A DNA stretch of 64,000 nt from Ichthyenterobacterium magnum (lineage in GTDB: Bacteria > Bacteroidota > Bacteroidia > Flavobacteriales > Flavobacteriaceae): contig NZ_RAQJ01000003.1 in assembly GCF_003610635.1 (NCBI RefSeq), forward strand, positions 186,001 through 250,000, in the 5' to 3' direction. Shown here one piece after another: positions 1-64,000 of this stretch. The notes below the pieces were generated by a model. It made no database searches. It was given only the letters and a program-made list of their open reading frames with translations, and was not told the origin of the DNA. Position 1 is the first letter of the stretch; each line of letters begins with the position of its first letter. The position numbers were made by a program, and so were the translations under genes.

Positions 1-1670
1 CCTCTAATAATTGGTTTTAGTTCCTCGTAACTCATTTCCTTATAGAAGTGAATGACTACTTTATCTGCTTCTGCAACCGATGTAAAATCTCTAATGGCTT
101 TACATATACTTCCTGCCAATAGGTCTGTTTCGTTTTGGTCAAAATATTCGAACTTTCTAAATAAGCCATTGTTTTGAAAACTAAAGGCACTTGCTATATA
201 CCGCCTGTTTTCGCCTTGATTGGTAAATGCACCAACACCAATTACTAATTCTTTTTTATCGGTTACTGCAAGTTTCCAAGGTGCACCACCTAATTTGGCG
301 TGAATTGCTAATGCCATATTCTGTAATGAGAATTGGAAGTTATATTGGTTCTCGATATTGACTACCATTTTCTCATAATCTACAACCTGTGTAACAATAC
401 CTTCGTTTAAAAAGAGTTCTTTTATTTGAATATAGATGTTTCGGTCTTCGGGATTTGGTGTAAACTTATCGAATGGGCTTAAATAAAAAGCTGCATAACT
501 TACATTTTCTTGGTCGAACGAAAGGTTCTCCAACTGCTCTGTGATTTCTGGTATTGGGTTGTTTTCGTTGGCAAACTCAATAAAATGTTCTTTAGACGTT
601 GAAGCCTTAATATTTACATAAGCCTCAATCCCTTTAAAATACTTTTTATCCGCAGTAACACCAGTTTTAAGGTTGTTGTAAAAGGTTTTAATTGCTTCTT
701 TATGTGACGTATGGTACACAAAGAAAAACTTAATGTTTTGGTTGTTGGGTCTTTTGTAAGGGTTGAGGTTATTCATTGCCAATTTAGGCACTAAATGTGT
801 TTTTTTATTACCGTATTGGTCTTTACCAAATTCCAATAATCCTACTTGTGGGTCGATGTGATTAATACGATTAAGTGGCACATCTATAAAGGCATCAGTC
901 TTAAATGGAAATATGGCTTTAAAATCTTCTGCAAACAGATAGTTGGTTGCAAAATTATTAATAAGTGCTACGTACTTTTGATATTTATTAATTGGTCTTA
1001 TAGGTTCCTCAATAGGTATATCTAATGCTCGTGCTAATGACAAATTAAAAATTGGGTATGCTTGCTCAAACTGAATAGCATTGTAAAATTCTTCTTTTTC
1101 CTCTGTATCAAGGTTCATTTGGTAATTGAAGGTTTTTTGACCATACACACAACGCTTAATATACTCTGTTTCCTCAATATCATTAACTGATTTTGTGAGG
1201 ACTTTTGACGTACCATCATACGATACCACAAGTTCTGGTAAGTCTGTTAGTGTTGCAAACAGTATTTTGAATGAGAATTTATAGTATAAATTATAGTCTG
1301 CTGTATTTCCTTTTTTTGAAGGCATCCAAACCTGTACATCACGTACAAAGTTTTTGACCACGATGTAACCCTTTTCTAAAAAGTAGGTTTTTAATTGGTG
1401 TTTAAGGAATTGTTTGTATATGCGTAGTTCTTTATCCTTTATTAAATTTATTTTGATACTTGGGGCATTGGGTATTTCTTGGGTAAATGTGGTGAAAATA
1501 TGCTCTAAACTTGATAAATCTGTATCTGGAAACGCCTCTTTTACCTGCTTTGAAAACTTTGATCTATGGATTGGATGGCTACCTTCAATATCTTCTAACG
1601 ATAGATATATAACAGGTGTACTACTTGGCCATTTAAAATTGAGTATGTTCGTCTTTAAGTGTTCTTGCAT
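1..1670 (-). CDS. Long prokaryotic Argonaute (PIWI domain), catalytically inactive; C-terminus cut by window edge
   Basis: An open frame runs from ATG at 1670 off the left edge, giving 556 visible codons without a stop. It is recognised as Argonaute by the C-terminal PIWI signature: the LGGAPW motif at about residues 460-465, then LVIGVGAF (about 475-482), and VVIHFYKEMS (His about 541). In active Argonautes the first strand carries the first Asp of the DEDX tetrad; here that position is Gly (about 480). The third-Asp region, usually IHRDG-like, reads IHFYKEM. At least two catalytic residues are therefore missing, so guide-directed target binding without slicing is expected. The roughly 450 residues before PIWI are enough for the N/PAZ/MID-type architecture of a long pAgo. 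It is the last visible gene of the operon, 46 bp after the HEPN gene. The family call is strong; the subtype is uncertain. Confidence 0.85.
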   Translation of the reverse strand, partial: MQEHLKTNILNFKWPSSTPVIYLSLEDIEGSHPIHRSKFSKQVKEAFPDTDLSSLEHIFTTFTQEIPNAPSIKINLIKDKELRIYKQFLKHQLKTYFLEKGYIVVKNFVRDVQVWMPSKKGNTADYNLYYKFSFKILFATLTDLPELVVSYDGTSKVLTKSVNDIEETEYIKRCVYGQKTFNYQMNLDTEEKEEFYNAIQFEQAYPIFNLSLARALDIPIEEPIRPINKYQKYVALINNFATNYLFAEDFKAIFPFKTDAFIDVPLNRINHIDPQVGLLEFGKDQYGNKKTHLVPKLAMNNLNPYKRPNNQNIKFFFVYHTSHKEAIKTFYNNLKTGVTADKKYFKGIEAYVNIKASTSKEHFIEFANENNPIPEITEQLENLSFDQENVSYAAFYLSPFDKFTPNPEDRNIYIQIKELFLNEGIVTQVVDYEKMVVNIENQYNFQFSLQNMALAIHAKLGGAPWKLAVTDKKELVIGVGAFTNQGENRRYIASAFSFQNNGLFRKFEYFDQNETDLLAGSICKAIRDFTSVAEADKVVIHFYKEMSYEELKPIIR

Positions 1671-1716
1671 AAATAATGAGGTGTTTTTGTATTTACATAT
1701 AGTGAGTGATTATAGG

Positions 1717-2448
1717 TTATAAATAGACATCGTACTTTTCAAGTTTTTCAAATAGACCTAATATATTTTCAATGATTTCATTAATAAAATTCTTGTTGTC
1801 AAATACCAAGTTGTAATAAACAATATCCCTATCTTTCTCCAATAAAATATATCTTCCTTTAGAAAAGGATTTTAGAGTATTATATTTTCTAATTTCATCA
1901 CCAAAGACTGTACTGTTATTGTGTACAATACAATTTCTCACTCTCCTTAAATTATTTATATATGACCAATGAGGTTCTAATTCTTTAATATCAACTTTAG
2001 CAGCTCTTGTTAAAAACAACTTTGCTTTTTCAAATTCACTATTACCACGTAAATCATCCAAACCAAACTCTTTATTATGCATTAAACAATAAGAATTACA
2101 CACGTCTTGAATAGTCCGTTCTATAAAAGAAAACAATTGTGTAATCATTGAAGCCCTAAAACTTTGTACAAAATCCCTATCAATTTCGATTACTTTATCA
2201 ACTAAAGTATCCTGTAAATGATTTAAATATTCATCCGCATACTTTTTAGGTTCAGCTTCAATTTTCTTCATTATTTTAGTATATTCCTTTTCGTGATTAG
2301 TCAAGGAACTATCAAAATGGTCTTCGACAAACTTTGCATAATTGCGAAAGGTTTGTAACTCCAAGTCTAAAAAGAAAATATTGTTATCTTTTCTGAAATT
2401 TGAAAGTGCGTTTATTCTTGACATTTCATTATTCTTTTTTTTGCTCAC
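1717..2448 (-). CDS. HEPN-domain protein (putative RNase effector), 243 aa
   Basis: A mostly alpha-helical protein with a clear HEPN-type motif R-N-C-I-V-H (Arg171 to His176, the R-x4-H pattern) preceded by RRVR and followed by N-N. In HEPN RNases of toxin-antitoxin, Abi and CRISPR effectors this Arg/His pair forms the active site across a dimer, so RNA cleavage is a reasonable inference but is not shown. The first ATG (2448) overlaps the end of the upstream deaminase gene by 20 bp; a second ATG at 2424 would start just after it. It lies between the deaminase and the inactive Argonaute and is a candidate effector for either. I recognise no more specific family. A structural HEPN (Cthe_2314/MAE_28990-like) without activity is the alternative. 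Confidence 0.75.
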   Translation of the reverse strand: MSKKKNNEMSRINALSNFRKDNNIFFLDLELQTFRNYAKFVEDHFDSSLTNHEKEYTKIMKKIEAEPKKYADEYLNHLQDTLVDKVIEIDRDFVQSFRASMITQLFSFIERTIQDVCNSYCLMHNKEFGLDDLRGNSEFEKAKLFLTRAAKVDIKELEPHWSYINNLRRVRNCIVHNNSTVFGDEIRKYNTLKSFSKGRYILLEKDRDIVYYNLVFDNKNFINEIIENILGLFEKLEKYDVYL

Positions 2449-4471
2449 TTTTTAAAAGTCCATTTTTAATCAATTCTATAACATCCTCATCAGAGAATTG
2501 GTTTTTACTTTCAAGAAACTCTTCGATTTCTTTATCTGATTTTTTTAAACTTTTTAATAAACTTTTAAATTGAATACCAAACTTATTTTTTTGTTTAATG
2601 TCAAGTGTCATAGAAACCTCATCTTTATAAGCCATAAAAGAATCATATAATTTATGATAAACGTTACCTATGGCTCCAGCAAAAGGTATCATTGTTGGTG
2701 TTTCTGTTCCACCTTTTAAAATCTGATCACTTGAAATACCTGGATAAGGGTCAATAAAATAAATTGTTCTAATACCTAATTGATAGGCTTTTTTAGCACA
2801 TAACTCACAAGGGCTTGCTGTTGTAAAAAGTATACCATTCTTAATACCTTGTCCTCCAAGTTTAGTAATTTGTAACATTGCATTTTCTTCAGCGTGTAAA
2901 GAACGTGTATGCACCTGATTTGCTTCACCTTCATAATGATTATGAACAGTCTTAAAGCAGAATGAACAATTTTTACCATTTAAATCATCTTTATTCTTGC
3001 TGTAGCTATCTTTAAAATAATCTGTCAAAGCAGTTGGGAAATTCTCTGGATACTCCCCTTTGTATTTGAATGAGGCATTTTGTGAGTGATTCCCCTTCTC
3101 AAACGGACTGTAATGATTTGATTCTTCTAATTCTTGTTTAGATTTTGGATTAATTATATCATTAATGTTCCTTAAATTACATGGTGTATGTCCTTTTGCA
3201 ACATCATTCCATCCTACCGACCTAATATAAAAATCTTCATCACTAATAGCTGCGCCAACATTTCTTGAAATACACCCTGAATTTAATTTTGCCGTATGAG
3301 CTATTTGCATACACCTTTCTGGTGAACTCGGGGTTAATAAACCCGGTTGAGCAATTAAAGCCATTAACTTTAATAATTGCTCTTCTCTTGTAATGAAATT
3401 ACGTTCCTTGAATTTTTCATTTAAATGCAAATCAAAAAACGTCTTTATATCCTCTTTTTTTAAGTTAAGTATATGATAATCGCTTTTCTGAATACAATTT
3501 TCAACATCAGGGGAAGAAAATAAACCTTTTGAAAAATCACCTGTTTTATATTCAACTTCATCAAGCTCCAACAGCTTATTTGCTACCTTTTCCCTCTCTA
3601 TCTCGTCATCTATAATATGTTCAAGTCTTTTTTGTATTCTTCTTTTTGAATTTCCTATTACATCTTTAGTAGCGAGCATGTAAAATGCTGAATATCTTTC
3701 TTTAAAAAACATTATCTCTAATGAGTTTCTTAAAGAGTCTATTACTATTCTTGTTGGCATACCATTATTATTAGCCTTTCGTGCCTTAATTAGCCTATTT
3801 ATAACCTCCGCAATTGTATAAACATGCTTAATTCCTTCCCCTTTCTCTTTAAGAGGATGGCCTGTTTGCCTAATATTACATGCTAAATAATGTAAGAAAA
3901 GTGTACGTCTGAAAAATCCATATTTTTCTAAAGCCATAAATAATTTATGACAAAAATGCTTAAAGTCTGATTTAAAGAAAATCTCATTTAGTTTAGACAA
4001 ATCATCTTTAGATTTAATATCTTTTACCTCACCTAAACTTTTTATGTCATCTATTAATTCCTTGTATTCCAAATGAAGATTGACAATATCTTTAAATACA
4101 TTTGATACAATATCCGAATTATCTTCACCTAATTTTTCTACAAAATATTTCTCTAAAATCTTTCTTAAAAACTTTAGGTTACCTCCCTCTTTGTTAAATA
4201 GATAAAAAACAATTACGTTTTTATACATTATTTTTTCAAAAGGAATCCAATTTCCTTTGAACTCCATAAATTCATTTAAAATCTTATACTTCCTATAAAA
4301 AAGATCTCTTGGGTCGAAATCGGAAAGAGGTCTTAACCCATCTTGCTTTTTGAATTTAGTGTAGCTATAAGTTAAGTGATTTGCTACCTTGGTACAACCT
4401 GACCCCGTACGGCCTGTTAAACCTATTACTACAAAATCTCGCCTTAATGAATATAAATTGTCTAATTTCAT
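2429..4471 (-). CDS. P-loop/deoxycytidylate deaminase fusion, AvcD-type anti-phage deaminase
   Basis: A 680-aa two-domain protein. The N-terminus has a kinase-like Walker A, GRTGSGCT (residues 20-27), after a hydrophobic strand. The C-terminus has a zinc-dependent cytidine/dCMP deaminase core: His526-Ala-Glu528 and Pro-Cys555-Glu-Leu-Cys558, with further Cys and His residues just upstream. This order is that of AvcD and related antiviral dCTP/dCMP deaminases, which deplete deoxycytidine nucleotides during phage infection. Those families are often held inactive by a neighbouring RNA (AvcI); here only 17 bp separate it from the upstream gene, leaving no room for such an RNA immediately 5'. The long middle segment (about 40-370) is unassigned. 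Its place behind an XRE regulator and next to HEPN and Argonaute genes supports a defence role. The deaminase assignment is strong; the antiviral role is inferred. Confidence 0.85.
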   Translation of the reverse strand: MKLDNLYSLRRDFVVIGLTGRTGSGCTKVANHLTYSYTKFKKQDGLRPLSDFDPRDLFYRKYKILNEFMEFKGNWIPFEKIMYKNVIVFYLFNKEGGNLKFLRKILEKYFVEKLGEDNSDIVSNVFKDIVNLHLEYKELIDDIKSLGEVKDIKSKDDLSKLNEIFFKSDFKHFCHKLFMALEKYGFFRRTLFLHYLACNIRQTGHPLKEKGEGIKHVYTIAEVINRLIKARKANNNGMPTRIVIDSLRNSLEIMFFKERYSAFYMLATKDVIGNSKRRIQKRLEHIIDDEIEREKVANKLLELDEVEYKTGDFSKGLFSSPDVENCIQKSDYHILNLKKEDIKTFFDLHLNEKFKERNFITREEQLLKLMALIAQPGLLTPSSPERCMQIAHTAKLNSGCISRNVGAAISDEDFYIRSVGWNDVAKGHTPCNLRNINDIINPKSKQELEESNHYSPFEKGNHSQNASFKYKGEYPENFPTALTDYFKDSYSKNKDDLNGKNCSFCFKTVHNHYEGEANQVHTRSLHAEENAMLQITKLGGQGIKNGILFTTASPCELCAKKAYQLGIRTIYFIDPYPGISSDQILKGGTETPTMIPFAGAIGNVYHKLYDSFMAYKDEVSMTLDIKQKNKFGIQFKSLLKSLKKSDKEIEEFLESKNQFSDEDVIELIKNGLLKSEQKKE

Positions 4472-4488
4472 TTACATATTTTAAGAAG

Positions 4489-4812
4489 TTAGTTCTCTAA
4501 TTTTTTTAATTCTTCAACAGTATAGTCTTTTGTATTTTGTGGACGAATAGAATAGCCTGCATAACCAGGGTAACCAGGATAACCAGGGTAACCAGGATAA
4601 CCAGGGTAACCAGGATAACCTCTATAAGGAAAATTGAGTATTTTGTAGAAACGGTCATTATCAAAAATACTCCCCAAATAATTACCTTTTTTATCAACTG
4701 CGTGTTCGTCATCCCAAGGGAACCAACCAATCCAATTAGCATTACTATTAAAAAGATAACTATCTATTTTAAAAGCAATCCAGTTACCGCTTGAGTTAAA
4801 CAAATATTTCAT
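4489..4812 (-). CDS. Small beta-repeat protein with Gly-Tyr-Pro tandem tract
   Basis: A 107-aa protein. Residues 1 to about 55 contain three related units of the form aromatic/Val-x-x-x-G/A-N-W/Y-I/L, the look of a small beta-flower or beta-propeller-like repeat fold. These are followed by PYRGYP and six further GYP/GYA triplets, then a polar tail with VEELKKLEN. It overlaps the upstream XRE gene by 4 bp (ATGA), so the two are translationally coupled, and lies 17 bp before the deaminase gene. Function is unknown. Coupling to a regulator and a potentially toxic enzyme suggests a sensor, adaptor or antitoxin role; that is inference. The fold resemblance is from pattern only. Confidence 0.7.
   Translation of the reverse strand: MKYLFNSSGNWIAFKIDSYLFNSNANWIGWFPWDDEHAVDKKGNYLGSIFDNDRFYKILNFPYRGYPGYPGYPGYPGYPGYPGYAGYSIRPQNTKDYTVEELKKLEN
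4561..4620 (-). repeat. In-frame 9-bp tandem repeat encoding Gly-Tyr-Pro
   Basis: Six full copies and one partial copy of a 9-bp unit lie inside the small beta-repeat gene. The units alternate between ATAACCAGG and GTAACCAGG on the plus strand, giving an 18-bp higher-order period. Because 9 is a multiple of 3, copy-number change by slippage would lengthen or shorten the GYP tract without a frameshift. Confidence 0.9.
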
Positions 4813-5111
4813 AAACTCTCATTTTTTTCAATCTTACTAATTTTTTCTTCAGCTATTTTGAGGATTTCCGTACTGTCTTTTTCGTTTTTTATCATTTGTA
4901 CAATCTGTTCGGACATCCAAAGCTTAATTAATTTGCTTTCATCTACTTTTAATTCTTTTGCAAATGCTATTACCTGCTCTCGTCTTGCCAAACGGTTTCC
5001 TCGTTCAATCTTGCTTAAATAAGCCACATCCATATTGATATTAGCAGCCATTTCCCTTAATAGCAAATTGCGCTTTTCGCGTAATGAGCGTATGTATTCG
5101 CCAAACTCCAT
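4809..5111 (-). CDS. XRE-family helix-turn-helix regulator
   Basis: A 100-aa protein with an N-terminal HTH_3 domain at about residues 4-60 (IRSLREKRNLLLREMAANI, then VAYLSKIERGNR), and a short helical C-terminal tail rich in Lys and Glu. It is the first gene of the minus-strand defence-like operon. It overlaps the next gene by ATGA. A perfect inverted repeat TTAGAC-N12-GTCTAA starts 12 bp upstream of its start codon and is a good candidate autoregulatory operator. It is likely the controller of the whole operon, comparable to C-proteins and antitoxin-type XRE repressors of defence loci; this role is inferred from position. Confidence 0.9.
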   Translation of the reverse strand: MEFGEYIRSLREKRNLLLREMAANINMDVAYLSKIERGNRLARREQVIAFAKELKVDESKLIKLWMSEQIVQMIKNEKDSTEILKIAEEKISKIEKNESL

Positions 5112-5122
5112 AATAGCATTAA

Positions 5123-5146
5123 TTAGACTTGTCAGATTTTGTCTAA
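5123..5146. promoter_or_regulatory. Candidate XRE operator: inverted repeat TTAGAC-N12-GTCTAA
   Basis: A perfect 6-bp inverted repeat with half-site centres 18 bp apart lies 12 bp upstream of the XRE start codon. The left arm overlaps a smaller palindrome, GACTTGTC. Position and symmetry fit a dimeric XRE repressor acting on its own promoter. Confidence 0.5.
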
Positions 5147-5466
5147 TGTAAGAAAAAGAAAAAAAGAAGTAAGAAAAAGATATAAACAGTTATTAACAGA
5201 AAGTGAGGAAGTTAAGGAAATAAGGAAACTGTATTACTACACAAAGAAATGAGGATTTAAAATCCTCGTTTCCTTAACCGTGTTCGTACAGCTGATGCGG
5301 TGGTCTTTTTCAGGTTTTTGTTTAAGCAGTATTCTCAAAAGACCTACGACCAAAATTCGTCTGCTGATGTAATTACAGCATTGAATTTAAGATATTTACA
5401 GGAATATTGACCAAAATAAAATTACTCTAAATCCTCAATTCCTTTAAATCCTTAACAACTCATTTA
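5147..5466. other. Intergenic region with palindromes, imperfect direct repeats and a small open-frame remnant
   Basis: There is no intact gene between the XRE operator and dps. A nested inverted repeat pairs TAAGGAAAC (5221-5229) with GTTTCCTTA (5268-5276), with an inner near-palindrome GAGGATTT/AAATCCTC (5251-5267). A related stretch, AAATCCTC followed by TTCCTT and later TTAAC, recurs at 5429-5456. The two copies thus flank about 150 bp that contain a stop-terminated open frame without an ATG. A purine-rich, plus-strand AAG/GAA tract covers 5150-5190. Confidence 0.55.
5261..5410 (+). pseudogene. Possible gene remnant (49 codons, no ATG)
   Basis: A plus-strand frame open from just after a stop at 5258-5260 to TGA at 5408-5410, with codon usage that looks protein-like (RTADAVVFF near the start, ITALNLRYLQEY at the end). 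There is no ATG; the only alternative start is GTG at 5300. It may be the C-terminal scrap of a gene lost when the two cargo blocks were joined. I do not recognise the family, and chance cannot be excluded. Confidence 0.3.
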
Positions 5467-5937
5467 TTATAAGCTTGCTCGAAGCATCCAAGCCATTTTT
5501 TCGTGCTCTTCCAATAATGACCCCAACATACCAGAAGTACCTTCATCATTGTAAGAATTATTTATGTTATTTATGTTTTCACGAATAGAGTAAACAATAC
5601 TTTCATGGTCAGACAGTAATGCTTTAATATAATCGTTACTATTGTTCTTGCCTTCGAATTTTTCTGTAAGATGGGTTAAATCCAAAAATTCGGCTAAAGT
5701 ACCTGGTGTATAATGACCTATACTTCTAATACGTTCTGCAACGGTATCAATAAAACCATCTATTTGTCCAAACTGTTCTTCAAAAAACAAATGCATCGGT
5801 TTAAAGTCTGCTCCTTCTATATTCCAGTGTGCCTTTTTAGTCTTTGTGATAAGTATATACTCATCTGCTAATAGTTTAGATAATATTTCTGCAACTGCAT
5901 TAGCATTTTCACTTGTTAATCCAATATGTGTTTTCAT
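5467..5937 (-). CDS. dps: Dps, DNA-binding ferritin-like protein
   Basis: A 156-aa four-helix ferritin-like protein of normal Dps length. The inter-subunit ferroxidase ligands are all present with the exact spacing of Listeria innocua Dps: His37, His49, Asp64 and Glu68 (gaps 12, 15, 4), in the contexts KKAHWNIEG and FGQIDGFIDTVAERIR. It oxidises Fe(II) with hydrogen peroxide and stores the iron in a 12-mer shell, protecting DNA. It begins the stress cargo block and may be a second copy beside a chromosomal dps. The start is the only sensible ATG. Confidence 0.95.
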   Translation of the reverse strand: MKTHIGLTSENANAVAEILSKLLADEYILITKTKKAHWNIEGADFKPMHLFFEEQFGQIDGFIDTVAERIRSIGHYTPGTLAEFLDLTHLTEKFEGKNNSNDYIKALLSDHESIVYSIRENINNINNSYNDEGTSGMLGSLLEEHEKMAWMLRASL

Positions 5938-6179
5938 AATTAATGATGTTTATAAGGTGTTTCTATTAAGTGTAATGATAATCTGTCTAATTTAAGGATT
6001 AAATTTTACTTGAAATATTTGTTCAAGAAACATTTGTTAGATACTAAAAGTAACTCTAAATGATACGAAACAGGATAATTTAACTTTATAATTAGCAATA
6101 ATTTGCTTATATTTAGGATCTACCGTCATCACCAAAAGGTTGGTAAAAAAGAAATCAATTAACTAAAACACAAAAAAGT

Positions 6180-7379
6180 ATGTCAAGTAACAGAGGAGTT
6201 GTCTACAAAGGGGCTTGGAATTTAGAAGTAAATGATATTGCCTATCCCAAATTTCAAGATCCAAGAGGAAAAGATATTCATCATGCCGTAATCATTAAAG
6301 TGGTTTCTACCAACATTTGTGGTAGTGACCAACACATTTTTAGAGGACGTTTTACTGTTCCTGTTGGACATGTATTGGGTCATGAAATTACGGGTGAAGT
6401 TGTAGAGATTGGTAAAGATGTTGAATTTCTAAAAGTAGGAGATATAGTCTCCGTACCTTTCAATGTTTCCTGCGGACGTTGTAGAAATTGTAAGAAAGGA
6501 AATACTGATGTATGTGAGACAGTTAATCCAGAAGCTCCTGTAGGTGCTTATGGTTTTGATTTGGGCGGATGGCTTGGTGGACAATCGGAATATTGCTTAA
6601 TACCTTATGCTGATTTTCAATTACTGAAATTTCCAGACAGGGAGCAGGCATTGGATAAAATGCTGGACTTAACATTAGTGTCTGATATTCTTCCAACAGG
6701 ATACCACGGTGCTTTTGCCGCAGGTGTTACTACGGGGTCGACTGTTTATATTGCTGGTGCAGGACCTGTAGGTCGATGTGCTGCCGAATCTGCTAAACTT
6801 TTGGGAGCATCATGCGTCATTGTTGGTGATATGAACAAAGACCGTTTAGAACTGGTGAAAAAAGCAGGAATGGAAACCGTAGACTTAACTTTGGATGCAA
6901 GCGTAGCTGAACAAATTGAGCAAATTCTTGGAGTTCCTGAAGTAGATGCAGGAGTAGATGCTGTTGGATATGAAGCACACGGACATGGGGATGAGGATTA
7001 TAAGAAAGAAAATCCGAATGCCGTAATCAATGACCTCTTTGACGTTGTACGTGCAAGTGGTGGTATAGGCATTCCAGGGATTTATACTCCTGTTGACCCG
7101 GGCGGAAGAGATGAAAACGCTAAACAAGGAAAACTGACTGTTGATTGGGGTAAAGGCTGGTTAAAATCATTACGTATCCAGACAGGTATGGCACCGATAG
7201 GGAAATACAATTATCAGATAATGCAAGCCATTCTTTGGGATAGAATCTCTATGAAAACTATTATGAACCCAGAGGTTATTACTTTAGATGAAGCACCTCA
7301 AGCTTATCAAGATTTTTCTGATGGCTCGAATAAGAAGTTTGTTATCGATCCACACGGTATGCTAAAGGGACGTTATTAA
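6180..7379 (+). CDS. fdhA: Glutathione-independent formaldehyde dehydrogenase / dismutase-type zinc dehydrogenase
   Basis: A 399-aa medium-chain zinc dehydrogenase, matching the length and sequence style of Pseudomonas putida formaldehyde dehydrogenase. The catalytic zinc site is Cys47 (NICGSDQH) and His68-Glu69 (GHVLGHE). The structural zinc loop is CGRCRNCKKGNTDVC near residues 98-112, and the NAD-binding glycine motif is AGAGPVG. It oxidises formaldehyde to formate with tightly bound NAD. It is the only plus-strand gene of the cargo block, with its own terminator at 7403-7432. Its place between Dps and an oxidoreductase suggests aldehyde or electrophile detoxification. Dismutase versus dehydrogenase activity cannot be told from sequence alone. 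Confidence 0.92.
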   Translation: MSSNRGVVYKGAWNLEVNDIAYPKFQDPRGKDIHHAVIIKVVSTNICGSDQHIFRGRFTVPVGHVLGHEITGEVVEIGKDVEFLKVGDIVSVPFNVSCGRCRNCKKGNTDVCETVNPEAPVGAYGFDLGGWLGGQSEYCLIPYADFQLLKFPDREQALDKMLDLTLVSDILPTGYHGAFAAGVTTGSTVYIAGAGPVGRCAAESAKLLGASCVIVGDMNKDRLELVKKAGMETVDLTLDASVAEQIEQILGVPEVDAGVDAVGYEAHGHGDEDYKKENPNAVINDLFDVVRASGGIGIPGIYTPVDPGGRDENAKQGKLTVDWGKGWLKSLRIQTGMAPIGKYNYQIMQAILWDRISMKTIMNPEVITLDEAPQAYQDFSDGSNKKFVIDPHGMLKGRY

Positions 7380-7402
7380 TTTCAAAGAAAATAGATAAAA
7401 TT

Positions 7403-7436
7403 AAAGGGGATGATTTAAAAATTATCCCCTTTTTTA
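7403..7436. terminator. Rho-independent terminator after fdhA
   Basis: A nine-base stem AAAGGGGAT/ATCCCCTTT (7403-7411 with 7424-7432) is followed by a T run, 24 bp after the fdhA stop. The A-rich left flank may let it act for the convergent oxidoreductase gene as well. Confidence 0.9.
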
Positions 7437-7486
7437 TACCGATTTAGTAATAAAAAATTGTTTGTTATTGTTCAAGGCTTTACTTG

Positions 7487-8485
7487 TTATGCCTTTACAT
7501 TTATAACAACTTTTCCCTTTGTTCGTCCTTTTTTAACATAAAGCAATGCTTGCAAAGCATCATTAAAGGTAAAGACCTTATCTAAATTGGTCTTCACTAT
7601 TCCTGATTCTACAAGTTCAGCAATTTCATTGAGTTGTTTTGCATTAGCTCTCATAAAAATTAAACTGTAGTAGGCTGACTTTAATCGAATATGTTTAGTG
7701 ATTTTTCTTCTTCGCCAAGCTAAAATTAATTTAACGAAAAAATTCAACTTCATCCGGCTGGCAGTTTCTTTGTCAATAGGACCAACAAGCGATATTACTT
7801 TCCCTCCAGTTTTAATAACCTTAAAAGCATCTTCGGTAAATTTGTTGCCAAGTGTATCTAATACCAAATCAACATTACTTACAATATCTAAATAGTTTTG
7901 ACTTTTATAATCAATAACAACATCAGCCCCAAGTTTCTTCACCCATTCAACATTTTCTGTACTGGTAGTAGTATACACATAGGCTCCCTTGTATTTTGCG
8001 TATTGAATAGCAAATGAACCTACACCACCAGAACCAGCATGAACTAAAACCTTATCTCCCTCTTTTAATTTTCCGCGTTTTAAAGCCTGAATTGCTGTTA
8101 ATCCTACAAGTGGTAAACTGGCAGCTTCCTCAAAATTTACATTCTTGGGCTTTAGGCTAATAATATCTTTGTGTACAACTACGAACTCTGTAAAAGTTCC
8201 TTGTTTATTAACTTTTGAAAAAACTTCATCTCCAATATTGAAATCAGTTACATTTTTATCCTTATCCACTACAATACCACTGACATCATATCCTAAAGTA
8301 GCTGGCAGTTTGAATTTACGTACTGCTTTAAGTTTTCCTTCAATTACCTTAATATCCAAAGGATTAACACTAACAGAACGGGTTTCAATGAGCACTTCAT
8401 CTTTGTTTAAGATTGGTTTTTGTATTTCAGAAATTATTACTTTTTCAGAAATATCACCGTAGCCTGTAAATTGTATTGCTTTCAT
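7487..8485 (-). CDS. NADPH:quinone-oxidoreductase-like, zinc-free medium-chain dehydrogenase
   Basis: A GroES-like N-terminal domain (IETRSVSVNPLDIKV, GYDVSGIV) is followed by a Rossmann domain with VHAGSGGVGSFAIQYAKYKGA. The catalytic-zinc cysteine and the structural zinc loop are absent, which marks the QOR/enone-reductase branch that reduces quinones or alpha,beta-unsaturated carbonyls with NADPH. The frame extends upstream to 8530, but homologues start at MKAIQF, so ATG 8485 (333 aa) is chosen. It converges on fdhA and belongs to the stress cargo. The exact substrate is unknown. Confidence 0.88.
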   Translation of the reverse strand: MKAIQFTGYGDISEKVIISEIQKPILNKDEVLIETRSVSVNPLDIKVIEGKLKAVRKFKLPATLGYDVSGIVVDKDKNVTDFNIGDEVFSKVNKQGTFTEFVVVHKDIISLKPKNVNFEEAASLPLVGLTAIQALKRGKLKEGDKVLVHAGSGGVGSFAIQYAKYKGAYVYTTTSTENVEWVKKLGADVVIDYKSQNYLDIVSNVDLVLDTLGNKFTEDAFKVIKTGGKVISLVGPIDKETASRMKLNFFVKLILAWRRRKITKHIRLKSAYYSLIFMRANAKQLNEIAELVESGIVKTNLDKVFTFNDALQALLYVKKGRTKGKVVINVKA

Positions 8486-8563
8486 TTTTTGATGCTTTAC
8501 TAAAAGTTCATTTAGTTTTACTTGAAACAATAGAAAAACTAACTGTATTAAATATCTATTCTA

Positions 8564-10540
8564 TCACATATAAATATACTGCCTGTATAGATTATCTAAT
8601 TCTTGACGGATTTTCATTATAGTTTGTTCATCCTTATCATTAGAAGCTACCAAAAGTTGTTGCTCTTTTTCTGTAATCCTTTCACAAAGTTCATCAAGAT
8701 TCTCACAAAAATCTTTTGGGTGGGAGAATGTTTCTTCCACGCTCTCATCTTCAACATTCAGTTTTCTTGCCGAAGTTACTGGTGTAACATTATGTTCTGC
8801 ATTATAGGCTATTTGTCGTTTCCTGCGATTTTCGGTTTCATCAATAGCCTCTTTCATAGCAGGTGTAATATTATCTGCATACATAATAGCTTTTCCGTTG
8901 ACGTTACGGGCCACACGACCAATCATTTGTATTAATGCATTAACCGAACGCAAAAACCCTGCATGGTCAGCATCTAAAATAGCCATTAAGGAAGCTTCTG
9001 GAATGTCCAATCCTTCACGCAATAGGCTTATTCCTATTAAAATATCAAATTCGCCTGCTCTTAATCCGTTGATGATTTCTGTACGCTCAATAGTTTTAAA
9101 ATCCGAATGTAAATATCGTGCCCTAAAACCTTTATCTACTATAAATTCGTGAAGACTTTCTGCTGCAACCTTTGTGAGTGTAGTAATCAAAACTCGATTG
9201 CCTGCTTCTACACAGGTTTTTATTTCGCCCAACAAATCTTCAATAGCATTATCTTTAGGTCGTACTTCTACAACAGGGTCAAGTAAGCCTGTAGGCCTAA
9301 CAACTTGTTCAACAACCCTTCCTTTTGAGACTTTTAACTCATATGCTCCTGGAGTCGCAGAAACAAAAATTGTTTGTGGTTTTAATTTCTCAAACTCCTC
9401 GAAACTCAATGGATGGTTATTCTTTGACGAAGGCAATCTAAAACCGTAATCAATAAGCGTGTCCTTACGTGCTTGGTCGCCTTTATACATTGCCGATATT
9501 TGCGGAATCATTACGTGAGATTCATCGATGAACAAAAGACCGTCTTTAGGCAAGTAGTCGAGAAGTGTTGTTGGCGGTAGTTTTGGGTCACGCCCACTAA
9601 AGTAACTTGCATAATTTTCCATTCCGGAACAATACCCAACAGTTTTGAGCATATTAACATCATCTGTAATGCGTTCGTAGAGACGGTCTGCTTCTATTAA
9701 TCGATTCTCTTGATTAAGTTGGGCAATACGCTCTTCCATCTCTAATAAAATCTGGTCTGCCGCTTCGGATGCCTGTACATGGGACGGTGCAAATAACGTT
9801 TTTGGTGACACAGCGTATTGTGTGATGTCTTCTATATGGTTTCCTGATGCTGAATCGATATATCTTAACGAACTAACCTTTCCATTATCTATTACCAACT
9901 GTACTGCCTTATATTCAGAATCGGCAGGGAAAATATCGATTGTATTTCCATCAATTTTATAAACCCCTCTTTTTAAACTATGCTGTGTACGGTCATATTG
10001 TACTGATGAAAGTTGTTTTTCGAACTCATCAATAAGAATCGGCATCCCGAGTTCAAGATGCACTTGAAGCGCCTTATAATCTTTAGGGTCACCCAATCCA
10101 TAAATAGATGAAACGGATGCTACTACAATTGTATCTTTTCGCTCAATAAGTGATTTTGTAGTTGAAAGACGTAATCGTTCTAATTGCTCATTAATTGACG
10201 AATCTTTTTCTATGAAACGGTCGCTACCAGGTAGGTACATTTCAGGTTGAAAATAATCATAATACGAAACAAAAAACTCAACCGCATTTTCAGGAAAAAG
10301 CTGTTTCATTTCTTGATATAACTGTGCTGTTAGTGTTTTGTTGGGTGCAAGAATCAACGTTGGACGTTTTAACCGATGGATGATGTTTGCCATTGTGAAG
10401 GTTTTACCTGAACCTGTAATACCTTTAAGTGTTTGATGGGTTGCTCCCGACTCTATTCCAGAAACAATTTGTGCGATTGCTTCGGGTTGGTCACCTGCTG
10501 GGGTGTTATTGGAATGTAAAATAAAAACGCCTGTTGACAT
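8564..10540 (-). CDS. uvrB: Excinuclease ABC subunit UvrB
   Basis: A 658-aa UvrB with the expected order: Q-motif/Walker A GITGSGKT (about 40-47), the YYDYFQPE beta-hairpin region (about 92-99), SVSSIYGLGDP, a DESH Walker B (LLFIDESHVM), and SAT, with helicase motifs ISLLREGLDIPE and ALIQMIGRVARNVNGK. The C-terminal UvrC-interaction (UVR) helices are near 615-650. It scans DNA for damage loaded by UvrA. As it lies in an integrative element, it is probably an extra copy; uvrA in this window (32592) is in the core chromosome. Several usually invariant positions differ (for example MYLPGSDRF for AYVPSSDTF), consistent with a diverged element-borne paralogue. Confidence 0.95.
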   Translation of the reverse strand: MSTGVFILHSNNTPAGDQPEAIAQIVSGIESGATHQTLKGITGSGKTFTMANIIHRLKRPTLILAPNKTLTAQLYQEMKQLFPENAVEFFVSYYDYFQPEMYLPGSDRFIEKDSSINEQLERLRLSTTKSLIERKDTIVVASVSSIYGLGDPKDYKALQVHLELGMPILIDEFEKQLSSVQYDRTQHSLKRGVYKIDGNTIDIFPADSEYKAVQLVIDNGKVSSLRYIDSASGNHIEDITQYAVSPKTLFAPSHVQASEAADQILLEMEERIAQLNQENRLIEADRLYERITDDVNMLKTVGYCSGMENYASYFSGRDPKLPPTTLLDYLPKDGLLFIDESHVMIPQISAMYKGDQARKDTLIDYGFRLPSSKNNHPLSFEEFEKLKPQTIFVSATPGAYELKVSKGRVVEQVVRPTGLLDPVVEVRPKDNAIEDLLGEIKTCVEAGNRVLITTLTKVAAESLHEFIVDKGFRARYLHSDFKTIERTEIINGLRAGEFDILIGISLLREGLDIPEASLMAILDADHAGFLRSVNALIQMIGRVARNVNGKAIMYADNITPAMKEAIDETENRRKRQIAYNAEHNVTPVTSARKLNVEDESVEETFSHPKDFCENLDELCERITEKEQQLLVASNDKDEQTIMKIRQELDNLYRQYIYM

Positions 10541-10717
10541 AAAAATGGTTTCTGTTATTTCTGTTTAAAAATGATGTACAGACATAAAGATAGTCAAATT
10601 TCTGGCATACACATTATAGTAACTTATGTGCTTTAACCACAATTTCACCAGTAACTGGATATGGATGTTTCTATTGTGAATATTTCGGGAAAGGCTAAAA
10701 AAAAGTTGTCAGTCAGA

Positions 10718-11218
10718 CTAATACTCTATTTCTAAAACATCATAAACTCTTTGTTTCTGTGGCAATTCTAAAATAGCCCTGTCACCCACTTTTTTATGAA
10801 TTAGCATTTTGGCCAATGGTGAAATGAAGGAAATTTTCCCTTTAGAAATATCAGCCTCATCCACACCTACAATTTGGTATTTTTCGATTTGTTTTGTACT
10901 CTCTTTCTTGAGTGTTACAGATGCTCCAAAACGAATTTCATGCGGAGGATGTGTTTTTAAATCTACTACTTTTGCTGAAGAAATTCTGCTGTTTAGCAAA
11001 TTTAATTTTGCATCAATATGATTTAAAGCTATACGACGTTCGTTTTCATCTTTAATACTTAATTCATTCTTTTCATCAAGTAGCACTTGCTTTTCAGTCA
11101 ATAGTTCATCCATTCCCATTGGAGTTACATAGTTTGTTACACCTTCTGGTAAGTGGGCTCTTGGTGGTACTATAGGGATTTCCTCTTGGTCATCTTCTTT
11201 TACAAATCCTCTGCTCAT
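10718..11218 (-). CDS. GreA/GreB-family transcript-cleavage-like factor
   Basis: A 166-aa protein with an N-terminal extension of about 35 residues. A predicted coiled coil follows (about 40-85, LLTEKQVLLDEKNEL and onward), then a C-terminal FKBP-like Gre domain (YQIVGVDEADISKGKISFISPLAKMLI, then GDRAILELP). Gre factors enter the RNA polymerase secondary channel and stimulate transcript cleavage through acidic residues at the coiled-coil tip; the tip here (SIKDENERR) is acidic. Element-borne Gre paralogues are common in Bacteroidota. It ends a stress operon, 3 bp downstream of the UPF0114 gene. Confidence 0.85.
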   Translation of the reverse strand: MSRGFVKEDDQEEIPIVPPRAHLPEGVTNYVTPMGMDELLTEKQVLLDEKNELSIKDENERRIALNHIDAKLNLLNSRISSAKVVDLKTHPPHEIRFGASVTLKKESTKQIEKYQIVGVDEADISKGKISFISPLAKMLIHKKVGDRAILELPQKQRVYDVLEIEY

Positions 11219-11221
11219 AAT

Positions 11222-11746
11222 TTATTCAGGTTTATCTTTTTTGTTTGAGTTTTCTTCTTTGTCAAGATGCAAAAATTTGAGACCAAGAGCTAACAACAAC
11301 ACTGAAATAGGAAGAATGGCAATTTCCCATTTAAGGTTGTTTATGTTAACAAAGACCGTTTCAAGAAACTTCACGAACAAAATTATAACAATAACCTCTG
11401 CAAGTACATTTTTGAGATGTCCAATATTAGGAGTTCGAACCCATTTTAGTACGCCATTTCCATCTTCATATTTTTTATTGGAAATGAACAATGTATATAC
11501 ACCATGAGCGAAAATAAATAGAATTAAAGCGATAAGAAAGGTGTCCAACGATTTGATAAGGTAGGTTGTAGCTACATCAGCACTATGTAAATGCGCTTTA
11601 TCCTTCGGAACATAATCAAACAATACCACCCGTAACGCATTAATGGTTTTTAAAGCTCCTACCACAAACAAAAGTAATGACCCTATTAAAGAGCATATAA
11701 CTGCAATCCAACTCACATAACGGAAGATGTAAAATAATTTTTTCAT
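11222..11746 (-). CDS. UPF0114 (YqhA-like) membrane protein
   Basis: A 174-aa protein with about four hydrophobic segments (roughly 10-35, 62-88, 110-132 and 140-160). The second carries the family-like stretch LIKSLDTFLIALILFIFAHG. YqhA/UPF0114 proteins are inner-membrane proteins of unknown function. It lies between the bestrophin-like channel gene and the gre gene (3 bp gap to gre), so it is probably co-expressed with them. The tail is rich in charged residues and cytoplasmic by the positive-inside rule. Confidence 0.8.
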   Translation of the reverse strand: MKKLFYIFRYVSWIAVICSLIGSLLLFVVGALKTINALRVVLFDYVPKDKAHLHSADVATTYLIKSLDTFLIALILFIFAHGVYTLFISNKKYEDGNGVLKWVRTPNIGHLKNVLAEVIVIILFVKFLETVFVNINNLKWEIAILPISVLLLALGLKFLHLDKEENSNKKDKPE

Positions 11747-11859
11747 TTAATTCTTTAAATATTTTTATTTATTATACTTCAAATATAACATAAAATAGGC
11801 CTTTATTCTAACTCGAAATGACACCCAGCTTTGCCATTTTATCAATTTGAAAGCTTTTA

Positions 11860-12753
11860 CTACATTAAATAAAACTTTTTTGGTTGAATAGGTTCGGGAA
11901 TATCTTTTTCGTCCAATAATTGACGGATATTAATTTCAATTGTTCTGGACAAAGAAGTCATAGGTGTATCTGTCTCATGGTTGTCAAATGGGTCTTGAAG
12001 TTGATGTGCTAACTTTTGTAAAATGAAAAACAACATAGAAATAGAAAGTAGAATAATGATTTGTAAGAAAAGATTAAGTTGAAGCACAGGGGATAAACTT
12101 AAAAAAACAACAAACAAGTAGATAGATATATTTAAAGCTTGACCATATGTTGGTGGAAAAACGGTGTTTTTTATGCGTTCACATTTCCCCATAGAAGCTA
12201 CTAATCTCGTTAGTGTTACTTCAAGTTGTGTTCTTGCAAACTCTTCAATCGTTTTTTTCTCATATAGCTTTCTAACGGCTTCTGTTTGAAGTTGATTTAT
12301 AGCTAAAGGTATGTTGGATTGTTTTTTTATTTTTTCCAAATCCTCTTTATTTAACAGGTTTTCCCATCCGGAAAGAACATCTTGTTTTCTTAATGACTTG
12401 TCTAAAGCATAACACCAAGCAATTTGATAGTGGGCTATCTTGCGCAAAAGTTCATCATTCTCATTCAAATAAAGTTGAAGTTGTAATACCAAAGAACGAC
12501 TATCATTCACTATGGCTCCCCAAATGGTTCGGGCTTCCCACCAGCGATTGTACGATTGATTGATTTTATATGACAGCAAAATAGATATGGCTATACCTAA
12601 CGTGGTGGCAATACCTATCGGTATTTCAGGTGAAAAATTGGGGAAATATTTTGGTAACAAGCCAAAAATAAAGCCTAAAAGGACAACTATTATTAATGGA
12701 ATTTTTATTTCGTTAAGTAAAAATTTAAAAGGGATTTTGCGGTTTATTATCAT
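11860..12753 (-). CDS. Bestrophin-family (RFP-TM/YneE) anion channel-like protein
   Basis: A 297-aa membrane protein with a hydrophobic N-terminal pair (about 15-35 and 42-62), then the bestrophin signature SYKINQSYNRWWEARTIWG with the conserved aromatic and Arg residues, a cytosolic helical region and a second hydrophobic pair (about 205-245). A C-terminal D-x-x-D-x-H-type segment (LQDPFDNHETDTPM) is typical of the bacterial family. Bacterial homologues form pentameric channels. Its role in the element is unknown; with its neighbours it suggests membrane or ion stress handling. Confidence 0.88.
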   Translation of the reverse strand: MIINRKIPFKFLLNEIKIPLIIVVLLGFIFGLLPKYFPNFSPEIPIGIATTLGIAISILLSYKINQSYNRWWEARTIWGAIVNDSRSLVLQLQLYLNENDELLRKIAHYQIAWCYALDKSLRKQDVLSGWENLLNKEDLEKIKKQSNIPLAINQLQTEAVRKLYEKKTIEEFARTQLEVTLTRLVASMGKCERIKNTVFPPTYGQALNISIYLFVVFLSLSPVLQLNLFLQIIILLSISMLFFILQKLAHQLQDPFDNHETDTPMTSLSRTIEINIRQLLDEKDIPEPIQPKKFYLM

Positions 12754-12961
12754 GGTGGTTTATGGTAACTAAAAATGAAAAGTTCATAATAATGAGTATT
12801 AAACTCAATCGATAAAACTAATGTACAATTTTTAAGCAATTGATGAAAATATTACAGATGCCTATACTAAAAAATGTAGGTTATAGTCGCAAATTATGTA
12901 TAGTTTTTTCTCTTTTTGAAATAAAGAAACTAAATCATTGCAATTCAAAACCCTTTGACAA

Positions 12962-14707
12962 TCAAACAATCTTTAAATAGACACCGTGTGCTTCTCTATG
13001 TATTAATCTTGCTTCTACAAACTTTGTAATATAACCCTCTGCTGTTTTGTGTGGGATGCTTTGTTTGATTGCCAGATCCAAATAATCTTGCCTACTGAAT
13101 TTCTTTGGTAGGGTTTCTAAAAACCTTTCCTTTCGATTTAAACGTTTTGCCGCTTTCTGTTCTATCGGTAAATCGTTAAACACTTTACTACTGTGTTTTA
13201 CCAAAATAGAAATAATAGTAAGCGCATTTTGAAAATCGACATCCTCACATTCTTTTACTTGGTTAACATCACCATCTTCCATAATGCGAAATACCGTAAA
13301 TAACATCATTAAACGAAATGCAATTAAGCCTAATCGCCTTATGGTTGCAATATACTCTTCGGGTTGTAAGTTGATGTATTTGGTTTGTAAGGATTCAAAA
13401 AACGTATTGAATATCTGTTGTTGAGGTGTTGTTAGCCTTACTTCAATCTCTGGGTTATTCTTTAGTGTTTTATATAAGCCCAAAAACTCATTACCCAATT
13501 GTGAATAGTAATCATCTAAACCAACATTGTTGTTACTTGAAAATACGTTTTTCCAAGTAGGTTTTATATTCATATAATAGAACATAAAACGACTGAACAA
13601 ACCATTTTCGGCATTTGGAATTAAGGTTGCTACTTGTTTAGGTGTACCTGACAATACTGTTGATAAACAAGGCTTTTCAATATCTACATACTCTCTATCT
13701 GTTCTACGATAATAGCTTATTGTTTCGTGATGGAAAGCTTTACGAAAACCATCGCTATAATTACCGTAATCGCTCTTAAAAGCTTGTGCTAATGTATCTC
13801 CTTCAGTTTCAAAAATCAATCCTTTACCTTCATTATCAGAAATTAATTGATATACTCCAGTAACACTATTGTTGGCAGGAATAAACAACATCCTTTCGGG
13901 TGGTTTACCTGGTTTCTCCAAGTTTTCATCTTTACCCTTGTTCATATTATACGTTGCCATTTCTGTATTAAATTGTTGTTTTAGTACTTTGGCTTGTTCA
14001 CGTTTTAACTTATGTACAGGGTCTACCAAATTCTTAATTTGGTTAAGTCTGCCTTTACCTGCAGATGCAGGTGCGGTAACAAACAGGTATAAATTGGCAA
14101 AGACTTTACGTTGGTCGTAGATACCAAAGAGTTTAGGAAAGCAGGCACTAAAAGCCGTTAAAGCTCCTAACAACAAAATGTCCTTTTCCTCTTGACTGCT
14201 CGAAGGGTTTACAACTTGTTGTAAAAACTGCGGTAAGGTATTAAATACCTCATCTGGTATTGTTGGCATTGCTTGCTCTGGTACATCAACAACAGTTGCA
14301 ACATTTGTTGCAACCTCGTTGTTGTTTTGTTGCTTCATTGGTTTTATACCTGCCTGATGCGCATAATGGTAAAACGTTGCAATGGTAATGCCGTGACCTT
14401 TAGCATTTAGGCATTTGTTAAACTGTTCGTCACATTCTTTTGAATCATAACCTACATAGTTTTTGCTTATTCTGTGGAAGTAGTCTCTTCCTGTTTCGCC
14501 ATATTCTTCAGCTAAAGCAAATCCTAAATCTCTCCAAGTGGCATAATTTCCTGTTATGTCTATACCTGATTGCTCAATTGCTGAAATGTAGGTTTCAATG
14601 TCGTTATCAGCAACAGCAACAACATTCGTTGTTGCTTTGTTGCTTGTTGGTTGCGGTTGCTCTTCTGGAACTTCCAACCATTCTTTTGGATTAAATATTT
14701 TGGTCAT
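12962..14707 (-). CDS. PriCT_2/DUF3987 primase-helicase-like protein
   Basis: A 581-aa protein. The N-terminal third carries a PriCT_2-like region (about 35-110, TWRDLGFALAEEYGETGRDYF and a GHGITIATFYHYA end). A DUF3987 domain follows, with the P-loop-like APASAGKGR (about 217-225) and LIFETEGDTLAQAF. Low-complexity Ala/Thr/Asn/Val linkers occur at about 20-32 and 130-145. It overlaps the upstream VirE_N gene by 4 bp, and such pairs are the usual replication module of Bacteroidota mobile elements. It probably acts in element replication after excision. It is the last gene of the int-proximal operon. Confidence 0.85.
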   Translation of the reverse strand: MTKIFNPKEWLEVPEEQPQPTSNKATTNVVAVADNDIETYISAIEQSGIDITGNYATWRDLGFALAEEYGETGRDYFHRISKNYVGYDSKECDEQFNKCLNAKGHGITIATFYHYAHQAGIKPMKQQNNNEVATNVATVVDVPEQAMPTIPDEVFNTLPQFLQQVVNPSSSQEEKDILLLGALTAFSACFPKLFGIYDQRKVFANLYLFVTAPASAGKGRLNQIKNLVDPVHKLKREQAKVLKQQFNTEMATYNMNKGKDENLEKPGKPPERMLFIPANNSVTGVYQLISDNEGKGLIFETEGDTLAQAFKSDYGNYSDGFRKAFHHETISYYRRTDREYVDIEKPCLSTVLSGTPKQVATLIPNAENGLFSRFMFYYMNIKPTWKNVFSSNNNVGLDDYYSQLGNEFLGLYKTLKNNPEIEVRLTTPQQQIFNTFFESLQTKYINLQPEEYIATIRRLGLIAFRLMMLFTVFRIMEDGDVNQVKECEDVDFQNALTIISILVKHSSKVFNDLPIEQKAAKRLNRKERFLETLPKKFSRQDYLDLAIKQSIPHKTAEGYITKFVEARLIHREAHGVYLKIV

Positions 14708-15612
14708 AATGCTTGGTGTCTTTTATGTAAAAAGGCTGTTGGGTCGTATGGTAAAAAACAAGCTCTGGAAACGTCTTTACCTGACTGGTCAACCTCAATG
14801 TTATAAGTATGCTTAATATAATTGGCTACTGCCGTGAAATACTCTGAATGTGTTACTTCTGAAACATCTATTCTGATAATCCATTTTAGGCCATCACCAG
14901 AAGGTGATGTAAATAGCATTTCGGTTTCAAAGTATTCATCATTCAATAATTGTGTTCTTAACTCTTGTAGATTTTCTAAATGGTCAAAATCAATAGTTAA
15001 TAGATTGGAATGCTGTAACAAATTGTTATCATTCCGCTTTTCAAACGTTCCTGAAAAAGTGACGTAATCAAAGCGATTAGCTTTGAATTTACGTGCTTCT
15101 TTTACATCGCTTATTGCTCTTAAATCTTCAGTAATTCTTTTGTATTTATCACTTGTGATTAATGCAAATACTTGATATAACCGCATAGTTTCCGCAGGAA
15201 ACACATTGCGAACTGGGGCTTTGAAAAAGCTACAGTAAGCATACCAAGTATCGTCTGGACCATTCAACCAATCTAATTCGCTCTTTTCCTTGACTTCTAA
15301 ATTGAGATGCAACTCTTGGTTAATCTTATGCAACAATTCTTCTTCATCGGTTATTCTAAAATGATATTGTGCAAAATCGAATACATCACCGTTAAAAGTT
15401 TTTAGTTCAGTATCTCGATGTGTTGCTATTACACCATCAATATGAATCCGTAAGGTTTCTTTACCACCATTAAATGGATTGCGAGTTATCCCACAGTCCC
15501 TTCCTTTTACAGAAAGGACTGTTTGATTAGGATAATACTGTCTCAACACATAGGCATAGATTTTTAAACCATAATGTGTTTTGTCTAAAATTGCTTCTCT
15601 ACTTATTTCCAT
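14704..15612 (-). CDS. VirE_N/BT4734-family primase-like protein
   Basis: About 302 aa from ATG 15612; the frame is open up to 15669, but that start overlaps the upstream gene by 71 bp, whereas 15612 gives a 14-bp overlap. It contains the VirE N-terminal region typical of BT4734/BF3469 proteins: LLTIDFDHLENL, then FTSPSGDGLKWIIRIDVSE and VDQSGKDVSRACFLPYDP. This is a primase-polymerase-like fold that accompanies DUF3987 proteins on Bacteroidota elements. It is translationally coupled on both sides, indicating one replication operon. Confidence 0.85.
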   Translation of the reverse strand: MEISREAILDKTHYGLKIYAYVLRQYYPNQTVLSVKGRDCGITRNPFNGGKETLRIHIDGVIATHRDTELKTFNGDVFDFAQYHFRITDEEELLHKINQELHLNLEVKEKSELDWLNGPDDTWYAYCSFFKAPVRNVFPAETMRLYQVFALITSDKYKRITEDLRAISDVKEARKFKANRFDYVTFSGTFEKRNDNNLLQHSNLLTIDFDHLENLQELRTQLLNDEYFETEMLFTSPSGDGLKWIIRIDVSEVTHSEYFTAVANYIKHTYNIEVDQSGKDVSRACFLPYDPTAFLHKRHQAL

Positions 15613-15895
15613 CTCGCTTGAAATTATGGTTGTAGTAGTTGTCTTGAAGCAACTGCTCAATGTCAGCAACTCTATAGTAAAATTTACCTTTTACTTTGCT
15701 GTAAGGCAAAGTGCCATTGGTTCTTAAAGTTTGTAGTGTTCGCTTACTTATATGTAAGGTCTGTAATACATCTTGATTGTCTATCCACGTATCTTTTAAT
15801 ACTTCTGCTCTCGATTGTCGTAACAATTCGATACGTGCTTTAATGTCCTTTATTTCTTGCGAGAGTGCCAAGATTAAATCGATTATTTCAGTCAT
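15599..15895 (-). CDS. Helix-turn-helix (excisionase-like, HTH_17) protein
   Basis: A 98-aa protein with an N-terminal helix and a MerR/Xis-type winged HTH at about 40-85 (QDVLQTLHISKRTLQTLRTNGTL, then YSKVKGKFYYRVADIEQLL). It overlaps the upstream HTH gene by 4 bp and the VirE_N gene by 14 bp. Paired small HTH proteins like these serve as excisionase or operon regulator in Bacteroidota mobile elements. Confidence 0.85.
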   Translation of the reverse strand: MTEIIDLILALSQEIKDIKARIELLRQSRAEVLKDTWIDNQDVLQTLHISKRTLQTLRTNGTLPYSKVKGKFYYRVADIEQLLQDNYYNHNFKRDGNK

Positions 15896-16191
15896 AACTT
15901 CACCGCTCCTTTCTTAATTAGGTAATCGGCAGCTTGCTGTTCGATTTCATCTTGTGAATCAACACGGTTACTTAATAACCATTCTTCTAATTCGACTCTG
16001 TTAAAATAAATTTTCTTTCCATTCGGTTTATAATGTGGAATGGTTCCTGTACTTGTAAGTTTGTATAAATGGGATTGTGATAATTCCAAAAACTTACACG
16101 CTTCGTTGAAGCTCAATACGTTTTTTACAATAATGTTTCTGTCTAAAACGTGCTGTTCAATAATTTTGAGACGTTCTAATATTTCGTCCAT
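15892..16191 (-). CDS. Helix-turn-helix (excisionase-like, HTH_17) protein
   Basis: A 99-aa protein like its downstream neighbour: an N-terminal helix, then FNEACKFLELSQSHLYKLTS and HYKPNGKKIYFNRVELEEWL, the HTH_17 pattern. It is the first gene of the replication operon (16191 leftward to 12962). The upstream region holds a GACAT/ATGTC inverted repeat around TGGCCA (16222-16239) that could be its operator. It is probably a recombination directionality factor or regulator. Confidence 0.85.
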   Translation of the reverse strand: MDEILERLKIIEQHVLDRNIIVKNVLSFNEACKFLELSQSHLYKLTSTGTIPHYKPNGKKIYFNRVELEEWLLSNRVDSQDEIEQQAADYLIKKGAVKL

Positions 16192-16320
16192 AACTAATAA
16201 AATTTTAGTTTATAGTAAATGGACATCTGGCCAAATGTCATTCTTGGTTTTCAAGAACAGGACAAAGGTTCAAAATTGGCTTCTCGATTTTAGTAAGAGT
16301 GTAAAACAAGGGTAAGACAA

Positions 16321-16353
16321 CAGTAAGGTTTCTTACTATTCTTACTGTTTTTT
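16321..16353 (+). terminator. Hairpin with T run (terminator-like)
   Basis: CAGTAAG (16321-16327) pairs with CTTACTG (16341-16347), followed by six T. The T run is on the plus strand, while the flanking genes are both on the minus strand. It would block plus-strand read-through, or is a structural site of the element. The end overlaps the stop codon of the 315-aa gene. Confidence 0.5.
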
Positions 16354-17299
16354 ATTGCAGTTGTTGGATAATTTTATCTATTTCTTCCTTTTCTTTTGGG
16401 TTATGAACTTTGTTTTTGTGAAGATTATTAGCCTTTAATAGCGTACCTGTTTTGGTAACAAATTTTCCAGAACGTTCTATTGCCGTAGGATTGAAATAAA
16501 TAAAAAATGGTTTAAGTTTTGTTACAAGGTAACTAAACTGTGTCGTCTCGCATTGAAGATAAATTTGCGATTCTGTATTTGTGAAATCTTTTGCTAATAA
16601 GAGTTCGTGCAACTGTTCTACAGTTGTACGGTTATCTAACAAATCTATTTTTAGATTTACCAGTTTGAGCACAGTTAGCAAAGTTGAAGTGTCATTACTT
16701 TTATATCCGAAAGAAGTCTTTGGTTTTGCTTTCGTTTTTGATGTTTTTTTGGTAGCAACTTTTTTAGTGGTGCTCTTTTCTATCACATTAACATCAAAAG
16801 TTTCATCATTAAAGTATTTTTCTGCAATTTCTGAAATAGAAAATGTTGTGTTTTCTGAAAACTGACCGTATTGCTCTTGTAGTTCAGCATACAATCTTAT
16901 AGCAGACACTTTTAAGTAGTTTATGATATAATTATCATCATTATTTAAATCTGCTGTTATTCCTCTCTTATTGATATAAGTTGCAATGTCATTTAAGTAC
17001 TTATCAAATTTATTAAGTAGAATAGTATAGCTATATTTATTTTCCGGTGTAGTTGCATTTACGGGAAATTCTTTTGAAAATGATGCTACTGTATTTTCTG
17101 TTTCAATAAAGATTAGCTTTTGGTAGTATTCTTTTTTCGCATTTAAAGGCTTTTTAAAGTTTACTTTAAAAACTGCATTATTGGCTTTTGGATTCAATTT
17201 AAAATCAGACAGTAGGTATTTAAAATCCTTTTTTTGTCTATTATCTCTATGTAAGCCATTGGTTATAGAAACCAAACTTGAAAATACACTTCCTTTCAT
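16352..17299 (-). CDS. Hypothetical protein coupled to the integrase (315 aa)
   Basis: I do not recognise a family. The protein is Lys-rich and largely helical with no membrane segment. A basic linker (KKVATKKTSKTKAKPKT) at about 176-192 separates an N-terminal domain (about 1-170) from a C-terminal one (about 200-300). The start codon shares a base with the integrase stop codon (TAATG), so the two are translationally coupled. This suggests an accessory role in recombination or its regulation, comparable to other integrase-linked element proteins; that is inference. Confidence 0.75.
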   Translation of the reverse strand: MKGSVFSSLVSITNGLHRDNRQKKDFKYLLSDFKLNPKANNAVFKVNFKKPLNAKKEYYQKLIFIETENTVASFSKEFPVNATTPENKYSYTILLNKFDKYLNDIATYINKRGITADLNNDDNYIINYLKVSAIRLYAELQEQYGQFSENTTFSISEIAEKYFNDETFDVNVIEKSTTKKVATKKTSKTKAKPKTSFGYKSNDTSTLLTVLKLVNLKIDLLDNRTTVEQLHELLLAKDFTNTESQIYLQCETTQFSYLVTKLKPFFIYFNPTAIERSGKFVTKTGTLLKANNLHKNKVHNPKEKEEIDKIIQQLQ

Positions 17300-18393
17300 T
17301 ATAAATCCAGTTGAATACGGTTAGCAGCTTCTTTCTTTTTATCGTCAATTACTTTAGCATATATCTGTGTAGTGCGTAATTCTTTATGACCTAATAATTT
17401 TGATACTGTATATATGTCTGTACCCAATGTTAATTGTAAGGTAGCGTAGGTATGGCGCGCGCAATGGAAGGTTATATTTTTAGTAATACCTGCTTTCATC
17501 ATCCATTGTTGTAGCTTTAAGTTAGACCAGGCACTATAATGTAAGCCATCAAACACTTTATCATCTGGATTACCTTTTTCTCCTAATAGATTTCTTGCTT
17601 GGTCTGATATTGGTAAGGTTTCAACACCTTTAGTTTTCTTTTGTCTAAACCTGATATAATATCCCATTTCTTTAGAGTGCTGGATTTCTGACCATATTAG
17701 TTTTTCAATATCTGACCAACGTAATCCGGTTAAAGCTGAAAAAATAAAAGCATTCTTTAAAATAGGCAGTTCACATTCTGTATTAACTGCCTTTTGTAAT
17801 TCATCAAGCGTTAAAAATTCTCGTTGAGGTTCGCCTTGTTTAAAGTATTCAACACCATTTGCAGGATTTACTTTTAATATACCATCCTTTACAGCCTGTT
17901 TTAATGCTGCTGAAAATTTCCCGAAATATGAATATTTTGAATTTTGAGACAATTGCTTACCTGCTCTACCTATTGCATCTTTATCTAAATACTCTTTGAA
18001 ACGCTCAACAAATGATTTGTCTATATCTTGAAAACTAACATCAGTTGGACAAAACTTTTTTAAATGTTTTAGCATACTATTCCAATTACCATAATTGCCA
18101 GAGCTTGTATTTTTCTTTTCTGCTAAAGCTGTGATATAAGTAATAAAACTGCCTTTTAGCTTTTCAATATCTTGAAAGCCATAAATACCGTTTTGAATTT
18201 CAATCTGTCGTTGTGCACAAATAGTTTCTGCAAGTTGCTTCGTTTTCCTGTTTACCTCTCTTTCCGTTTTGGTTTTAGGATTTGGTGTAAGGTATAAGCG
18301 TAAGTATTCGGTTTTACGTTTACCTTTATGATAGTAATCTAAATACAGGCTTATTTTGTCGTTCTTCTTGCGTTGTCTTAATGTTACTTTCAT
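17299..18393 (-). CDS. Tyrosine recombinase / integrase of the element
   Basis: A 364-aa protein. It has an N-terminal arm-binding-like beta region (about 1-30), a SAM-like core-binding domain (about 105-190) and a catalytic domain (about 200-355). The catalytic set is visible: Arg in TGLRWSD, Lys in the beta-hairpin (RQKKTKG), His-x-x-Arg in HCARHTY, His in LLGHK, and the nucleophile Tyr in TTQIYAKV. It is the Bacteroidota CTnDOT/NBU-like length. It lies next to the mnmE 3' end with the putative attachment site, and all its flanking genes are element genes. Confidence 0.95.
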   Translation of the reverse strand: MKVTLRQRKKNDKISLYLDYYHKGKRKTEYLRLYLTPNPKTKTEREVNRKTKQLAETICAQRQIEIQNGIYGFQDIEKLKGSFITYITALAEKKNTSSGNYGNWNSMLKHLKKFCPTDVSFQDIDKSFVERFKEYLDKDAIGRAGKQLSQNSKYSYFGKFSAALKQAVKDGILKVNPANGVEYFKQGEPQREFLTLDELQKAVNTECELPILKNAFIFSALTGLRWSDIEKLIWSEIQHSKEMGYYIRFRQKKTKGVETLPISDQARNLLGEKGNPDDKVFDGLHYSAWSNLKLQQWMMKAGITKNITFHCARHTYATLQLTLGTDIYTVSKLLGHKELRTTQIYAKVIDDKKKEAANRIQLDL

Positions 18394-18400
18394 AATGGAA

Positions 18401-18766
18401 TTAATTAAAGAGGTTTTCTATTTGCCATCTGGCCACAATACGCTTTCTACCAAAAGGAACTGCTTTTAAACGTCCTTGTTGAATCATTCTTTGAATGGTC
18501 CATCTACTCACACCAATAAGTTGTGAGGCTTCTGTAACGCTTAAAAAATCTTTGTTATTTACAGCATTAGGATTGTAAACTTCAACAACTTGTTTTTGCT
18601 GTTGCATATCTTCAGTAAGAGTAGCTTGGATTTTTTCTTGACGCTTGCGAGCCTTATATGCCCTTTTTGCACAAGTATCACCACAGTATTTAGTAACTGT
18701 TGTGCGTGCTGTAAACGCATTACCGCAATGCTTACAAGTTTTAGGAATGAATAAATTACTGCTCAT
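18401..18766 (-). CDS. Zinc-ribbon plus HTH excisionase-like protein
   Basis: About 121 aa from ATG 18766. The frame is open to 18862, but that stretch contains the 10-bp iterons and homologues begin near MSSNLF. A CxxC...CxxxC zinc-ribbon-like motif (CKHCGNAF, then YCGDTCAKRAYKARKRQ) is followed by a linker and an Xis-type HTH (FLSVTEASQLIGVSRWTIQRMIQQGRLKAV). It lies 7 bp before the integrase and is likely its regulator or directionality factor. Confidence 0.85.
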   Translation of the reverse strand: MSSNLFIPKTCKHCGNAFTARTTVTKYCGDTCAKRAYKARKRQEKIQATLTEDMQQQKQVVEVYNPNAVNNKDFLSVTEASQLIGVSRWTIQRMIQQGRLKAVPFGRKRIVARWQIENLFN

Positions 18767-18815
18767 AAATGGTGCTTTATGTAGCGTAATGGTGCAACGT
18801 GGTGCGTTATGGTGC
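18766..18815 (-). promoter_or_regulatory. Five 10-bp iterons (GCACCA) abutting the start of the zinc-ribbon/HTH gene
   Basis: On the minus strand the 50 bp before the start codon read as five 10-bp units: GCACCATAAC, GCACCACGTT, GCACCATTAC, GCTACATAAA (degenerate) and GCACCATTT up to ATG. The period is one helical turn, so bound proteins would line up on one DNA face. The arrangement fits an autoregulatory operator or a binding array for the directionality factor. Confidence 0.65.
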
Positions 18816-18850
18816 ATCATTTCGCCTTTATTTTCGTCAACAGATTTGGG

Positions 18851-18977
18851 CAACAAATCCATATTTAAGGCAACAGATATACAACAAATTTAATCAAAAA
18901 AGAGTAAATAAGCAACAAATAAAAGAAGATAAAACACTATAAAACCAACAATAACAAAGGATTAACAAATAAAAGAA
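18851..18977. repeat. CAACAAAT repeats in helical phase next to the attachment site (putative integrase arm sites)
   Basis: CAACAAAT occurs at 18851, 18882 and 18913, exactly 31 bp apart (three helical turns). A one-mismatch copy is at 18871 (CAACAGAT) and TAACAAAT is at 18963. The last two sites extend to a 14-bp direct repeat AACAAATAAAAGAA (18914-18927 and 18964-18977), 50 bp apart. The array fills the AT-rich gap between the excisionase-like gene and the mnmE stop, where arm-type integrase sites are expected. Confidence 0.6.
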
Positions 18978-18983
18978 AGTAAG

Positions 18984-19001
18984 TTACTTCCCGATACAAA
19001 A
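18984..19001 (-). other. Putative attachment site (last 18 bp of mnmE)
   Basis: The last 18 bases of mnmE read TTTTGTATCGGGAAGTAA and encode FCIGK-stop. The equivalent last 18 bp of trmE is the attB/direct repeat used by SGI1-family islands. Here the element's recombinase and repeat array lie directly downstream. No second copy was found by eye in this window. Confidence 0.55.
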
Positions 19002-20372
19002 ATTAGCAAAAATATTTCCTAATAAATCATCATTGGTAATCTCACCTGTAATCTCACCAAAGTGGTATAAAGCCTGACGTATATCTATAGCCATTAAATC
19101 GCCTGATAAACCAGAATCTAAACCATATTTGACTTTTTGAATTTCTTCAAGAGCTTTTAAAAGTGCATCATAGTGTCTAGAATTAGTAACTATGGTTTCA
19201 TTATTTCGAAGTGCACCTGTATTTATTAAGTTTAATAAAGAATCTGTAAGTGCCTCTACTCCTAATCCTGACTTAGCAGATAATAATTTAACCTCAGAGA
19301 TTTCAGCTCTTAAAATCTTAAGTTGAGTTTTATTTAACTTGTCAATTTTATTAGCAATAATCAATAATGGCTTTTGAGGGTATTTGTTTTTTATTTTTTC
19401 AATCTCAATTTTTACTTGCTGCAAACTCTCTATACTCTTTAAAGCGTCAAACAAATATATAGCGACTTGAGATTGTTCGATTTTTTCGAAGGTTTTTTTT
19501 ATTCCAATACTTTCAACAACATCTTTTGTGTCTCTAATTCCTGCAGTATCAATAAATCTAAAGCCAATTCCACCAATAGAAATTTCATCCTCAATTGTAT
19601 CTCTTGTGGTTCCTGCAATTTCAGAAACTATAGCTCTATCTTCATTTAAAAGCGCATTTAACAGTGTTGATTTCCCAACATTTGGCTCTCCAACTATAGC
19701 AATTGGAATACCACTTTTAATCACATTACCAACCGCAAAAGAATCAATTAAGCGTTTTAACACAAAGGTAATGCGCTCTACTAAATTTTTAAATTGGGTA
19801 CGGTCTGCAAATTCTACATCTTCCTCAGCAAAATCAAGTTCTAATTCTATTAAAGAAGCAAAATTTAAAAGCTCTTCTCGTAGCTTGGCAATTTCTGAAG
19901 AAAAACCACCTCGCATTTGCTGCATTGCTATTTGGTGCGACGCTTCATTATCACTAGAAATTAAATCTGCAACAGCTTCAGCTTGGCTTAAATCTAACTT
20001 TCCGTTTAAAAAAGCACGTAAAGTAAACTCTCCTGCATTAGCCATTCTACAACCATTTCGTAGAAACAATTGAATGATTTCTTGTTGAATATACAACGAG
20101 CCGTGACAAGAAATCTCAACTACATGTTCTCCTGTATATGAATTTGGATTATTAAAAATTGATAATAATACTTCATCTATTAGCCGCTTATCATCTACAA
20201 TATGACCTAAATGTACTGTATGTGTTTTCTGTTTTTCTAATAATTTACCCGAAACAGATTTAAAAAATTTTGAAGCTATATGTATTGCATCTTCTCCCGA
20301 AAGTCTTATCACAGCTATCGCTCCAGCACCAGAAGGCGTAGCTAAAGCTACTATAGTATCAGTATTAATCAT
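18984..20372 (-). CDS. mnmE: tRNA modification GTPase MnmE (TrmE)
   Basis: A 462-aa protein of usual length: an N-terminal formyl-THF-binding domain (DTIVALATPSGAGAIAVIRLSG), a helical domain and an inserted G domain. G motifs are GEPNVGKST (about 226-234), TTRDT, DTAGIRDT and NKID, and the C-terminal FCIGK carries the invariant Cys. With MnmG it makes the 5-carboxymethylaminomethyl modification of U34 in tRNAs. It is the first core gene next to the element and remains intact despite the insertion at its stop codon. Confidence 0.97.
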   Translation of the reverse strand: MINTDTIVALATPSGAGAIAVIRLSGEDAIHIASKFFKSVSGKLLEKQKTHTVHLGHIVDDKRLIDEVLLSIFNNPNSYTGEHVVEISCHGSLYIQQEIIQLFLRNGCRMANAGEFTLRAFLNGKLDLSQAEAVADLISSDNEASHQIAMQQMRGGFSSEIAKLREELLNFASLIELELDFAEEDVEFADRTQFKNLVERITFVLKRLIDSFAVGNVIKSGIPIAIVGEPNVGKSTLLNALLNEDRAIVSEIAGTTRDTIEDEISIGGIGFRFIDTAGIRDTKDVVESIGIKKTFEKIEQSQVAIYLFDALKSIESLQQVKIEIEKIKNKYPQKPLLIIANKIDKLNKTQLKILRAEISEVKLLSAKSGLGVEALTDSLLNLINTGALRNNETIVTNSRHYDALLKALEEIQKVKYGLDSGLSGDLMAIDIRQALYHFGEITGEITNDDLLGNIFANFCIGK

Positions 20373-20474
20373 CTATAAAATTTTAAACAAAAATAAATGT
20401 AAATTAGTATTTAACTTCACTTCTTTAAAATTTTATTAATTAATGAATATATAAAATACATTTAGATAACTTTA

Positions 20475-20482
20475 TATATTTG
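20475..20482 (+). promoter_or_regulatory. Bacteroidota -7 promoter element TATATTTG
   Basis: It matches TAnnTTTG and lies 22 bp before ATG 20505. Its position makes the upstream in-frame ATG at 20484 unlikely as the start, since transcription would begin about there. No clear -33 TTG is seen. Confidence 0.6.
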
Positions 20483-20504
20483 TATGACTCTAAATTTTAT
20501 ACTA

Positions 20505-21665
20505 ATGAAAAATAGTCTTAGATTTTTAATGATTTGTATAATTCTTTCATCTTGTAATACTAAAGTAGAACAAGAAAAAAGAGATACGTATCTTATCACT
20601 GGTAATGCTCCTGGTGTCTATAATGGTGTTCGTGCTTATTTAGCTACTAAAGACCAACGAGGTAGACAAGTAATGAAAGACACAGCTATTGTTATGAATG
20701 AAACATTTGTTTTTGAAGGCAAAGTAAATCATCCAGAAATGCAATCTCTCATCATAAATAGTGTTAACGGAAATTTACCAATACTTGTAGAAAATGCAGC
20801 CATAAATATTGAACTTGATAAAAATAATTTATCTCAATCTAAAATTAGCGGAACAAAAAGTAACGATGTACTTATGGCTTATGCTAAAAAATCAAATACA
20901 TTAGCTAACAAACAAAAAGCTTTAAGTACAGAAGTAAGGCAAGCAAGACAAGCTCAAGATACTGCAAAAACGGGGTTTTTAACCAAAGAACTTGTTTCTC
21001 TTTCTAAGGAAAGAAATAACTTACCACAAGAATTTATTGCCGAAAATCCAGATAATTACTTTTCATTATCTCTAATTGAAACTATGCTTAGTAATAAAAG
21101 CATCCCAATTAAAACAGTAGATAATACTTTTAAAACATTAAATGACGATATTAAATCTTCAGGCTACGGAAAAACTGTATACAATACAATACTAGTAAAA
21201 ACAGCAGAAGCTAAAAGTATTGAAGCTACCAATATTGGCAAGGTTGCACCAGATTTTTCCGCACCTGATACTAATGACAAAACTTTAGCTTTAAATGACA
21301 TAAAAGGAAAAGTAACCATTATTGATTTTTGGGCTGCTTGGTGTGGCCCTTGTAGACGTGAAAACCCAAACGTAGTAAAAATTTACAATAAATATCATAG
21401 TAAAGGCTTAGAAATTATAGGCGTTTCGCTTGATGGTGCAAGAAGTCAAAAAGACCCTAAGAAAGCTTGGCTTAAAGCAATTGATGATGACAAACTAACA
21501 TGGCATCACGTCTCGAATTTAAGCTACTTTAATGATCCAGTTGCTAGAGCTTATAATGTAAAATCTATACCAGCTACATTTATTTTAAATGAAAAAGGTG
21601 AGATAGTCGCCAAAAACTTAAGAGGTCAATCTTTAGAAGATAAGATTGCCGAATTATTAAACTAA
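20505..21665 (+). CDS. TlpA-like thioredoxin-fold lipoprotein with DUF4369 domain
   Basis: From ATG 20505 the protein (386 aa) begins with a lipoprotein signal (MKNSLRFLMICIILSSC, lipobox LSSC). A DUF4369-like beta domain (about 30-130), a helical linker (about 135-230) and a C-terminal thioredoxin domain with redox motif WCGPC (WAAWCGPCRRENP) follow. It also has the TlpA-type cis-Pro (KSIPATF). It is probably a periplasmic or surface-exposed disulfide reductase; the physiological partner is unknown. It is transcribed divergently from mnmE and ends at a strong terminator. Confidence 0.92.
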   Translation: MKNSLRFLMICIILSSCNTKVEQEKRDTYLITGNAPGVYNGVRAYLATKDQRGRQVMKDTAIVMNETFVFEGKVNHPEMQSLIINSVNGNLPILVENAAINIELDKNNLSQSKISGTKSNDVLMAYAKKSNTLANKQKALSTEVRQARQAQDTAKTGFLTKELVSLSKERNNLPQEFIAENPDNYFSLSLIETMLSNKSIPIKTVDNTFKTLNDDIKSSGYGKTVYNTILVKTAEAKSIEATNIGKVAPDFSAPDTNDKTLALNDIKGKVTIIDFWAAWCGPCRRENPNVVKIYNKYHSKGLEIIGVSLDGARSQKDPKKAWLKAIDDDKLTWHHVSNLSYFNDPVARAYNVKSIPATFILNEKGEIVAKNLRGQSLEDKIAELLN

Positions 21666-21670
21666 AAAAA

Positions 21671-21701
21671 GAGCCTTCAAATAAATGAAGGCTCTTTTTT
21701 T
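21671..21701. terminator. Bidirectional terminator between TlpA-like and rhomboid genes
   Basis: GAGCCTTCA (21671-21679) and TGAAGGCTC (21686-21694) form a nine-base stem with A7 before and T8 after, so it serves both convergent genes. Confidence 0.93.
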
Positions 21702-22351
21702 TATAACTTCCCTAGCTTACGCATTACAAACAAAATTATAATTGGTATAGATAATAAACCAATCATCAATAAGTCTGTTTTAAACAAAGATGGCATAAGC
21801 ATTAATGTTACAATAAAACCTCCTATAGCACCTCCAAAATGCGCATCATGACCAATATTACCGATACGTTTTTTCATTCCGTAAATTGAATATAAAAGAT
21901 AACCTATACCAAAAACATAGGCCGGAATTGGTATCGGAATAAAAAACATATATAAGCTCATATTTGGTTCTAACAATATTGCAGCATATAATATGCCTGT
22001 TACTGCTCCACTTGCGCCTACTGCACTATAATGATATTCATTTTTATGAAAATATAAGGATAATAGACTTCCTAATACTAAGCTTATAATATAAACTATA
22101 ATAAAATTAGTGTCTCCCAAATAACTAACTACTACATCTGCAAAAAAATACAAAGTGAACATATTAAAAAAAAGATGTGTAGTATCTACATGTAAAAACC
22201 CAGAACTAAACATACGTATTTGTTCTCCGCGCCTTACACTACCTACATTAAATTTGTAACGTTCAAAAAAAACATAGTCATTAAAACCTTTAAAAGAGAT
22301 TATAACATTGGCTACAATTATTACAATAGTTACAAGACTTAAATTACCCAT
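21701..22351 (-). CDS. Rhomboid-family intramembrane serine protease
   Basis: A 216-aa protein with six hydrophobic segments. It has the rhomboid catalytic motif G-A-S-G (VGASGAVTGI) and the partner His in a later helix (HDAHFGGAIGG); the HLFFNM stretch of the L1/TM2 region is present. It cleaves membrane protein segments within the bilayer. Substrates are unknown. The minimal six-helix form is usual for bacteria. It converges on the TlpA-like gene. Confidence 0.92.
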   Translation of the reverse strand: MGNLSLVTIVIIVANVIISFKGFNDYVFFERYKFNVGSVRRGEQIRMFSSGFLHVDTTHLFFNMFTLYFFADVVVSYLGDTNFIIVYIISLVLGSLLSLYFHKNEYHYSAVGASGAVTGILYAAILLEPNMSLYMFFIPIPIPAYVFGIGYLLYSIYGMKKRIGNIGHDAHFGGAIGGFIVTLMLMPSLFKTDLLMIGLLSIPIIILFVMRKLGKL

Positions 22352-22381
22352 AAACTCTAAACGTTTAAATTAAATATAACA

Positions 22382-22389
22382 TATATTTG
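22382..22389 (+). promoter_or_regulatory. Bacteroidota -7 promoter element TATATTTG
   Basis: A TAnnTTTG match 24 bp upstream of the acyltransferase start codon, in the divergent gap with the rhomboid gene. Confidence 0.55.
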
Positions 22390-22413
22390 TCCCTACAAAT
22401 CTAATATTAATAA

Positions 22414-23313
22414 ATGCAATTTCTTGTTTACATTTTAGTTTATCCATTTATATGGATGATTTCTATATTACCGTTTAGATTGCTATATGCTTTTTCTGAT
22501 TTAATTTATCTTTTTGTATATCGCATTTTTGGATACCGAAAAAAAACAGTTTTAGAGAACTTGCGCCTTGTATTTCCTGAGAAATCTGAAGAAGAGATTC
22601 ATTTAATTACTAAAAAATTCTACCATCATTTATGTGATATGATTGTTGAAGCTATAAAGTCTTTAACTATCACAGAAAAACAAATGAAAACACGTTTTAC
22701 TTTTTCTAATGTAGAATTACTACAAAATTTAGAAAAAAACAAAAAAAGCGTTGCTTTAATGTGCGCGCACTATGGTAGTTGGGAATGGATTTTTATTCTA
22801 CAATCATATATTGGCACTAAAGGCTATGCAGTATATAAAAAAATAGAAAATAAATATTTTGATCGATTGGTAAAGCGTATTAGAGCAAAGTATAACAGCT
22901 ATCTCATCACTACAAAAGAAACCGTACCTGTATTATTAAGATCTAAAGTTGAGGGTAATGTAACTTTATGTGGCTTCGTTTCAGATCAAACAGCAAAACC
23001 GCATACAGCATTACATTGGGGAAAATTCATGAATATTCAAGTGCCAATGCATACTGGTGCAGAAACCCTAGCAAAGCGTTTAGATATGGCCGTTGTTTTT
23101 TTTAGAGTAAAACGCTTAAAAAGAGGGTATTACGAAACTACTTTTGAAACCATAACAGAACGCCCAAAAGATTATAAAAACTATGAGATTACTGACTTGT
23201 ACTTTAAATTAGTTGAAAAACAAATTAAAGAAGCACCGCAATACTACCTTTGGACTCATAAACGTTGGAAACACAGGGATAAATTTCCAGAAGATTTTAT
23301 CAAAAAATCATAG
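22414..23313 (+). CDS. LpxL/HtrB-type lysophospholipid (lipid A) acyltransferase
   Basis: A 299-aa protein with an N-terminal hydrophobic anchor (about 3-32) and the LPLAT core. It has the HYGSWEW version of the H-x4-D/E motif (MCAHYGSWEWIF), FVSDQTA and HTGAETLAKR. It transfers a secondary acyl chain onto lipid A at the cytoplasmic face of the inner membrane. The length and YLWTHKRWKH-like end are typical of the family. Its last 6 bp overlap the convergent aminotransferase gene. Confidence 0.92.
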   Translation: MQFLVYILVYPFIWMISILPFRLLYAFSDLIYLFVYRIFGYRKKTVLENLRLVFPEKSEEEIHLITKKFYHHLCDMIVEAIKSLTITEKQMKTRFTFSNVELLQNLEKNKKSVALMCAHYGSWEWIFILQSYIGTKGYAVYKKIENKYFDRLVKRIRAKYNSYLITTKETVPVLLRSKVEGNVTLCGFVSDQTAKPHTALHWGKFMNIQVPMHTGAETLAKRLDMAVVFFRVKRLKRGYYETTFETITERPKDYKNYEITDLYFKLVEKQIKEAPQYYLWTHKRWKHRDKFPEDFIKKS

Positions 23314-24813
23314 TTCAAACCAAGACTCTATTTGAGTGTCTTTAGAAGGTTTCTCTTTAAGGGATTTATGAATAAATTCGTTTGAAACTTTTATATAATC
23401 ATAATCCTTTGCCCATTCTTTATGATGCTTTGCAAGTGACATTATACCTTTACAAACAAAGTTCATTTCTTGATCTGTTGTAGTTGGATGAATAGACATT
23501 CTAATCCAACCCGGTTTTCTAACTAAATCACCTATAGAAATTTCATTTGTTAAGGCATTAGACGTTTCAACATCTACATGTAATAAAAAATGCCCATACG
23601 TACCAGCGCAACTACAACCACCTCTTGTTTGTATGCCAAAACGATCATTCAATAATTTCACTCCTAGATTATAATGTAAATCATCAATATAAAACGAAAT
23701 AACACCAAGACGGTCCTGATGTTGATCAGCTAGAATGTTTATATTCTCAATAGGAGACAATTCTTTAAAAACTTTAGATACTAACTCATGTTCACGTTTA
23801 AGAATATTATTGACTCCCATCTGCTCTTTCAATTTAATGGCGAGTGCTGTTTTTATTGTTTGTAAAAAACCAGGCGTTCCTCCATCTTCACGATCCTCAA
23901 TATTATCTATGTATTTATGTTCTCCCCAAGGGTTTGTCCAACTAACGGTTCCACCACCAGGACAATCGGGAATCATATTTTTATACAGTTTTTTATTAAA
24001 AATTAAAACACCTGAAGTACCTGGACCGCCTAAAAACTTATGAGGCGAAAAGAAAATGGCATCTAAAGATTTAGTTTCATCTTTTGGGTGCATATCAATA
24101 TCTACATAAGGTGCAGAACATGCAAAATCCACAAAACAAACGCCGCCATGCTCGTGCATTAGTTTAGCAATATCATGATATGGAGTTTGCAAACCTGTAA
24201 CATTAGAACCTCCAACAACTGAAGCTATTTTTAACGTACAATCTTTATACTTATCTAATAGTATTACTAAGTTTTCTAAACTAAACAAGCCATCATCTCC
24301 TGGCGGAATTACCTCAACTTTAGCCATCGTTTCTAACCAAGAAGTTTGGTTGGAGTGATGCTCCATATGTGATACAAAAACAACAGGTCTAATCTCTTCA
24401 GGTATATTAGTATACTTATTTAAATTTTCAGGTATTTTTAATCCCAAAATTCGTTGAAATTTATTTACAACACCAGTCATTCCATTTCCAGAAACTATTA
24501 AAACATCATCATCATTACAATTAACATGATCTTTAATAATATGCTTTGCTTTATGGTAAGCTTTAGTCATTGCAGTACCAGAAACAGTGGTTTCTGTATG
24601 TGTATTTGCTACATAAGGTCCAAACTCATTACAGAGTTTCTCCTCTATTGGTCTATATAAACGACCCGAAGCTGTCCAATCTGTATAAATGATTTTTTGA
24701 GTTCCAAAAGGTGATTCAAACTCTTGATCTATACCAATAATGTGCTGTCTAAATTGTTGAAAATAAGTTTCTAATGTTGATAACTTAGCAGCTATAGTTT
24801 TGGTCTTTATCAT
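23308..24813 (-). CDS. Class-V aminotransferase-fold PLP enzyme (cysteine desulfurase-like)
   Basis: A 501-aa PLP enzyme. It shows TDWTASGRLYRPIE near the start, SGNGMTG in the cofactor region, and HMEHHSNQTSW. VDFACSAPYVDID comes before the Schiff-base Lys motif SPHKFLGGPGTSG, and a Cys-containing segment (TRGGCSCAGTYGH) lies near the position of the cysteine desulfurase loop. The family includes SufS-like and isopenicillin-epimerase-like enzymes; this long Bacteroidota form is not functionally assigned, and desulfurase activity is only possible. It is the third gene of an apparent operon after the acyltransferase-3 and glmM genes. Confidence 0.85.
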   Translation of the reverse strand: MIKTKTIAAKLSTLETYFQQFRQHIIGIDQEFESPFGTQKIIYTDWTASGRLYRPIEEKLCNEFGPYVANTHTETTVSGTAMTKAYHKAKHIIKDHVNCNDDDVLIVSGNGMTGVVNKFQRILGLKIPENLNKYTNIPEEIRPVVFVSHMEHHSNQTSWLETMAKVEVIPPGDDGLFSLENLVILLDKYKDCTLKIASVVGGSNVTGLQTPYHDIAKLMHEHGGVCFVDFACSAPYVDIDMHPKDETKSLDAIFFSPHKFLGGPGTSGVLIFNKKLYKNMIPDCPGGGTVSWTNPWGEHKYIDNIEDREDGGTPGFLQTIKTALAIKLKEQMGVNNILKREHELVSKVFKELSPIENINILADQHQDRLGVISFYIDDLHYNLGVKLLNDRFGIQTRGGCSCAGTYGHFLLHVDVETSNALTNEISIGDLVRKPGWIRMSIHPTTTDQEMNFVCKGIMSLAKHHKEWAKDYDYIKVSNEFIHKSLKEKPSKDTQIESWFEL

Positions 24814-24837
24814 AATAAAAGTGAATAGTTAAAGATA

Positions 24838-26226
24838 CTAAATATTTGCTATAGCTTTAATTTCAGAAATAATTTTATCAGCTAAATCATTAGCTTCATC
24901 TTGCGAAGGTGCTTCTGTATAAATTCTAATAATTGGCTCGGTATTACTTTTTCTCAAATGTACCCAACTATTAGAAAAATCAATTTTTACACCATCTACC
25001 GTTGTTAAGTTTTCATTTTGATAACGTGATTCCATTTGATCTAAAATAGTATCAACATCTAATTTTGGTGTTAATTGAATTTTCTTTTTACTCATATAAT
25101 AATTTGGATATGAAGCACGTAACTCACTAACATTCATTTTCTTTTCTGCTAGTAAACTTAAAAATAAAGCCACTCCAACTAAAGCGTCTCTACCGTAATG
25201 AGATTCAGGATAAATGATTCCTCCATTACCTTCGCCACCAATTATAGCGTTATTCTTTTTCATAAGTTCAACAACATTTACTTCGCCAACTGCACTTGCT
25301 TCATAAACACCGCCATGCTTTTGAGTAACATCTCTTAAGGCTCTAGTAGAACTCATATTACTTACTGTGTTTCCTGGTGTTTGACTTAACACATAATCTG
25401 CACATGCTACCAAAGTGTATTCTTCTCCAAACATGTCTCCTTTTTCATCTATAAATGCTAAACGATCTACATCTGGGTCGACAACAATACCAAAATCTGC
25501 ATGCTCTTTAACAACTGCTTTAGACAAGTCTGTTAAGTGTTCTTTTAAAGGTTCTGGATTATGAGGAAAATGCCCATTAGGTTCGCAATACAGTTTAACT
25601 GGATGTACGCCTAAACGCTCTAAGAGTAATGGTATTGCAATACCTCCTGTTGAGTTTACACCATCTACAACTACTTTAAAATTAGCGGCTTCTATTGCCT
25701 TTGCATTTACTAATGGTAAATCTAAAACTTCATCTATATGCAAATCTATATAAGCTTGATTTTTTGTAATCTTTCCTAAACTATCGACATCTGCAAAAGT
25801 TATAGCATCACTTTCTGCTAGCTTTAAAATTTTAGCCCCTTCTACTCCATTTAAAAATTCGCCTTTAGCATTTAAAAGCTTAAGTGCATTCCATTGTTTT
25901 GGGTTATGGCTGGCTGTTAAAATAATGCCGCCATCTGCATGTTCCATTGGTACGGCTATTTCTACAGTTGGCGTTGTAGACAACCCTAAATCTACTACAT
26001 GAATTCCTAAACCTACTAACGTATTCATTACCAAGTTTTGAATCATCTCTCCAGAAATTCTTGCATCTCTTCCTACCACAACTTTATAATATTCTTTATC
26101 TCTCTGCTCTTTAATCCATGAACCATATGCTGAGGCAAATTTAACGGCATCTATTGGTGTAAGATTATCACCAACGTTTCCTCCAATTGTGCCTCTAATT
26201 CCTGATATAGATTTTATAAGTGTCAT
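24838..26226 (-). CDS. glmM: Phosphoglucosamine mutase
   Basis: A 462-aa alpha-D-phosphohexomutase of usual length. It has the phosphoserine loop TASHNP (GGIILTASHNPKQWNALK), the metal loop DPDVDRL, the sugar loop GEGNGG and the phosphate-binding RKSNTEPIIRIY. GlmM interconverts glucosamine-6-P and glucosamine-1-P for peptidoglycan and LPS. A phosphomannomutase is the alternative, though Bacteroidota GlmM commonly looks like this. Its start overlaps the upstream acyltransferase stop (ATGA). Confidence 0.9.
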   Translation of the reverse strand: MTLIKSISGIRGTIGGNVGDNLTPIDAVKFASAYGSWIKEQRDKEYYKVVVGRDARISGEMIQNLVMNTLVGLGIHVVDLGLSTTPTVEIAVPMEHADGGIILTASHNPKQWNALKLLNAKGEFLNGVEGAKILKLAESDAITFADVDSLGKITKNQAYIDLHIDEVLDLPLVNAKAIEAANFKVVVDGVNSTGGIAIPLLLERLGVHPVKLYCEPNGHFPHNPEPLKEHLTDLSKAVVKEHADFGIVVDPDVDRLAFIDEKGDMFGEEYTLVACADYVLSQTPGNTVSNMSSTRALRDVTQKHGGVYEASAVGEVNVVELMKKNNAIIGGEGNGGIIYPESHYGRDALVGVALFLSLLAEKKMNVSELRASYPNYYMSKKKIQLTPKLDVDTILDQMESRYQNENLTTVDGVKIDFSNSWVHLRKSNTEPIIRIYTEAPSQDEANDLADKIISEIKAIANI

Positions 26227-27314
26227 TCTCTAAATTTGTTTTTAAGTTTTAAAAAATAAGTTTCGAAATAAGTATATGAAAAATGAGCAATTAATAGTGT
26301 TAATGCAAAAGTGAGCATATAAATTAAAAGTATTGTTATTGTATCGTTAAAAATATTTATGGTATCTACTTTTAAAAATATAAACACTACTGCATTTAAA
26401 ACAATAACATGATACATATATATTCCATAAGATATTTCGCCAAAATAATTTAATGTTTTGTTTTTTATTGCAACCCCAAAATTATTATGTGCTAATGTAT
26501 GTATGCATAAACTAAACAAAACCATTATTATCAAGTTATTTAACCATACAGTATTAAAAACTATTACATCTGTAATAAAATATAATAAAGTAGTCACGGT
26601 TATAAATAGTGGTATAACAAATGATGTTTTTAAAAATTCAAGTTTCTTTTTCTCTTCTAAAATTGCAACTATACCGCCAGAAAACAACAAAAAATACACC
26701 AGTCTAAACTTCTCTAAATAATATAAAACATCTAAATGAAAGACAACGAAATACACTAATGTTAGGATAACTAAAGTTTTAAGAACTCTATTCTTCTTAA
26801 TAAAAAACAATAAAGGAGCAATAATAATATAGAACTGTTCTTCAATACCTATAGACCATAAAACTTCAAGAATTCCACCTGGCATGTATAATTCTCTAAA
26901 AACGTTAGGCAAAAAAAATACAGATAACAAGATACCTTCAAATAAATTATAGTTGTTTTCATAAGGGATTTTAAAAAAAGGAAGTATTACATAATAGAAT
27001 AATAATCCAAAAGTCACAATTAAATAATACAATGGAAATATGCGAAGAATACGCCTTATATAAAACTTTTTAATTGAAAACACATCGCGTTGTTTAGCAA
27101 GATAAATGAGCCTTATTATTAAAAATCCACTTAAAACAAAAAACATATAAACGGCTTCTTTTCCTCTATTAAAAATAGGAGCGTCAGAAAAAAAGGGCAA
27201 GCCTTGATTTCTACACAGCATTGGCACATGGTAAAAAACCACAATACTAGCTAACAAAAACCTTAAAACATCTAAGTTTTGTAATCTCTTCAAATTTGAT
27301 AATTTAAAGTTCAA
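26223..27314 (-). CDS. Acyltransferase-3 family (OafA/YrhL-like) membrane protein
   Basis: A 363-aa polytopic protein with about ten hydrophobic segments. The N-terminal signature is NLDVLRFLLASIVVFYHVP, with the His of the active region. Then come FFVLSGFLIIRL, FYIRRILRIFPLYYL and the IGIEEQFYII motif. These enzymes transfer acyl groups to surface sugars. Translational coupling to glmM fits a role in cell-envelope carbohydrate decoration. The substrate is unknown. Confidence 0.92.
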   Translation of the reverse strand: MNFKLSNLKRLQNLDVLRFLLASIVVFYHVPMLCRNQGLPFFSDAPIFNRGKEAVYMFFVLSGFLIIRLIYLAKQRDVFSIKKFYIRRILRIFPLYYLIVTFGLLFYYVILPFFKIPYENNYNLFEGILLSVFFLPNVFRELYMPGGILEVLWSIGIEEQFYIIIAPLLFFIKKNRVLKTLVILTLVYFVVFHLDVLYYLEKFRLVYFLLFSGGIVAILEEKKKLEFLKTSFVIPLFITVTTLLYFITDVIVFNTVWLNNLIIMVLFSLCIHTLAHNNFGVAIKNKTLNYFGEISYGIYMYHVIVLNAVVFIFLKVDTINIFNDTITILLIYMLTFALTLLIAHFSYTYFETYFLKLKNKFRE

Positions 27315-27333
27315 AAATACATATATTTATGAT

Positions 27334-27936
27334 ATGAATTTTTTAGCTCACATATATCTTTCTGGCAACAATAACATGATAACGATTGGTAATTTTATTG
27401 CTGACGGAATTAGAGGTAAACACTACAAAAAATATCCTAAAGACATTCAGATTGGCATCCTTTTACATCGTCAAATTGATACATTTACAGATGCGCACCC
27501 AATTGTAAGACAAAGTACAAAAAGACTTCACGAAAATTACAGCCATTATAGTGGTGTGATTGTCGATATTTTATACGATCATTATTTAGCAAAAAACTGG
27601 AAACATTATTCTAAAATCCCTTTAGAAAAATATGTAGATGACTTCTACGATTCTTTAGAAGATAATTATGAATTGCTACCGCTGCGCATTCAAAAAATGA
27701 TGCCTTATATGATTGCAGATAATTGGTTATTAAGCTATTCTAAAATTGAAGGTATTCAACGCGTTTTAAATGGAATGAATAGACGTACCAAAAATATTTC
27801 TAAAATGAATGAAGCTACTAAAGAACTTAAATTATACTATAGTGAATTTGAAAAAGAGTTTACTAACTTTTTTAAAGAATTGGAAGCATTTACACAACAA
27901 CAGCTAATAGAAATCACCAAAACATTTAATGATTAA
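27334..27936 (+). CDS. Acyl-carrier-protein phosphodiesterase (AcpH/DUF479)
   Basis: A 200-aa protein with the DUF479 signature: MNFLAHIYLS, GNFIADGIRGK, LLHRQIDTFTDAHP (His and Asp metal ligands of the HD-like fold), and VDILYDHYLAKNW. It hydrolyses the 4'-phosphopantetheine from holo-ACP. Length matches E. coli AcpH. The following ggt gene overlaps its end by 8 bp. Confidence 0.92.
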   Translation: MNFLAHIYLSGNNNMITIGNFIADGIRGKHYKKYPKDIQIGILLHRQIDTFTDAHPIVRQSTKRLHENYSHYSGVIVDILYDHYLAKNWKHYSKIPLEKYVDDFYDSLEDNYELLPLRIQKMMPYMIADNWLLSYSKIEGIQRVLNGMNRRTKNISKMNEATKELKLYYSEFEKEFTNFFKELEAFTQQQLIEITKTFND

Positions 27937-29641
27937 TATGAGAAAAACGCTTCTAATTTCACTCATGACCATGTGTTTTTTCACATGTAAAGATTCCCAA
28001 AGAAAAACCACAGAGCCAACTACTAAAAGAGGACTTATTACAGAAAATGCAATGGTAGTTTCAGCTCGGGAAGAAGCTTCAAAAATAGGAAGTGACATTT
28101 TAAAACATGGTGGCAATGCTTTTGATGCCATGTTCGCAACGCATATGGCTCTGGCTGTTTGCTATCCTTATGCTGGCAATTTAGGTGGTGGCGGTTTTAT
28201 GGTTTATAGATTAAAAGATGGAGAAATTGGAGCTTTAGATTATCGAGAAAAAGCACCACTGGCTGCTAACAAAGGCATGTATCTAGACAAAGATGGCAAT
28301 GTAATTGAAAATATGAGTACTGTTGGCGCTCATGCAGTTGGTGTCCCTGGAACAATTGCTGGTATTTTTGCTGCACACAAAAAATTTGGCTCAATACCTA
28401 TTAAAGATTTAATGCAACCCGTTATTGCACTTGCTGAAAAAGGGCATATAGTTACTAAAAAACAACATAAAAAACTTACTGAGTATGATAGCATTATTAA
28501 TGCTGTGAATGGTAAAAAAATCATATACAATAAAAATGTACCTGTAAATGATACCATTAAAAATATTCAACTAGCAAAAACTTTAAAGCGAATTGTAGAA
28601 AATGGCAGAGATGAATTTTATACAGGTAAGACTTCAACTATTTTACTAGACTACTTAAAAGAAAGAGGCAGCATCATTACTTCTAAAGATTTAAAACTAT
28701 ATAAAGCTAAATGGCGTGAACCAGTAAGTTTTAATTATAAAGATTTACAAATTATATCTATGTCACCACCATCAAGTGGTGGCTTATGTTTAGCTCAAAT
28801 AATGAAAATGATTGAACCTTTCGATCTAAAGCAATACGGACATAATTCACTTAAAAGCATACAAGTTTTAGTAGAAGCCGAAAGGCGTTCATATGCTGAT
28901 AGAAGCTACTTTTTGGGTGACCCAGATTTTGTTGAAATTCCAACCAAGACATTACTGAGTGATGTGTATCTTCAAGAACGTATGAAAGATTTTTCATTTA
29001 AAAGAGCAACACCTTCAAACACTATTTCTTATGGAGAAATATTAGGTTCAGAAAAGGAAGAAACCACGCATTTTTCTATTGTAGACCAATTTGGCAATGC
29101 AGTTTCAATTACCACGACGCTAAATGGAGCTTATGGGTCAAAACTATTTGTAGATGAACTCGGTTTTTTCTTAAATAACGAAATGGATGATTTTAGTAGC
29201 AAACCAGGTGTACCAAATGTTTACGGATTGGTTGGTGGAGAACTTAATAGTATTGCTCCAGAAAAACGTATGCTTAGTGCCATGACACCAACTATTATTG
29301 AAAAAGAAGGAGAATTATATATGGTTTTAGGCACTCCTGGAGGTTCGACAATTATTACATCTGTATTGCAAACCATTTTAAATGTAACCGAATTTGATAT
29401 GACTATGCAAGATGCAGTTAATGCAGCACGTTTTCATCACCAATGGTTACCAGATGAAATTAGAATGGAGGTAAACTTCTTTTCTCAAGAATTAAAACAA
29501 CAACTATCAAATAAAGGCTATTTTATAAATGAAGATGCGCCACCAATCACCTCCAAAGTTGATGCCATTTTAGTGTTAGATGACGGGCGATTAGAAGGAG
29601 GCGCTGATTATCGTGGTGATGATACTGCTGTTGGATTTTAA
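27929..29641 (+). CDS. ggt: Gamma-glutamyltransferase (Ntn hydrolase), lipoprotein
   Basis: A 570-aa precursor. The N-terminus is a lipoprotein signal with Cys in MTMCFFTCKD; the first ATG (27929) is used here, with MRKTLL at 27938 as an equal alternative. The autocleavage site with nucleophile Thr is in EKEETTHFSIVDQFGNAVS, splitting the protein into a large and a small subunit. The upstream GGNAFDAM and GGGGFM motifs and the downstream GTPGGSTIITSV are conserved. It cleaves gamma-glutamyl bonds of glutathione in the periplasm or at the surface. It starts a five-gene cluster of mixed functions. Confidence 0.95.
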   Translation: MINMRKTLLISLMTMCFFTCKDSQRKTTEPTTKRGLITENAMVVSAREEASKIGSDILKHGGNAFDAMFATHMALAVCYPYAGNLGGGGFMVYRLKDGEIGALDYREKAPLAANKGMYLDKDGNVIENMSTVGAHAVGVPGTIAGIFAAHKKFGSIPIKDLMQPVIALAEKGHIVTKKQHKKLTEYDSIINAVNGKKIIYNKNVPVNDTIKNIQLAKTLKRIVENGRDEFYTGKTSTILLDYLKERGSIITSKDLKLYKAKWREPVSFNYKDLQIISMSPPSSGGLCLAQIMKMIEPFDLKQYGHNSLKSIQVLVEAERRSYADRSYFLGDPDFVEIPTKTLLSDVYLQERMKDFSFKRATPSNTISYGEILGSEKEETTHFSIVDQFGNAVSITTTLNGAYGSKLFVDELGFFLNNEMDDFSSKPGVPNVYGLVGGELNSIAPEKRMLSAMTPTIIEKEGELYMVLGTPGGSTIITSVLQTILNVTEFDMTMQDAVNAARFHHQWLPDEIRMEVNFFSQELKQQLSNKGYFINEDAPPITSKVDAILVLDDGRLEGGADYRGDDTAVGF

Positions 29642-29650
29642 CTTTTTACT

Positions 29651-30562
29651 ATGTCAAAACCGTACGATGTAATTATACTTACAGAACACAAATATGTAAA
29701 CCCAAAACATATTGACACATATACAAAAAATGTGTTATATGAAGATCAATTGGTTCAAAACGCATTAAACAACTTAGGCTTAAAGACCTTACGTTTAGCT
29801 TGGGATGATACTACTTTTGATTGGTCTACAACAAAGGCTGTTTTATTTAGAGCTACATGGGATTATTTTCATCGCTTTAATGAATTTTCTCAATGGCTAT
29901 CTAGAGTTACAACACAAACGCAATTATTAAACTCTAAAGATTTAATTCTTTGGAATATCGATAAACATTACCTCAATGATTTAGAAAATAATGGTGTACA
30001 TATTGCCGAAAGCCTCTTTATAGAACAAAACTCTACTACAACTTTAAAAACACTACATCAAACTTTAGGTTGGAAAGACACCGTTTTAAAACCTTGTATT
30101 TCTGGAGCTGCAAGACATACTTACAAATTAAATCTAGATAACCTTGAGGTACATGAAGCTGTTTTTAAATCATTAATTAAAGATGAAGCAATGATGCTAC
30201 AACCATTTCAGCATAGCATTGTAACTAAAGGTGAAGTATCGATGATGGTCTTTAATGGTATTTTTACACACGCCATTTTAAAAAAGGCTAAAGCTGGTGA
30301 TTTTAGAGTACAAGATGATTTTGGAGGCAGCGTCCATGATTATAAACCTACACAAGAAGAAATAAGCTTTGCAGAAAACTCAGTAAAAGCATGCCCAGAA
30401 TTGCCTATTTATGCCAGAGTCGATATTTTTGAAGATAATAATAGTAAAATTGCAGTATCAGAATTAGAACTTATTGAGCCAGAGTTATGGTTTAGACATT
30501 TCCCTGAAGCTGCCAACGTTTTAGCCAAAGCAATTAAAGAAAAAATGACTCATGAAAATTAA
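29651..30562 (+). CDS. ATP-grasp family protein (glutathione synthetase-like)
   Basis: A 303-aa protein. The N-terminal domain has DVIILTEHKYVNPKHID and RATWDYFHRFNEF, typical of a RimK/GshB-like ATP-grasp family. The ATP-grasp core follows: VLKPCISGAARHTYK, MLQPFQHSIVTKGEVSMMVFNG and, near the end, YARVDIFED with ELELIEPELWF for metal binding. Members ligate an amino acid or peptide to a carboxylate. Its place after gamma-glutamyltransferase is suggestive of glutathione-like peptide metabolism, but the substrate is not known. Confidence 0.85.
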   Translation: MSKPYDVIILTEHKYVNPKHIDTYTKNVLYEDQLVQNALNNLGLKTLRLAWDDTTFDWSTTKAVLFRATWDYFHRFNEFSQWLSRVTTQTQLLNSKDLILWNIDKHYLNDLENNGVHIAESLFIEQNSTTTLKTLHQTLGWKDTVLKPCISGAARHTYKLNLDNLEVHEAVFKSLIKDEAMMLQPFQHSIVTKGEVSMMVFNGIFTHAILKKAKAGDFRVQDDFGGSVHDYKPTQEEISFAENSVKACPELPIYARVDIFEDNNSKIAVSELELIEPELWFRHFPEAANVLAKAIKEKMTHEN

Positions 30563-31274
30563 ACGCATTTTAAAAATTATTGGAGGACTCATAGTATTCT
30601 TTACGCTACCTACATTTTTATTATTTGGCTACGCCTACTTTAAATATAATGAAGCTTTACCTAAAGGAAAACAAGGCAAAGAAGCAGATGCATTAGCAAC
30701 AAAAATGTTAAATGTTTTAAATTATGAGGCTTATAAAACAACAGACTATATTGAATTCACCTTTAAAAAAAGACATCATTATAAGTGGAATAAAACCAAT
30801 AATACTTGCGAGGTATATTGGAAAAACATTAAAGTAGATTTAAATTTAGCAAATCACGATAAGTCAAAAGTATATCTATCAGAACAAGTTTATAGCGAAG
30901 ATGATGTACACGACTATATTCATAAAGCAGAATCCTACTTTAATAATGATACTTTTTGGCTGGTGGCACCTTACAAGGTTTTTGATGATGGTGTAGAACG
31001 CAGATTAGTAAAAACAGAAGATAATAAAGACGCATTATTAATAACCTATACATCTGGCGGCTCAACTCCTGGCGATTCGTATTTATGGCATTTTGATGAT
31101 AACGGAAAACCAACTAGCTACCAAATGTGGACATCTATATTACCTATTGATGGTTTAAAAGCATCATGGAATGATTGGACTATAACCAAAAGTGGTGCTC
31201 AATTGCCAACGTTTCACAAGCTGTTATTTTTAGGACTTGAAATTGAAGATATAAAAGGACAGGCTTTAGAATAA
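30552..31274 (+). CDS. Hypothetical membrane-anchored protein (240 aa)
   Basis: There is one N-terminal hydrophobic segment (about 6-28, IIGGLIVFFTLPTFLLFGYAYF), then a soluble domain rich in Trp and Tyr (FTFKKRHHYKWNK, TYTSGGSTPGDSYLWHFDDNGKP, YQMWTSILPIDGLKASW). The domain is presumably periplasmic. I recognise no family beyond a conserved flavobacterial look. It overlaps the ATP-grasp gene by 11 bp, so it is in the same transcription unit. Confidence 0.85.
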   Translation: MKIKRILKIIGGLIVFFTLPTFLLFGYAYFKYNEALPKGKQGKEADALATKMLNVLNYEAYKTTDYIEFTFKKRHHYKWNKTNNTCEVYWKNIKVDLNLANHDKSKVYLSEQVYSEDDVHDYIHKAESYFNNDTFWLVAPYKVFDDGVERRLVKTEDNKDALLITYTSGGSTPGDSYLWHFDDNGKPTSYQMWTSILPIDGLKASWNDWTITKSGAQLPTFHKLLFLGLEIEDIKGQALE

Positions 31275-31284
31275 AAAATTGCAA

Positions 31285-31929
31285 ATGAACGAAAAGACAA
31301 GAAAAAAATTTGGAGTAGATGAGAACAAACCAAACCAATGGTTTGAGACTCTTTATTCTAAATCTAATGAAGGAGGAAAAGATATTCCTTGGGCAAATAT
31401 GGCTCCGCATCCAATATTTAAAAATTGGATAACTAAAAACCCAAATAAAGGTCAAGGAAAAACTGCTTTGGTTATTGGTTGTGGAATGGGTGATGATGCC
31501 ATTGAACTTGAATCACACGGTTTTACTGTAACAGCTTTCGATGTTTCAAATAATGCTATTGCGCTTTGTAAAACAAGGTTCCCAAATTCTAAAGTGAAAT
31601 TTTTACAAGCAGATTTAATAGAAGGAATTACAGAATGGCATAGAAAATTTGATTTTGTACTAGAAATCTTTACCATACAAGCACTTCCTCCAAAATATGA
31701 AAAGACATTAATTCAGAATATTTCTGACTTCGTAGCAGATAATGGAAAACTAATTATTATAACTGAAATTCAACAAGAAAAAAGAACTTACAAAAATGGA
31801 CCTCCATGGCTTTTAAATAATAACTATTTTAAATCCTTTGAAAATCAGGGTTTAAAACAAATTTTTCATTCTAGTAATAGTGAAACAGAATTGGGTGAAG
31901 AAATCCATCTTACCATATTTAAAAGATAG
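31285..31929 (+). CDS. Class I SAM-dependent methyltransferase (TPMT-like)
   Basis: A 214-aa protein from ATG 31285 (the frame also has TTG at 31279). SAM motif I is LVIGCGMGDDAIEL, with the motif II acidic FDVSNNAI. Upstream WFETLYSKSNEGGKDIPWANMAPHP is reminiscent of thiopurine-methyltransferase-like enzymes, which often act on small sulfur or selenium compounds. The substrate is unknown. It follows the hypothetical gene by 10 bp. Confidence 0.85.
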   Translation: MNEKTRKKFGVDENKPNQWFETLYSKSNEGGKDIPWANMAPHPIFKNWITKNPNKGQGKTALVIGCGMGDDAIELESHGFTVTAFDVSNNAIALCKTRFPNSKVKFLQADLIEGITEWHRKFDFVLEIFTIQALPPKYEKTLIQNISDFVADNGKLIIITEIQQEKRTYKNGPPWLLNNNYFKSFENQGLKQIFHSSNSETELGEEIHLTIFKR

Positions 31930-31963
31930 CATTAGTAAAATACTAAGGCAATCATGCATAAAC

Positions 31964-32488
31964 CTATTTACTCCTTTGCCCTACAAACTGCTGCGTCTTT
32001 AGTTTAAAAAGCACGTTAAACGTAGTCAAACTCCCATAAATACGCGTAATATATTGCTGCAAGTCAATCTTTTCTTGTTCTTCTAAATTACTAGAGTTCA
32101 CTTTTTGCTCCATAACTCGTAAACGATCTCTAACCATCGTTATCTTATGAAAAAAGCTGTCAATAGGTAATTCTTTACTTTGTAAATTAGTATCTCCTGG
32201 TTCTAAGATAAGCTTTCCTCCTTTCCATTTATCAGCAATAGCAACAACTTCAGTAGCATCACTCCACTTTTTTAAAATCTTAACCAAACTACGTTCTACT
32301 TCAAAAAAACTAACAGTATCAACATCATCTTCGGCAGCTTCAATAACTTCAAAATCACTATCTAAATCTATAGTTTCTAATCCATTGTCAATAAACGTTA
32401 CCCAATAGTGTTTAGACGTTACATTGGTAACGACACCTTTTCCAAATTCATTATGATTAATTCTTGAGCCAATTCCTAATAATTTCAT
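31964..32488 (-). CDS. Conserved hypothetical protein with N-terminal KOW/Tudor-like beta domain
   Basis: From ATG 32488 (174 aa; the frame reaches 32518). Residues 1-50 look like a small beta-barrel (GSRINHNEFGKGVVTNVTSKHYWVTFIDNG), similar in pattern to domains found at the end of UvrD/PcrA and CarD-like proteins. The rest is helical with IDSFFHKITMVRDRLRVMEQKVN. No catalytic motif is seen. It diverges from uvrA with about 100 bp between them. Confidence 0.75.
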   Translation of the reverse strand: MKLLGIGSRINHNEFGKGVVTNVTSKHYWVTFIDNGLETIDLDSDFEVIEAAEDDVDTVSFFEVERSLVKILKKWSDATEVVAIADKWKGGKLILEPGDTNLQSKELPIDSFFHKITMVRDRLRVMEQKVNSSNLEEQEKIDLQQYITRIYGSLTTFNVLFKLKTQQFVGQRSK

Positions 32489-32568
32489 ATTGTTTGTTTT
32501 TAAAAAATCTGTTAACAATTATAAGAAATCTGAAGCAATACTTCACAATAATTTAACAACTAAAATTG

Positions 32569-32576
32569 TACCTTTG
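32569..32576 (+). promoter_or_regulatory. -7 promoter element TACCTTTG for uvrA
   Basis: A TAnnTTTG match 15 bp before the uvrA start codon at 32592. It indicates that the longer open frame to 32490 is not translated. No clear -33 TTG was found. Confidence 0.5.
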
Positions 32577-32591
32577 CAACTTTGCTATTCT

Positions 32592-35423
32592 ATGAGTCAA
32601 TTTGAAGAACATATAGAGGTTAAAGGTGCTAGAGTACATAACCTCAAAAATATTAATGTTACAATTCCGCGTGAAAAACTAGTAGTTATTACTGGGCTTT
32701 CTGGTAGCGGAAAATCATCATTGGCTTTTGATACAATTTATGCTGAAGGACAACGTCGTTACATCGAAACGTTTTCGGCTTATGCGAGACAATTTTTAGG
32801 CGGATTAGAACGACCAGATGTCGATAAAATTGATGGCCTATCTCCTGTTATTGCCATAGAACAAAAAACAACAAGCAAATCGCCACGATCTACTGTTGGT
32901 ACAATAACAGAAATTTACGATTTCTTACGATTGCTTTACGCAAGAGCAAGCGATGCTTATAGCTACAATACTGGCGAAAAAATGGTTAGTTATAGCGATG
33001 ATCAAATTAAACAGCTTATTTCAGAAACATTTAAAGGAAAGCGCATTAACATCCTTGCTCCTGTTATTAGATCACGAAAAGGCCACTACAGAGAATTATT
33101 TGAGCAAATAGCAAAGCAAGGCTTTGTAAAAGTAAGAACAGATGGCGAAATTGTCGATTTAGTTAAAGGCATGAAGCTTGATCGTTATAAAACGCATGAT
33201 ATTGAAATTGTAATCGACAGACTCAAAATTGATGATACTGTTGATAATGACAAGCGTTTAACTGAAACTATAAATACTGCCATGTATCATGGTGATGATG
33301 TGCTTATGGTTATTGATCAAGACACAAATGAAGCGCGTTATTTTAGTCGTAACCTAATGTGTCCTTCTTCTGGAATTTCATATCCAAATCCAGAACCAAA
33401 TAATTTTTCGTTTAACTCACCAAAAGGTGCATGTCAAAAATGTAATGGTATTGGAGAGTTATATCAAGTAAATAAACATAAAATAGTTCCAGACGATAAA
33501 TTATCAATAAAAGCTGGAGCTTTAGCACCTCATGGCCCTCAAAAAAACAGTTGGATTTTTAAGCAGTTTGAAACTATAGCACAACGTTTCGATTTTGATT
33601 TAGCTGATGCATATAAGGATATTCCTGAAGACGCCAAACAAATGATTTTATATGGCGGAAACGAAAAATTCTCTGTAGAAAGCAAAACACTTGGTGTTAC
33701 TCGCGATTATAAAATTGAATTTGAAGGTGTAGCCAATTTTATAGAAAGCCAATATAAAAACTCAGATTCTACCTCTTTAAAGCGTTGGGCAAAAGAGTAT
33801 ATGGATAAAGTACAATGTAACAATTGCGAAGGTTCTCGTTTACGAAAAGAATCCTTGTACTTTAAAGTAAATGCATTAAACATTGCTGAGTTAGCACATA
33901 AAGATATTGTTGAACTTGCATCTTGGTTTCAGGATTTAGAAAATCAACTGTCAGAAAAACAATTAAAAATTTCTGAAGAAATAATTAAAGAAATTAAGTC
34001 TAGGCTTCAATTTTTACTAGATGTTGGTTTAGACTATTTATCACTAAATCGAAGCTCAAAATCACTTTCTGGTGGTGAAGCGCAACGTATTAGGCTAGCA
34101 ACTCAAATTGGATCTCAATTGGTTGGCGTATTATACATTTTAGATGAGCCAAGTATTGGTTTGCATCAACGTGATAATGAAAAACTAATCAATTCATTAG
34201 TATCACTTAGAGACATAGGCAACTCTGTTATAGTAGTCGAACATGATAAAGACATGATTGAGCGTGCAGATTATGTAATTGATATAGGTCCGAAAGCAGG
34301 GAAATATGGTGGCGAAATTATTAGCATAGGAACGCCCGAAGAGCTTTTAACTCATAATACGCTAACTGCCGATTATTTAAACGGAACAAAAGAAATTGAG
34401 ACACCAAAAAAGCGTCGTAAAGGCAATGGTAAATCAATTGCATTAAAAGGGTGCACAGGTAACAATTTAAAAAATGTATCTATAGATATTCCTCTTGGGA
34501 AAATGATTGGTATCACAGGAGTTTCTGGTAGCGGAAAATCGACGCTAATTAACGAAACACTATATCCTATTATGAATGCGCACTATTTTAATGGTGTAAA
34601 AAAACCAATGCCATATAAAAGCATAAAGGGTTTAGAACATATAGATAAAGTAATCGATATAAACCAATCACCTATTGGTAGAACACCAAGAAGCAATCCT
34701 GCTACTTACACTGGTACATTTAGTGAAATTAGAAGTTTGTTTGCAAAAATTCCTGAAGCAATGATTCGTGGTTACAAACCTGGTCGTTTTAGCTTTAATG
34801 TAAAAGGCGGACGTTGTGAAACTTGTCAAGGTGGTGGTTTACGCGTTATTGAAATGAATTTTCTTCCTGATGTTTATGTGGAGTGCGAAACCTGTCAAGG
34901 TAAACGTTTTAACAGAGAAACTTTAGAAATTCGTTATAAAGGAAAATCTATTAGTGATGTGCTAAACATGACCATTAATGAATCTGTAAATTTCTTTGAG
35001 CATATTCCGAAAATTCACAAAAAATTAAAAACTATTAAAGATGTTGGCTTAGGATATATTACGCTTGGTCAACAAAGCACAACACTGTCTGGTGGTGAGG
35101 CTCAACGTATAAAATTAGCAACAGAACTAAGCAAACGAGATACAGGAAACACATTCTACATTTTAGATGAACCCACTACAGGTTTGCATTTTGAAGACAT
35201 ACGTGTTTTAATGCAAGTTTTAAATAAGCTAGTAGATAAAGGCAATACTATTTTAATTATTGAGCATAATCTTGATGTTATTAAAATGGCCGATTACATT
35301 ATAGATATAGGATATGAAGGCGGAAAAGGTGGTGGTCAAGTTGTTGCAAAAGGCACACCAGAACAAATTATAAAAGATAAAAAAAGTTACACTGCAAAAT
35401 TCCTTAAAAAAGAATTAAATTAG
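32592..35423 (+). CDS. uvrA: Excinuclease ABC subunit UvrA
   Basis: A 943-aa protein from ATG 32592. Two ABC ATPase modules carry Walker [10 protein letters not shown] and GVSGSGKST, and ABC signatures [16 protein letters not shown] and [16 protein letters not shown]. The second zinc finger (CETCQGGG, then CETCQGKRF) is complete; the first has CPSS in place of CPxC before CQKCNGIG, as in other Bacteroidota. UvrA finds bulky DNA lesions and loads UvrB. It is probably the chromosomal housekeeping copy and could work with the element-borne UvrB. The downstream gap holds a large 7-bp repeat array. Confidence 0.97.
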
Positions 35424-35433
35424 CAGATTGTAA

Positions 35434-35552
35434 AAAAGCCAAAAGCCAAAAGCCAAAAGCCAAAAGCCAAAAGCCAAAAGCCAAAAGCCAAAAGCCAAAA
35501 GCCAAAAGCTATAAGCTATAAGCTAAAAGCTAAAAGCTAAAAGCTAAAAGCT
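35434..35552. repeat. Array of 17 heptamer tandem repeats (AAAAGCC / AAAAGCT)
   Basis: Seventeen perfect-length 7-bp units fill the uvrA-LOG gap: ten AAAAGCC, one AAAAGCT, two ATAAGCT and four AAAAGCT, with no spacer. It is not coding, is too short in unit for CRISPR, and ends 19 bp before the next start codon. Copy number is likely variable by slippage and could alter expression of the LOG gene. Confidence 0.95.
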
Positions 35553-35571
35553 AAAAATTAAAGAATAAAAT

Positions 35572-36261
35572 ATGAGGAAAGAACAAAACCATAAAGGTTG
35601 GAATGAAATTAAAACAAACGACTCTTGGGCAATCTTCAAGATTATGGGAGAGTTTGTTAATGGGTATGAAAAACTAAGTAAAATAGGACCATGTGTTTCT
35701 ATTTTTGGTTCTGCAAGAACAAAACCAGACCACAAATACTACAAATTAGCAACAGAAATAGCAGAAAAAATTGTTAATCATGGTTATGGTGTAATTACTG
35801 GTGGTGGACCAGGAATTATGGAAGCAGGTAATAAAGGTGCACATATAGCTGGCGGAACTTCTGTTGGTTTAAATATTGAATTACCTTTTGAACAACACGA
35901 TAATCCATATATAGATAGCGATAAAAGTTTAGATTTTGACTACTTCTTTGTTCGTAAAGTAATGTTTGTAAAATACTCGCAAGGTTTTGTTGTTATGCCT
36001 GGAGGTTTTGGAACTTTAGACGAATTATTTGAAGCTATCACCTTAATACAAACTAATAAAATTGAAAAATTTCCAATTATTCTAGTTGGTACTGATTTTT
36101 GGTCAGGATTAATGGATTGGGTAAAAAGCACACTTTTAGAAAAATTTGAAAACATTAGTGCTAAAGATTTAGACTTAATTCACATGGTAGATAATTCAGA
36201 CGAAGTAATAAGTATTTTAGATAATTTCTATAAAGAATATGGGTTGAGTCCAAACTTCTAA
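35572..36261 (+). CDS. LOG-family protein (TIGR00730), nucleoside-5'-monophosphate phosphoribohydrolase-like
   Basis: A 229-aa Rossmann-like protein with the LOG signatures GGGPGIMEAGNKGA (about 83-96) and PGGFGTLDELFE (about 143-154), which carry the catalytic Arg/Glu set region. Family members hydrolyse nucleoside monophosphates (cytokinin riboside 5'-monophosphate in plants and actinobacteria) to base and ribose phosphate; older annotation as lysine decarboxylase is wrong. The substrate here is unknown. Its immediate upstream region is the heptamer array. Confidence 0.92.
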   Translation: MRKEQNHKGWNEIKTNDSWAIFKIMGEFVNGYEKLSKIGPCVSIFGSARTKPDHKYYKLATEIAEKIVNHGYGVITGGGPGIMEAGNKGAHIAGGTSVGLNIELPFEQHDNPYIDSDKSLDFDYFFVRKVMFVKYSQGFVVMPGGFGTLDELFEAITLIQTNKIEKFPIILVGTDFWSGLMDWVKSTLLEKFENISAKDLDLIHMVDNSDEVISILDNFYKEYGLSPNF

Positions 36262-36397
36262 CCAAAGTATAACTAATTTAACTCAACTTGTAAAGACTAT
36301 AACTATAAACCATTCGTTATCTAAAGAAGAAAACCTTTAATTAAGTTTTCAACATAAGGCTTCAAAATAACAATCTTTAAAAATTTATTGTATTACA

Positions 36398-39229
36398 TTG
36401 AAATTACGTACTCTTTTTTTAGTTGCTCTATCAACTGTTTATATTCAAATACATGCCCAAAACAGTATTGAGTTAAAAGCAAAATTTGATGTCCCTAATA
36501 AGAGCATAAATATTACTCAAAACATAGTATATCAAAATACAAGTAATGATACTTTGTATACCCTATTTTTAAATGATTGGAACAATAGCTATTCGTCAAA
36601 AAAAACACCATTAGCAAAACGATTTGCCGAAGAATTTAACAATAAATTTCACTTTGCTAAAGATGAAGAAAGAGGTATAACCTCTATTAATAGTATTAAG
36701 GAAAATAACGTTCAGCTATTATTCAACAGAGTTGCCAATCATCCAGATGTAATAAAAGTAGAACTTAAACAGCCGCTGCTTCCGTTAAACTCATATAATA
36801 TAACTTTAGACTATAATGTTATTTTACCAGACGATACATTTACAGGTTACGGTATAAGCGAAGATGCTAATTTTAATTTAAAATATTGGTACATCACGCC
36901 TTCAGTTTATAATGGTAAATGGCATTACTACAGCAATAAAAACCTTGATGACCTTTTTATACCAAAAGCAGATTTATCTTTTGAAATTGAGTTCCCAAAA
37001 AATTACGCTTTTGTTTCTGAGTTAAACACTGCTAGTTTAAAACAAAATGACAGTACGCAAACCGTTTTTTTAAACGGAAAGGATAGAGTTAATACAAACT
37101 TAATCTTAAATAAATTTTCAGATTATAAATTTGTTCAAACAGATAAATTTACAATAGTTTCTAACCTTAATAATGAAGGTCTTCCTCCAGAAGAACTAGC
37201 AATGATTACTGATAAAATAACAAATTTTGTTAGTGAAAATCTAGGTAGCTATCCGCATGAGAGGTTATTAATTACAAAAAGTGATTATAAAAAAGACCCG
37301 CTTTACGGTTTAAATCAATTGCCAGATTTTATTAGACCGTTTCCTGACAGTTTTCAATATGAATTAAAACTACTTAAAACAGCACTTTATAATTATTTAA
37401 AGAACACACTATTAACAAACCCTAGAAAAGATTATTGGCTTATTGAAGGATTACAAACTTACTTTTTAATGAAGTATGTAGAAACCAACTATCCAGACAC
37501 CAAGCTTTTAGGAACTTTAGCCAATATTTGGGGTATACGCTCTTTTCATGCTTCAGATTTGCACTATAATGAGCAATACAATTTGTTTTTTATGCAAATG
37601 GCTCGAACAAATAGAGATCAGCCTTTAACAACATCTAAAGATTCTCTTTTAAAATTTAATGCCAATATTGCTGGAAAATATAAAGCAGGTATAGGCTTAA
37701 AATATTTAGACGACTATATAAACTCAAACATTTTAGAACAAACAATTTCTGAGTTTTTAAGACAAAGTAAGTTAAAGCAAGTAAATTCTATTGCATTCGA
37801 AAACTTATTAAAAAGCAAAACCAATAAAAATTTAGATTGGTTTTTTACAGATTATGTTAACTCAAGAAAAAAGATTGACTTTAAAATTAAAGATGTTATA
37901 AAAACAGAAGATTCTATAACATTAACTATTAAAAATAAAGAAGATAATAATATGCCAATTTCATTGTTTACACTTAACAATGATTCTATTTTATCTAAAT
38001 CTTGGATTGAAAACATAGCTAAAGACAAAACAATTACCATACCTAGAGAAGGTGCTAATAAATTGGCCCTAAATTATGATAAAACCATACCTGAATTTAA
38101 TTTAAGAGATAACTATAAAACATTAAAAGGTTTCTTTTTTAATAATAAACCATTGCAATTTAGATTAGTAAAAGATATTGAAGACCCCAATTACAATCAG
38201 ATATTTATTATGCCTTTAGTAGAGTTTAACAATATATATGATGGACTAACATTAGGTACTAAATTTTATAACAAAACGTTATTGCGCAAACGTTTAAACT
38301 ATAAGCTTTCTCCACAATATGCTACTAAATCTAAGTCATTAACTGGTGGCGGTTCAATATCGTATTCTCATAATATAGAAAACAAAAATTTATATCGTAT
38401 TACTTATGGTGTTGGTCTTGGTTACTCATCATTTGCCGAAGATGCTTTTGTAACCAAACTAACACCAAGCTTATCTTTTTCTTTTAGAAACAATAACGAT
38501 TTTAGATCAAACAAATGGCAGCATTTAAACTTACGCTTTTTAAGTATTTCAAGAGATATTGGTGACAATGCCATTATTGATGTAGATGAACCAGACTATA
38601 GTGTTGTAAATTTAAGATACTCATATGGCAACCCTGGCTTAATTAATTTTTCTAACGCATCCTACGACCTTCAGTTTGGTCAGAAATTTGGTAAAGTATC
38701 GGCAAATTATGAATATAGAAAACTCTTTGAGAGTAATAGGCAATTTAGTATTAGGCTTTTTGCAGGTACATTTTTATATAATAAAACAGAATCTTCTTCA
38801 GACTACTTTAGTTTTGCATTAGATAGACCAACAGATTATTTATTTGATTACAATTACTTAGGGCGCTCTGAAGCTTCAGGTATTTTTAGTCAACAACTTG
38901 TTATTTCTGAAGGTGGCTTTAAATCTAAACTAGATACACCATTTGCAAATCAATGGATGACTACCGCAAATGTAAGTACTTCTATTTGGCGCTATATTCA
39001 AGCATATGGTGATTTTGGTTTCTTAAAAAACAAAGGATTAGACCCTAAAATTGTTTATGACTCTGGAATTCGACTAAACTTAGTTCAAGATTATTTTGAA
39101 TTATATTTTCCAATATATTCAAACTTAGGATGGGAAATTGGTCAAGACAATTATGATCAAAAAATTCGCTTTATTTTTACTGTAGATCCTAAAACATTAT
39201 TAGGTTTATTTAGAAGAAAATGGTATTAA
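36398..39229 (+). CDS. M1-aminopeptidase-like protein without HExxH, with C-terminal beta-barrel-like region
   Basis: The 943-aa frame starts at TTG 36398; residues 1-20 form a signal peptide ending HAQ. Residues 20-430 resemble the M1 gluzincin N-domain and thermolysin-like domain (YNITLDYNVILPDD, then YWLIEGLQTYFLMKYVE, where W-x-x-E-G is the usual second zinc-ligand region). The HExxH helix is absent; the equivalent segment reads LLKTALYNYLKN. The last 350 residues are alternating-hydrophobic strands ending FRRKWY, as in an outer-membrane barrel. It is likely a surface protein without classical M1 peptidase activity. Confidence 0.8.
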   Translation: MKLRTLFLVALSTVYIQIHAQNSIELKAKFDVPNKSINITQNIVYQNTSNDTLYTLFLNDWNNSYSSKKTPLAKRFAEEFNNKFHFAKDEERGITSINSIKENNVQLLFNRVANHPDVIKVELKQPLLPLNSYNITLDYNVILPDDTFTGYGISEDANFNLKYWYITPSVYNGKWHYYSNKNLDDLFIPKADLSFEIEFPKNYAFVSELNTASLKQNDSTQTVFLNGKDRVNTNLILNKFSDYKFVQTDKFTIVSNLNNEGLPPEELAMITDKITNFVSENLGSYPHERLLITKSDYKKDPLYGLNQLPDFIRPFPDSFQYELKLLKTALYNYLKNTLLTNPRKDYWLIEGLQTYFLMKYVETNYPDTKLLGTLANIWGIRSFHASDLHYNEQYNLFFMQMARTNRDQPLTTSKDSLLKFNANIAGKYKAGIGLKYLDDYINSNILEQTISEFLRQSKLKQVNSIAFENLLKSKTNKNLDWFFTDYVNSRKKIDFKIKDVIKTEDSITLTIKNKEDNNMPISLFTLNNDSILSKSWIENIAKDKTITIPREGANKLALNYDKTIPEFNLRDNYKTLKGFFFNNKPLQFRLVKDIEDPNYNQIFIMPLVEFNNIYDGLTLGTKFYNKTLLRKRLNYKLSPQYATKSKSLTGGGSISYSHNIENKNLYRITYGVGLGYSSFAEDAFVTKLTPSLSFSFRNNNDFRSNKWQHLNLRFLSISRDIGDNAIIDVDEPDYSVVNLRYSYGNPGLINFSNASYDLQFGQKFGKVSANYEYRKLFESNRQFSIRLFAGTFLYNKTESSSDYFSFALDRPTDYLFDYNYLGRSEASGIFSQQLVISEGGFKSKLDTPFANQWMTTANVSTSIWRYIQAYGDFGFLKNKGLDPKIVYDSGIRLNLVQDYFELYFPIYSNLGWEIGQDNYDQKIRFIFTVDPKTLLGLFRRKWY

Positions 39230-39331
39230 ATAATTCTTAACGAAGTTCCTTTTTTTAAGATTTATTTTATGATACATCAAAAAAAATACGTTTTTTTTAT
39301 CATATTCTCAATATTATAACACTTTAGCATC

Positions 39332-39362
39332 TTGCAAAAGATAGTCTAATTTGCTAAATTTG
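39332..39362 (+). promoter_or_regulatory. Bacteroidota promoter: TTG (-33) and TAAATTTG (-7)
   Basis: TTG at 39332-39334 and TAAATTTG at 39355-39362 are separated by 20 bp, matching the Bacteroidota sigma-A consensus, 19 bp before the E1 gene start. Confidence 0.7.
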
Positions 39363-39381
39363 CAACTTATATAACTCTACT

Positions 39382-41793
39382 ATGCAAAGCAATTCTAAAA
39401 CTATAGACGACATCACTTTCGATGATTTTAAATCAGAAATAATTAATGATTATAAAATTGCTGTAACAAGTAGAGAGTGTAGTTTATTAGGACGTAGAGA
39501 AGTACTCACAGGAAAAGCAAAGTTTGGAATTTTTGGTGACGGAAAAGAAGTTCCGCAATTGGCTTGGGCAAAAGTGTTTGAGAATGGTGATTTTCGATCT
39601 GGCTATTATCGAGATCAAACATTTATGATGGCTATAAACAAGCTAAGTATTGAGCAATTTTTCGCTGGCTTATACGCGCACACATCTATTGATGCAGACC
39701 CAATGAGTGCTGGAAGACAAATGGGTGGTCATTTTGGCACGCATAGTTTAGATGCAAATGGTGATTGGAAAAACCTAACAGAACAAAAAAACTCAAGTGC
39801 AGACATCTCTCCTACTGCTGGTCAAATGCCACGTTTACTAGGTTTAGCACAAGCCTCAAAAATATATAGGCATGTAAAAAACATTGACACTAGCAATTTT
39901 TCTAAAAAAGGAAATGAAATAGCTTGGGGAACAATTGGTAATGCAAGTACAAGTGAAGGTTTGTTTTTTGAAACTATTAATGCTGCTGGTGTTTTACAAG
40001 TACCAATGGTTATTAGTATTTGGGATGATGAATATGGTATTTCTGTTCATGCTAAACACCAAACAACAAAAGAAAGCATCTCAGAAATCTTAAAAGGGTT
40101 ACAAAGGGACAAAAACAATAAAGGTTACGAAATATTAAAAGTAAACGGTTGGGATTATGCTGCTTTAATAGAAACATATCAAAAAGCATCAAAAATAGCT
40201 AGAGAAGAACATGTACCGGTAATGATTCATGTAGTTGAGTTAACACAACCACAAGGTCATTCTACTTCTGGATCGCATGAACGCTATAAAAGCAAAGAGC
40301 GTTTAGCTTGGGAAGCCGAGTACGATTGTGTTGTTAAAATGCGTGAGTGGATTATCAATAATAATATTGCCTCACAAGAAGAACTTGATGATTTTGATAA
40401 AACTATAAAGAAAGCTGTTAGAGATGGGAAAAAAGCCGCATGGAACGCTTATCTTAAACCAATAAAAGAAGACCAACAAGAAGCGATTACATTATTAACC
40501 AATATAGCAAACGTAAGTGCTAATAAGGTTTTTATTAATAAAATTATTTCAGATTTAACTGCTATTACAGAACCTATTAGAAAAGATATTCTATCTGCAG
40601 CCAGAAAAGTTCTACGTTATGTAGTTTCTGAAGTTTCTGATGAAAAGGAAATTCTTAAATCTTGGGTAAATAATTATATCAATACAATTCAGCCAAAATA
40701 CAGCTCACACTTATATAGCGAATCAAACAAATCTGCTCTACACATAAATGAAGTCCTTCCAACTTATGATACTGATGCAAACGACGTAGATGGAAGAGTC
40801 ATTATAAGAGATAATTTTGATGCCATTTTTAACAATTACCCAGAAACACTAATCTTTGGTGAAGATGCTGGTACGATTGGAGATGTAAATCAAGGTTTAG
40901 AAGGTTTGCAAGAAAAATATGGTGAGCTTAGAGTTGCAGATGTAGGTATTAGAGAAGCTACCATACTAGGTCAAGGTATTGGTATGGCTATGCGTGGTTT
41001 ACGCCCAATAGCAGAAATTCAGTACTTAGATTATATCTTATACGCACTACAAATAATGAGTGACGATTTAGCCTCATTACAATATAGAACAAAAGGAAGA
41101 CAAAAAGCGCCACTTATTATTCGTACTCGTGGTCATAGATTAGAAGGTATTTGGCACTCAGGATCACAACTTGGTGGTGTTATTAATTTAATACGAGGTA
41201 TTCATGTTTTAGTTCCTAGAAACATGACTAAAGCTGCTGGTTTTTATAATACACTTCTAAAAAGTGATGAGCCTGCACTAATAATTGAGTGTCTAAATGG
41301 TTATAGGTTAAAAGAAAAAATGCCAAATAATATTGGAGAATTTAAAACACCAATTGGAGTTGTTGAAACTGTAAAAGAAGGTTCTGATATTACTTTAGTC
41401 TCTTATGGCTCTACATTAAGAATTGTTGAACAAGTTGCAAAAGAACTTATAGAAGTTGGTATTGATGCCGAAGTCATTGATATTCAATCGTTATTACCAT
41501 TTGATATTAATCATGATATCGTAAAGAGTGTTGCAAAAACAAATCGTTTAATGGTTATTGATGAAGATGTTCCTGGAGGCGCTTCAGCTTATATTTTAAA
41601 CGAAATTATAAATACACAAAACGCATTTCAATATCTCGATGGCCAACCAAAAACACTCACAGCAAAAGCACATCGTCCAGCTTATGGAACTGATGGTGAT
41701 TATTTTTCAAAACCATCAGCAGAAGATATTTTTGAAGCTGTTTATGATGTAATGCATGAAGTAAATCCTACAGATTTTCCAAAATTGAGGTAA
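39382..41793 (+). CDS. 2-oxoacid dehydrogenase E1, alpha-beta fusion (branched-chain/2-oxoisovalerate type)
   Basis: An 803-aa fusion. The alpha half (about 1-390) has the ThDP-binding segment GTIGNASTSEGLFFETINAAG and the phosphorylation-loop-like SGSHERYKSKERLAWEAEYD. The beta half (about 460-803) has IFGEDAGTIGDVNQGLEGL, VGIREATILGQGIGMAMRG and the C-terminal YGSTLRIVEQVAKEL. It decarboxylates a 2-oxoacid and passes the acyl group to an E2 lipoyl protein, which is not in this window. Such fused E1 forms are common in Bacteroidota. It has its own promoter and terminator. Confidence 0.93.
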   Translation: MQSNSKTIDDITFDDFKSEIINDYKIAVTSRECSLLGRREVLTGKAKFGIFGDGKEVPQLAWAKVFENGDFRSGYYRDQTFMMAINKLSIEQFFAGLYAHTSIDADPMSAGRQMGGHFGTHSLDANGDWKNLTEQKNSSADISPTAGQMPRLLGLAQASKIYRHVKNIDTSNFSKKGNEIAWGTIGNASTSEGLFFETINAAGVLQVPMVISIWDDEYGISVHAKHQTTKESISEILKGLQRDKNNKGYEILKVNGWDYAALIETYQKASKIAREEHVPVMIHVVELTQPQGHSTSGSHERYKSKERLAWEAEYDCVVKMREWIINNNIASQEELDDFDKTIKKAVRDGKKAAWNAYLKPIKEDQQEAITLLTNIANVSANKVFINKIISDLTAITEPIRKDILSAARKVLRYVVSEVSDEKEILKSWVNNYINTIQPKYSSHLYSESNKSALHINEVLPTYDTDANDVDGRVIIRDNFDAIFNNYPETLIFGEDAGTIGDVNQGLEGLQEKYGELRVADVGIREATILGQGIGMAMRGLRPIAEIQYLDYILYALQIMSDDLASLQYRTKGRQKAPLIIRTRGHRLEGIWHSGSQLGGVINLIRGIHVLVPRNMTKAAGFYNTLLKSDEPALIIECLNGYRLKEKMPNNIGEFKTPIGVVETVKEGSDITLVSYGSTLRIVEQVAKELIEVGIDAEVIDIQSLLPFDINHDIVKSVAKTNRLMVIDEDVPGGASAYILNEIINTQNAFQYLDGQPKTLTAKAHRPAYGTDGDYFSKPSAEDIFEAVYDVMHEVNPTDFPKLR

Positions 41794-41835
41794 CATAATA
41801 TTTAACCATATTTTAAATCAAAAAAAGACATTAAC

Positions 41836-41868
41836 AAAGCTCCTACTAATAAGTAAGAGCTTTTTTTC
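41836..41868 (+). terminator. Rho-independent terminator after the E1 gene
   Basis: AAAGCTC (41836-41842) pairs with GAGCTTT (41857-41863), followed by a T run, 43 bp downstream of the E1 stop. Confidence 0.85.
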
Positions 41869-41893
41869 TATATTTATAATCTAACAATTTAAT

Positions 41894-43498
41894 ATGCTTT
41901 CAAAACAAGATAAAGAACAATTAAGAGGCACTATCTTTAAACATTTAGATGGTATTGCTACTGCAACAACAATATATGCTTTACATAAAAAAGGTGTTTT
42001 AGATTATTTATTAGAACATCAAAAAGTAAACCTTAACGATTTAACAAGTCGGTTTAACGCTAATGAAGGTTATCTAAACATAGGTTTACGAATTTTATCA
42101 TCTCAAGGCTGGCTAATTCAACACATCGATAATGCGAGTGACAATATTGAATATGAAGTTAATGAGAAAAGCAAAACTGTATTTTCTTTAGCACACACAT
42201 ACAAAGATGCTGTAAACTTACTTTCATATTCGGTTAAATTTCCTGAAGAACGTATTGGCTCAGATGCTTTTAGTGCTTTAGAACGTATTTTTAAAGCTTA
42301 TAAATCTCATTTCGGACTTAACATAGAAAATAGTGCTTCTACAGAGTATCAAATTTTAAAACATATTGAAGGTGTCATCATTGCTCCAATTATTGTTTTA
42401 TTAGGTATGAATGGGTTTTTTCATAAATACTTTATGGAAGCTTCTTTTAGAGCTCAAGAGTACCACAAAGACCCAGAAAGTTTTAAAAAAATACTAGACT
42501 TTTTAACGCATTTAGGTTGGTTTAAAAAGAAAAAAGACACCTATCAATTTACAGATGAAGGGCTGTTTTTTGCGAAACGTGCAAGTGCCTATGGTGTTAC
42601 AGTATCTTACTTACCAACATTTGTTAAGCTAGATGAACTTATGTTTGGAAATCCATTAGTGTTAAAAACGGATTCTCCAGATGACACAGAAAAACATGTT
42701 GATAGAGAAATGAATGTTTGGGGATCTGGTGGCGCGCATTCAACATATTTCAAGGTTATTGACCAAGTCATTATTAAACTATTTAACAAACCTATTGATG
42801 AGCAACCTAAAGGTATTTTGGATATGGGTTGTGGTAACGGTGCATTTATTCAGCATATATTTGATGTGATTGAGCATCAAACCAAGAGAGGAAAAATGCT
42901 TGACGAACATCCGCTACTTTTAGTTGGAGCAGATTTTAATCAAGCAGCTTTAAAAGTAACAAGAGCTAATTTAATTAAAGCAGATATTTGGGCTAAAGTA
43001 ATTTGGGGAGATATTGGTAGACCAGATTTATTAGCAAAAGACTTAAAAGAAGATTATAATATAGAGCTAAAAGATTTACTTAATGTACGTACTTTTTTAG
43101 ATCACAATCGCATCTGGGAAGCTCCTAAAAAAGCAACCAATAGAGTAAGTCAATCGTCTGGAGCCTATACATATCAAGGTAAACGTATTAGTAATAATTT
43201 GGTTGAAGATTCTCTATTTGAACATTTACAAAAATGGAAACCTTACGTTGAACGCTTTGGCTTATTAATGATAGAATTACATACTATCAATCCAAAATTT
43301 ACAGCAAAAAATATTGGTAAAACAGCTGCTACAGCTTATGATGCTACTCATGGCTATAGTGATCAATACATATTAGAGGTTGATGTATTTAATAAAGTCG
43401 CTGCAGAATCTGGATTACATCCAGATCCAAATTACTTTACAACTTTCCCAAATAACGAGTTAGCAACAGTAAGTGTAAATCTCCTTAAAGGTAAGTAA
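41894..43498 (+). CDS. Large class I SAM-dependent methyltransferase (534 aa)
   Basis: The N-terminus resembles a winged-helix dimerisation domain of small-molecule O-methyltransferases (HLDGIATATTIYALHKKGVLDYLLE). A second winged-helix-like region (about 185-235) follows. The SAM-binding domain has ILDMGCGNGAFIQHI (about 305-319) and LLVGADFNQAALKVTRANL. The doubled N-terminal part and length are unlike simple tRNA or rRNA methyltransferases and recall AprA-type or polyketide-linked enzymes, but no biosynthetic cluster is present. The substrate is unknown. The stop overlaps the start of the DUF202 gene (TAATG). Confidence 0.8.
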   Translation: MLSKQDKEQLRGTIFKHLDGIATATTIYALHKKGVLDYLLEHQKVNLNDLTSRFNANEGYLNIGLRILSSQGWLIQHIDNASDNIEYEVNEKSKTVFSLAHTYKDAVNLLSYSVKFPEERIGSDAFSALERIFKAYKSHFGLNIENSASTEYQILKHIEGVIIAPIIVLLGMNGFFHKYFMEASFRAQEYHKDPESFKKILDFLTHLGWFKKKKDTYQFTDEGLFFAKRASAYGVTVSYLPTFVKLDELMFGNPLVLKTDSPDDTEKHVDREMNVWGSGGAHSTYFKVIDQVIIKLFNKPIDEQPKGILDMGCGNGAFIQHIFDVIEHQTKRGKMLDEHPLLLVGADFNQAALKVTRANLIKADIWAKVIWGDIGRPDLLAKDLKEDYNIELKDLLNVRTFLDHNRIWEAPKKATNRVSQSSGAYTYQGKRISNNLVEDSLFEHLQKWKPYVERFGLLMIELHTINPKFTAKNIGKTAATAYDATHGYSDQYILEVDVFNKVAAESGLHPDPNYFTTFPNNELATVSVNLLKGK

Positions 43499-43764
43499 TG
43501 GATAAAGAAACAGCACCTTTAATCATTAGAGATTGGTTAGCAATAGAACGAACAAAACTAGCAAACGAAAGAACCTTTTTGGCATATTTTAGAACCTTTA
43601 TAGTTTTTTTAGGTACGGGATTTACTATAATGAAATTAGAGATTTTCTCTGAGTTAAAACCTTTTGGAATTGTTTTACTTTGTATATCTCCAATTATATT
43701 ACTCATTGGTCTAATACGGCTATTTAAAGTTAAACGCACCATAAGAAAACATTATAAAGTTTGA
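43498..43764 (+). CDS. DUF202 (YidH-like) small membrane protein
   Basis: An 88-aa protein with the DUF202 signature RTKLANERTFLAYFRTF followed by two hydrophobic helices (about 32-50 and 58-78) and a basic tail. DUF202 proteins are small inner-membrane proteins of unknown function. It is translationally coupled to both neighbours: TAATG with the methyltransferase and TTGA with the next gene. Confidence 0.9.
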   Translation: MDKETAPLIIRDWLAIERTKLANERTFLAYFRTFIVFLGTGFTIMKLEIFSELKPFGIVLLCISPIILLIGLIRLFKVKRTIRKHYKV

Positions 43765-44237
43765 AAGCAGTATCTGTAGTTACCATAAAAAAAGAATTAC
43801 AACATCGCTCAAGTGATGAGTTAATGCAATTATGTTTACGTCTTTCAAAATTTAAAAAGGAGAACAAAGAGCTCCTTACCTATTTATTGTTTGAGTCTCA
43901 TGACGAGTCTGGCTATATAGAAACTGTAAAAGTTGAAATAGATGAACAATTTGAAACTATTAATAGAGATAGCTACTTCTATATTAAAAAGAGTGTGCGC
44001 AAGATTTTACGTAACATAAAAAAGTATGCACGCTATTCTTTAAAGAAAGAAACCGAAGTAGAACTCCTACTCTATTTTTGTAAAAAACTTAAAAATTTTA
44101 CGCCATCAATTAACAGAAATGTTACTTTAACAAATATTTACGAGCGACAAATAGCATTAATTAAAAGGATTATAAGTAAGCTGCATGAAGACTTACAGTA
44201 TGATTATAACATGGCTTTAGAAGAACTAGAAAACTAA
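43761..44237 (+). CDS. Conserved hypothetical helical protein (158 aa)
   Basis: It starts at TTG 43761, overlapping the DUF202 stop by 4 bp. The product is soluble, helical and strongly charged (LSKFKKENKELLTYLLFESHDE, KSVRKILRNIKKYARYS). No catalytic motif or membrane segment is seen. The pattern is that of a Bacteroidota-conserved hypothetical with an unknown role. It ends the small operon begun by the methyltransferase. Confidence 0.8.
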   Translation: MKAVSVVTIKKELQHRSSDELMQLCLRLSKFKKENKELLTYLLFESHDESGYIETVKVEIDEQFETINRDSYFYIKKSVRKILRNIKKYARYSLKKETEVELLLYFCKKLKNFTPSINRNVTLTNIYERQIALIKRIISKLHEDLQYDYNMALEELEN

Positions 44238-44315
44238 ACAAAAAAACTTACTTTATCCAGAAAATAAGCCCTGATAAACCTTATATTTATTACCATATAA
44301 CCAGTTGGCAGCAAG

Positions 44316-45078
44316 CTAGGAATCTCCTTGCGCATCGAAAATTCCTTCATAAAAAGACAATCTATTTTTTAAATCATCATCCATGTTTTTATCAAAATAA
44401 ATAACCTTAACTCTAGATTTTGGAACTTCTAACAACTCGAAAGTTGGAATTTCGGTAAATCTAAATCTTGTTTTCCCTGGATTTTTACCAGCTTGTAAAA
44501 CTCGACTACCATAATGATTTTCTAATTGACCATTAGGCATACAAATTAGATTTATATCTAAAATATTAAGATTTTCATCTTCATAAACTATTGTAATAAA
44601 ATAAGACAAACATATTTTTTCTGAATCTTTTCCTTTATTGTAAAATGTTGGTAATGCAGGAATATAATCTCGTTGAATAACACCTTGTCTTGTATTGACA
44701 TTCATTACTCCTTTGTAACTATTTTGATTTTCTCCTACAAAAATACTTCTTGTTATATCACCAATATTACGAGTTTGAACAGTTTTCAAGTCTATATGAA
44801 TAAAAGCGTCTTTCACTTCAAAAAACATATCAGAACCAACAGGACAAGAATTTGGTTGTTTATCTTACGATTTCTTGTAAAAGAAAAAAACCATCATTTC
44901 TATCATTAATAAAATTAATAAGCCATAAATTTTTATTGTAAGTACTTAATTGTTCCTTTATTAGCTCTTCATCAGTTCCATTTTCGCCAGCAATTAAATC
45001 AGAATTAATTTTAAACTTAATGCAAAATTCAATAAAAGTATTAACTCTAAATACTCTATTAGGTTTTATTATAGCCAT
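44316..45078 (-). pseudogene. Frameshifted restriction-endonuclease-like gene
   Basis: Two frames together look like one gene. The first (45078-44860, 72 codons) ends LLQEIVR-stop. The second frame, read from 44864, continues DKQPNSCPVGSD into FFEVKDAFIHIDLKT and on to 44316. One inserted or deleted base near 44862-44868 (GTAAGATAAAC on the minus strand) would join them into about 254 aa. The CPVGSD...FIHIDLKT pattern resembles a PD-(D/E)xK restriction nuclease core. The shorter downstream frame also has its own ATG at 44828. It starts 2 bp after the Mrr gene, and the nearby methyltransferase is truncated, so a decaying restriction-modification system is likely. Confidence 0.6.
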
Positions 45079-45080
45079 AA

Positions 45081-45920
45081 TTATATTTGATTAAACCAAT
45101 CTTCATTTATAATAACTTTTTCAATAGTTTCTACATCTACACCCAATTTTAATTTCTTTAGTTTTCTTACAAAATCTACCCCATCAACTAAATCAATATT
45201 AGGCGCACCATCTCTTCTTGCTTCAATAATTGCAGATCGAGTAAAAGTGCCAGTTGTTAATACTAAACCTTTATCTGCTCTACCAACCATAGCACCTCTA
45301 AAATCTCTGATAACTGATGATGAAACACTTTTATTAAAGCGTTTTGCTTGAAAAACAACATGGAATGATAGTGTCCCATTTATTTTAATAATACCACTTC
45401 CATCAATACCGCCGTCTCCAACTTTTCCAGTAACATTAACATCAACAAATCCTAATTCTCTCAACAATCTTTGGCATAATCTCTCAAAAGCATCTGGAGT
45501 AATGTTTTTTATTATTTCTAACAAGTCATCTTCCCAGTCCGTTTCTTCAATAATTTCATCTTCAATTATCTTTTTAACATTACCATATTTATTAATTAAA
45601 TTCTGCTCTTGAACTTTTTTAAAAATAACATTTTCGTCAATAATATCAGTTTTATTTCCTAAATCGGTTAAAGACCAAACCCCAATTGCAGAGTTTTCAA
45701 TCAACCCAACTTTTTTCAAATAAGTTCTTCCCCAAGCTAAATTATAATTCAATTTAGTTCTCGAGCCTTTATGAATCTTATTAACTTGATTATCAGTAAG
45801 GTTTAAATCTGTAATTATTTGCTCTTCAATTTCGCTTATATGAGCAGAACCACCTAATTTTTTTAATGAAACTAAAATAGGATTCAAGAAAGACTTACTT
45901 GTTAAAGTAGATTTAGACAT
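45081..45920 (-). CDS. Mrr-family restriction endonuclease
   Basis: A 279-aa protein. The N-terminal winged-helix Mrr_N domain (about 10-90, LGGSAHISEIEEQII, TKLNYNLAWGRTYLKKVGLIEN) is followed by the Mrr_cat PD-(D/E)xK domain (about 140-265). The core has AFERLCQRLLRELGF, the catalytic Asp in GDGGIDGSG and Gln-Ala-Lys in HVVFQAKRF. Such enzymes cut modified DNA or act as the nuclease of an R-M cluster. It appears intact. It lies between a truncated C5 methyltransferase and a frameshifted nuclease gene with 2-3 bp gaps, one operon. Confidence 0.92.
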   Translation of the reverse strand: MSKSTLTSKSFLNPILVSLKKLGGSAHISEIEEQIITDLNLTDNQVNKIHKGSRTKLNYNLAWGRTYLKKVGLIENSAIGVWSLTDLGNKTDIIDENVIFKKVQEQNLINKYGNVKKIIEDEIIEETDWEDDLLEIIKNITPDAFERLCQRLLRELGFVDVNVTGKVGDGGIDGSGIIKINGTLSFHVVFQAKRFNKSVSSSVIRDFRGAMVGRADKGLVLTTGTFTRSAIIEARRDGAPNIDLVDGVDFVRKLKKLKLGVDVETIEKVIINEDWFNQI

Positions 45921-45923
45921 AAC

Positions 45924-46385
45924 TTAAGATGCTTTTAAAAGCCTATAATCGACATCATAACCAATTTCTTGAAAATCATTTACAATCATTTCTATTACTT
46001 GTCCTTTTTGCATAGAAAGTAATCCTTTTACATTTTCAGCAACAAAGTATTTTGGTTGTTTATCCTTAATAACACGTAACATTTCTTTATATAGAAAATT
46101 ACGCTCATCTTTCATTGACCTCTTAATATTTGCAATTGAAAAACCTTGACAAGGAAATCCTCCCAAAAGAATATCAAAACCATTTGGAATTTCTGAACTT
46201 GAGATTTTGGTAATATCTCCTAAAACTATATGATTGCTAATGTTTTTTTTATATGTTTCTACAGCTTCTTTAAAAAAATCATTTGCCCAAACAACATCAA
46301 ATCCAGCATTAATAAACCCTAAATCTAATCCTCCACATCCTGAAAAAAGTCCTGCGACTGTATGTTTTTTATTTGTCATAAACAC
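45924..46385 (-). pseudogene. C5-cytosine DNA methyltransferase, truncated before motif VIII
   Basis: The 153 residues cover motif I (GLFSGCGGLDLGF), the motif IV catalytic PCQGFS (Cys about 78) and motif VI ENVKGLL. They end at YDVDYRLLKAS-stop, exactly where motif VIII (usually DYGVPQNR) should begin. The target-recognition domain and motifs IX-X are absent and the Mrr gene starts 3 bp later, so the deletion junction seems to lie here. Split C5 methyltransferases exist, but no C-terminal half is seen nearby. It is expected to be inactive alone. Confidence 0.8.
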
Positions 46386-46439
46386 AAAAATATGGAAGTA
46401 GATTGAAATTTAACGGAATTCATCACAAAGGATATTAAC

Positions 46440-46540
46440 AAAATAATTAAGAGCAAAAGCCAGTGCCTAACAACGTGTATAATTAATTGCTAGTTATAAC
46501 CTACTTACGAAAGTCCTCGCAGATATTTGTATTTACTTAA
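46440..46540. repeat. Possible dispersed flavobacterial repeat flanking the R-M remnant
   Basis: The segment around 46460-46530 contains AGCCAGTGCCTAACAACG, then GTATAATTAATTGCTAGT and CTTACGAAAGTCCTCGC. By memory it resembles a phrase seen between genes in other flavobacteria. GCCTAAC fits the attC R'' consensus (RYYYAAC), but no matching R' with a hairpin was found. The identity is uncertain. Confidence 0.3.
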
Positions 46541-47215
46541 CTAAAAAACTCTATATAACGTAGTTACAATAACCTCTTTACAATCATTTACAGTAACAGA
46601 TAATAATTGTTGTTCTTCTTTTACCTGAAAATTAAATGGTGAAGCCAAAATGTTTAAACCACTTTGCTTTTTAAGCCTAATGCCTTGTCCAGAAATAATA
46701 TCTTTGTTAGAAACAAAATCACCGCTAGGCAAATGTTCAGTTAGGATAACATATTTATAACGCGTTAGCTTTTGTAGTATGTTTTGTATTTCAGTATTCG
46801 ATAAATGCTGTAAAACCTGTCTTAATATAGCACAGTCACCAGAAGGCAAATCGTCTACAGCAATATCTAAACATTTAAATTCTAAATGTTCTGCTTTAAA
46901 GTTTCTCTTATTATGTTCTATAAGATTTGCTACTATATCTACAGCAACATACTTTTTAGTATGTTTTACCAATTTGTTTCCTACATTAAAATCTCCACAG
47001 CCTAAATCACATACCACAAGAGGATTTTTAAATGATGTTAAAAACGATGTTACAATATCTATATATGGTTTTACAATTTCTGGATGATGCGATCCTACAC
47101 CAGAATAAAAATGAGATTGATTGTCTCCCCAAAGTTTTAGTTCATAAATCTGCTCCATAGCATCTTTAGTTGGCCAAGGCTTCTTTATGTTGTTTGTACT
47201 ATTTTTTTTATTCAC
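46541..47215 (-). CDS. Class I SAM-dependent methyltransferase (224 aa)
   Basis: Motif I is VVCDLGCGDFNVGNKL (about 67-82) with motif II YVAVDIVANLIEHN and a motif IV-like DCAILRQVLQHLS. The N-terminal segment LWGDNQSHFYSGVGSHHPEIV is characteristic of a glycan-cluster-type family, but no glycan genes are adjacent except a glycosyltransferase at 48810. The substrate is unknown. It lies 20 bp after holA in the same direction. Confidence 0.87.
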   Translation of the reverse strand: MNKKNSTNNIKKPWPTKDAMEQIYELKLWGDNQSHFYSGVGSHHPEIVKPYIDIVTSFLTSFKNPLVVCDLGCGDFNVGNKLVKHTKKYVAVDIVANLIEHNKRNFKAEHLEFKCLDIAVDDLPSGDCAILRQVLQHLSNTEIQNILQKLTRYKYVILTEHLPSGDFVSNKDIISGQGIRLKKQSGLNILASPFNFQVKEEQQLLSVTVNDCKEVIVTTLYRVF

Positions 47216-47235
47216 CAGATTATTATTGAAAGCTC

Positions 47236-48240
47236 TTAACCCAAAATTCTAACCAGTAGTTCTTTTAGCAAATCGCCTTGCGGTACAGCATTAGAGCCAA
47301 CACCTTTACTTTTTACATCAAACTCGCGTAAGGTTGCAATAACACTACTCACTCTTTTCATAGGATAATTACGAGCTGCCGCAATATATTCGTTTACAAA
47401 ATAAGGGTTAATTTTAAGTGCAGAAGCTACTGCTCTTGGTGATTTGTCATGTAAACCATGAAAGTGTAATAGTTGAGAAAAGAAATTAAAAAGCAACGAT
47501 ACCGTAACAACCATTGGGTTATCCTTTGGGTTTTCGGCAAAATAGTTTGCAATCTTAAACGCTTTTACTGAATTACGCTCACCAACTGCTTTACGTAATT
47601 CAAAATTATTGTAGTCTTTACTAATTCCAATATTTTCTTCAATATGCGTTGGAGATATTTGTGTGCCTTCAGGAAGTATTATTTTTAACTTTTCAAGTTC
47701 ATTATTAATCTTACTTAAATCTGTTCCTAAAAACTCAACAAGCATTTGTGCGGCTTTTGGCGAAATAGAATAGTTTTGACCAGATAACACACGACGAATC
47801 CAGTCTGCAACTTGGTTTTCATACAACCTTTTGCTCTCGTAAACTACACCAGCTTTTTTTATAGCCTTATATAGAGCTTTTCGCTTATCAATTTTTTTGT
47901 ACTTATAATTTACCACTAAAACTGTTGTTGGCTGCGGATTACTAACATAATCTGCCAATTTTTCAATGGTTCTAGATAAGTCTTGGGCTTCTTTTACAAT
48001 CACTACTTGGCGTTCTGCCATCATCGGGTAACGCTTTGCATTACCAACAATATCATCAATTGCTACATCACGACCATACAATACCATTTGGTTAAACCCT
48101 TTTTCTTCTTCAGCCAGAACATTGTTTTCAATAAAATCTGATATCTTATCTATATAATAAGGCTCTTCACCCATTAAAAAATAAATAGGCTTAAGATTTC
48201 CTTTTTTTATATCAGTTACTAGTTGTTTGACTTCGTCCAT
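47236..48240 (-). CDS. holA: DNA polymerase III subunit delta
   Basis: A 334-aa protein with the HolA pattern: an N-terminal domain with YFLMGEEPYYIDKISDFIEN, LVVNYKYKKIDKRKALYKAIKKAG, YENQVADWIRRVL, LVEFLGTDLSKINNELEKL, then C-terminal collar helices (NPYFVNEYIAAARNYPMKR). It opens the beta clamp in the clamp loader. Length is normal. The start region overlaps or abuts the divergent restriction-like N-domain gene. Confidence 0.93.
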   Translation of the reverse strand: MDEVKQLVTDIKKGNLKPIYFLMGEEPYYIDKISDFIENNVLAEEEKGFNQMVLYGRDVAIDDIVGNAKRYPMMAERQVVIVKEAQDLSRTIEKLADYVSNPQPTTVLVVNYKYKKIDKRKALYKAIKKAGVVYESKRLYENQVADWIRRVLSGQNYSISPKAAQMLVEFLGTDLSKINNELEKLKIILPEGTQISPTHIEENIGISKDYNNFELRKAVGERNSVKAFKIANYFAENPKDNPMVVTVSLLFNFFSQLLHFHGLHDKSPRAVASALKINPYFVNEYIAAARNYPMKRVSSVIATLREFDVKSKGVGSNAVPQGDLLKELLVRILG

Positions 48241-48266
48241 TGAAAAAAAATCACCAAATTTGTGTA

Positions 48267-48716
48267 GTGCAAAAGTTAAATTTCCCTACATATTCGTTTC
48301 GGTTCAAAAATAGCGAAAATAAAGTTTCTATTTTCGATGAGATTCGCAAAAGATTTATGGTTTTACAACCTGAAGAATGGGTTAGACAACATTGTGTTCA
48401 ATATTTAATGCATGAGAAAAAGTATCCAAAATCTTTAATTAATGTTGAAAAAGAACTCAAAGTAAATAACTTGAGAAAACGTTATGATATTGTTATTTAT
48501 AATACTGACGGAAGCATTCATTTAATTGTAGAATGCAAATCGTATAAAATTGCAATCAATCAAAATACCTTTGATCAAATTGCACGTTATAATTTAGAAC
48601 TCAATGCTACCTACTTAATGGTCACTAACGGAATAAATCACTATTATTGCGCTATGGATTTTAAAGAAGAACGCTATCAGTTTTTAAGAGATATTCCTGC
48701 ATATAGTAAGTCGTAA
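48267..48716 (+). CDS. HsdR N-terminal-like nuclease-fold protein (conserved in Bacteroidota)
   Basis: GTG 48267 is chosen since homologues start near MQKLNFPTYSFRFKN; a TTG at 48240 in the same frame would overlap the holA start. The 149-aa protein carries the type I restriction R-subunit N-terminal fold with VLQPEEWVRQHCVQYL, YDIVIYNTDGSIHLIVECKSYK (Asp and Glu-x-Lys of a PD-(D/E)xK site). It is conserved as a single-domain protein next to holA in Bacteroidota, so a housekeeping rather than restriction role is plausible. Its C-terminal Ser-Lys-Ser and stop lie in a heptamer repeat. Confidence 0.85.
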   Translation: MQKLNFPTYSFRFKNSENKVSIFDEIRKRFMVLQPEEWVRQHCVQYLMHEKKYPKSLINVEKELKVNNLRKRYDIVIYNTDGSIHLIVECKSYKIAINQNTFDQIARYNLELNATYLMVTNGINHYYCAMDFKEERYQFLRDIPAYSKS

Positions 48717-48732
48717 GTCGTAAGTCGTAAGT
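48707..48732. repeat. Heptamer tandem repeat TAAGTCG (3.7 copies)
   Basis: Three full copies of TAAGTCG and a partial copy span the stop codon of the HsdR-N-like gene. The period, 7 bp, is the same as in the large array at 35434-35552, though the unit sequence differs. Confidence 0.9.
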
Positions 48733-48809
48733 AAAAATAATATTAATGAATTCGTGGAAAAACAAATTAACTTATACCCTTATCAACTTTTAAACTTTTA
48801 AACTCAATA

Positions 48810-49799
48810 ATGAAAATTGCTGTTGTCATACTAAATTGGAATGGGAAAGAACTTCTTAAAAAATTCTTACCATCAGTTATTGAGCATTCTCAAGAGGCCA
48901 CTATTTATATTGCCGATAATGCTTCAACAGATAATTCTATGGCTTTTATTAAAGCCACATATCCTAAAATAAAAATTATTCAGAATAAAAAAAATGGAGG
49001 TTATGCAAAAGGTTACAATGATGCTTTAAAACATGTAGACGAAGACATTTTTTGTTTACTCAATAGCGATGTAGAAGTTACACGTAATTGGCTCTCTCCT
49101 ATTATTACTGAGTTTAAATCTCACAAAGAAACAGCAATAATTCAGCCCAAAATTTTAGATTATAATAATAAATCTCACTTTGAATATGCTGGAGCTGCTG
49201 GTGGTTTTATAGATAAATATGCTTATCCATATTGTAGAGGACGTATTTTCGATACTATTGAAAAAGATGAGAGCCAATACAATAATACTACAGAAATTTT
49301 TTGGGCATCTGGCGCTTGCTTTTTTATACGAAAAGAAATCTTTGAAACACTTAATGGTTTTGACGAATCGTTTTTTGCACACATGGAAGAAATTGATTTG
49401 TGCTGGAGAGCGTTTAACTTAGATTATAAAACAAAATACGTTGGAACCTCAACAGTTTATCATGTTGGTGGAGCAACATTACAAAACACAAACCCTCACA
49501 AAACCTATCTTAATTTTAGAAATAGCTTATTTACATTGTTAAAAAATGCAAATGGCAATTTGTTTTTTCTAATCTTAACACGATTACTATTAGATGGTTT
49601 AGCAGGTTTTAAATTTTTATTCGAATTTAAGTTTACTCATATTTTAGCCATTATTAAAGCACATTTTAGTTTTTACGCTAATTTATCTAGACTCTTAAAG
49701 AATCGAAAAACACTTACAAAGCGTAAAAAATACTACAACAAAACATCTATTGTTTGGCTCTATTTCGTAAATAAAAAGAAGCATTTTAATAGTTTATAA
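48810..49799 (+). CDS. Family 2 glycosyltransferase
   Basis: A 329-aa GT-A enzyme: VVILNWNGKELLKKFLPSV at the start, then IYIADNASTDNS for nucleotide-sugar binding, CLLNSDVEV in the DxD position, ASGACFFIRKEIFETLNGFDE, and HMEEIDLCWRAF (the ED catalytic region). A hydrophobic stretch is present at about 245-275. It resembles rhamnosyltransferase-like WbbL enzymes. Acceptor and donor are unknown. Confidence 0.93.
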   Translation: MKIAVVILNWNGKELLKKFLPSVIEHSQEATIYIADNASTDNSMAFIKATYPKIKIIQNKKNGGYAKGYNDALKHVDEDIFCLLNSDVEVTRNWLSPIITEFKSHKETAIIQPKILDYNNKSHFEYAGAAGGFIDKYAYPYCRGRIFDTIEKDESQYNNTTEIFWASGACFFIRKEIFETLNGFDESFFAHMEEIDLCWRAFNLDYKTKYVGTSTVYHVGGATLQNTNPHKTYLNFRNSLFTLLKNANGNLFFLILTRLLLDGLAGFKFLFEFKFTHILAIIKAHFSFYANLSRLLKNRKTLTKRKKYYNKTSIVWLYFVNKKKHFNSL

Positions 49800-49826
49800 G
49801 TTAGTTAGTAAAAGTTTTGTTAATGA

Positions 49827-49858
49827 TTGTTTTTGCGAATCTATTTTACATACTTTTG
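49827..49858 (+). promoter_or_regulatory. Bacteroidota promoter: TTG (-33) and TACTTTTG (-7)
   Basis: TTG at 49827-49829 and TACTTTTG at 49851-49858 with a 21-bp spacer, 36 bp before the OmpA-family gene start; a second TTG at 49833 has a 15-bp spacer. Confidence 0.55.
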
Positions 49859-49894
49859 AAATGTTAAATTTTTAATTATTTAATCAAGTTTATT

Positions 49895-50752
49895 ATGAAA
49901 AAATTAATGTTGTTAAGTGTTACTGCTATGCTACTTTTAAGTTCATGCGTTTCTAAAAAAGAATTTACTGCACTTGAAGCAAAACAAAAGAAAACCCAAG
50001 ATTTATTAAATACCGCAACGGTAAAACTTAATAGTTGTTTATCTGATGCTGCAGCTGCAAATGCGCGAATTGAAGCTATGAAAGAACAATTAGCAGATTT
50101 ACGTGCCTCAAACCAAGGTTTAATTGAAAGCTCTAAAGACTTAACAGTATTAACAACAAAAGGTGCTGAAAATCTTGAAAAATCACTTGAAAGTTTAAAA
50201 GAAAAAGATTTAAAAATATCACGTTTACAAGACGCCTTAACAAAAAAAGATAGTGTTACACTTGCCATTGTTACAAGCTTAAAGAAAGCAGTTGGTATTA
50301 ACGATCCAGATATTGAAGTAAATGTTGAAAAAGGTGTTGTTTTTATATCTATTGCCGATAAACTTTTATTTAAAAGTGGTAGCTATAATGTAACAAACAA
50401 AGCAAAAACGGTTTTAGCTAAGGTTGCAAAAGTAATAAATGACAAACCTGATTTTGAAGCTATGATTGAAGGTCATACAGATAGTAGATCATATAAAAGC
50501 GGAGTACTTTTAGACAACTGGGATTTAAGTGTAAAGCGTTCTACATCAATCATTAGAGTGTTACAAGAATTAGGTGTTAATCCAAGCCAATTAATTGCTG
50601 CAGGACGTAGCAGTTATGTACCTCTAGCAGAAAATGATACTGCAGAAAACAGAGCAACAAACAGACGTACTCGTGTTGTTGTATTGCCAAAAATTGATCA
50701 GTTCTACGAAATGATTGAAGAAGAAATGAAAAACTTATCTGCTGAAGAATAA
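49895..50752 (+). CDS. OmpA-family lipoprotein with coiled coil
   Basis: A 285-aa protein: lipoprotein signal (LSVTAMLLLSSC), a long coiled coil (about 25-120, rich in Ala/Lys/Leu), then an OmpA C-terminal peptidoglycan-binding domain (about 140-270). That domain has LLFKSGSYNVTNKAK, IEGHTDSR and NRATNRRTRVVVLP. It probably anchors the outer membrane to peptidoglycan. It is flanked by its own promoter and terminator and is likely well expressed. Confidence 0.95.
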   Translation: MKKLMLLSVTAMLLLSSCVSKKEFTALEAKQKKTQDLLNTATVKLNSCLSDAAAANARIEAMKEQLADLRASNQGLIESSKDLTVLTTKGAENLEKSLESLKEKDLKISRLQDALTKKDSVTLAIVTSLKKAVGINDPDIEVNVEKGVVFISIADKLLFKSGSYNVTNKAKTVLAKVAKVINDKPDFEAMIEGHTDSRSYKSGVLLDNWDLSVKRSTSIIRVLQELGVNPSQLIAAGRSSYVPLAENDTAENRATNRRTRVVVLPKIDQFYEMIEEEMKNLSAEE

Positions 50753-50774
50753 TTTAGCATATACAATAAACTTA

Positions 50775-50809
50775 AAAGCTCAATCTTATGATTGAGCTTT
50801 TTTTTTGTG
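50775..50809 (+). terminator. Rho-independent terminator after the OmpA-family gene
   Basis: An 11-bp perfect stem AAAGCTCAATC/GATTGAGCTTT (50775-50785 with 50790-50800), a TTAT loop and a T run. It may also serve the convergent gene ending at 50811. Confidence 0.95.
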
Positions 50810-50810
50810 A

Positions 50811-51431
50811 TTAAAAAATTTCTAAACCACCTTTACCTTCTCTAATTACAACTGGCTCATCATCAGACAAATCTATAACTGTTGATGCTTCATTGTCACC
50901 ATAACCACCATCAACAACCAAATCGACCAATTTATCCCATTTTTCAAGAATTAATTCTGGGTCGGTTGTATATTCTAATACTTCATCTTCATCATGTATA
51001 GATGTTGAAATAATTGGATTACCTAATTGCTCTACAATTTCAAGTGCAATAGCATTATCTGGCACACGAATACCAACTGTTTTACGCTTTTTAAAAGGAT
51101 GTGGTAAGGTTTTAGCTCCAGGCAAAATAAATGTATAAGGTCCAGGAAGTGCGCGTTTTAATATTTTAAACGTTGTTGTATCTATTTGCTTTACATAATC
51201 ACTTAAATTACTTAAGTCATGACAAACAAAAGAAAAATTAGACTTTTCTAATTTTACGCCTTTAATTCTTGCTACTTTTTCTAAGGCTTTAATATTAGTA
51301 ATATCACAGCCTAAGCCATAAACCGTATCTGTTGGATAAATAATTAAACCTCCTTTTTTAAGCACATCAATAACTTTTTTGATGTCTTTAGGATTTGGGT
51401 TATCCTTATAAATTTTCACTAACTCAGCCAT
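50811..51431 (-). CDS. Sua5/YciO/YrdC-family protein (threonylcarbamoyl-AMP synthase-like)
   Basis: A 206-aa YrdC-fold protein: LKKGGLIIYPTDTVYGLGCD, KSNFSFVCHDLSNLSDYV, ALPGPYTFILPG and KTVGIRVPDN. The length fits the short TsaC/YciO type rather than Sua5. True TsaC makes threonylcarbamoyl-AMP for t6A in tRNA; YciO paralogues have weaker activity. Which one this is cannot be settled here. The C-terminal VDGGYGDNEASTVIDL and VVIREGKG are typical. Confidence 0.9.
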   Translation of the reverse strand: MAELVKIYKDNPNPKDIKKVIDVLKKGGLIIYPTDTVYGLGCDITNIKALEKVARIKGVKLEKSNFSFVCHDLSNLSDYVKQIDTTTFKILKRALPGPYTFILPGAKTLPHPFKKRKTVGIRVPDNAIALEIVEQLGNPIISTSIHDEDEVLEYTTDPELILEKWDKLVDLVVDGGYGDNEASTVIDLSDDEPVVIREGKGGLEIF

Positions 51432-51478
51432 AATATGTATCTTACAATAGCGTTTACAAAGTAATTAATTATTTTATT

Positions 51479-52336
51479 ATGAAGACTATAAAACTTAGTT
51501 TACTCTTTCTTTTTGTTAGCATTAGTTTTATTTCTTGTTCTAGTGACAATAATCAAAACCAGGAAGAACCAACACTTATAGAATACAGAGAGGAATTAAA
51601 CGTGTCATATGGAAGTGATAACGATCAAAAGTTTGATATTTATCTTCCTGCAAACAGAACTACAGATACTAAGGTTTTGATTTTGGTTCATGGCGGCGGT
51701 TGGACCTCTGGAGATAAAAGTGATATGAATGCTTTTAAGGATATTATTCTTTCTGATTTACAGGATATTGCTGTTGTAAATATTAATTACAGACTTGCAG
51801 ACCAAAACAATCAACCTTACCCAATGCAAATAAATGATATTACATCTGTTGTAAACCATTTAAAAGTTAACCAATCTGAATATGTGATTTCAGATACTTT
51901 TGGATTTATAGGTACTAGTGCTGGAGCGCATTTATCATTATTATGGAGCTATGCTTTTGATACTGAAAATGATATAACTATGGTTTGTAGTATTGTTGGT
52001 CCAACTAACTTCACAGATCCAGCTTATTTAAATAATACCGATCCTGCTTTACAAGAACTTATAGATTTATATGGTATCAATCCAGCAATAAATTATCTTG
52101 AAGAAGTAAGTCCATATCACCAAGCTACTACTACTGCGCCACCAACTATTTTATTTTATGGTGGACAAGACCCTTTAATACCAACTACACAAGGCACAGC
52201 CATGAGAGATAAACTTCAAGATTTAGGTGTAACGCATGAATTTACATTATATCCTAATGCTGGTCATGGGTGGATTGGATTAGAACTTATAGATACTTGG
52301 CAAAAATTGAAGTTATTTACTGAAACGTATTTGTAA
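51479..52336 (+). CDS. Alpha/beta hydrolase (esterase/lipase) lipoprotein
   Basis: A 285-aa protein with a lipoprotein signal (SISFISCSS). It has the oxyanion motif HGGGWTSGDKSD, the nucleophile elbow GTSAGAH, a C-terminal Asp in GGQDPLIP and the catalytic His in NAGHGW. It belongs to the hormone-sensitive-lipase-like/BD-FAE group of carboxylesterases, at the cell envelope. The substrate is unknown. Confidence 0.92.
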   Translation: MKTIKLSLLFLFVSISFISCSSDNNQNQEEPTLIEYREELNVSYGSDNDQKFDIYLPANRTTDTKVLILVHGGGWTSGDKSDMNAFKDIILSDLQDIAVVNINYRLADQNNQPYPMQINDITSVVNHLKVNQSEYVISDTFGFIGTSAGAHLSLLWSYAFDTENDITMVCSIVGPTNFTDPAYLNNTDPALQELIDLYGINPAINYLEEVSPYHQATTTAPPTILFYGGQDPLIPTTQGTAMRDKLQDLGVTHEFTLYPNAGHGWIGLELIDTWQKLKLFTETYL

Positions 52337-52345
52337 TCTTTAGCC

Positions 52346-54739
52346 TTACCCTAAAACATCTAGTTTAGCAAAACGTAACAATAGTTTTTTAACGCCTCCA
52401 TTTTCAAAATTTATTTCGGCTTTAGTATCTGCACCTTTACCTTCAATTTTAAGTACTTCACCTTTTCCAAATCGCATGTGCTCTACAATGTTTCCAACAG
52501 CAAGTTTACCATCAAAAAGATTTGTTTTTTCAGAACTATTTGATTTAGTAACACGTTTTAAATTTTTTGGAGCAACAAATTTTGGAGGTTTAGCTTCAGA
52601 TTTCCGTTTAACAGGCTTTTTAAAACGAATATTATTAGGCTCTATATCACCAAAAATATCTGCATTAAGCATTGGGTTTTGCCTTGGCTCATGTACTGGA
52701 GTTAAAACATCGAGATACTGATCGTCAATTTCTTCAATAAAACGACTTGGTTCTGCATCAATTAATTTTCCCCAACGGTAACGTGATAACACATAGGTTA
52801 AATACGCTTGTTTTTCTGCTCGTGTTAATGCTACATAAAACAGTCTTCGCTCCTCTTCTAACTCACTTCTAGTATTCATGCTCATTGCACTAGGAAACAA
52901 ATCTTCTTCTAAACCAACAATATACACGTAAGGAAATTCTAAACCTTTAGCCAAGTGGATTGTCATTAGCGCAACATGGTTTGCATCGCCTTTATCGGCA
53001 TCTAAATCTGTTGCTAAAGCCACATCTTCTAAAAACTCAGCTAGTGATCCTGTTGCATCAGCCAATTCTTTTTGACCTTCAACAAAATCTTTCATACCAT
53101 TTAAAAGCTCTTCAATATTTTCTAATCGTGTAATGTCTTCAGGCGTTCCGCCTTTATTAAATTCTCTAATAATACCCGAAACCTTTGTTACATGTTCGGC
53201 AAGCTCAAACACATCAGCAGTTTGGTTCATGACTTGAAAGCTTTCAATCATAGTCACAAAATTCTGAAGTTTTGTTTTTGTACCAGAATTAATTTTAATA
53301 TCAATCTTATCTAGGTTTTGCATCACTTCAAAAATTGAACGCTCAAAACCATTTGCAGCAACGACTAGGCGATCAACTGTTGTTTGACCTATACCACGAG
53401 CCGGAAAATTAATAACACGCTTAAGCGCTTCTTCATCTGCTGGATTAATTACCAAACGCAAATAAGATAACACATCTTTAATTTCTTTACGTTGATAAAA
53501 TGATAAACCGCCATAAATACGATACGGAATATCTCGTTTTCTTAATGCATCTTCAATTGCACGAGATTGCGCATTTGTGCGATATAAAACAGCAAAATCA
53601 CTATTTTTTAATTGGTTTTGCATTCTATTTTCAAAAATGGAACTCGCCACATAACGGCCTTCATCACCATCTGTCATCAAGCGATTAACCTTTACTTTAG
53701 CACCTTCATCATTTGCTGTCCAAACGACTTTATCAAGCTTTGTTTGGTTCTTATCTATAATTGAATTGGCAGCATTAACAATATTTTTAGTAGAACGATA
53801 GTTTTGCTCAAGCCTAAACACTTTTACATCATCATAATCACGCTGAAAGTTGAGTATATTATTAATATTTGCACCTCTAAACGCATATATACTTTGCGCA
53901 TCATCACCAACTACACATATGTTTTGAAAACGGTCAGACAATGCCCTAACAATTAAGTATTGCGAATGATTGGTATCCTGATACTCATCTACCAGAATAT
54001 ATCTAAACTTATCTTGATATTTGGCTAATACGTCTGGAAATCGTGTTAATAGCTCATTAGTTTTTAATAGCAAGTCATCAAAGTCCATTGCTCCTGCTTT
54101 AAAACAACGGTCTACATAATTTTTATAAATTTCACCAATTTTTGGTCGCCTAGCTGCTGTATCTGCTTCAATAAGCTCAGGGTTTTGAAAATAAGCTTTT
54201 ACTGTGATTAAACTATTTTTATATGAAGAAATTCTAGAATGTACTTGCTTATATTTATAGATATCTTTATCAAGATTCATTTCTTTTATAATTGAAGAAA
54301 TTAAACGTTGAGAATCTTGAGTATCATAAATAGTAAAATTACTTGGGTAACCTAATCGATCGGCTTCAAAACGTAAAATCTTAGCAAAAACAGAGTGAAA
54401 CGTTCCCATCCAAAGATTTTTTGCTTCACTATCACCAACAATAGAAGCAATTCTACCTTTCATCTCCTTAGCTGCCTTATTAGTAAATGTTAAAGCCAAA
54501 ATATTAAATGAATCTACACCTTGACTCATTAAATACGCAATACGATACGTTAATACACGAGTCTTACCAGAACCCGCTCCAGCAATTACTATCATTGGTC
54601 CATCCTTCTGTAAAGTTGGCGCTAATTGCGCATCGTTTAATTGACTTAAATACTTCTCCAATCTATCATTTATTTTAAACCGTGAATTTAACCAAAGCTC
54701 ACCTTTTAATTGTATGATTTTATGAATAATTATAAACAA
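52346..54739 (-). CDS. UvrD/PcrA-type superfamily 1 DNA helicase
   Basis: The frame is 797 aa; homologues start near EKYLSQLNDAQ, so a TTG at 54661 (771 aa) is possible, as the first 26 residues do not look conserved. SF1 motifs: GAGSGKTRVLTYR (I), DEYQDTN (II), GDDAQSIYAFRGA (III), QNYRS (IV), MTIHLAKGLEFPYV (V) and VALTRAEKQAYLTY (VI). The PcrA-like C-terminal beta domain is VGNIVEHMRFGKGEV. It unwinds DNA 3'-5' in repair and replication restart. The other defence genes are far away, so it is the housekeeping copy. Confidence 0.94.
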   Translation of the reverse strand: MFIIIHKIIQLKGELWLNSRFKINDRLEKYLSQLNDAQLAPTLQKDGPMIVIAGAGSGKTRVLTYRIAYLMSQGVDSFNILALTFTNKAAKEMKGRIASIVGDSEAKNLWMGTFHSVFAKILRFEADRLGYPSNFTIYDTQDSQRLISSIIKEMNLDKDIYKYKQVHSRISSYKNSLITVKAYFQNPELIEADTAARRPKIGEIYKNYVDRCFKAGAMDFDDLLLKTNELLTRFPDVLAKYQDKFRYILVDEYQDTNHSQYLIVRALSDRFQNICVVGDDAQSIYAFRGANINNILNFQRDYDDVKVFRLEQNYRSTKNIVNAANSIIDKNQTKLDKVVWTANDEGAKVKVNRLMTDGDEGRYVASSIFENRMQNQLKNSDFAVLYRTNAQSRAIEDALRKRDIPYRIYGGLSFYQRKEIKDVLSYLRLVINPADEEALKRVINFPARGIGQTTVDRLVVAANGFERSIFEVMQNLDKIDIKINSGTKTKLQNFVTMIESFQVMNQTADVFELAEHVTKVSGIIREFNKGGTPEDITRLENIEELLNGMKDFVEGQKELADATGSLAEFLEDVALATDLDADKGDANHVALMTIHLAKGLEFPYVYIVGLEEDLFPSAMSMNTRSELEEERRLFYVALTRAEKQAYLTYVLSRYRWGKLIDAEPSRFIEEIDDQYLDVLTPVHEPRQNPMLNADIFGDIEPNNIRFKKPVKRKSEAKPPKFVAPKNLKRVTKSNSSEKTNLFDGKLAVGNIVEHMRFGKGEVLKIEGKGADTKAEINFENGGVKKLLLRFAKLDVLG

Positions 54740-54809
54740 TCTACACGCTTTATATGTTCTTTTTTTTAAATATATTTACCAATCATTATTCTAATAAATT
54801 AGGTCTCGC

Positions 54810-56354
54810 ATGTTAGATTTTTTAGGTCAGGTTTCTTGGTGGATGTGGATTATCATCATACTAGTAATTATTGCTATACGTGATGTTATACAACGTAAAC
54901 ATACTATAAGCCATAATTTTCCTATTGTTGGTCATATTCGCTACTTATTTGAGAGTATTGGCCCTGAGATACGCCAATATTTTGTTGCAAATAACAGAGA
55001 AGAACTTCCTTTTAACCGTATTGAACGTGGTTGGATTTATGCATCTGCAAAAAAAGAGAACAATTACGAAGGTTTTGGTACAGACCGCGATATATATGCG
55101 CATCAACATATTTTTATCAATAATGCAATGATGCCTTATCAAATAAGTAAAGATCACCCAAACAGCATCGATAAAAGTTTTTTACCATGCGCAAAAGTAA
55201 TGGGAGCTTATAACAAACGTAAAAGACCATATCGTCCAACATCTATTATAAACATATCAGCAATGAGTTTTGGCTCACTATCTGCAAAAGCTGTGGAATC
55301 TTTAAATAAAGGTGTTAAAATGTCTGACGCTTACCATAATACTGGCGAAGGTGGTCTATCTCCATACCATAGTAATGGCGGTGATGTTGTATTTCATTTT
55401 GGCACTGGTTATTTTGGCGTAAGAGCAGAAGATGGTGGTTTTTCTATGAAAAAAATGAAACAATTAGTAAAAGACAACCCGTTTATAAGAGCAATAGAAG
55501 TTAAACTGTCTCAAGGTGCTAAACCAGGAAAAGGCGGTGTTTTACCAGGTGCCAAGATTACGCCAGAGATAGCAAAAATACGAGGTGTTGAAGTTGGTAA
55601 AGACGTATTGTCTCCACCAAATCACAAAGCGTTTTCTAATGTTCCAGAACTTGTTAAATTTATAGAAGACATTGCCAAAGAAACCGGTTTACCAGTAGGA
55701 ATTAAAGCAGCTATAGGAAAGTTAGAACAATGGGAAGAGCTAGCAAATATTATGAAATCTACTGGTAAAGGCCCAGATTTTATTACAGTAGATGGTGGCG
55801 AAGGCGGCACAGGAGCTGCACCTCCAAGTTTTGCAGACCATGTATCATTACCTTGGGTTTATGCTTTTGGAGATTTATACAAACTATTTAAAAGCAAAGG
55901 TCTTACAGAACGTATTGTGTTTATTGGAAGCGGCAAACTAGGTTTTCCTGCTAAAGCCGCTATGGCATTTGCTATGGGAGCAGATTGTATTAATGTCGCC
56001 AGAGAAGCTATGATGAGTATTGGCTGTATACAAGCTCAAGTATGTCATACTAACAAATGCCCTAGTGGTGTTGCAACTCAAAGCAAATGGCTTCAAAATG
56101 GTATAGACCCAACATTAAAATCTGTTAGATTAGCTCAATATTTTAAAACTTTTAGAAAAGAATTTATTGAAATTACACACGCTGCTGGCTACGAGCATCC
56201 TTGTCAATTTAAAATGAGTGATATTGAAGTTAATGTAGACGACCATAACTTATCAAAAGAATTAAACAGAACTTATGGTTACGAAAAAGTAAAAGTTCCT
56301 TTTACTAATATGCAAGATTTAAAAAATTGCATGCATTTAGGTGGAAAAAACTAA
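54810..56354 (+). CDS. FMN-binding glutamate-synthase-like (GltB-domain) protein
   Basis: A 514-aa protein with an N-terminal membrane segment (about 6-24, WWMWIIIILVIIAIRDVI). The FMN-binding TIM barrel of the GltS large subunit follows: MSFGSLSAKAVESL, HNTGEGGLSPYH, VDGGEGGTGAAP and GSGKLGFPAKAAMAF. The Fe-S cysteine region is CIQAQVCHTNKCPSGVATQ. It lacks the glutamine amidotransferase domain, so it is not a complete GOGAT. The physiological reaction is unknown. Confidence 0.92.
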   Translation: MLDFLGQVSWWMWIIIILVIIAIRDVIQRKHTISHNFPIVGHIRYLFESIGPEIRQYFVANNREELPFNRIERGWIYASAKKENNYEGFGTDRDIYAHQHIFINNAMMPYQISKDHPNSIDKSFLPCAKVMGAYNKRKRPYRPTSIINISAMSFGSLSAKAVESLNKGVKMSDAYHNTGEGGLSPYHSNGGDVVFHFGTGYFGVRAEDGGFSMKKMKQLVKDNPFIRAIEVKLSQGAKPGKGGVLPGAKITPEIAKIRGVEVGKDVLSPPNHKAFSNVPELVKFIEDIAKETGLPVGIKAAIGKLEQWEELANIMKSTGKGPDFITVDGGEGGTGAAPPSFADHVSLPWVYAFGDLYKLFKSKGLTERIVFIGSGKLGFPAKAAMAFAMGADCINVAREAMMSIGCIQAQVCHTNKCPSGVATQSKWLQNGIDPTLKSVRLAQYFKTFRKEFIEITHAAGYEHPCQFKMSDIEVNVDDHNLSKELNRTYGYEKVKVPFTNMQDLKNCMHLGGKN

Positions 56355-56398
56355 ACTATAATTTAAAAACTATTAAGTTTACAACTTAAAATTTAAAG

Positions 56399-56917
56399 AT
56401 GGAAAGAGAAATATTTGGGTTATTATTGTATTGTATTCCTGCAATTATAACAGGAGCAATTGCGTTTTTGTTTTTTAGAGAACATGTAGAAAATGAAAAC
56501 AAACGTCGTAATTTTTTAATACAAAAAGATTTACAAAAAGAGGCATTCCCTTTACGCCTTCAAGCCTATGAACGTATGGCATTACTTTTAGAGCGCATTT
56601 CTCCAAACAAATTATTAATACGTGTTGCTCCAAACTCCTCAAATAAAGAAGATTACGAATCATTACTTGTACAAAATATTGAGCAAGAATTTGAGCATAA
56701 TTTAGCACAACAAATATATGTTTCAGACAAATGCTGGAGCATTATTAACGCTTCAAAAAATGCAACAATTCAACTCATAAGAAAAGCTAGTTTATCTGAA
56801 AAAACAGACACAGCCAACAAACTTAGAGAAGTTATTTTAACCGAAATGATGGACAGACAAGCACCAAGCAATGCTGGTTTGTCATATATAAAAGAAGAAG
56901 TTTCTAGAATGTTATAA
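56399..56917 (+). CDS. Conserved hypothetical membrane-anchored protein (172 aa)
   Basis: One N-terminal membrane helix (about 5-24) is followed by a helical cytosolic domain (RNFLIQKDLQKEAFPLRLQAYERMALLLERISPNKLL, QNIEQEFEHNLAQQIYVSDKCW). It is recognisable as a Bacteroidota-conserved hypothetical without known function. It lies 45 bp after the GltB-like gene in the same direction. Confidence 0.85.
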   Translation: MEREIFGLLLYCIPAIITGAIAFLFFREHVENENKRRNFLIQKDLQKEAFPLRLQAYERMALLLERISPNKLLIRVAPNSSNKEDYESLLVQNIEQEFEHNLAQQIYVSDKCWSIINASKNATIQLIRKASLSEKTDTANKLREVILTEMMDRQAPSNAGLSYIKEEVSRML

Positions 56918-56938
56918 TATTGTTTTTTAAGCAACCCT

Positions 56939-57829
56939 TTATTTTACAACAATATGTTTTTTTTCAGCATAATCATAGCCTTGTTGCCACCACTTAACCA
57001 TTAATTTTTTACTAAAAATCAATGAGTTTTCGGTTAAACTCTTTGGTGTGTAATACAAATTAAGTTTCACATTTTTATTTTTTGCTGCTAACTTTCCAAT
57101 GGAGATATCATGTTTTTCAACTTGATCCATTAAGTGACCAAATAGGTTCATCATTAAAGAAAATGGATTTTTACCCAAAACCTTATTATGTTCCATATGT
57201 TCAGATTCTAATATTATAGCATCTACTTCAGTCGCACCACGCTGTATAGCTTCTCTTATTGGAACCACACAGCTCAATCCACCATCAGCATACTCATAAC
57301 CATCAACTTTAGCCAAAGACATAAACGGAATGTAATTACACGAAATCCAAATCCAATTACAAAACTCTTCATAACTACAATCATTTACCGACTTGTACTC
57401 AGCTCTATTTTTAGACAGATTAGTAACAGTAACAACTACATCATGCTTGGTTTTTCTTATTACATCAAACTCTTCTCTTGTAAGATTTCGCTTTATATTA
57501 CGCCTTAAAGCCTTACTTTCGCCAAATGTACGCTTCATCTTAACAAATTGCCATAGCGAGTTAATAAAATCTATAGAAACAAATTCTCTATTTCCTTTTT
57601 TTCGTTGCACGAAAGGGCTTACGCTAAATATATCTTGCTGCGTAACACTAGTAAATATGTCGTAAAGCTTAGGAATATTATTAACCGCCAAATGAGGCAC
57701 AAGCAAACTCCCGGTAGATGTTCCTAAAAACATATCGTATTCGCGCTTTTGACTTTCCATAAGAAATTGCGCAACACCTCCAGCAAATGCGCCTTTACTT
57801 CCGCCTCCAGAAATAACTAATGCTTTCAT
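56939..57829 (-). CDS. Patatin-like phospholipase
   Basis: A 296-aa protein with the glycine-rich oxyanion motif SGGGSKGAFAGG (about 7-18), nucleophile Ser in GTSTGSL (about 36-42) and the dyad Asp in DGGLS (about 176). It cleaves acyl chains from lipids. It carries no signal peptide or barrel, so it is cytosolic or peripheral. It converges with the hypothetical gene at 56917. No CBASS or other defence partner is adjacent. Confidence 0.92.
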   Translation of the reverse strand: MKALVISGGGSKGAFAGGVAQFLMESQKREYDMFLGTSTGSLLVPHLAVNNIPKLYDIFTSVTQQDIFSVSPFVQRKKGNREFVSIDFINSLWQFVKMKRTFGESKALRRNIKRNLTREEFDVIRKTKHDVVVTVTNLSKNRAEYKSVNDCSYEEFCNWIWISCNYIPFMSLAKVDGYEYADGGLSCVVPIREAIQRGATEVDAIILESEHMEHNKVLGKNPFSLMMNLFGHLMDQVEKHDISIGKLAAKNKNVKLNLYYTPKSLTENSLIFSKKLMVKWWQQGYDYAEKKHIVVK

Positions 57830-57909
57830 ATTAATTTCATGATTAGTAATAGCAAAATATACAAAAAATCAAGTTTCATCTTTAAAATAGAAGAATTATA
57901 TTCGTTATT

Positions 57910-60012
57910 ATGAATATTAATCTTCAAACACCAATAGACTACTTAAAAGGCGTCGGTCCAAATCGCGCAGACCTACTACGTAAAGAGCTAAATATTCATA
58001 CATATCAAGACTTAATAAATTTATTTCCAAACAGATACATAGACAAAACACAATATCACAAAATCAGTCAATTACAACGCAATAATGCAGAAGTACAGAT
58101 TGTTGGGAAAATTACAAAGTTTGAAGAAGTAGCTCAAAAAAACAAAAAACGCCTTGTCGCAACATTTCAAGACGACACAGGAATCATGCAACTCGTATGG
58201 TTTAGAGGACAAAAATGGATAAGAGAAAACACAAAATTAAATACACCTTATGTTATTTTTGGAAAAATCAATTGGTTTAACGGTAGATTTAGCCTACCTC
58301 ATCCTGAGCTAGAACTCGTAAGTGAACATAAAAAAAACCTACGTCTATCTATGCAACCCATATATCCATCAACCGAAAAACTATCAAACAAAGGCATTAC
58401 AAATCGAGTGCTAGGAAAAATAATGCAACAATTATTTATAGATAGTAAAGGAAAATTCTACGAAACATTGCCAGACACTTTACTCTCAAAACTTAAATTA
58501 ATATCAAAAAATGAAGCCCTTATTAACGTTCATTTTCCCAAGAATTCTGAGCTACTTTCTAAGGCTCAGTTTAGGCTAAAATTTGAAGAGTTATTTTACA
58601 TTCAGTTACAACTAATTTTAAAAAATTTAATTCATAAATCAAAAATTAAAGGCTTCCCATTTTCTCAAGTCGGAAATTATTTTAACACTTTTTTTAAAAG
58701 CCATTTACCCTTTGAATTAACCAACGCTCAAAAACGTGTTTTAAAAGAAATTAGACATGATTTAGGCAGCAACGCCCAAATGAATCGATTATTACAAGGT
58801 GATGTGGGCTCTGGAAAAACCATAGTAGCCTTCATGTCAATGCTCATGGCACTTGACAATGGTTTCCAAGCCTGTTTAATGGCTCCAACTGAAATTTTGT
58901 CAGTTCAGCATTATAACGGATTATTGGAGCTATGCAATAATCTAAATATCAGCATAAAACTATTAACAGGCTCAACTAAAACTTTAACAAGAAGAGAAAT
59001 ACACGAAAATCTTGAAAATGGGGAATTACAAATTTTAATTGGTACTCACGCTTTGCTTGAAGACAAGGTGAAATTTAAAAATTTAGGGCTAGCAATTATT
59101 GATGAACAACATAGATTTGGAGTTGCACAACGCAGTAAATTATGGAAAAAAAACACTTCTCCTCCTCACATTTTAGTGATGACAGCAACACCAATTCCTA
59201 GAACTTTAGCCATGTCTGTTTATGGCGATTTAGACATCTCAATTATTGACGAATTACCACCAGGCAGACAAGCCATAAAAACTGTACATCGTTATGATAA
59301 AAATCGGCTTAATGTATTCAAGTTTATAAGAGATGAAATTGCAAAAGGAAGACAGGTTTACATTGTATATCCATTAATTCAAGAAAGCTCAAAAATGGAT
59401 TATAAAGATTTAATGGATGGCTATGAAAGTATCGTTAGAGATTTTCCGTTACCAGACTATCAAATCTCAATAGTTCACGGCAAAATGAAACCTGCCGACA
59501 AAGACTATGAAATGCAACGCTTTATAAAAGGTGAAACACAAATTATGGTAGCCACAACTGTTATAGAAGTTGGCGTTAACGTACCAAATGCCTCTGTAAT
59601 GATTATTGAAAGTGCCGAACGCTTTGGTTTATCACAACTCCATCAATTAAGAGGTCGTGTTGGTCGTGGTGCAGAACAAAGCTATTGTATTTTAATGACC
59701 AGTCATAAATTAAGCAACGATAGTAAGGTGAGATTAGAAACAATGACTAGAACTAGTGATGGTTTTGAAATTGCCGAAGTTGATTTACGATTACGAGGAC
59801 CTGGCGATATAATGGGAACTCAGCAAAGTGGCATATTAAACCTAAAGATAGCAGATATTATAAAGGACAATGATATTTTACAAAGCGCAAGGTTTTATGC
59901 GAAAAAAGTTTTAGAAAAAGACCCATCATTAGCTTTACCAGAGCATCAAGTAATTCTAAATACCTATAGAGAGCTTGGTAAATACAAAAACATTTGGAAT
60001 TATATAAGTTAA
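57910..60012 (+). CDS. recG: ATP-dependent DNA helicase RecG
   Basis: A 700-aa protein with an N-terminal wedge/OB domain (LKGVGPNRADLLRKELNIHTY, then VQIVGKITKFEE) and SF2 motifs GDVGSGKT (I), DEQHRFG (II), TATPIPRT (III) and QLRGRVGRG (VI). The RecG C-terminal region is FEIAEVDLRLRGPGDIMGTQQSG. It remodels stalled forks and Holliday junctions. Length is normal. Confidence 0.96.
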   Translation: MNINLQTPIDYLKGVGPNRADLLRKELNIHTYQDLINLFPNRYIDKTQYHKISQLQRNNAEVQIVGKITKFEEVAQKNKKRLVATFQDDTGIMQLVWFRGQKWIRENTKLNTPYVIFGKINWFNGRFSLPHPELELVSEHKKNLRLSMQPIYPSTEKLSNKGITNRVLGKIMQQLFIDSKGKFYETLPDTLLSKLKLISKNEALINVHFPKNSELLSKAQFRLKFEELFYIQLQLILKNLIHKSKIKGFPFSQVGNYFNTFFKSHLPFELTNAQKRVLKEIRHDLGSNAQMNRLLQGDVGSGKTIVAFMSMLMALDNGFQACLMAPTEILSVQHYNGLLELCNNLNISIKLLTGSTKTLTRREIHENLENGELQILIGTHALLEDKVKFKNLGLAIIDEQHRFGVAQRSKLWKKNTSPPHILVMTATPIPRTLAMSVYGDLDISIIDELPPGRQAIKTVHRYDKNRLNVFKFIRDEIAKGRQVYIVYPLIQESSKMDYKDLMDGYESIVRDFPLPDYQISIVHGKMKPADKDYEMQRFIKGETQIMVATTVIEVGVNVPNASVMIIESAERFGLSQLHQLRGRVGRGAEQSYCILMTSHKLSNDSKVRLETMTRTSDGFEIAEVDLRLRGPGDIMGTQQSGILNLKIADIIKDNDILQSARFYAKKVLEKDPSLALPEHQVILNTYRELGKYKNIWNYIS

Positions 60013-60061
60013 CACTATTCTGAATAGAAATCTTAATTACCTTTACTAAAAACCGTAAAAC

Positions 60062-60643
60062 ATGCTTCATCTCAAACTTGAAACCGATCCACGTTGGGCA
60101 ACCATAGCAGAAGATAATATTGAAGAAATTTTAACCGACCATGCTTGGTGTGAACAAAAAGCTGCTACCAATGCCATTACAATTATCACTCACAATTCTC
60201 AGTATGTAGATTTGGTTACTGATTTGTTAGAATTAGCAAAAGAAGAACTAGAGCACTTTCAAATGGTACATGAGATTATTAAGAAACGTGGCTACAAACT
60301 AGGCAGAGAACGCAAAGACAGCTACGTTAACGAACTCTATAAATTTATGAATAAAGGCGGTAATCATCTTCAAAGTATGGTTGACAGATTGTTATTTTCA
60401 GCAATGATAGAAGCTAGAAGTTGTGAGCGTTTTAAACTGTTATCTCAACGCATAAAAGACAAAGAGCTATCACAGTTTTATTACGATTTAATGGTTAGCG
60501 AAGCTGGTCATTACACTACATTTATAACATTTGCTAGAAAATACGGTAAAGACATAGATGTAGATAAGCGCTGGAAAGAGCTTGTTGCATTTGAAGGTGA
60601 ATTGATTAAAAGTTATGGTAAAAGTGAAACCATACATGGTTAA
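60062..60643 (+). CDS. miaE: tRNA-(ms2io6A)-hydroxylase MiaE
   Basis: A 193-aa ferritin-like di-iron protein: WCEQKAATNAITIITHN, the E-x6-Y-like ELAKEELEHFQMVHEI, AMIEARSCERFKLL and MVSEAGHYTTFITFA supply the Glu and His ligands. It hydroxylates the isopentenyl group of ms2i6A37 in tRNA using oxygen. Its length and motifs match the family. It is downstream of recG with a 49-bp gap. Confidence 0.93.
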   Translation: MLHLKLETDPRWATIAEDNIEEILTDHAWCEQKAATNAITIITHNSQYVDLVTDLLELAKEELEHFQMVHEIIKKRGYKLGRERKDSYVNELYKFMNKGGNHLQSMVDRLLFSAMIEARSCERFKLLSQRIKDKELSQFYYDLMVSEAGHYTTFITFARKYGKDIDVDKRWKELVAFEGELIKSYGKSETIHG

Positions 60644-60668
60644 GTTTTCAACCACCTAATAAAAATAC

Positions 60669-62312
60669 TTAATCAGCCTTCATACTTTCATCTCTAATTT
60701 TTTTATACTGTGAGTAACGAGACTCTTCACTCCAATTAGGCCATTTACTTGAGTTACCAACCTCTAAGCCTGTTAAAAAATTAAGTTGTGCATCAAACGT
60801 AATATTTGCTCCATTAAAACCTTCGTAATACTCGTCTGTTACTTGATGGTAATGCTGCATATAAGCGGCAATTTTTTCAACTTCTTTTTCATCTCCATTT
60901 AAAGGCTCATAGTTTCCTACATTCCAAACTGCTGGCACACCTTTTTTCACAAAAGGGTAATGATCTGATCTTTGAAACACATTACCTGGCATTTCTTCAC
61001 CTTCGGTTTTAACAATTTCTCTTCCCAATTTATCAGCCGCTTTACTAACAAAAGAGTCCATTTCTGAATGACTCTCTATAACATTAATAACCATGCGCAT
61101 TTTTTCTACAGCAAAACTAGCGTCTGCATTAATCACACAAACTGTTTTATTTAATGGATATAAAGGGTTATTAGCATAATACTCTGCTCCTAAAAGCCCC
61201 ATTTCTTCGGCAGATGTAAATAAAAAAACTATAGAGCGTTCTGTTTTTTTCTTCATTTTAGAAAATGCTCTAGCAACCTCTAGTTGCATAGCAGTACCCG
61301 AAGCATTATCAATTGCGCCATTAAAAATTGAATCGTTTCCTAAATGTGAAGCTCTAGTACCAACATGATCCCAATGCGCAGTATATAAGACATATTCATT
61401 TGGTCGTTTGGATCCTTTTACTATTCCAACAACATTTTTAGTTGTAACAAAATCTTTAAAAGTTGAATTAAGTGATAACGATGCTTTTGCCTTTAATGGT
61501 AATGGCTTGAAATCTTTTAACAAAGCTTCTTCAACATAATCGTAATTTGAATCTGACAATAAATCTTTCATTATAGATTTAGAAATTAACCCTGAAAACT
61601 TCAACCCATCTGAAGCTAAACCTGGCTCACCTTCAACAAAAATTGGCGAATCAACATCATTTTTAACAGCATCCCAATTAATAGCATCATCATGAATCAT
61701 TATTAGTCCGGCTGCACCACGCTTTGCAGCTTCGCGCTTTTTATGCCTAATTCCTGCATAATAGGTTGGTTGTTCTCCATTAAAAAATTTAGGGTCTTTA
61801 GAATAATATCCTGGATCACTAAATAGCACTACCACAATTTTCCCTTTTACATCAACCTCTTTATAATCATCCCAATTATAATCTGAAGCTACAATCCCAA
61901 AGCCTACAAAAATCATTTCGGCATTTTCAATAGTAACTTCTTCATTTAGTTTATAAGATGTTTTGGCATAAAAATCTTTTTCGTAGATATATTCCTTTTT
62001 TTCTTTACCAGATTCAATAACTAAATTACTACAATTACCATATTGCACTTTTTTAATTTTAAAATCTTGAAAGTAACTTGATGCATTTGCTGGTTCAACA
62101 TTAAAAAGCTTAAGTTGTTGCTCTATATATTTGGTGGTTTTTTCTTCACCTTTTGTTCCTGGCTTTCTTCCTAAAAATTCATCTGAAGCTAAGGTTTTAA
62201 TATGCTTAACAACATTTTCTTCTTTTATAAGGTATTCTGGATTTGCATTTTGCGCTTTACAGGACAAGATAAATGAGATAACAATTGTTGCTAATAAGAT
62301 GTAGTTTTTCAT
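60669..62312 (-). CDS. M28-family zinc aminopeptidase with PA domain (secreted)
   Basis: A 547-aa protein. It has a lipoprotein-like signal (VISFILSCKA) and a PA-like insert (about 120-260, GKIVVVLFSDPGYYS and KREAAKRGAAGLIMIHD). The M28 catalytic domain has zinc ligands in HWDHVG, the bridging Asp in DNASGTA, the general-base Glu in SAEEMGLLG and the terminal His in RSDHYPF. It releases N-terminal amino acids at the cell surface or periplasm. It is convergent with miaE. Confidence 0.94.
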   Translation of the reverse strand: MKNYILLATIVISFILSCKAQNANPEYLIKEENVVKHIKTLASDEFLGRKPGTKGEEKTTKYIEQQLKLFNVEPANASSYFQDFKIKKVQYGNCSNLVIESGKEKKEYIYEKDFYAKTSYKLNEEVTIENAEMIFVGFGIVASDYNWDDYKEVDVKGKIVVVLFSDPGYYSKDPKFFNGEQPTYYAGIRHKKREAAKRGAAGLIMIHDDAINWDAVKNDVDSPIFVEGEPGLASDGLKFSGLISKSIMKDLLSDSNYDYVEEALLKDFKPLPLKAKASLSLNSTFKDFVTTKNVVGIVKGSKRPNEYVLYTAHWDHVGTRASHLGNDSIFNGAIDNASGTAMQLEVARAFSKMKKKTERSIVFLFTSAEEMGLLGAEYYANNPLYPLNKTVCVINADASFAVEKMRMVINVIESHSEMDSFVSKAADKLGREIVKTEGEEMPGNVFQRSDHYPFVKKGVPAVWNVGNYEPLNGDEKEVEKIAAYMQHYHQVTDEYYEGFNGANITFDAQLNFLTGLEVGNSSKWPNWSEESRYSQYKKIRDESMKAD

Positions 62313-62388
62313 TTTTGTTCGGTTTAAAAACCAAACTTATACAATGTCTGTTTTTAAGAATTGTAAATTTTAGACAAGACGTAAAAAA

Positions 62389-63240
62389 TCACCAACGATT
62401 ATTTATAATGTTCATATATTCATTTTCAGAATAGCTTAGTTCTTTATTAAAAAATTGTTTTGGTGTTAACGATGTAAACTGCTTAAATTCTTTTATGAGG
62501 TGTGACTGATCAAAAAAGCCGTTCACTAATGCTAACTGTGTTAAATTTTCTTCTAAATCAGTATTTTGATAACTATTGATACAGGCATTAAACCTTATAA
62601 TTCTCATATATACTTTAGGAGTAACTCCTAAATATTTTAAAAACAAACGCTCAATTTTTTTATAGTTAGCTCCAAAACACTCTAATAAGTAATTAAACTT
62701 TACATTGCCTTTATGATTATGAATAAAGTCTACAATTGATTCCATGAATTCAAAATCTGAATCAAATTCAACAACTTTCAACCTCTGAGATATGTACTCT
62801 TCTACACAATCTATTTTTTGTTTGATTGTATGAGAATCTAATATTTTTTGCTCTAATATTAAGAGATTATCATTGTTTATTGTTGTTATATCTGTAAATA
62901 TATTTTTTAAATTAAAAACATCTGGTGTAAACAAAAACATCCCATTTGGTTTTATTTTTAAACCAAACACTATAGATTTAACTGCCTTAATATTGTAGTT
63001 AACAGCATGGGTTTTCTGTCCAAAAATTGTTGTTTTTTTAAGCGCAAAGCTTTCGCTATTAGTTGATAAAGTTCTACTTATAGCTGCTTGGGTTTGATCT
63101 TCAATAAATAACAAACCAAAAGTTCCATCAGGTATAACTAAATCTTCAACATTTATATCGAGAACACTTGTGTCTATTACAAAAAAACAATCGATAAATC
63201 TCGAAAAAAAATGTTTAGGTGTGTATCTCTTAAAGTACAT
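62389..63240 (-). CDS. AraC-family transcriptional regulator
   Basis: A 283-aa protein. The N-terminal sensor domain (about 1-150, DUF6597-like: YFKRYTPKHFFSRFIDCFFVID, VIPDGTFGLLFI, GLKIKPNGMFLF) precedes a C-terminal HTH_18 with FNYLLECFGANYKKIERLFLKYLGVTPKVYM and FFDQSHLIKEFKQFTSLTPKQF. The ligand and target are unknown. It lies about 80 bp upstream of the M28 gene in the same direction, which could be its target. Confidence 0.92.
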   Translation of the reverse strand: MYFKRYTPKHFFSRFIDCFFVIDTSVLDINVEDLVIPDGTFGLLFIEDQTQAAISRTLSTNSESFALKKTTIFGQKTHAVNYNIKAVKSIVFGLKIKPNGMFLFTPDVFNLKNIFTDITTINNDNLLILEQKILDSHTIKQKIDCVEEYISQRLKVVEFDSDFEFMESIVDFIHNHKGNVKFNYLLECFGANYKKIERLFLKYLGVTPKVYMRIIRFNACINSYQNTDLEENLTQLALVNGFFDQSHLIKEFKQFTSLTPKQFFNKELSYSENEYMNIINNRW

Positions 63241-63318
63241 TATTGCATTTTACTAATTGTAAACTTATGGTTTATAAAGCTATATTGTAGTTAAATGATA
63301 GTTAAACTACATGAAAAC

Positions 63319-63350
63319 AAAAAAGCTCAACCCTAATGGATTGAGCTAAA
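63319..63350 (-). terminator. Rho-independent terminator after the TPR gene
   Basis: AGCTCAA (63324-63330) pairs with TTGAGCT (63341-63347); on the minus strand the stem is followed by a T run. It is correctly placed and oriented for the minus-strand TPR gene ending at 63379. Confidence 0.85.
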
Positions 63351-63378
63351 ACTGCACGTGTTTTAATTGATTGATTTT

Positions 63379-64000
63379 TTATAATGCACCTAACTCTTTC
63401 AATAATTTTTCAGAATTTGCCTTTACATTTGCTGGCGGATTTAGTGACAAAGCTTTTTTAAGAGACTTTATAGCATTTGTTTTATCTCCCATAGTTTTAT
63501 AACATTCTCCCAAACTATCATAAGCATTTGCATTTTCTGGATTATCGGCTACATTCTTCTTAAAGTATTTTAAAGCTCTATCATAATCTTTTGCGCCCAA
63601 CATTTGATAGCCTAAAGTATTTAGCTGATTAGCATTTGCCATAGCCGAGGCTTCATCCATTAATTCTGCATACTCATTAGTTTTACCTAGTTTGTTTAAA
63701 ATTTGTCCTTTTATCGCTAGATTATTAAATGTTTTTTGGCTAAAAAATTGCCCAGCAATAGCTTTATCAATCCAAGTTAAGGCTTCATTTAAATCACCAC
63801 CATTATTTAAAGCATAGTTAGCCATGTTTTCCCAGTTTTGTCTCTGAAAACCAGTTTGACCTATAGATTTTGCTCTAAACTCATCAAGTACAACATTAGT
63901 AACATCAACTTCTATAGTAAAAGGAAACTCTTTCTTTTCCCATATTAAAGAAGCTACAGCCGAATTTGTTCCAACAGTATTAAATTCAAAAGTCAATAAC
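63379..64000 (-). CDS. DUF2911/TPR protein, N-terminus beyond the window
   Basis: The visible 205 residues continue in frame to the right edge, and the Met at 63996 is probably internal. The first part (VASLIWEKKEFPFTIEVDV) looks like the end of a DUF2911 beta domain. Then come about three TPR units (NLAIKGQILNKLGKTNEYAEL, TLGYQMLGAKDYDRALKYF, AYDSLGECYKTMGDKTNAI) and a short end. Such proteins are secreted in Bacteroidota, but the signal peptide would lie outside the window. The function is unknown. Confidence 0.85.
   Translation of the reverse strand, partial: LLTFEFNTVGTNSAVASLIWEKKEFPFTIEVDVTNVVLDEFRAKSIGQTGFQRQNWENMANYALNNGGDLNEALTWIDKAIAGQFFSQKTFNNLAIKGQILNKLGKTNEYAELMDEASAMANANQLNTLGYQMLGAKDYDRALKYFKKNVADNPENANAYDSLGECYKTMGDKTNAIKSLKKALSLNPPANVKANSEKLLKELGAL

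Follow-up and report, generated by a model that had tools for sequence, protein, structure and literature searches.

We propose that the DNA analysed here, a window of 64,000 nucleotides from Ichthyenterobacterium magnum (C3:186001-250000; the assembly has 16 contigs with 3,009,115 bases), contains one end of a 42.4-kb integrative genomic island, the tyrosine integrase of which carries out recombination between a circular attP and the 3′ end of the host gene mnmE and belongs to a Bacteroidota-wide clade of mnmE integrases. We consider this reading very probable. The element is of an ordinary kind with an unusual site: the target known from SGI1 is met here from another integrase class.

The att pair at the 3′ end of mnmE

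The motif TTTTGTATCGGGAAGTAA has an exact match on the minus strand at window 18984-19001, and in the whole stretch it occurs only once, even when up to three mismatches are allowed. The match is the final 18 bp of mnmE, the reading frame of which is complete with the FCIGK-stop end intact, and as the initial annotation had described it lies beside the recombinase region, with an HTH gene between it and the integrase gene (Table 1). The second copy, whose presence to the left of the window the annotation had left to be checked, was found at C3:162628-162645, on the same strand, 42,356 bp left of the mnmE copy and with one mismatch. The assembly as a whole has four matches to the motif at up to three mismatches (eight in the reverse-read control), and only two at 0-1 mismatch, namely the mnmE end and C3:162628-162645. 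The block common to both copies is the 18-bp TTGTATCGGGAAGTAACT, outside which there are scattered matches only. The two att copies bound the 42.4-kb island; direct repeats at both island ends, one of them inside the target gene, and an intact tyrosine recombinase at one end are the features of a site-specific integrative element.

As the reading of an inserted element demands, a second copy exists and the genes downstream of mnmE are not identical among relatives: in 30 relatives' loci, no gene is conserved after mnmE except the integrase and HTH genes. The annotation had also suggested a check of related strains for empty sites; an empty site with the same flanks was not found in related genomes, and the assembly, searched for an attP or an empty attB junction, has neither. 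The left-flank aspartyl-protease gene has three matches in 149 family genomes, the own genome included, the search within the genus having covered the own genome alone; three left-flank proteins compared with the ORFs within 1.5 kb downstream of mnmE in 30 loci gave zero matches.

Table 1. Features of the window (coordinates as window positions).
Feature	Position	Strand	Evidence or remark
Prokaryotic Argonaute, 703 aa, N-terminal part	1..1670	-	continues to C3:185559 outside the window
235-aa protein	1717..2424	-	weak HEPN-like match only, E 4.5e-4
dCMP-deaminase-type protein, defence-like cargo	2429..4471	-	PADLOC dCTPase model, E 1.5e-118
XRE-type regulator	4809..5111	-	16/18 compared loci
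Cargo block: bestrophin, UPF0114, GreA/B, UvrB-like, two alcohol dehydrogenases, ferritin-like	5467..12753		Pfam
PriCT_2 + DUF3987 primase/replication protein	12962..14707	-	18/18 compared loci; end of the 6.0-kb core
BT4734-like protein	14704..15612	-	18/18 compared loci
HTH_17 protein	15599..15895	-	15/18 compared loci
HTH_17 protein	15892..16191	-	18/18 compared loci
DUF6617 protein	16352..17299	-	14/18 compared loci
Tyrosine integrase, 364 aa	17299..18393	-	Arm-DNA-bind_5, Phage_int_SAM_5, Phage_integrase
HTH_17 protein, 153 aa, candidate excisionase (putative role)	18401..18862	-	18/18 compared loci
att copy beside mnmE, final 18 bp of the gene	18984..19001	-	partner copy outside the window
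Putative 7-bp spacer TGTATCG	18992..18998	-	deduced from 14 att pairs and 23 viral attP candidates
mnmE, host gene, 462 aa	18984..20372	-	Pfam TrmE_N, MnmE_helical, MMR_HSR1

The conserved core and the cargo

The integrase gene starts about 590 bp from the mnmE stop because the 153-aa HTH_17 gene lies between them, and residues R225, H310, R313, H336 and Y345 of the integrase are invariant in 14 aligned sequences. Counted from mnmE, the first 6.0 kb contain in order the HTH_17 gene, the integrase gene, the DUF6617 gene, two further HTH_17 genes, the BT4734-like gene and the PriCT_2/DUF3987 primase gene. The gene-by-gene comparison covered 18 of the 80 named loci described in the next section, nine close and nine more distant. 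In the nine close loci, recorded as Seonamhaeicola, Mesoflavibacter, uncultured Olleya, Meridianimaribacter, Winogradskyella and others, the integrases are 92-99% identical and the 6.0-kb core has 80-94% DNA identity. The Argonaute (PADLOC pAgo match, E 8.1e-287) is matched in eight of the nine close loci, with two cut by the stretch end, and in none of the nine distant ones, while the cargo block at 5467..12753 has no match in the fetched stretches of the 18 compared loci; therefore the core and the Argonaute tend to travel together in the close group and the other cargo varies. A UvrB-like protein is encoded at window 8564-10540 beside the GreA/B and bestrophin genes, and it too is unmatched in the stretches of the 18 loci.

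The ORF set of the island consists of 36 non-overlapping ORFs of at least 60 aa, 35 of which were covered by the Pfam scan, one 68-aa ORF being left out. The remaining island is mostly devoted to metal handling (two RND pumps, adaptors, two P-type ATPases, MerTP and a Fur-like protein), with DUF6943 and DUF6266 genes at the far end. The 35 ORFs of the 36 have no Pfam match to relaxase, coupling protein or T4SS families, which sets the island apart from an integrative and conjugative element, and the Pfam scans of the island gave no MobP relaxase of the NBU1 type, by which it also differs from a canonical Bacteroidota integrative mobilizable element. Packaging or capsid families are likewise absent from the scanned ORFs. 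The G+C content is 33.8% in the island, 31.5% in the 40 kb to the right and 28.5% in the 12.6 kb to the left.

The integrase family across Bacteroidota

The window integrase matches the alignment A1 and is located downstream of the mnmE 3′ end on the same strand, as is characteristic of the Bacteroidota mnmE-integrase clade. In the named Bacteroidota loci with related integrases, which are the best 80 of at least 569 relatives, mnmE is directly upstream on the same strand in 76, a fraction that is not unbiased because the 80 are the best matches to an alignment of mnmE-adjacent integrases. Together with the paired att copy, the recurrence of this location in 76 of the 80 supports the annotation's main claim, that the element is inserted at the mnmE 3′ end. 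The exceptions are L071, L099, L108 and L117, which have no mnmE upstream, with the motif being upstream in L099 and L108. The taxa recorded for the named loci range from Flavobacteriaceae to Sphingobacterium, Cyclobacteriaceae, Saprospiraceae, Chitinophagales and Bacteroidales.

A less biased sample than the 76 of 80 was obtained with mnmE as bait: 58 of 60 relatives were matched, the best 30 of the 58 were taken as loci, and an integrase of this family is present within 1.5 kb in 10 of the 30 (the own locus included, and one integrase split over two frames). A suggestion that occupied mnmE genes generally end in GGAAAGTAA was dropped after the endings in these 30 loci were compared by eye. 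In a sample of 395 genomes of the phylum, 86 have an integrase match at E 1e-30; in 30 loci from these 86 genomes, mnmE is directly upstream on the same strand in 18 and absent in 12. The degenerate motif is matched in 375 of the 395 genomes, and thus nearly all of the phylum offers a site. Of 40 single-motif genomes at class level, chosen in the order of the list, six have an integrase of this family within about 2.4 kb (one a fragment), a count that is probably low because single-motif genomes exclude islands with a matching second copy; 38 of these 40 ends agree with the C-terminus pattern usual for mnmE, that of L304 does so nearly, and one is cut by the contig end. Judged from these sequence comparisons, mnmE is the usual target of a Bacteroidota-wide integrase clade.

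A second copy of the motif is present downstream on the same strand in 10 of the 76 named loci (fetched stretches, 624,119 bases), with zero copies on the other strand and zero in the reverse-read control of the same bases. The elements in these ten loci are 4.7-9.6 kb in size. A protein of about 310 aa matched Phage_CRI (G2P-like Rep) in the four loci tested (L074, L079, L080 and L104), which hold mnmE elements of 4.7-8.3 kb. It is also noted that in two genomes (L129 and L130, from G421 and G417) the two ORFs right after mnmE resemble by eye the island's HYC_CC_PP protein and RND pump, and no A1-family integrase is present within 1.5 kb of mnmE there.

Related integrases in viral contigs

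The viral loci are the best 80 of 401 relatives, 59 of which are usable, with at least 300 bp upstream of the integrase gene. The core motif occurs within 400 bp upstream of the integrase gene in 42 of the 59, as against none for the pattern read backwards. The mnmE C-terminus was detected by tblastn in 19 of the 59, and in 28 the motif is present and no mnmE C-terminus was detected. The motifs of these 28 are candidate attP sites, it being noted that the set includes near-identical contigs and that a few may have an upstream sequence too short for mnmE. A PHROGs scan of ten proteins near the integrase genes on L164 and L224 gave another integrase, a RecE-like exonuclease and a repressor-like protein, the other seven being unnamed. 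The elements in the viral contigs are probably phages. Two short records named as Escherichia and Salmonella phages, OR845421.1 and OR850969.1, possibly mis-assigned, contain an integrase 40% identical to that of the window.

The crossover site

The crossover site was located with 14 att pairs, from ten named loci, the window's element and the genomes G057, G281 and G308. The two copies agree at positions 4-8, 10 and 11 in all 14 pairs and at position 9 in 13, and at the flanks they agree in 9 of 14 at position 3 and 6 of 14 at position 12. Mismatches occur on either side of positions 4-11, and strand exchange is therefore located in TGTATCGG. Position 12 differs in eight pairs, in all of which the mnmE side has A; an element that leaves its own right arm in mnmE would produce this pattern. 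We infer that the spacer of strand exchange comprises positions 4-10.

Six centres were tried for the complementarity of the arms, the best being position 7. With this centre, the mean number of matches of nine in the inverted arms is 6.0 for the deduced attP, 3.9 for the deduced attB and 2.54 for random windows, and it is 5.7 for the 23 viral attP candidates (the 28 less five near-duplicates). The window's own element scores 5 of 9 in both the deduced attP and the deduced attB. The deduced attP of G057, G281 and G308 score 3, 4 and 3 of 9, respectively, and therefore symmetric arms are not present in every member. Most pairs show the 7-bp spacer and its inverted arms clearly, the window's own pair weakly.

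Comparison with SGI1

SGI1 inserts at the last 18 bp of trmE/thdF, as stated in passages of PMC2297512 and PMC5704250, which upholds the annotation's statement that SGI1 uses this same 18-bp mnmE site; insertion there, by which SGI1-family islands are recognised, is also found for the window island. A passage of PMC2297512 further describes a putative 7-bp spacer with imperfect inverted repeats, so SGI1 and the window island are alike in the 18-bp site, in such a spacer and in being cargo islands. Their sizes are also alike, SGI1 being given as 42.4 kb in PMC3285670. The same site is used by island families other than SGI1 as well (a passage of PMC9035990). By contrast, SGI1 belongs to another phylum, islands at mnmE/trmE/thdF being reported in Gammaproteobacteria in passages of PMC5704250, PMC8409611 and PMC9035990, and the window integrase is of another domain class than three proteobacterial-type integrases found next to mnmE, which are stand-ins and not IntSGI1 itself.

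The stand-ins were found through the mnmE-end pattern in viral contigs, which gave 49 loci. Among them, 28 have an integrase of the Bacteroidota family and four (L251, L263, L288 and L291) have a Bacteroidota-like mnmE without an integrase of that family; nine were rejected as an unrelated reading frame ending in FCIGK by chance, and L293 as another chance match. Seven other loci (L256, L258, L269, L272, L278, L283 and L286) include three with an Arm-DNA-bind_3 integrase, while L278 has an integrase-like ORF with weak domain matches, L258 has a cut ORF, and L269 and L286 have no recognised integrase next to mnmE. In the three, L256, L272 and L283, mnmE shares 45-55% identity with its E. coli counterpart and 37-39% with that of the window, and an integrase of 409-410 aa with Arm-DNA-bind_3, Phage_int_M and Phage_integrase domains is encoded 165-174 bp after mnmE. 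The Bacteroidota integrases, four proteins of which were scanned, have Arm-DNA-bind_5, SAM_5 and Phage_integrase domains instead. In one comparison, the window integrase and that of L272 are 23% identical over 203 columns with E 0.012. The Bacteroidota profile detects the integrases of L256, L272 and L283 weakly, with E 1.1e-5, 6.5e-5 and 0.017, and therefore the proteobacterial-type integrases are distant members of the same superfamily. In three records examined among E. coli genomes, the break after mnmE is not SGI1.

From the different domain classes it follows that two integrase classes reached the same 18 bp. The suggestion in the annotation that the use of this target may be convergent is thus supported indirectly, the integrases of L256, L272 and L283 standing in for IntSGI1, and a convergence with SGI1 on the mnmE end is what these sequences point to.

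Model and alternative explanations

In the model, the integrase would recombine the circular attP with the mnmE 3′ end, with excision presumed likewise. The core site would be a 7-bp spacer, TGYATHG, between inverted arms with the consensus ACTTTC / GAAAGT, where the spacer would correspond to the Cys-Ile codons and the first base of the Gly codon, the exact cleavage points being deduced ones. Since the right arm is the coding sequence of Gly-Lys-stop, the element would supply its own copy and mnmE would stay intact. The HTH protein encoded next to mnmE may act as the excisionase, and transfer would presumably depend on a helper, no transfer genes being found in the scanned ORFs. One and the same integrase clade would serve islands with cargo, small elements that encode a G2P-like Rep and the elements of viral contigs.

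Three other explanations of the pair of repeats and of the island need to be weighed. That the two 18-bp copies are accidental and there is no element, for which the sole support is the shortness of the repeat, is practically negligible and in practice refuted, as the 3.0 Mb hold only two matches at 0-1 mismatch, both on the same strand and with an integrase at one end, and as the same arrangement recurs in 76 of 80 loci. It is doubtful that the island is an immobile relic that integrated once at mnmE and can no longer leave or move: an assembly without a circular junction and 35 of 36 ORFs without relaxase, coupling protein and T4SS families would be expected of a relic, but the integrase, HTH and primase genes are open, and a core 80-94% identical with integrases 92-99% identical in nine loci of several genera indicates recent movement of the family, which argues against it. 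We regard it as unlikely that the island depends on packaging by a helper phage, as a phage satellite does, and not on conjugation; the integrase, small HTH proteins and primase at one end, the lack of any relaxase match, and the presence of the same integrase clade and site in viral contigs would be consistent with a satellite, yet 42 kb is large for one and the scanned ORFs contain no packaging or capsid family.

As to the origin of the shared target, it could also be supposed that the Bacteroidota and SGI1-type integrases inherited the mnmE specificity from one ancestor. This would account for the use of the same 18 bp with both crossovers in a 7-bp spacer including positions 5 and 9 (a passage of PMC2297512), and the Bacteroidota profile weakly detects the proteobacterial-type integrases, as it may detect tyrosine recombinases in general. 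Such common descent is nevertheless very improbable in view of the Arm-DNA-bind_3 and Phage_int_M domains of L256, L272 and L283 versus the Arm-DNA-bind_5 and SAM_5 domains of the Bacteroidota integrases, and of the low identity between the window integrase and that of L272, again a stand-in for IntSGI1.

Other known systems and implications

In NBU1 the integrase gene is adjoined by HTH and primase genes, and the target is a tRNA gene. The window island resembles NBU1/Tn4555-type elements in its tyrosine integrase of Bacteroidota type, next to which HTH and primase genes are located, and it differs in that NBU1, NBU2 and Tn4555 encode a MobP relaxase (a passage of PMC5704250), whereas no relaxase was detected in the island. 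The dusA-specific integrase family, according to a passage of PMC4482086, is similar in having one conserved tRNA-modification gene as its target and in occurring in prophages and islands, and is different in using another gene and its 5′ end rather than the 3′ end as in mnmE. The 10K island of Riemerella anatipestifer and ICECleSHZ29 of Chryseobacterium, in the published passages that describe them, likewise come from Bacteroidota and have a tyrosine integrase and direct repeats, but their targets are tRNA genes. A third paper on elements of Bacteroidota also gives tRNA targets. Another published Bacteroidota element has a 16-bp repeat, with the gene unnamed in the passage concerned. Among the titles and starts of abstracts listed in a literature search, with most subscription journals outside it, no mnmE-specific integrase of Bacteroidota was found; large island databases (TIGER/Islander, PMC12424338) may contain such sites without comment.

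One 18-bp stretch within a protein-coding gene appears to be the point of convergence of two integrase classes, and the spacer falls on the conserved Cys-Ile-Gly codons of MnmE. Tentatively, mnmE could be a phylum-wide docking port in Bacteroidota, contested through one integrase clade by cargo islands, small Rep elements and temperate phages; an island with an Argonaute and further defence genes may not only hold the site but also act against the phages that use it. The site could help in predicting host range and in detecting islands and phages from their end sequences, and possibly serve as a landing site for genetic tools.

Changed targets and related segments

On a FastTree tree of 177 integrases with midpoint root and mixed support inside, the distinction between mnmE or motif on the one hand and neither on the other takes 12 changes. 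Some of the integrases with neither are from single viral contigs and may have variants of the motif, and others look like real target shifts. In L020-L023, integrases of the clade are located at the 5′ end of a gene, the product of which is endonuclease/exonuclease-like by eye. The genome of the window has another integrase of the clade, on C8 and 60% identical; it sits at an intergenic repeat, ACAACGGTTTTGTGTAAGC, which is common to L071 from Formosa maritima; the integrases of C8 and L071 represent a changed target. At about 1595-7142 of the C8 locus (L236, genome G000), the ORFs after the integrase match the core in size and order, the likeness being one of size only.

Seven same-contig motif pairs were taken among the matches listed for the 395-genome sample. 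Four of them, from G002, G122, G383 and G095, have no A1-family integrase and were excluded from the 14 att pairs. Here, segments of 3-14 kb lie between two copies of the mnmE end (L243, L244, L245 and L246, respectively), and the segment of G002 contains type I restriction-modification genes and a gene for an AAA protein.
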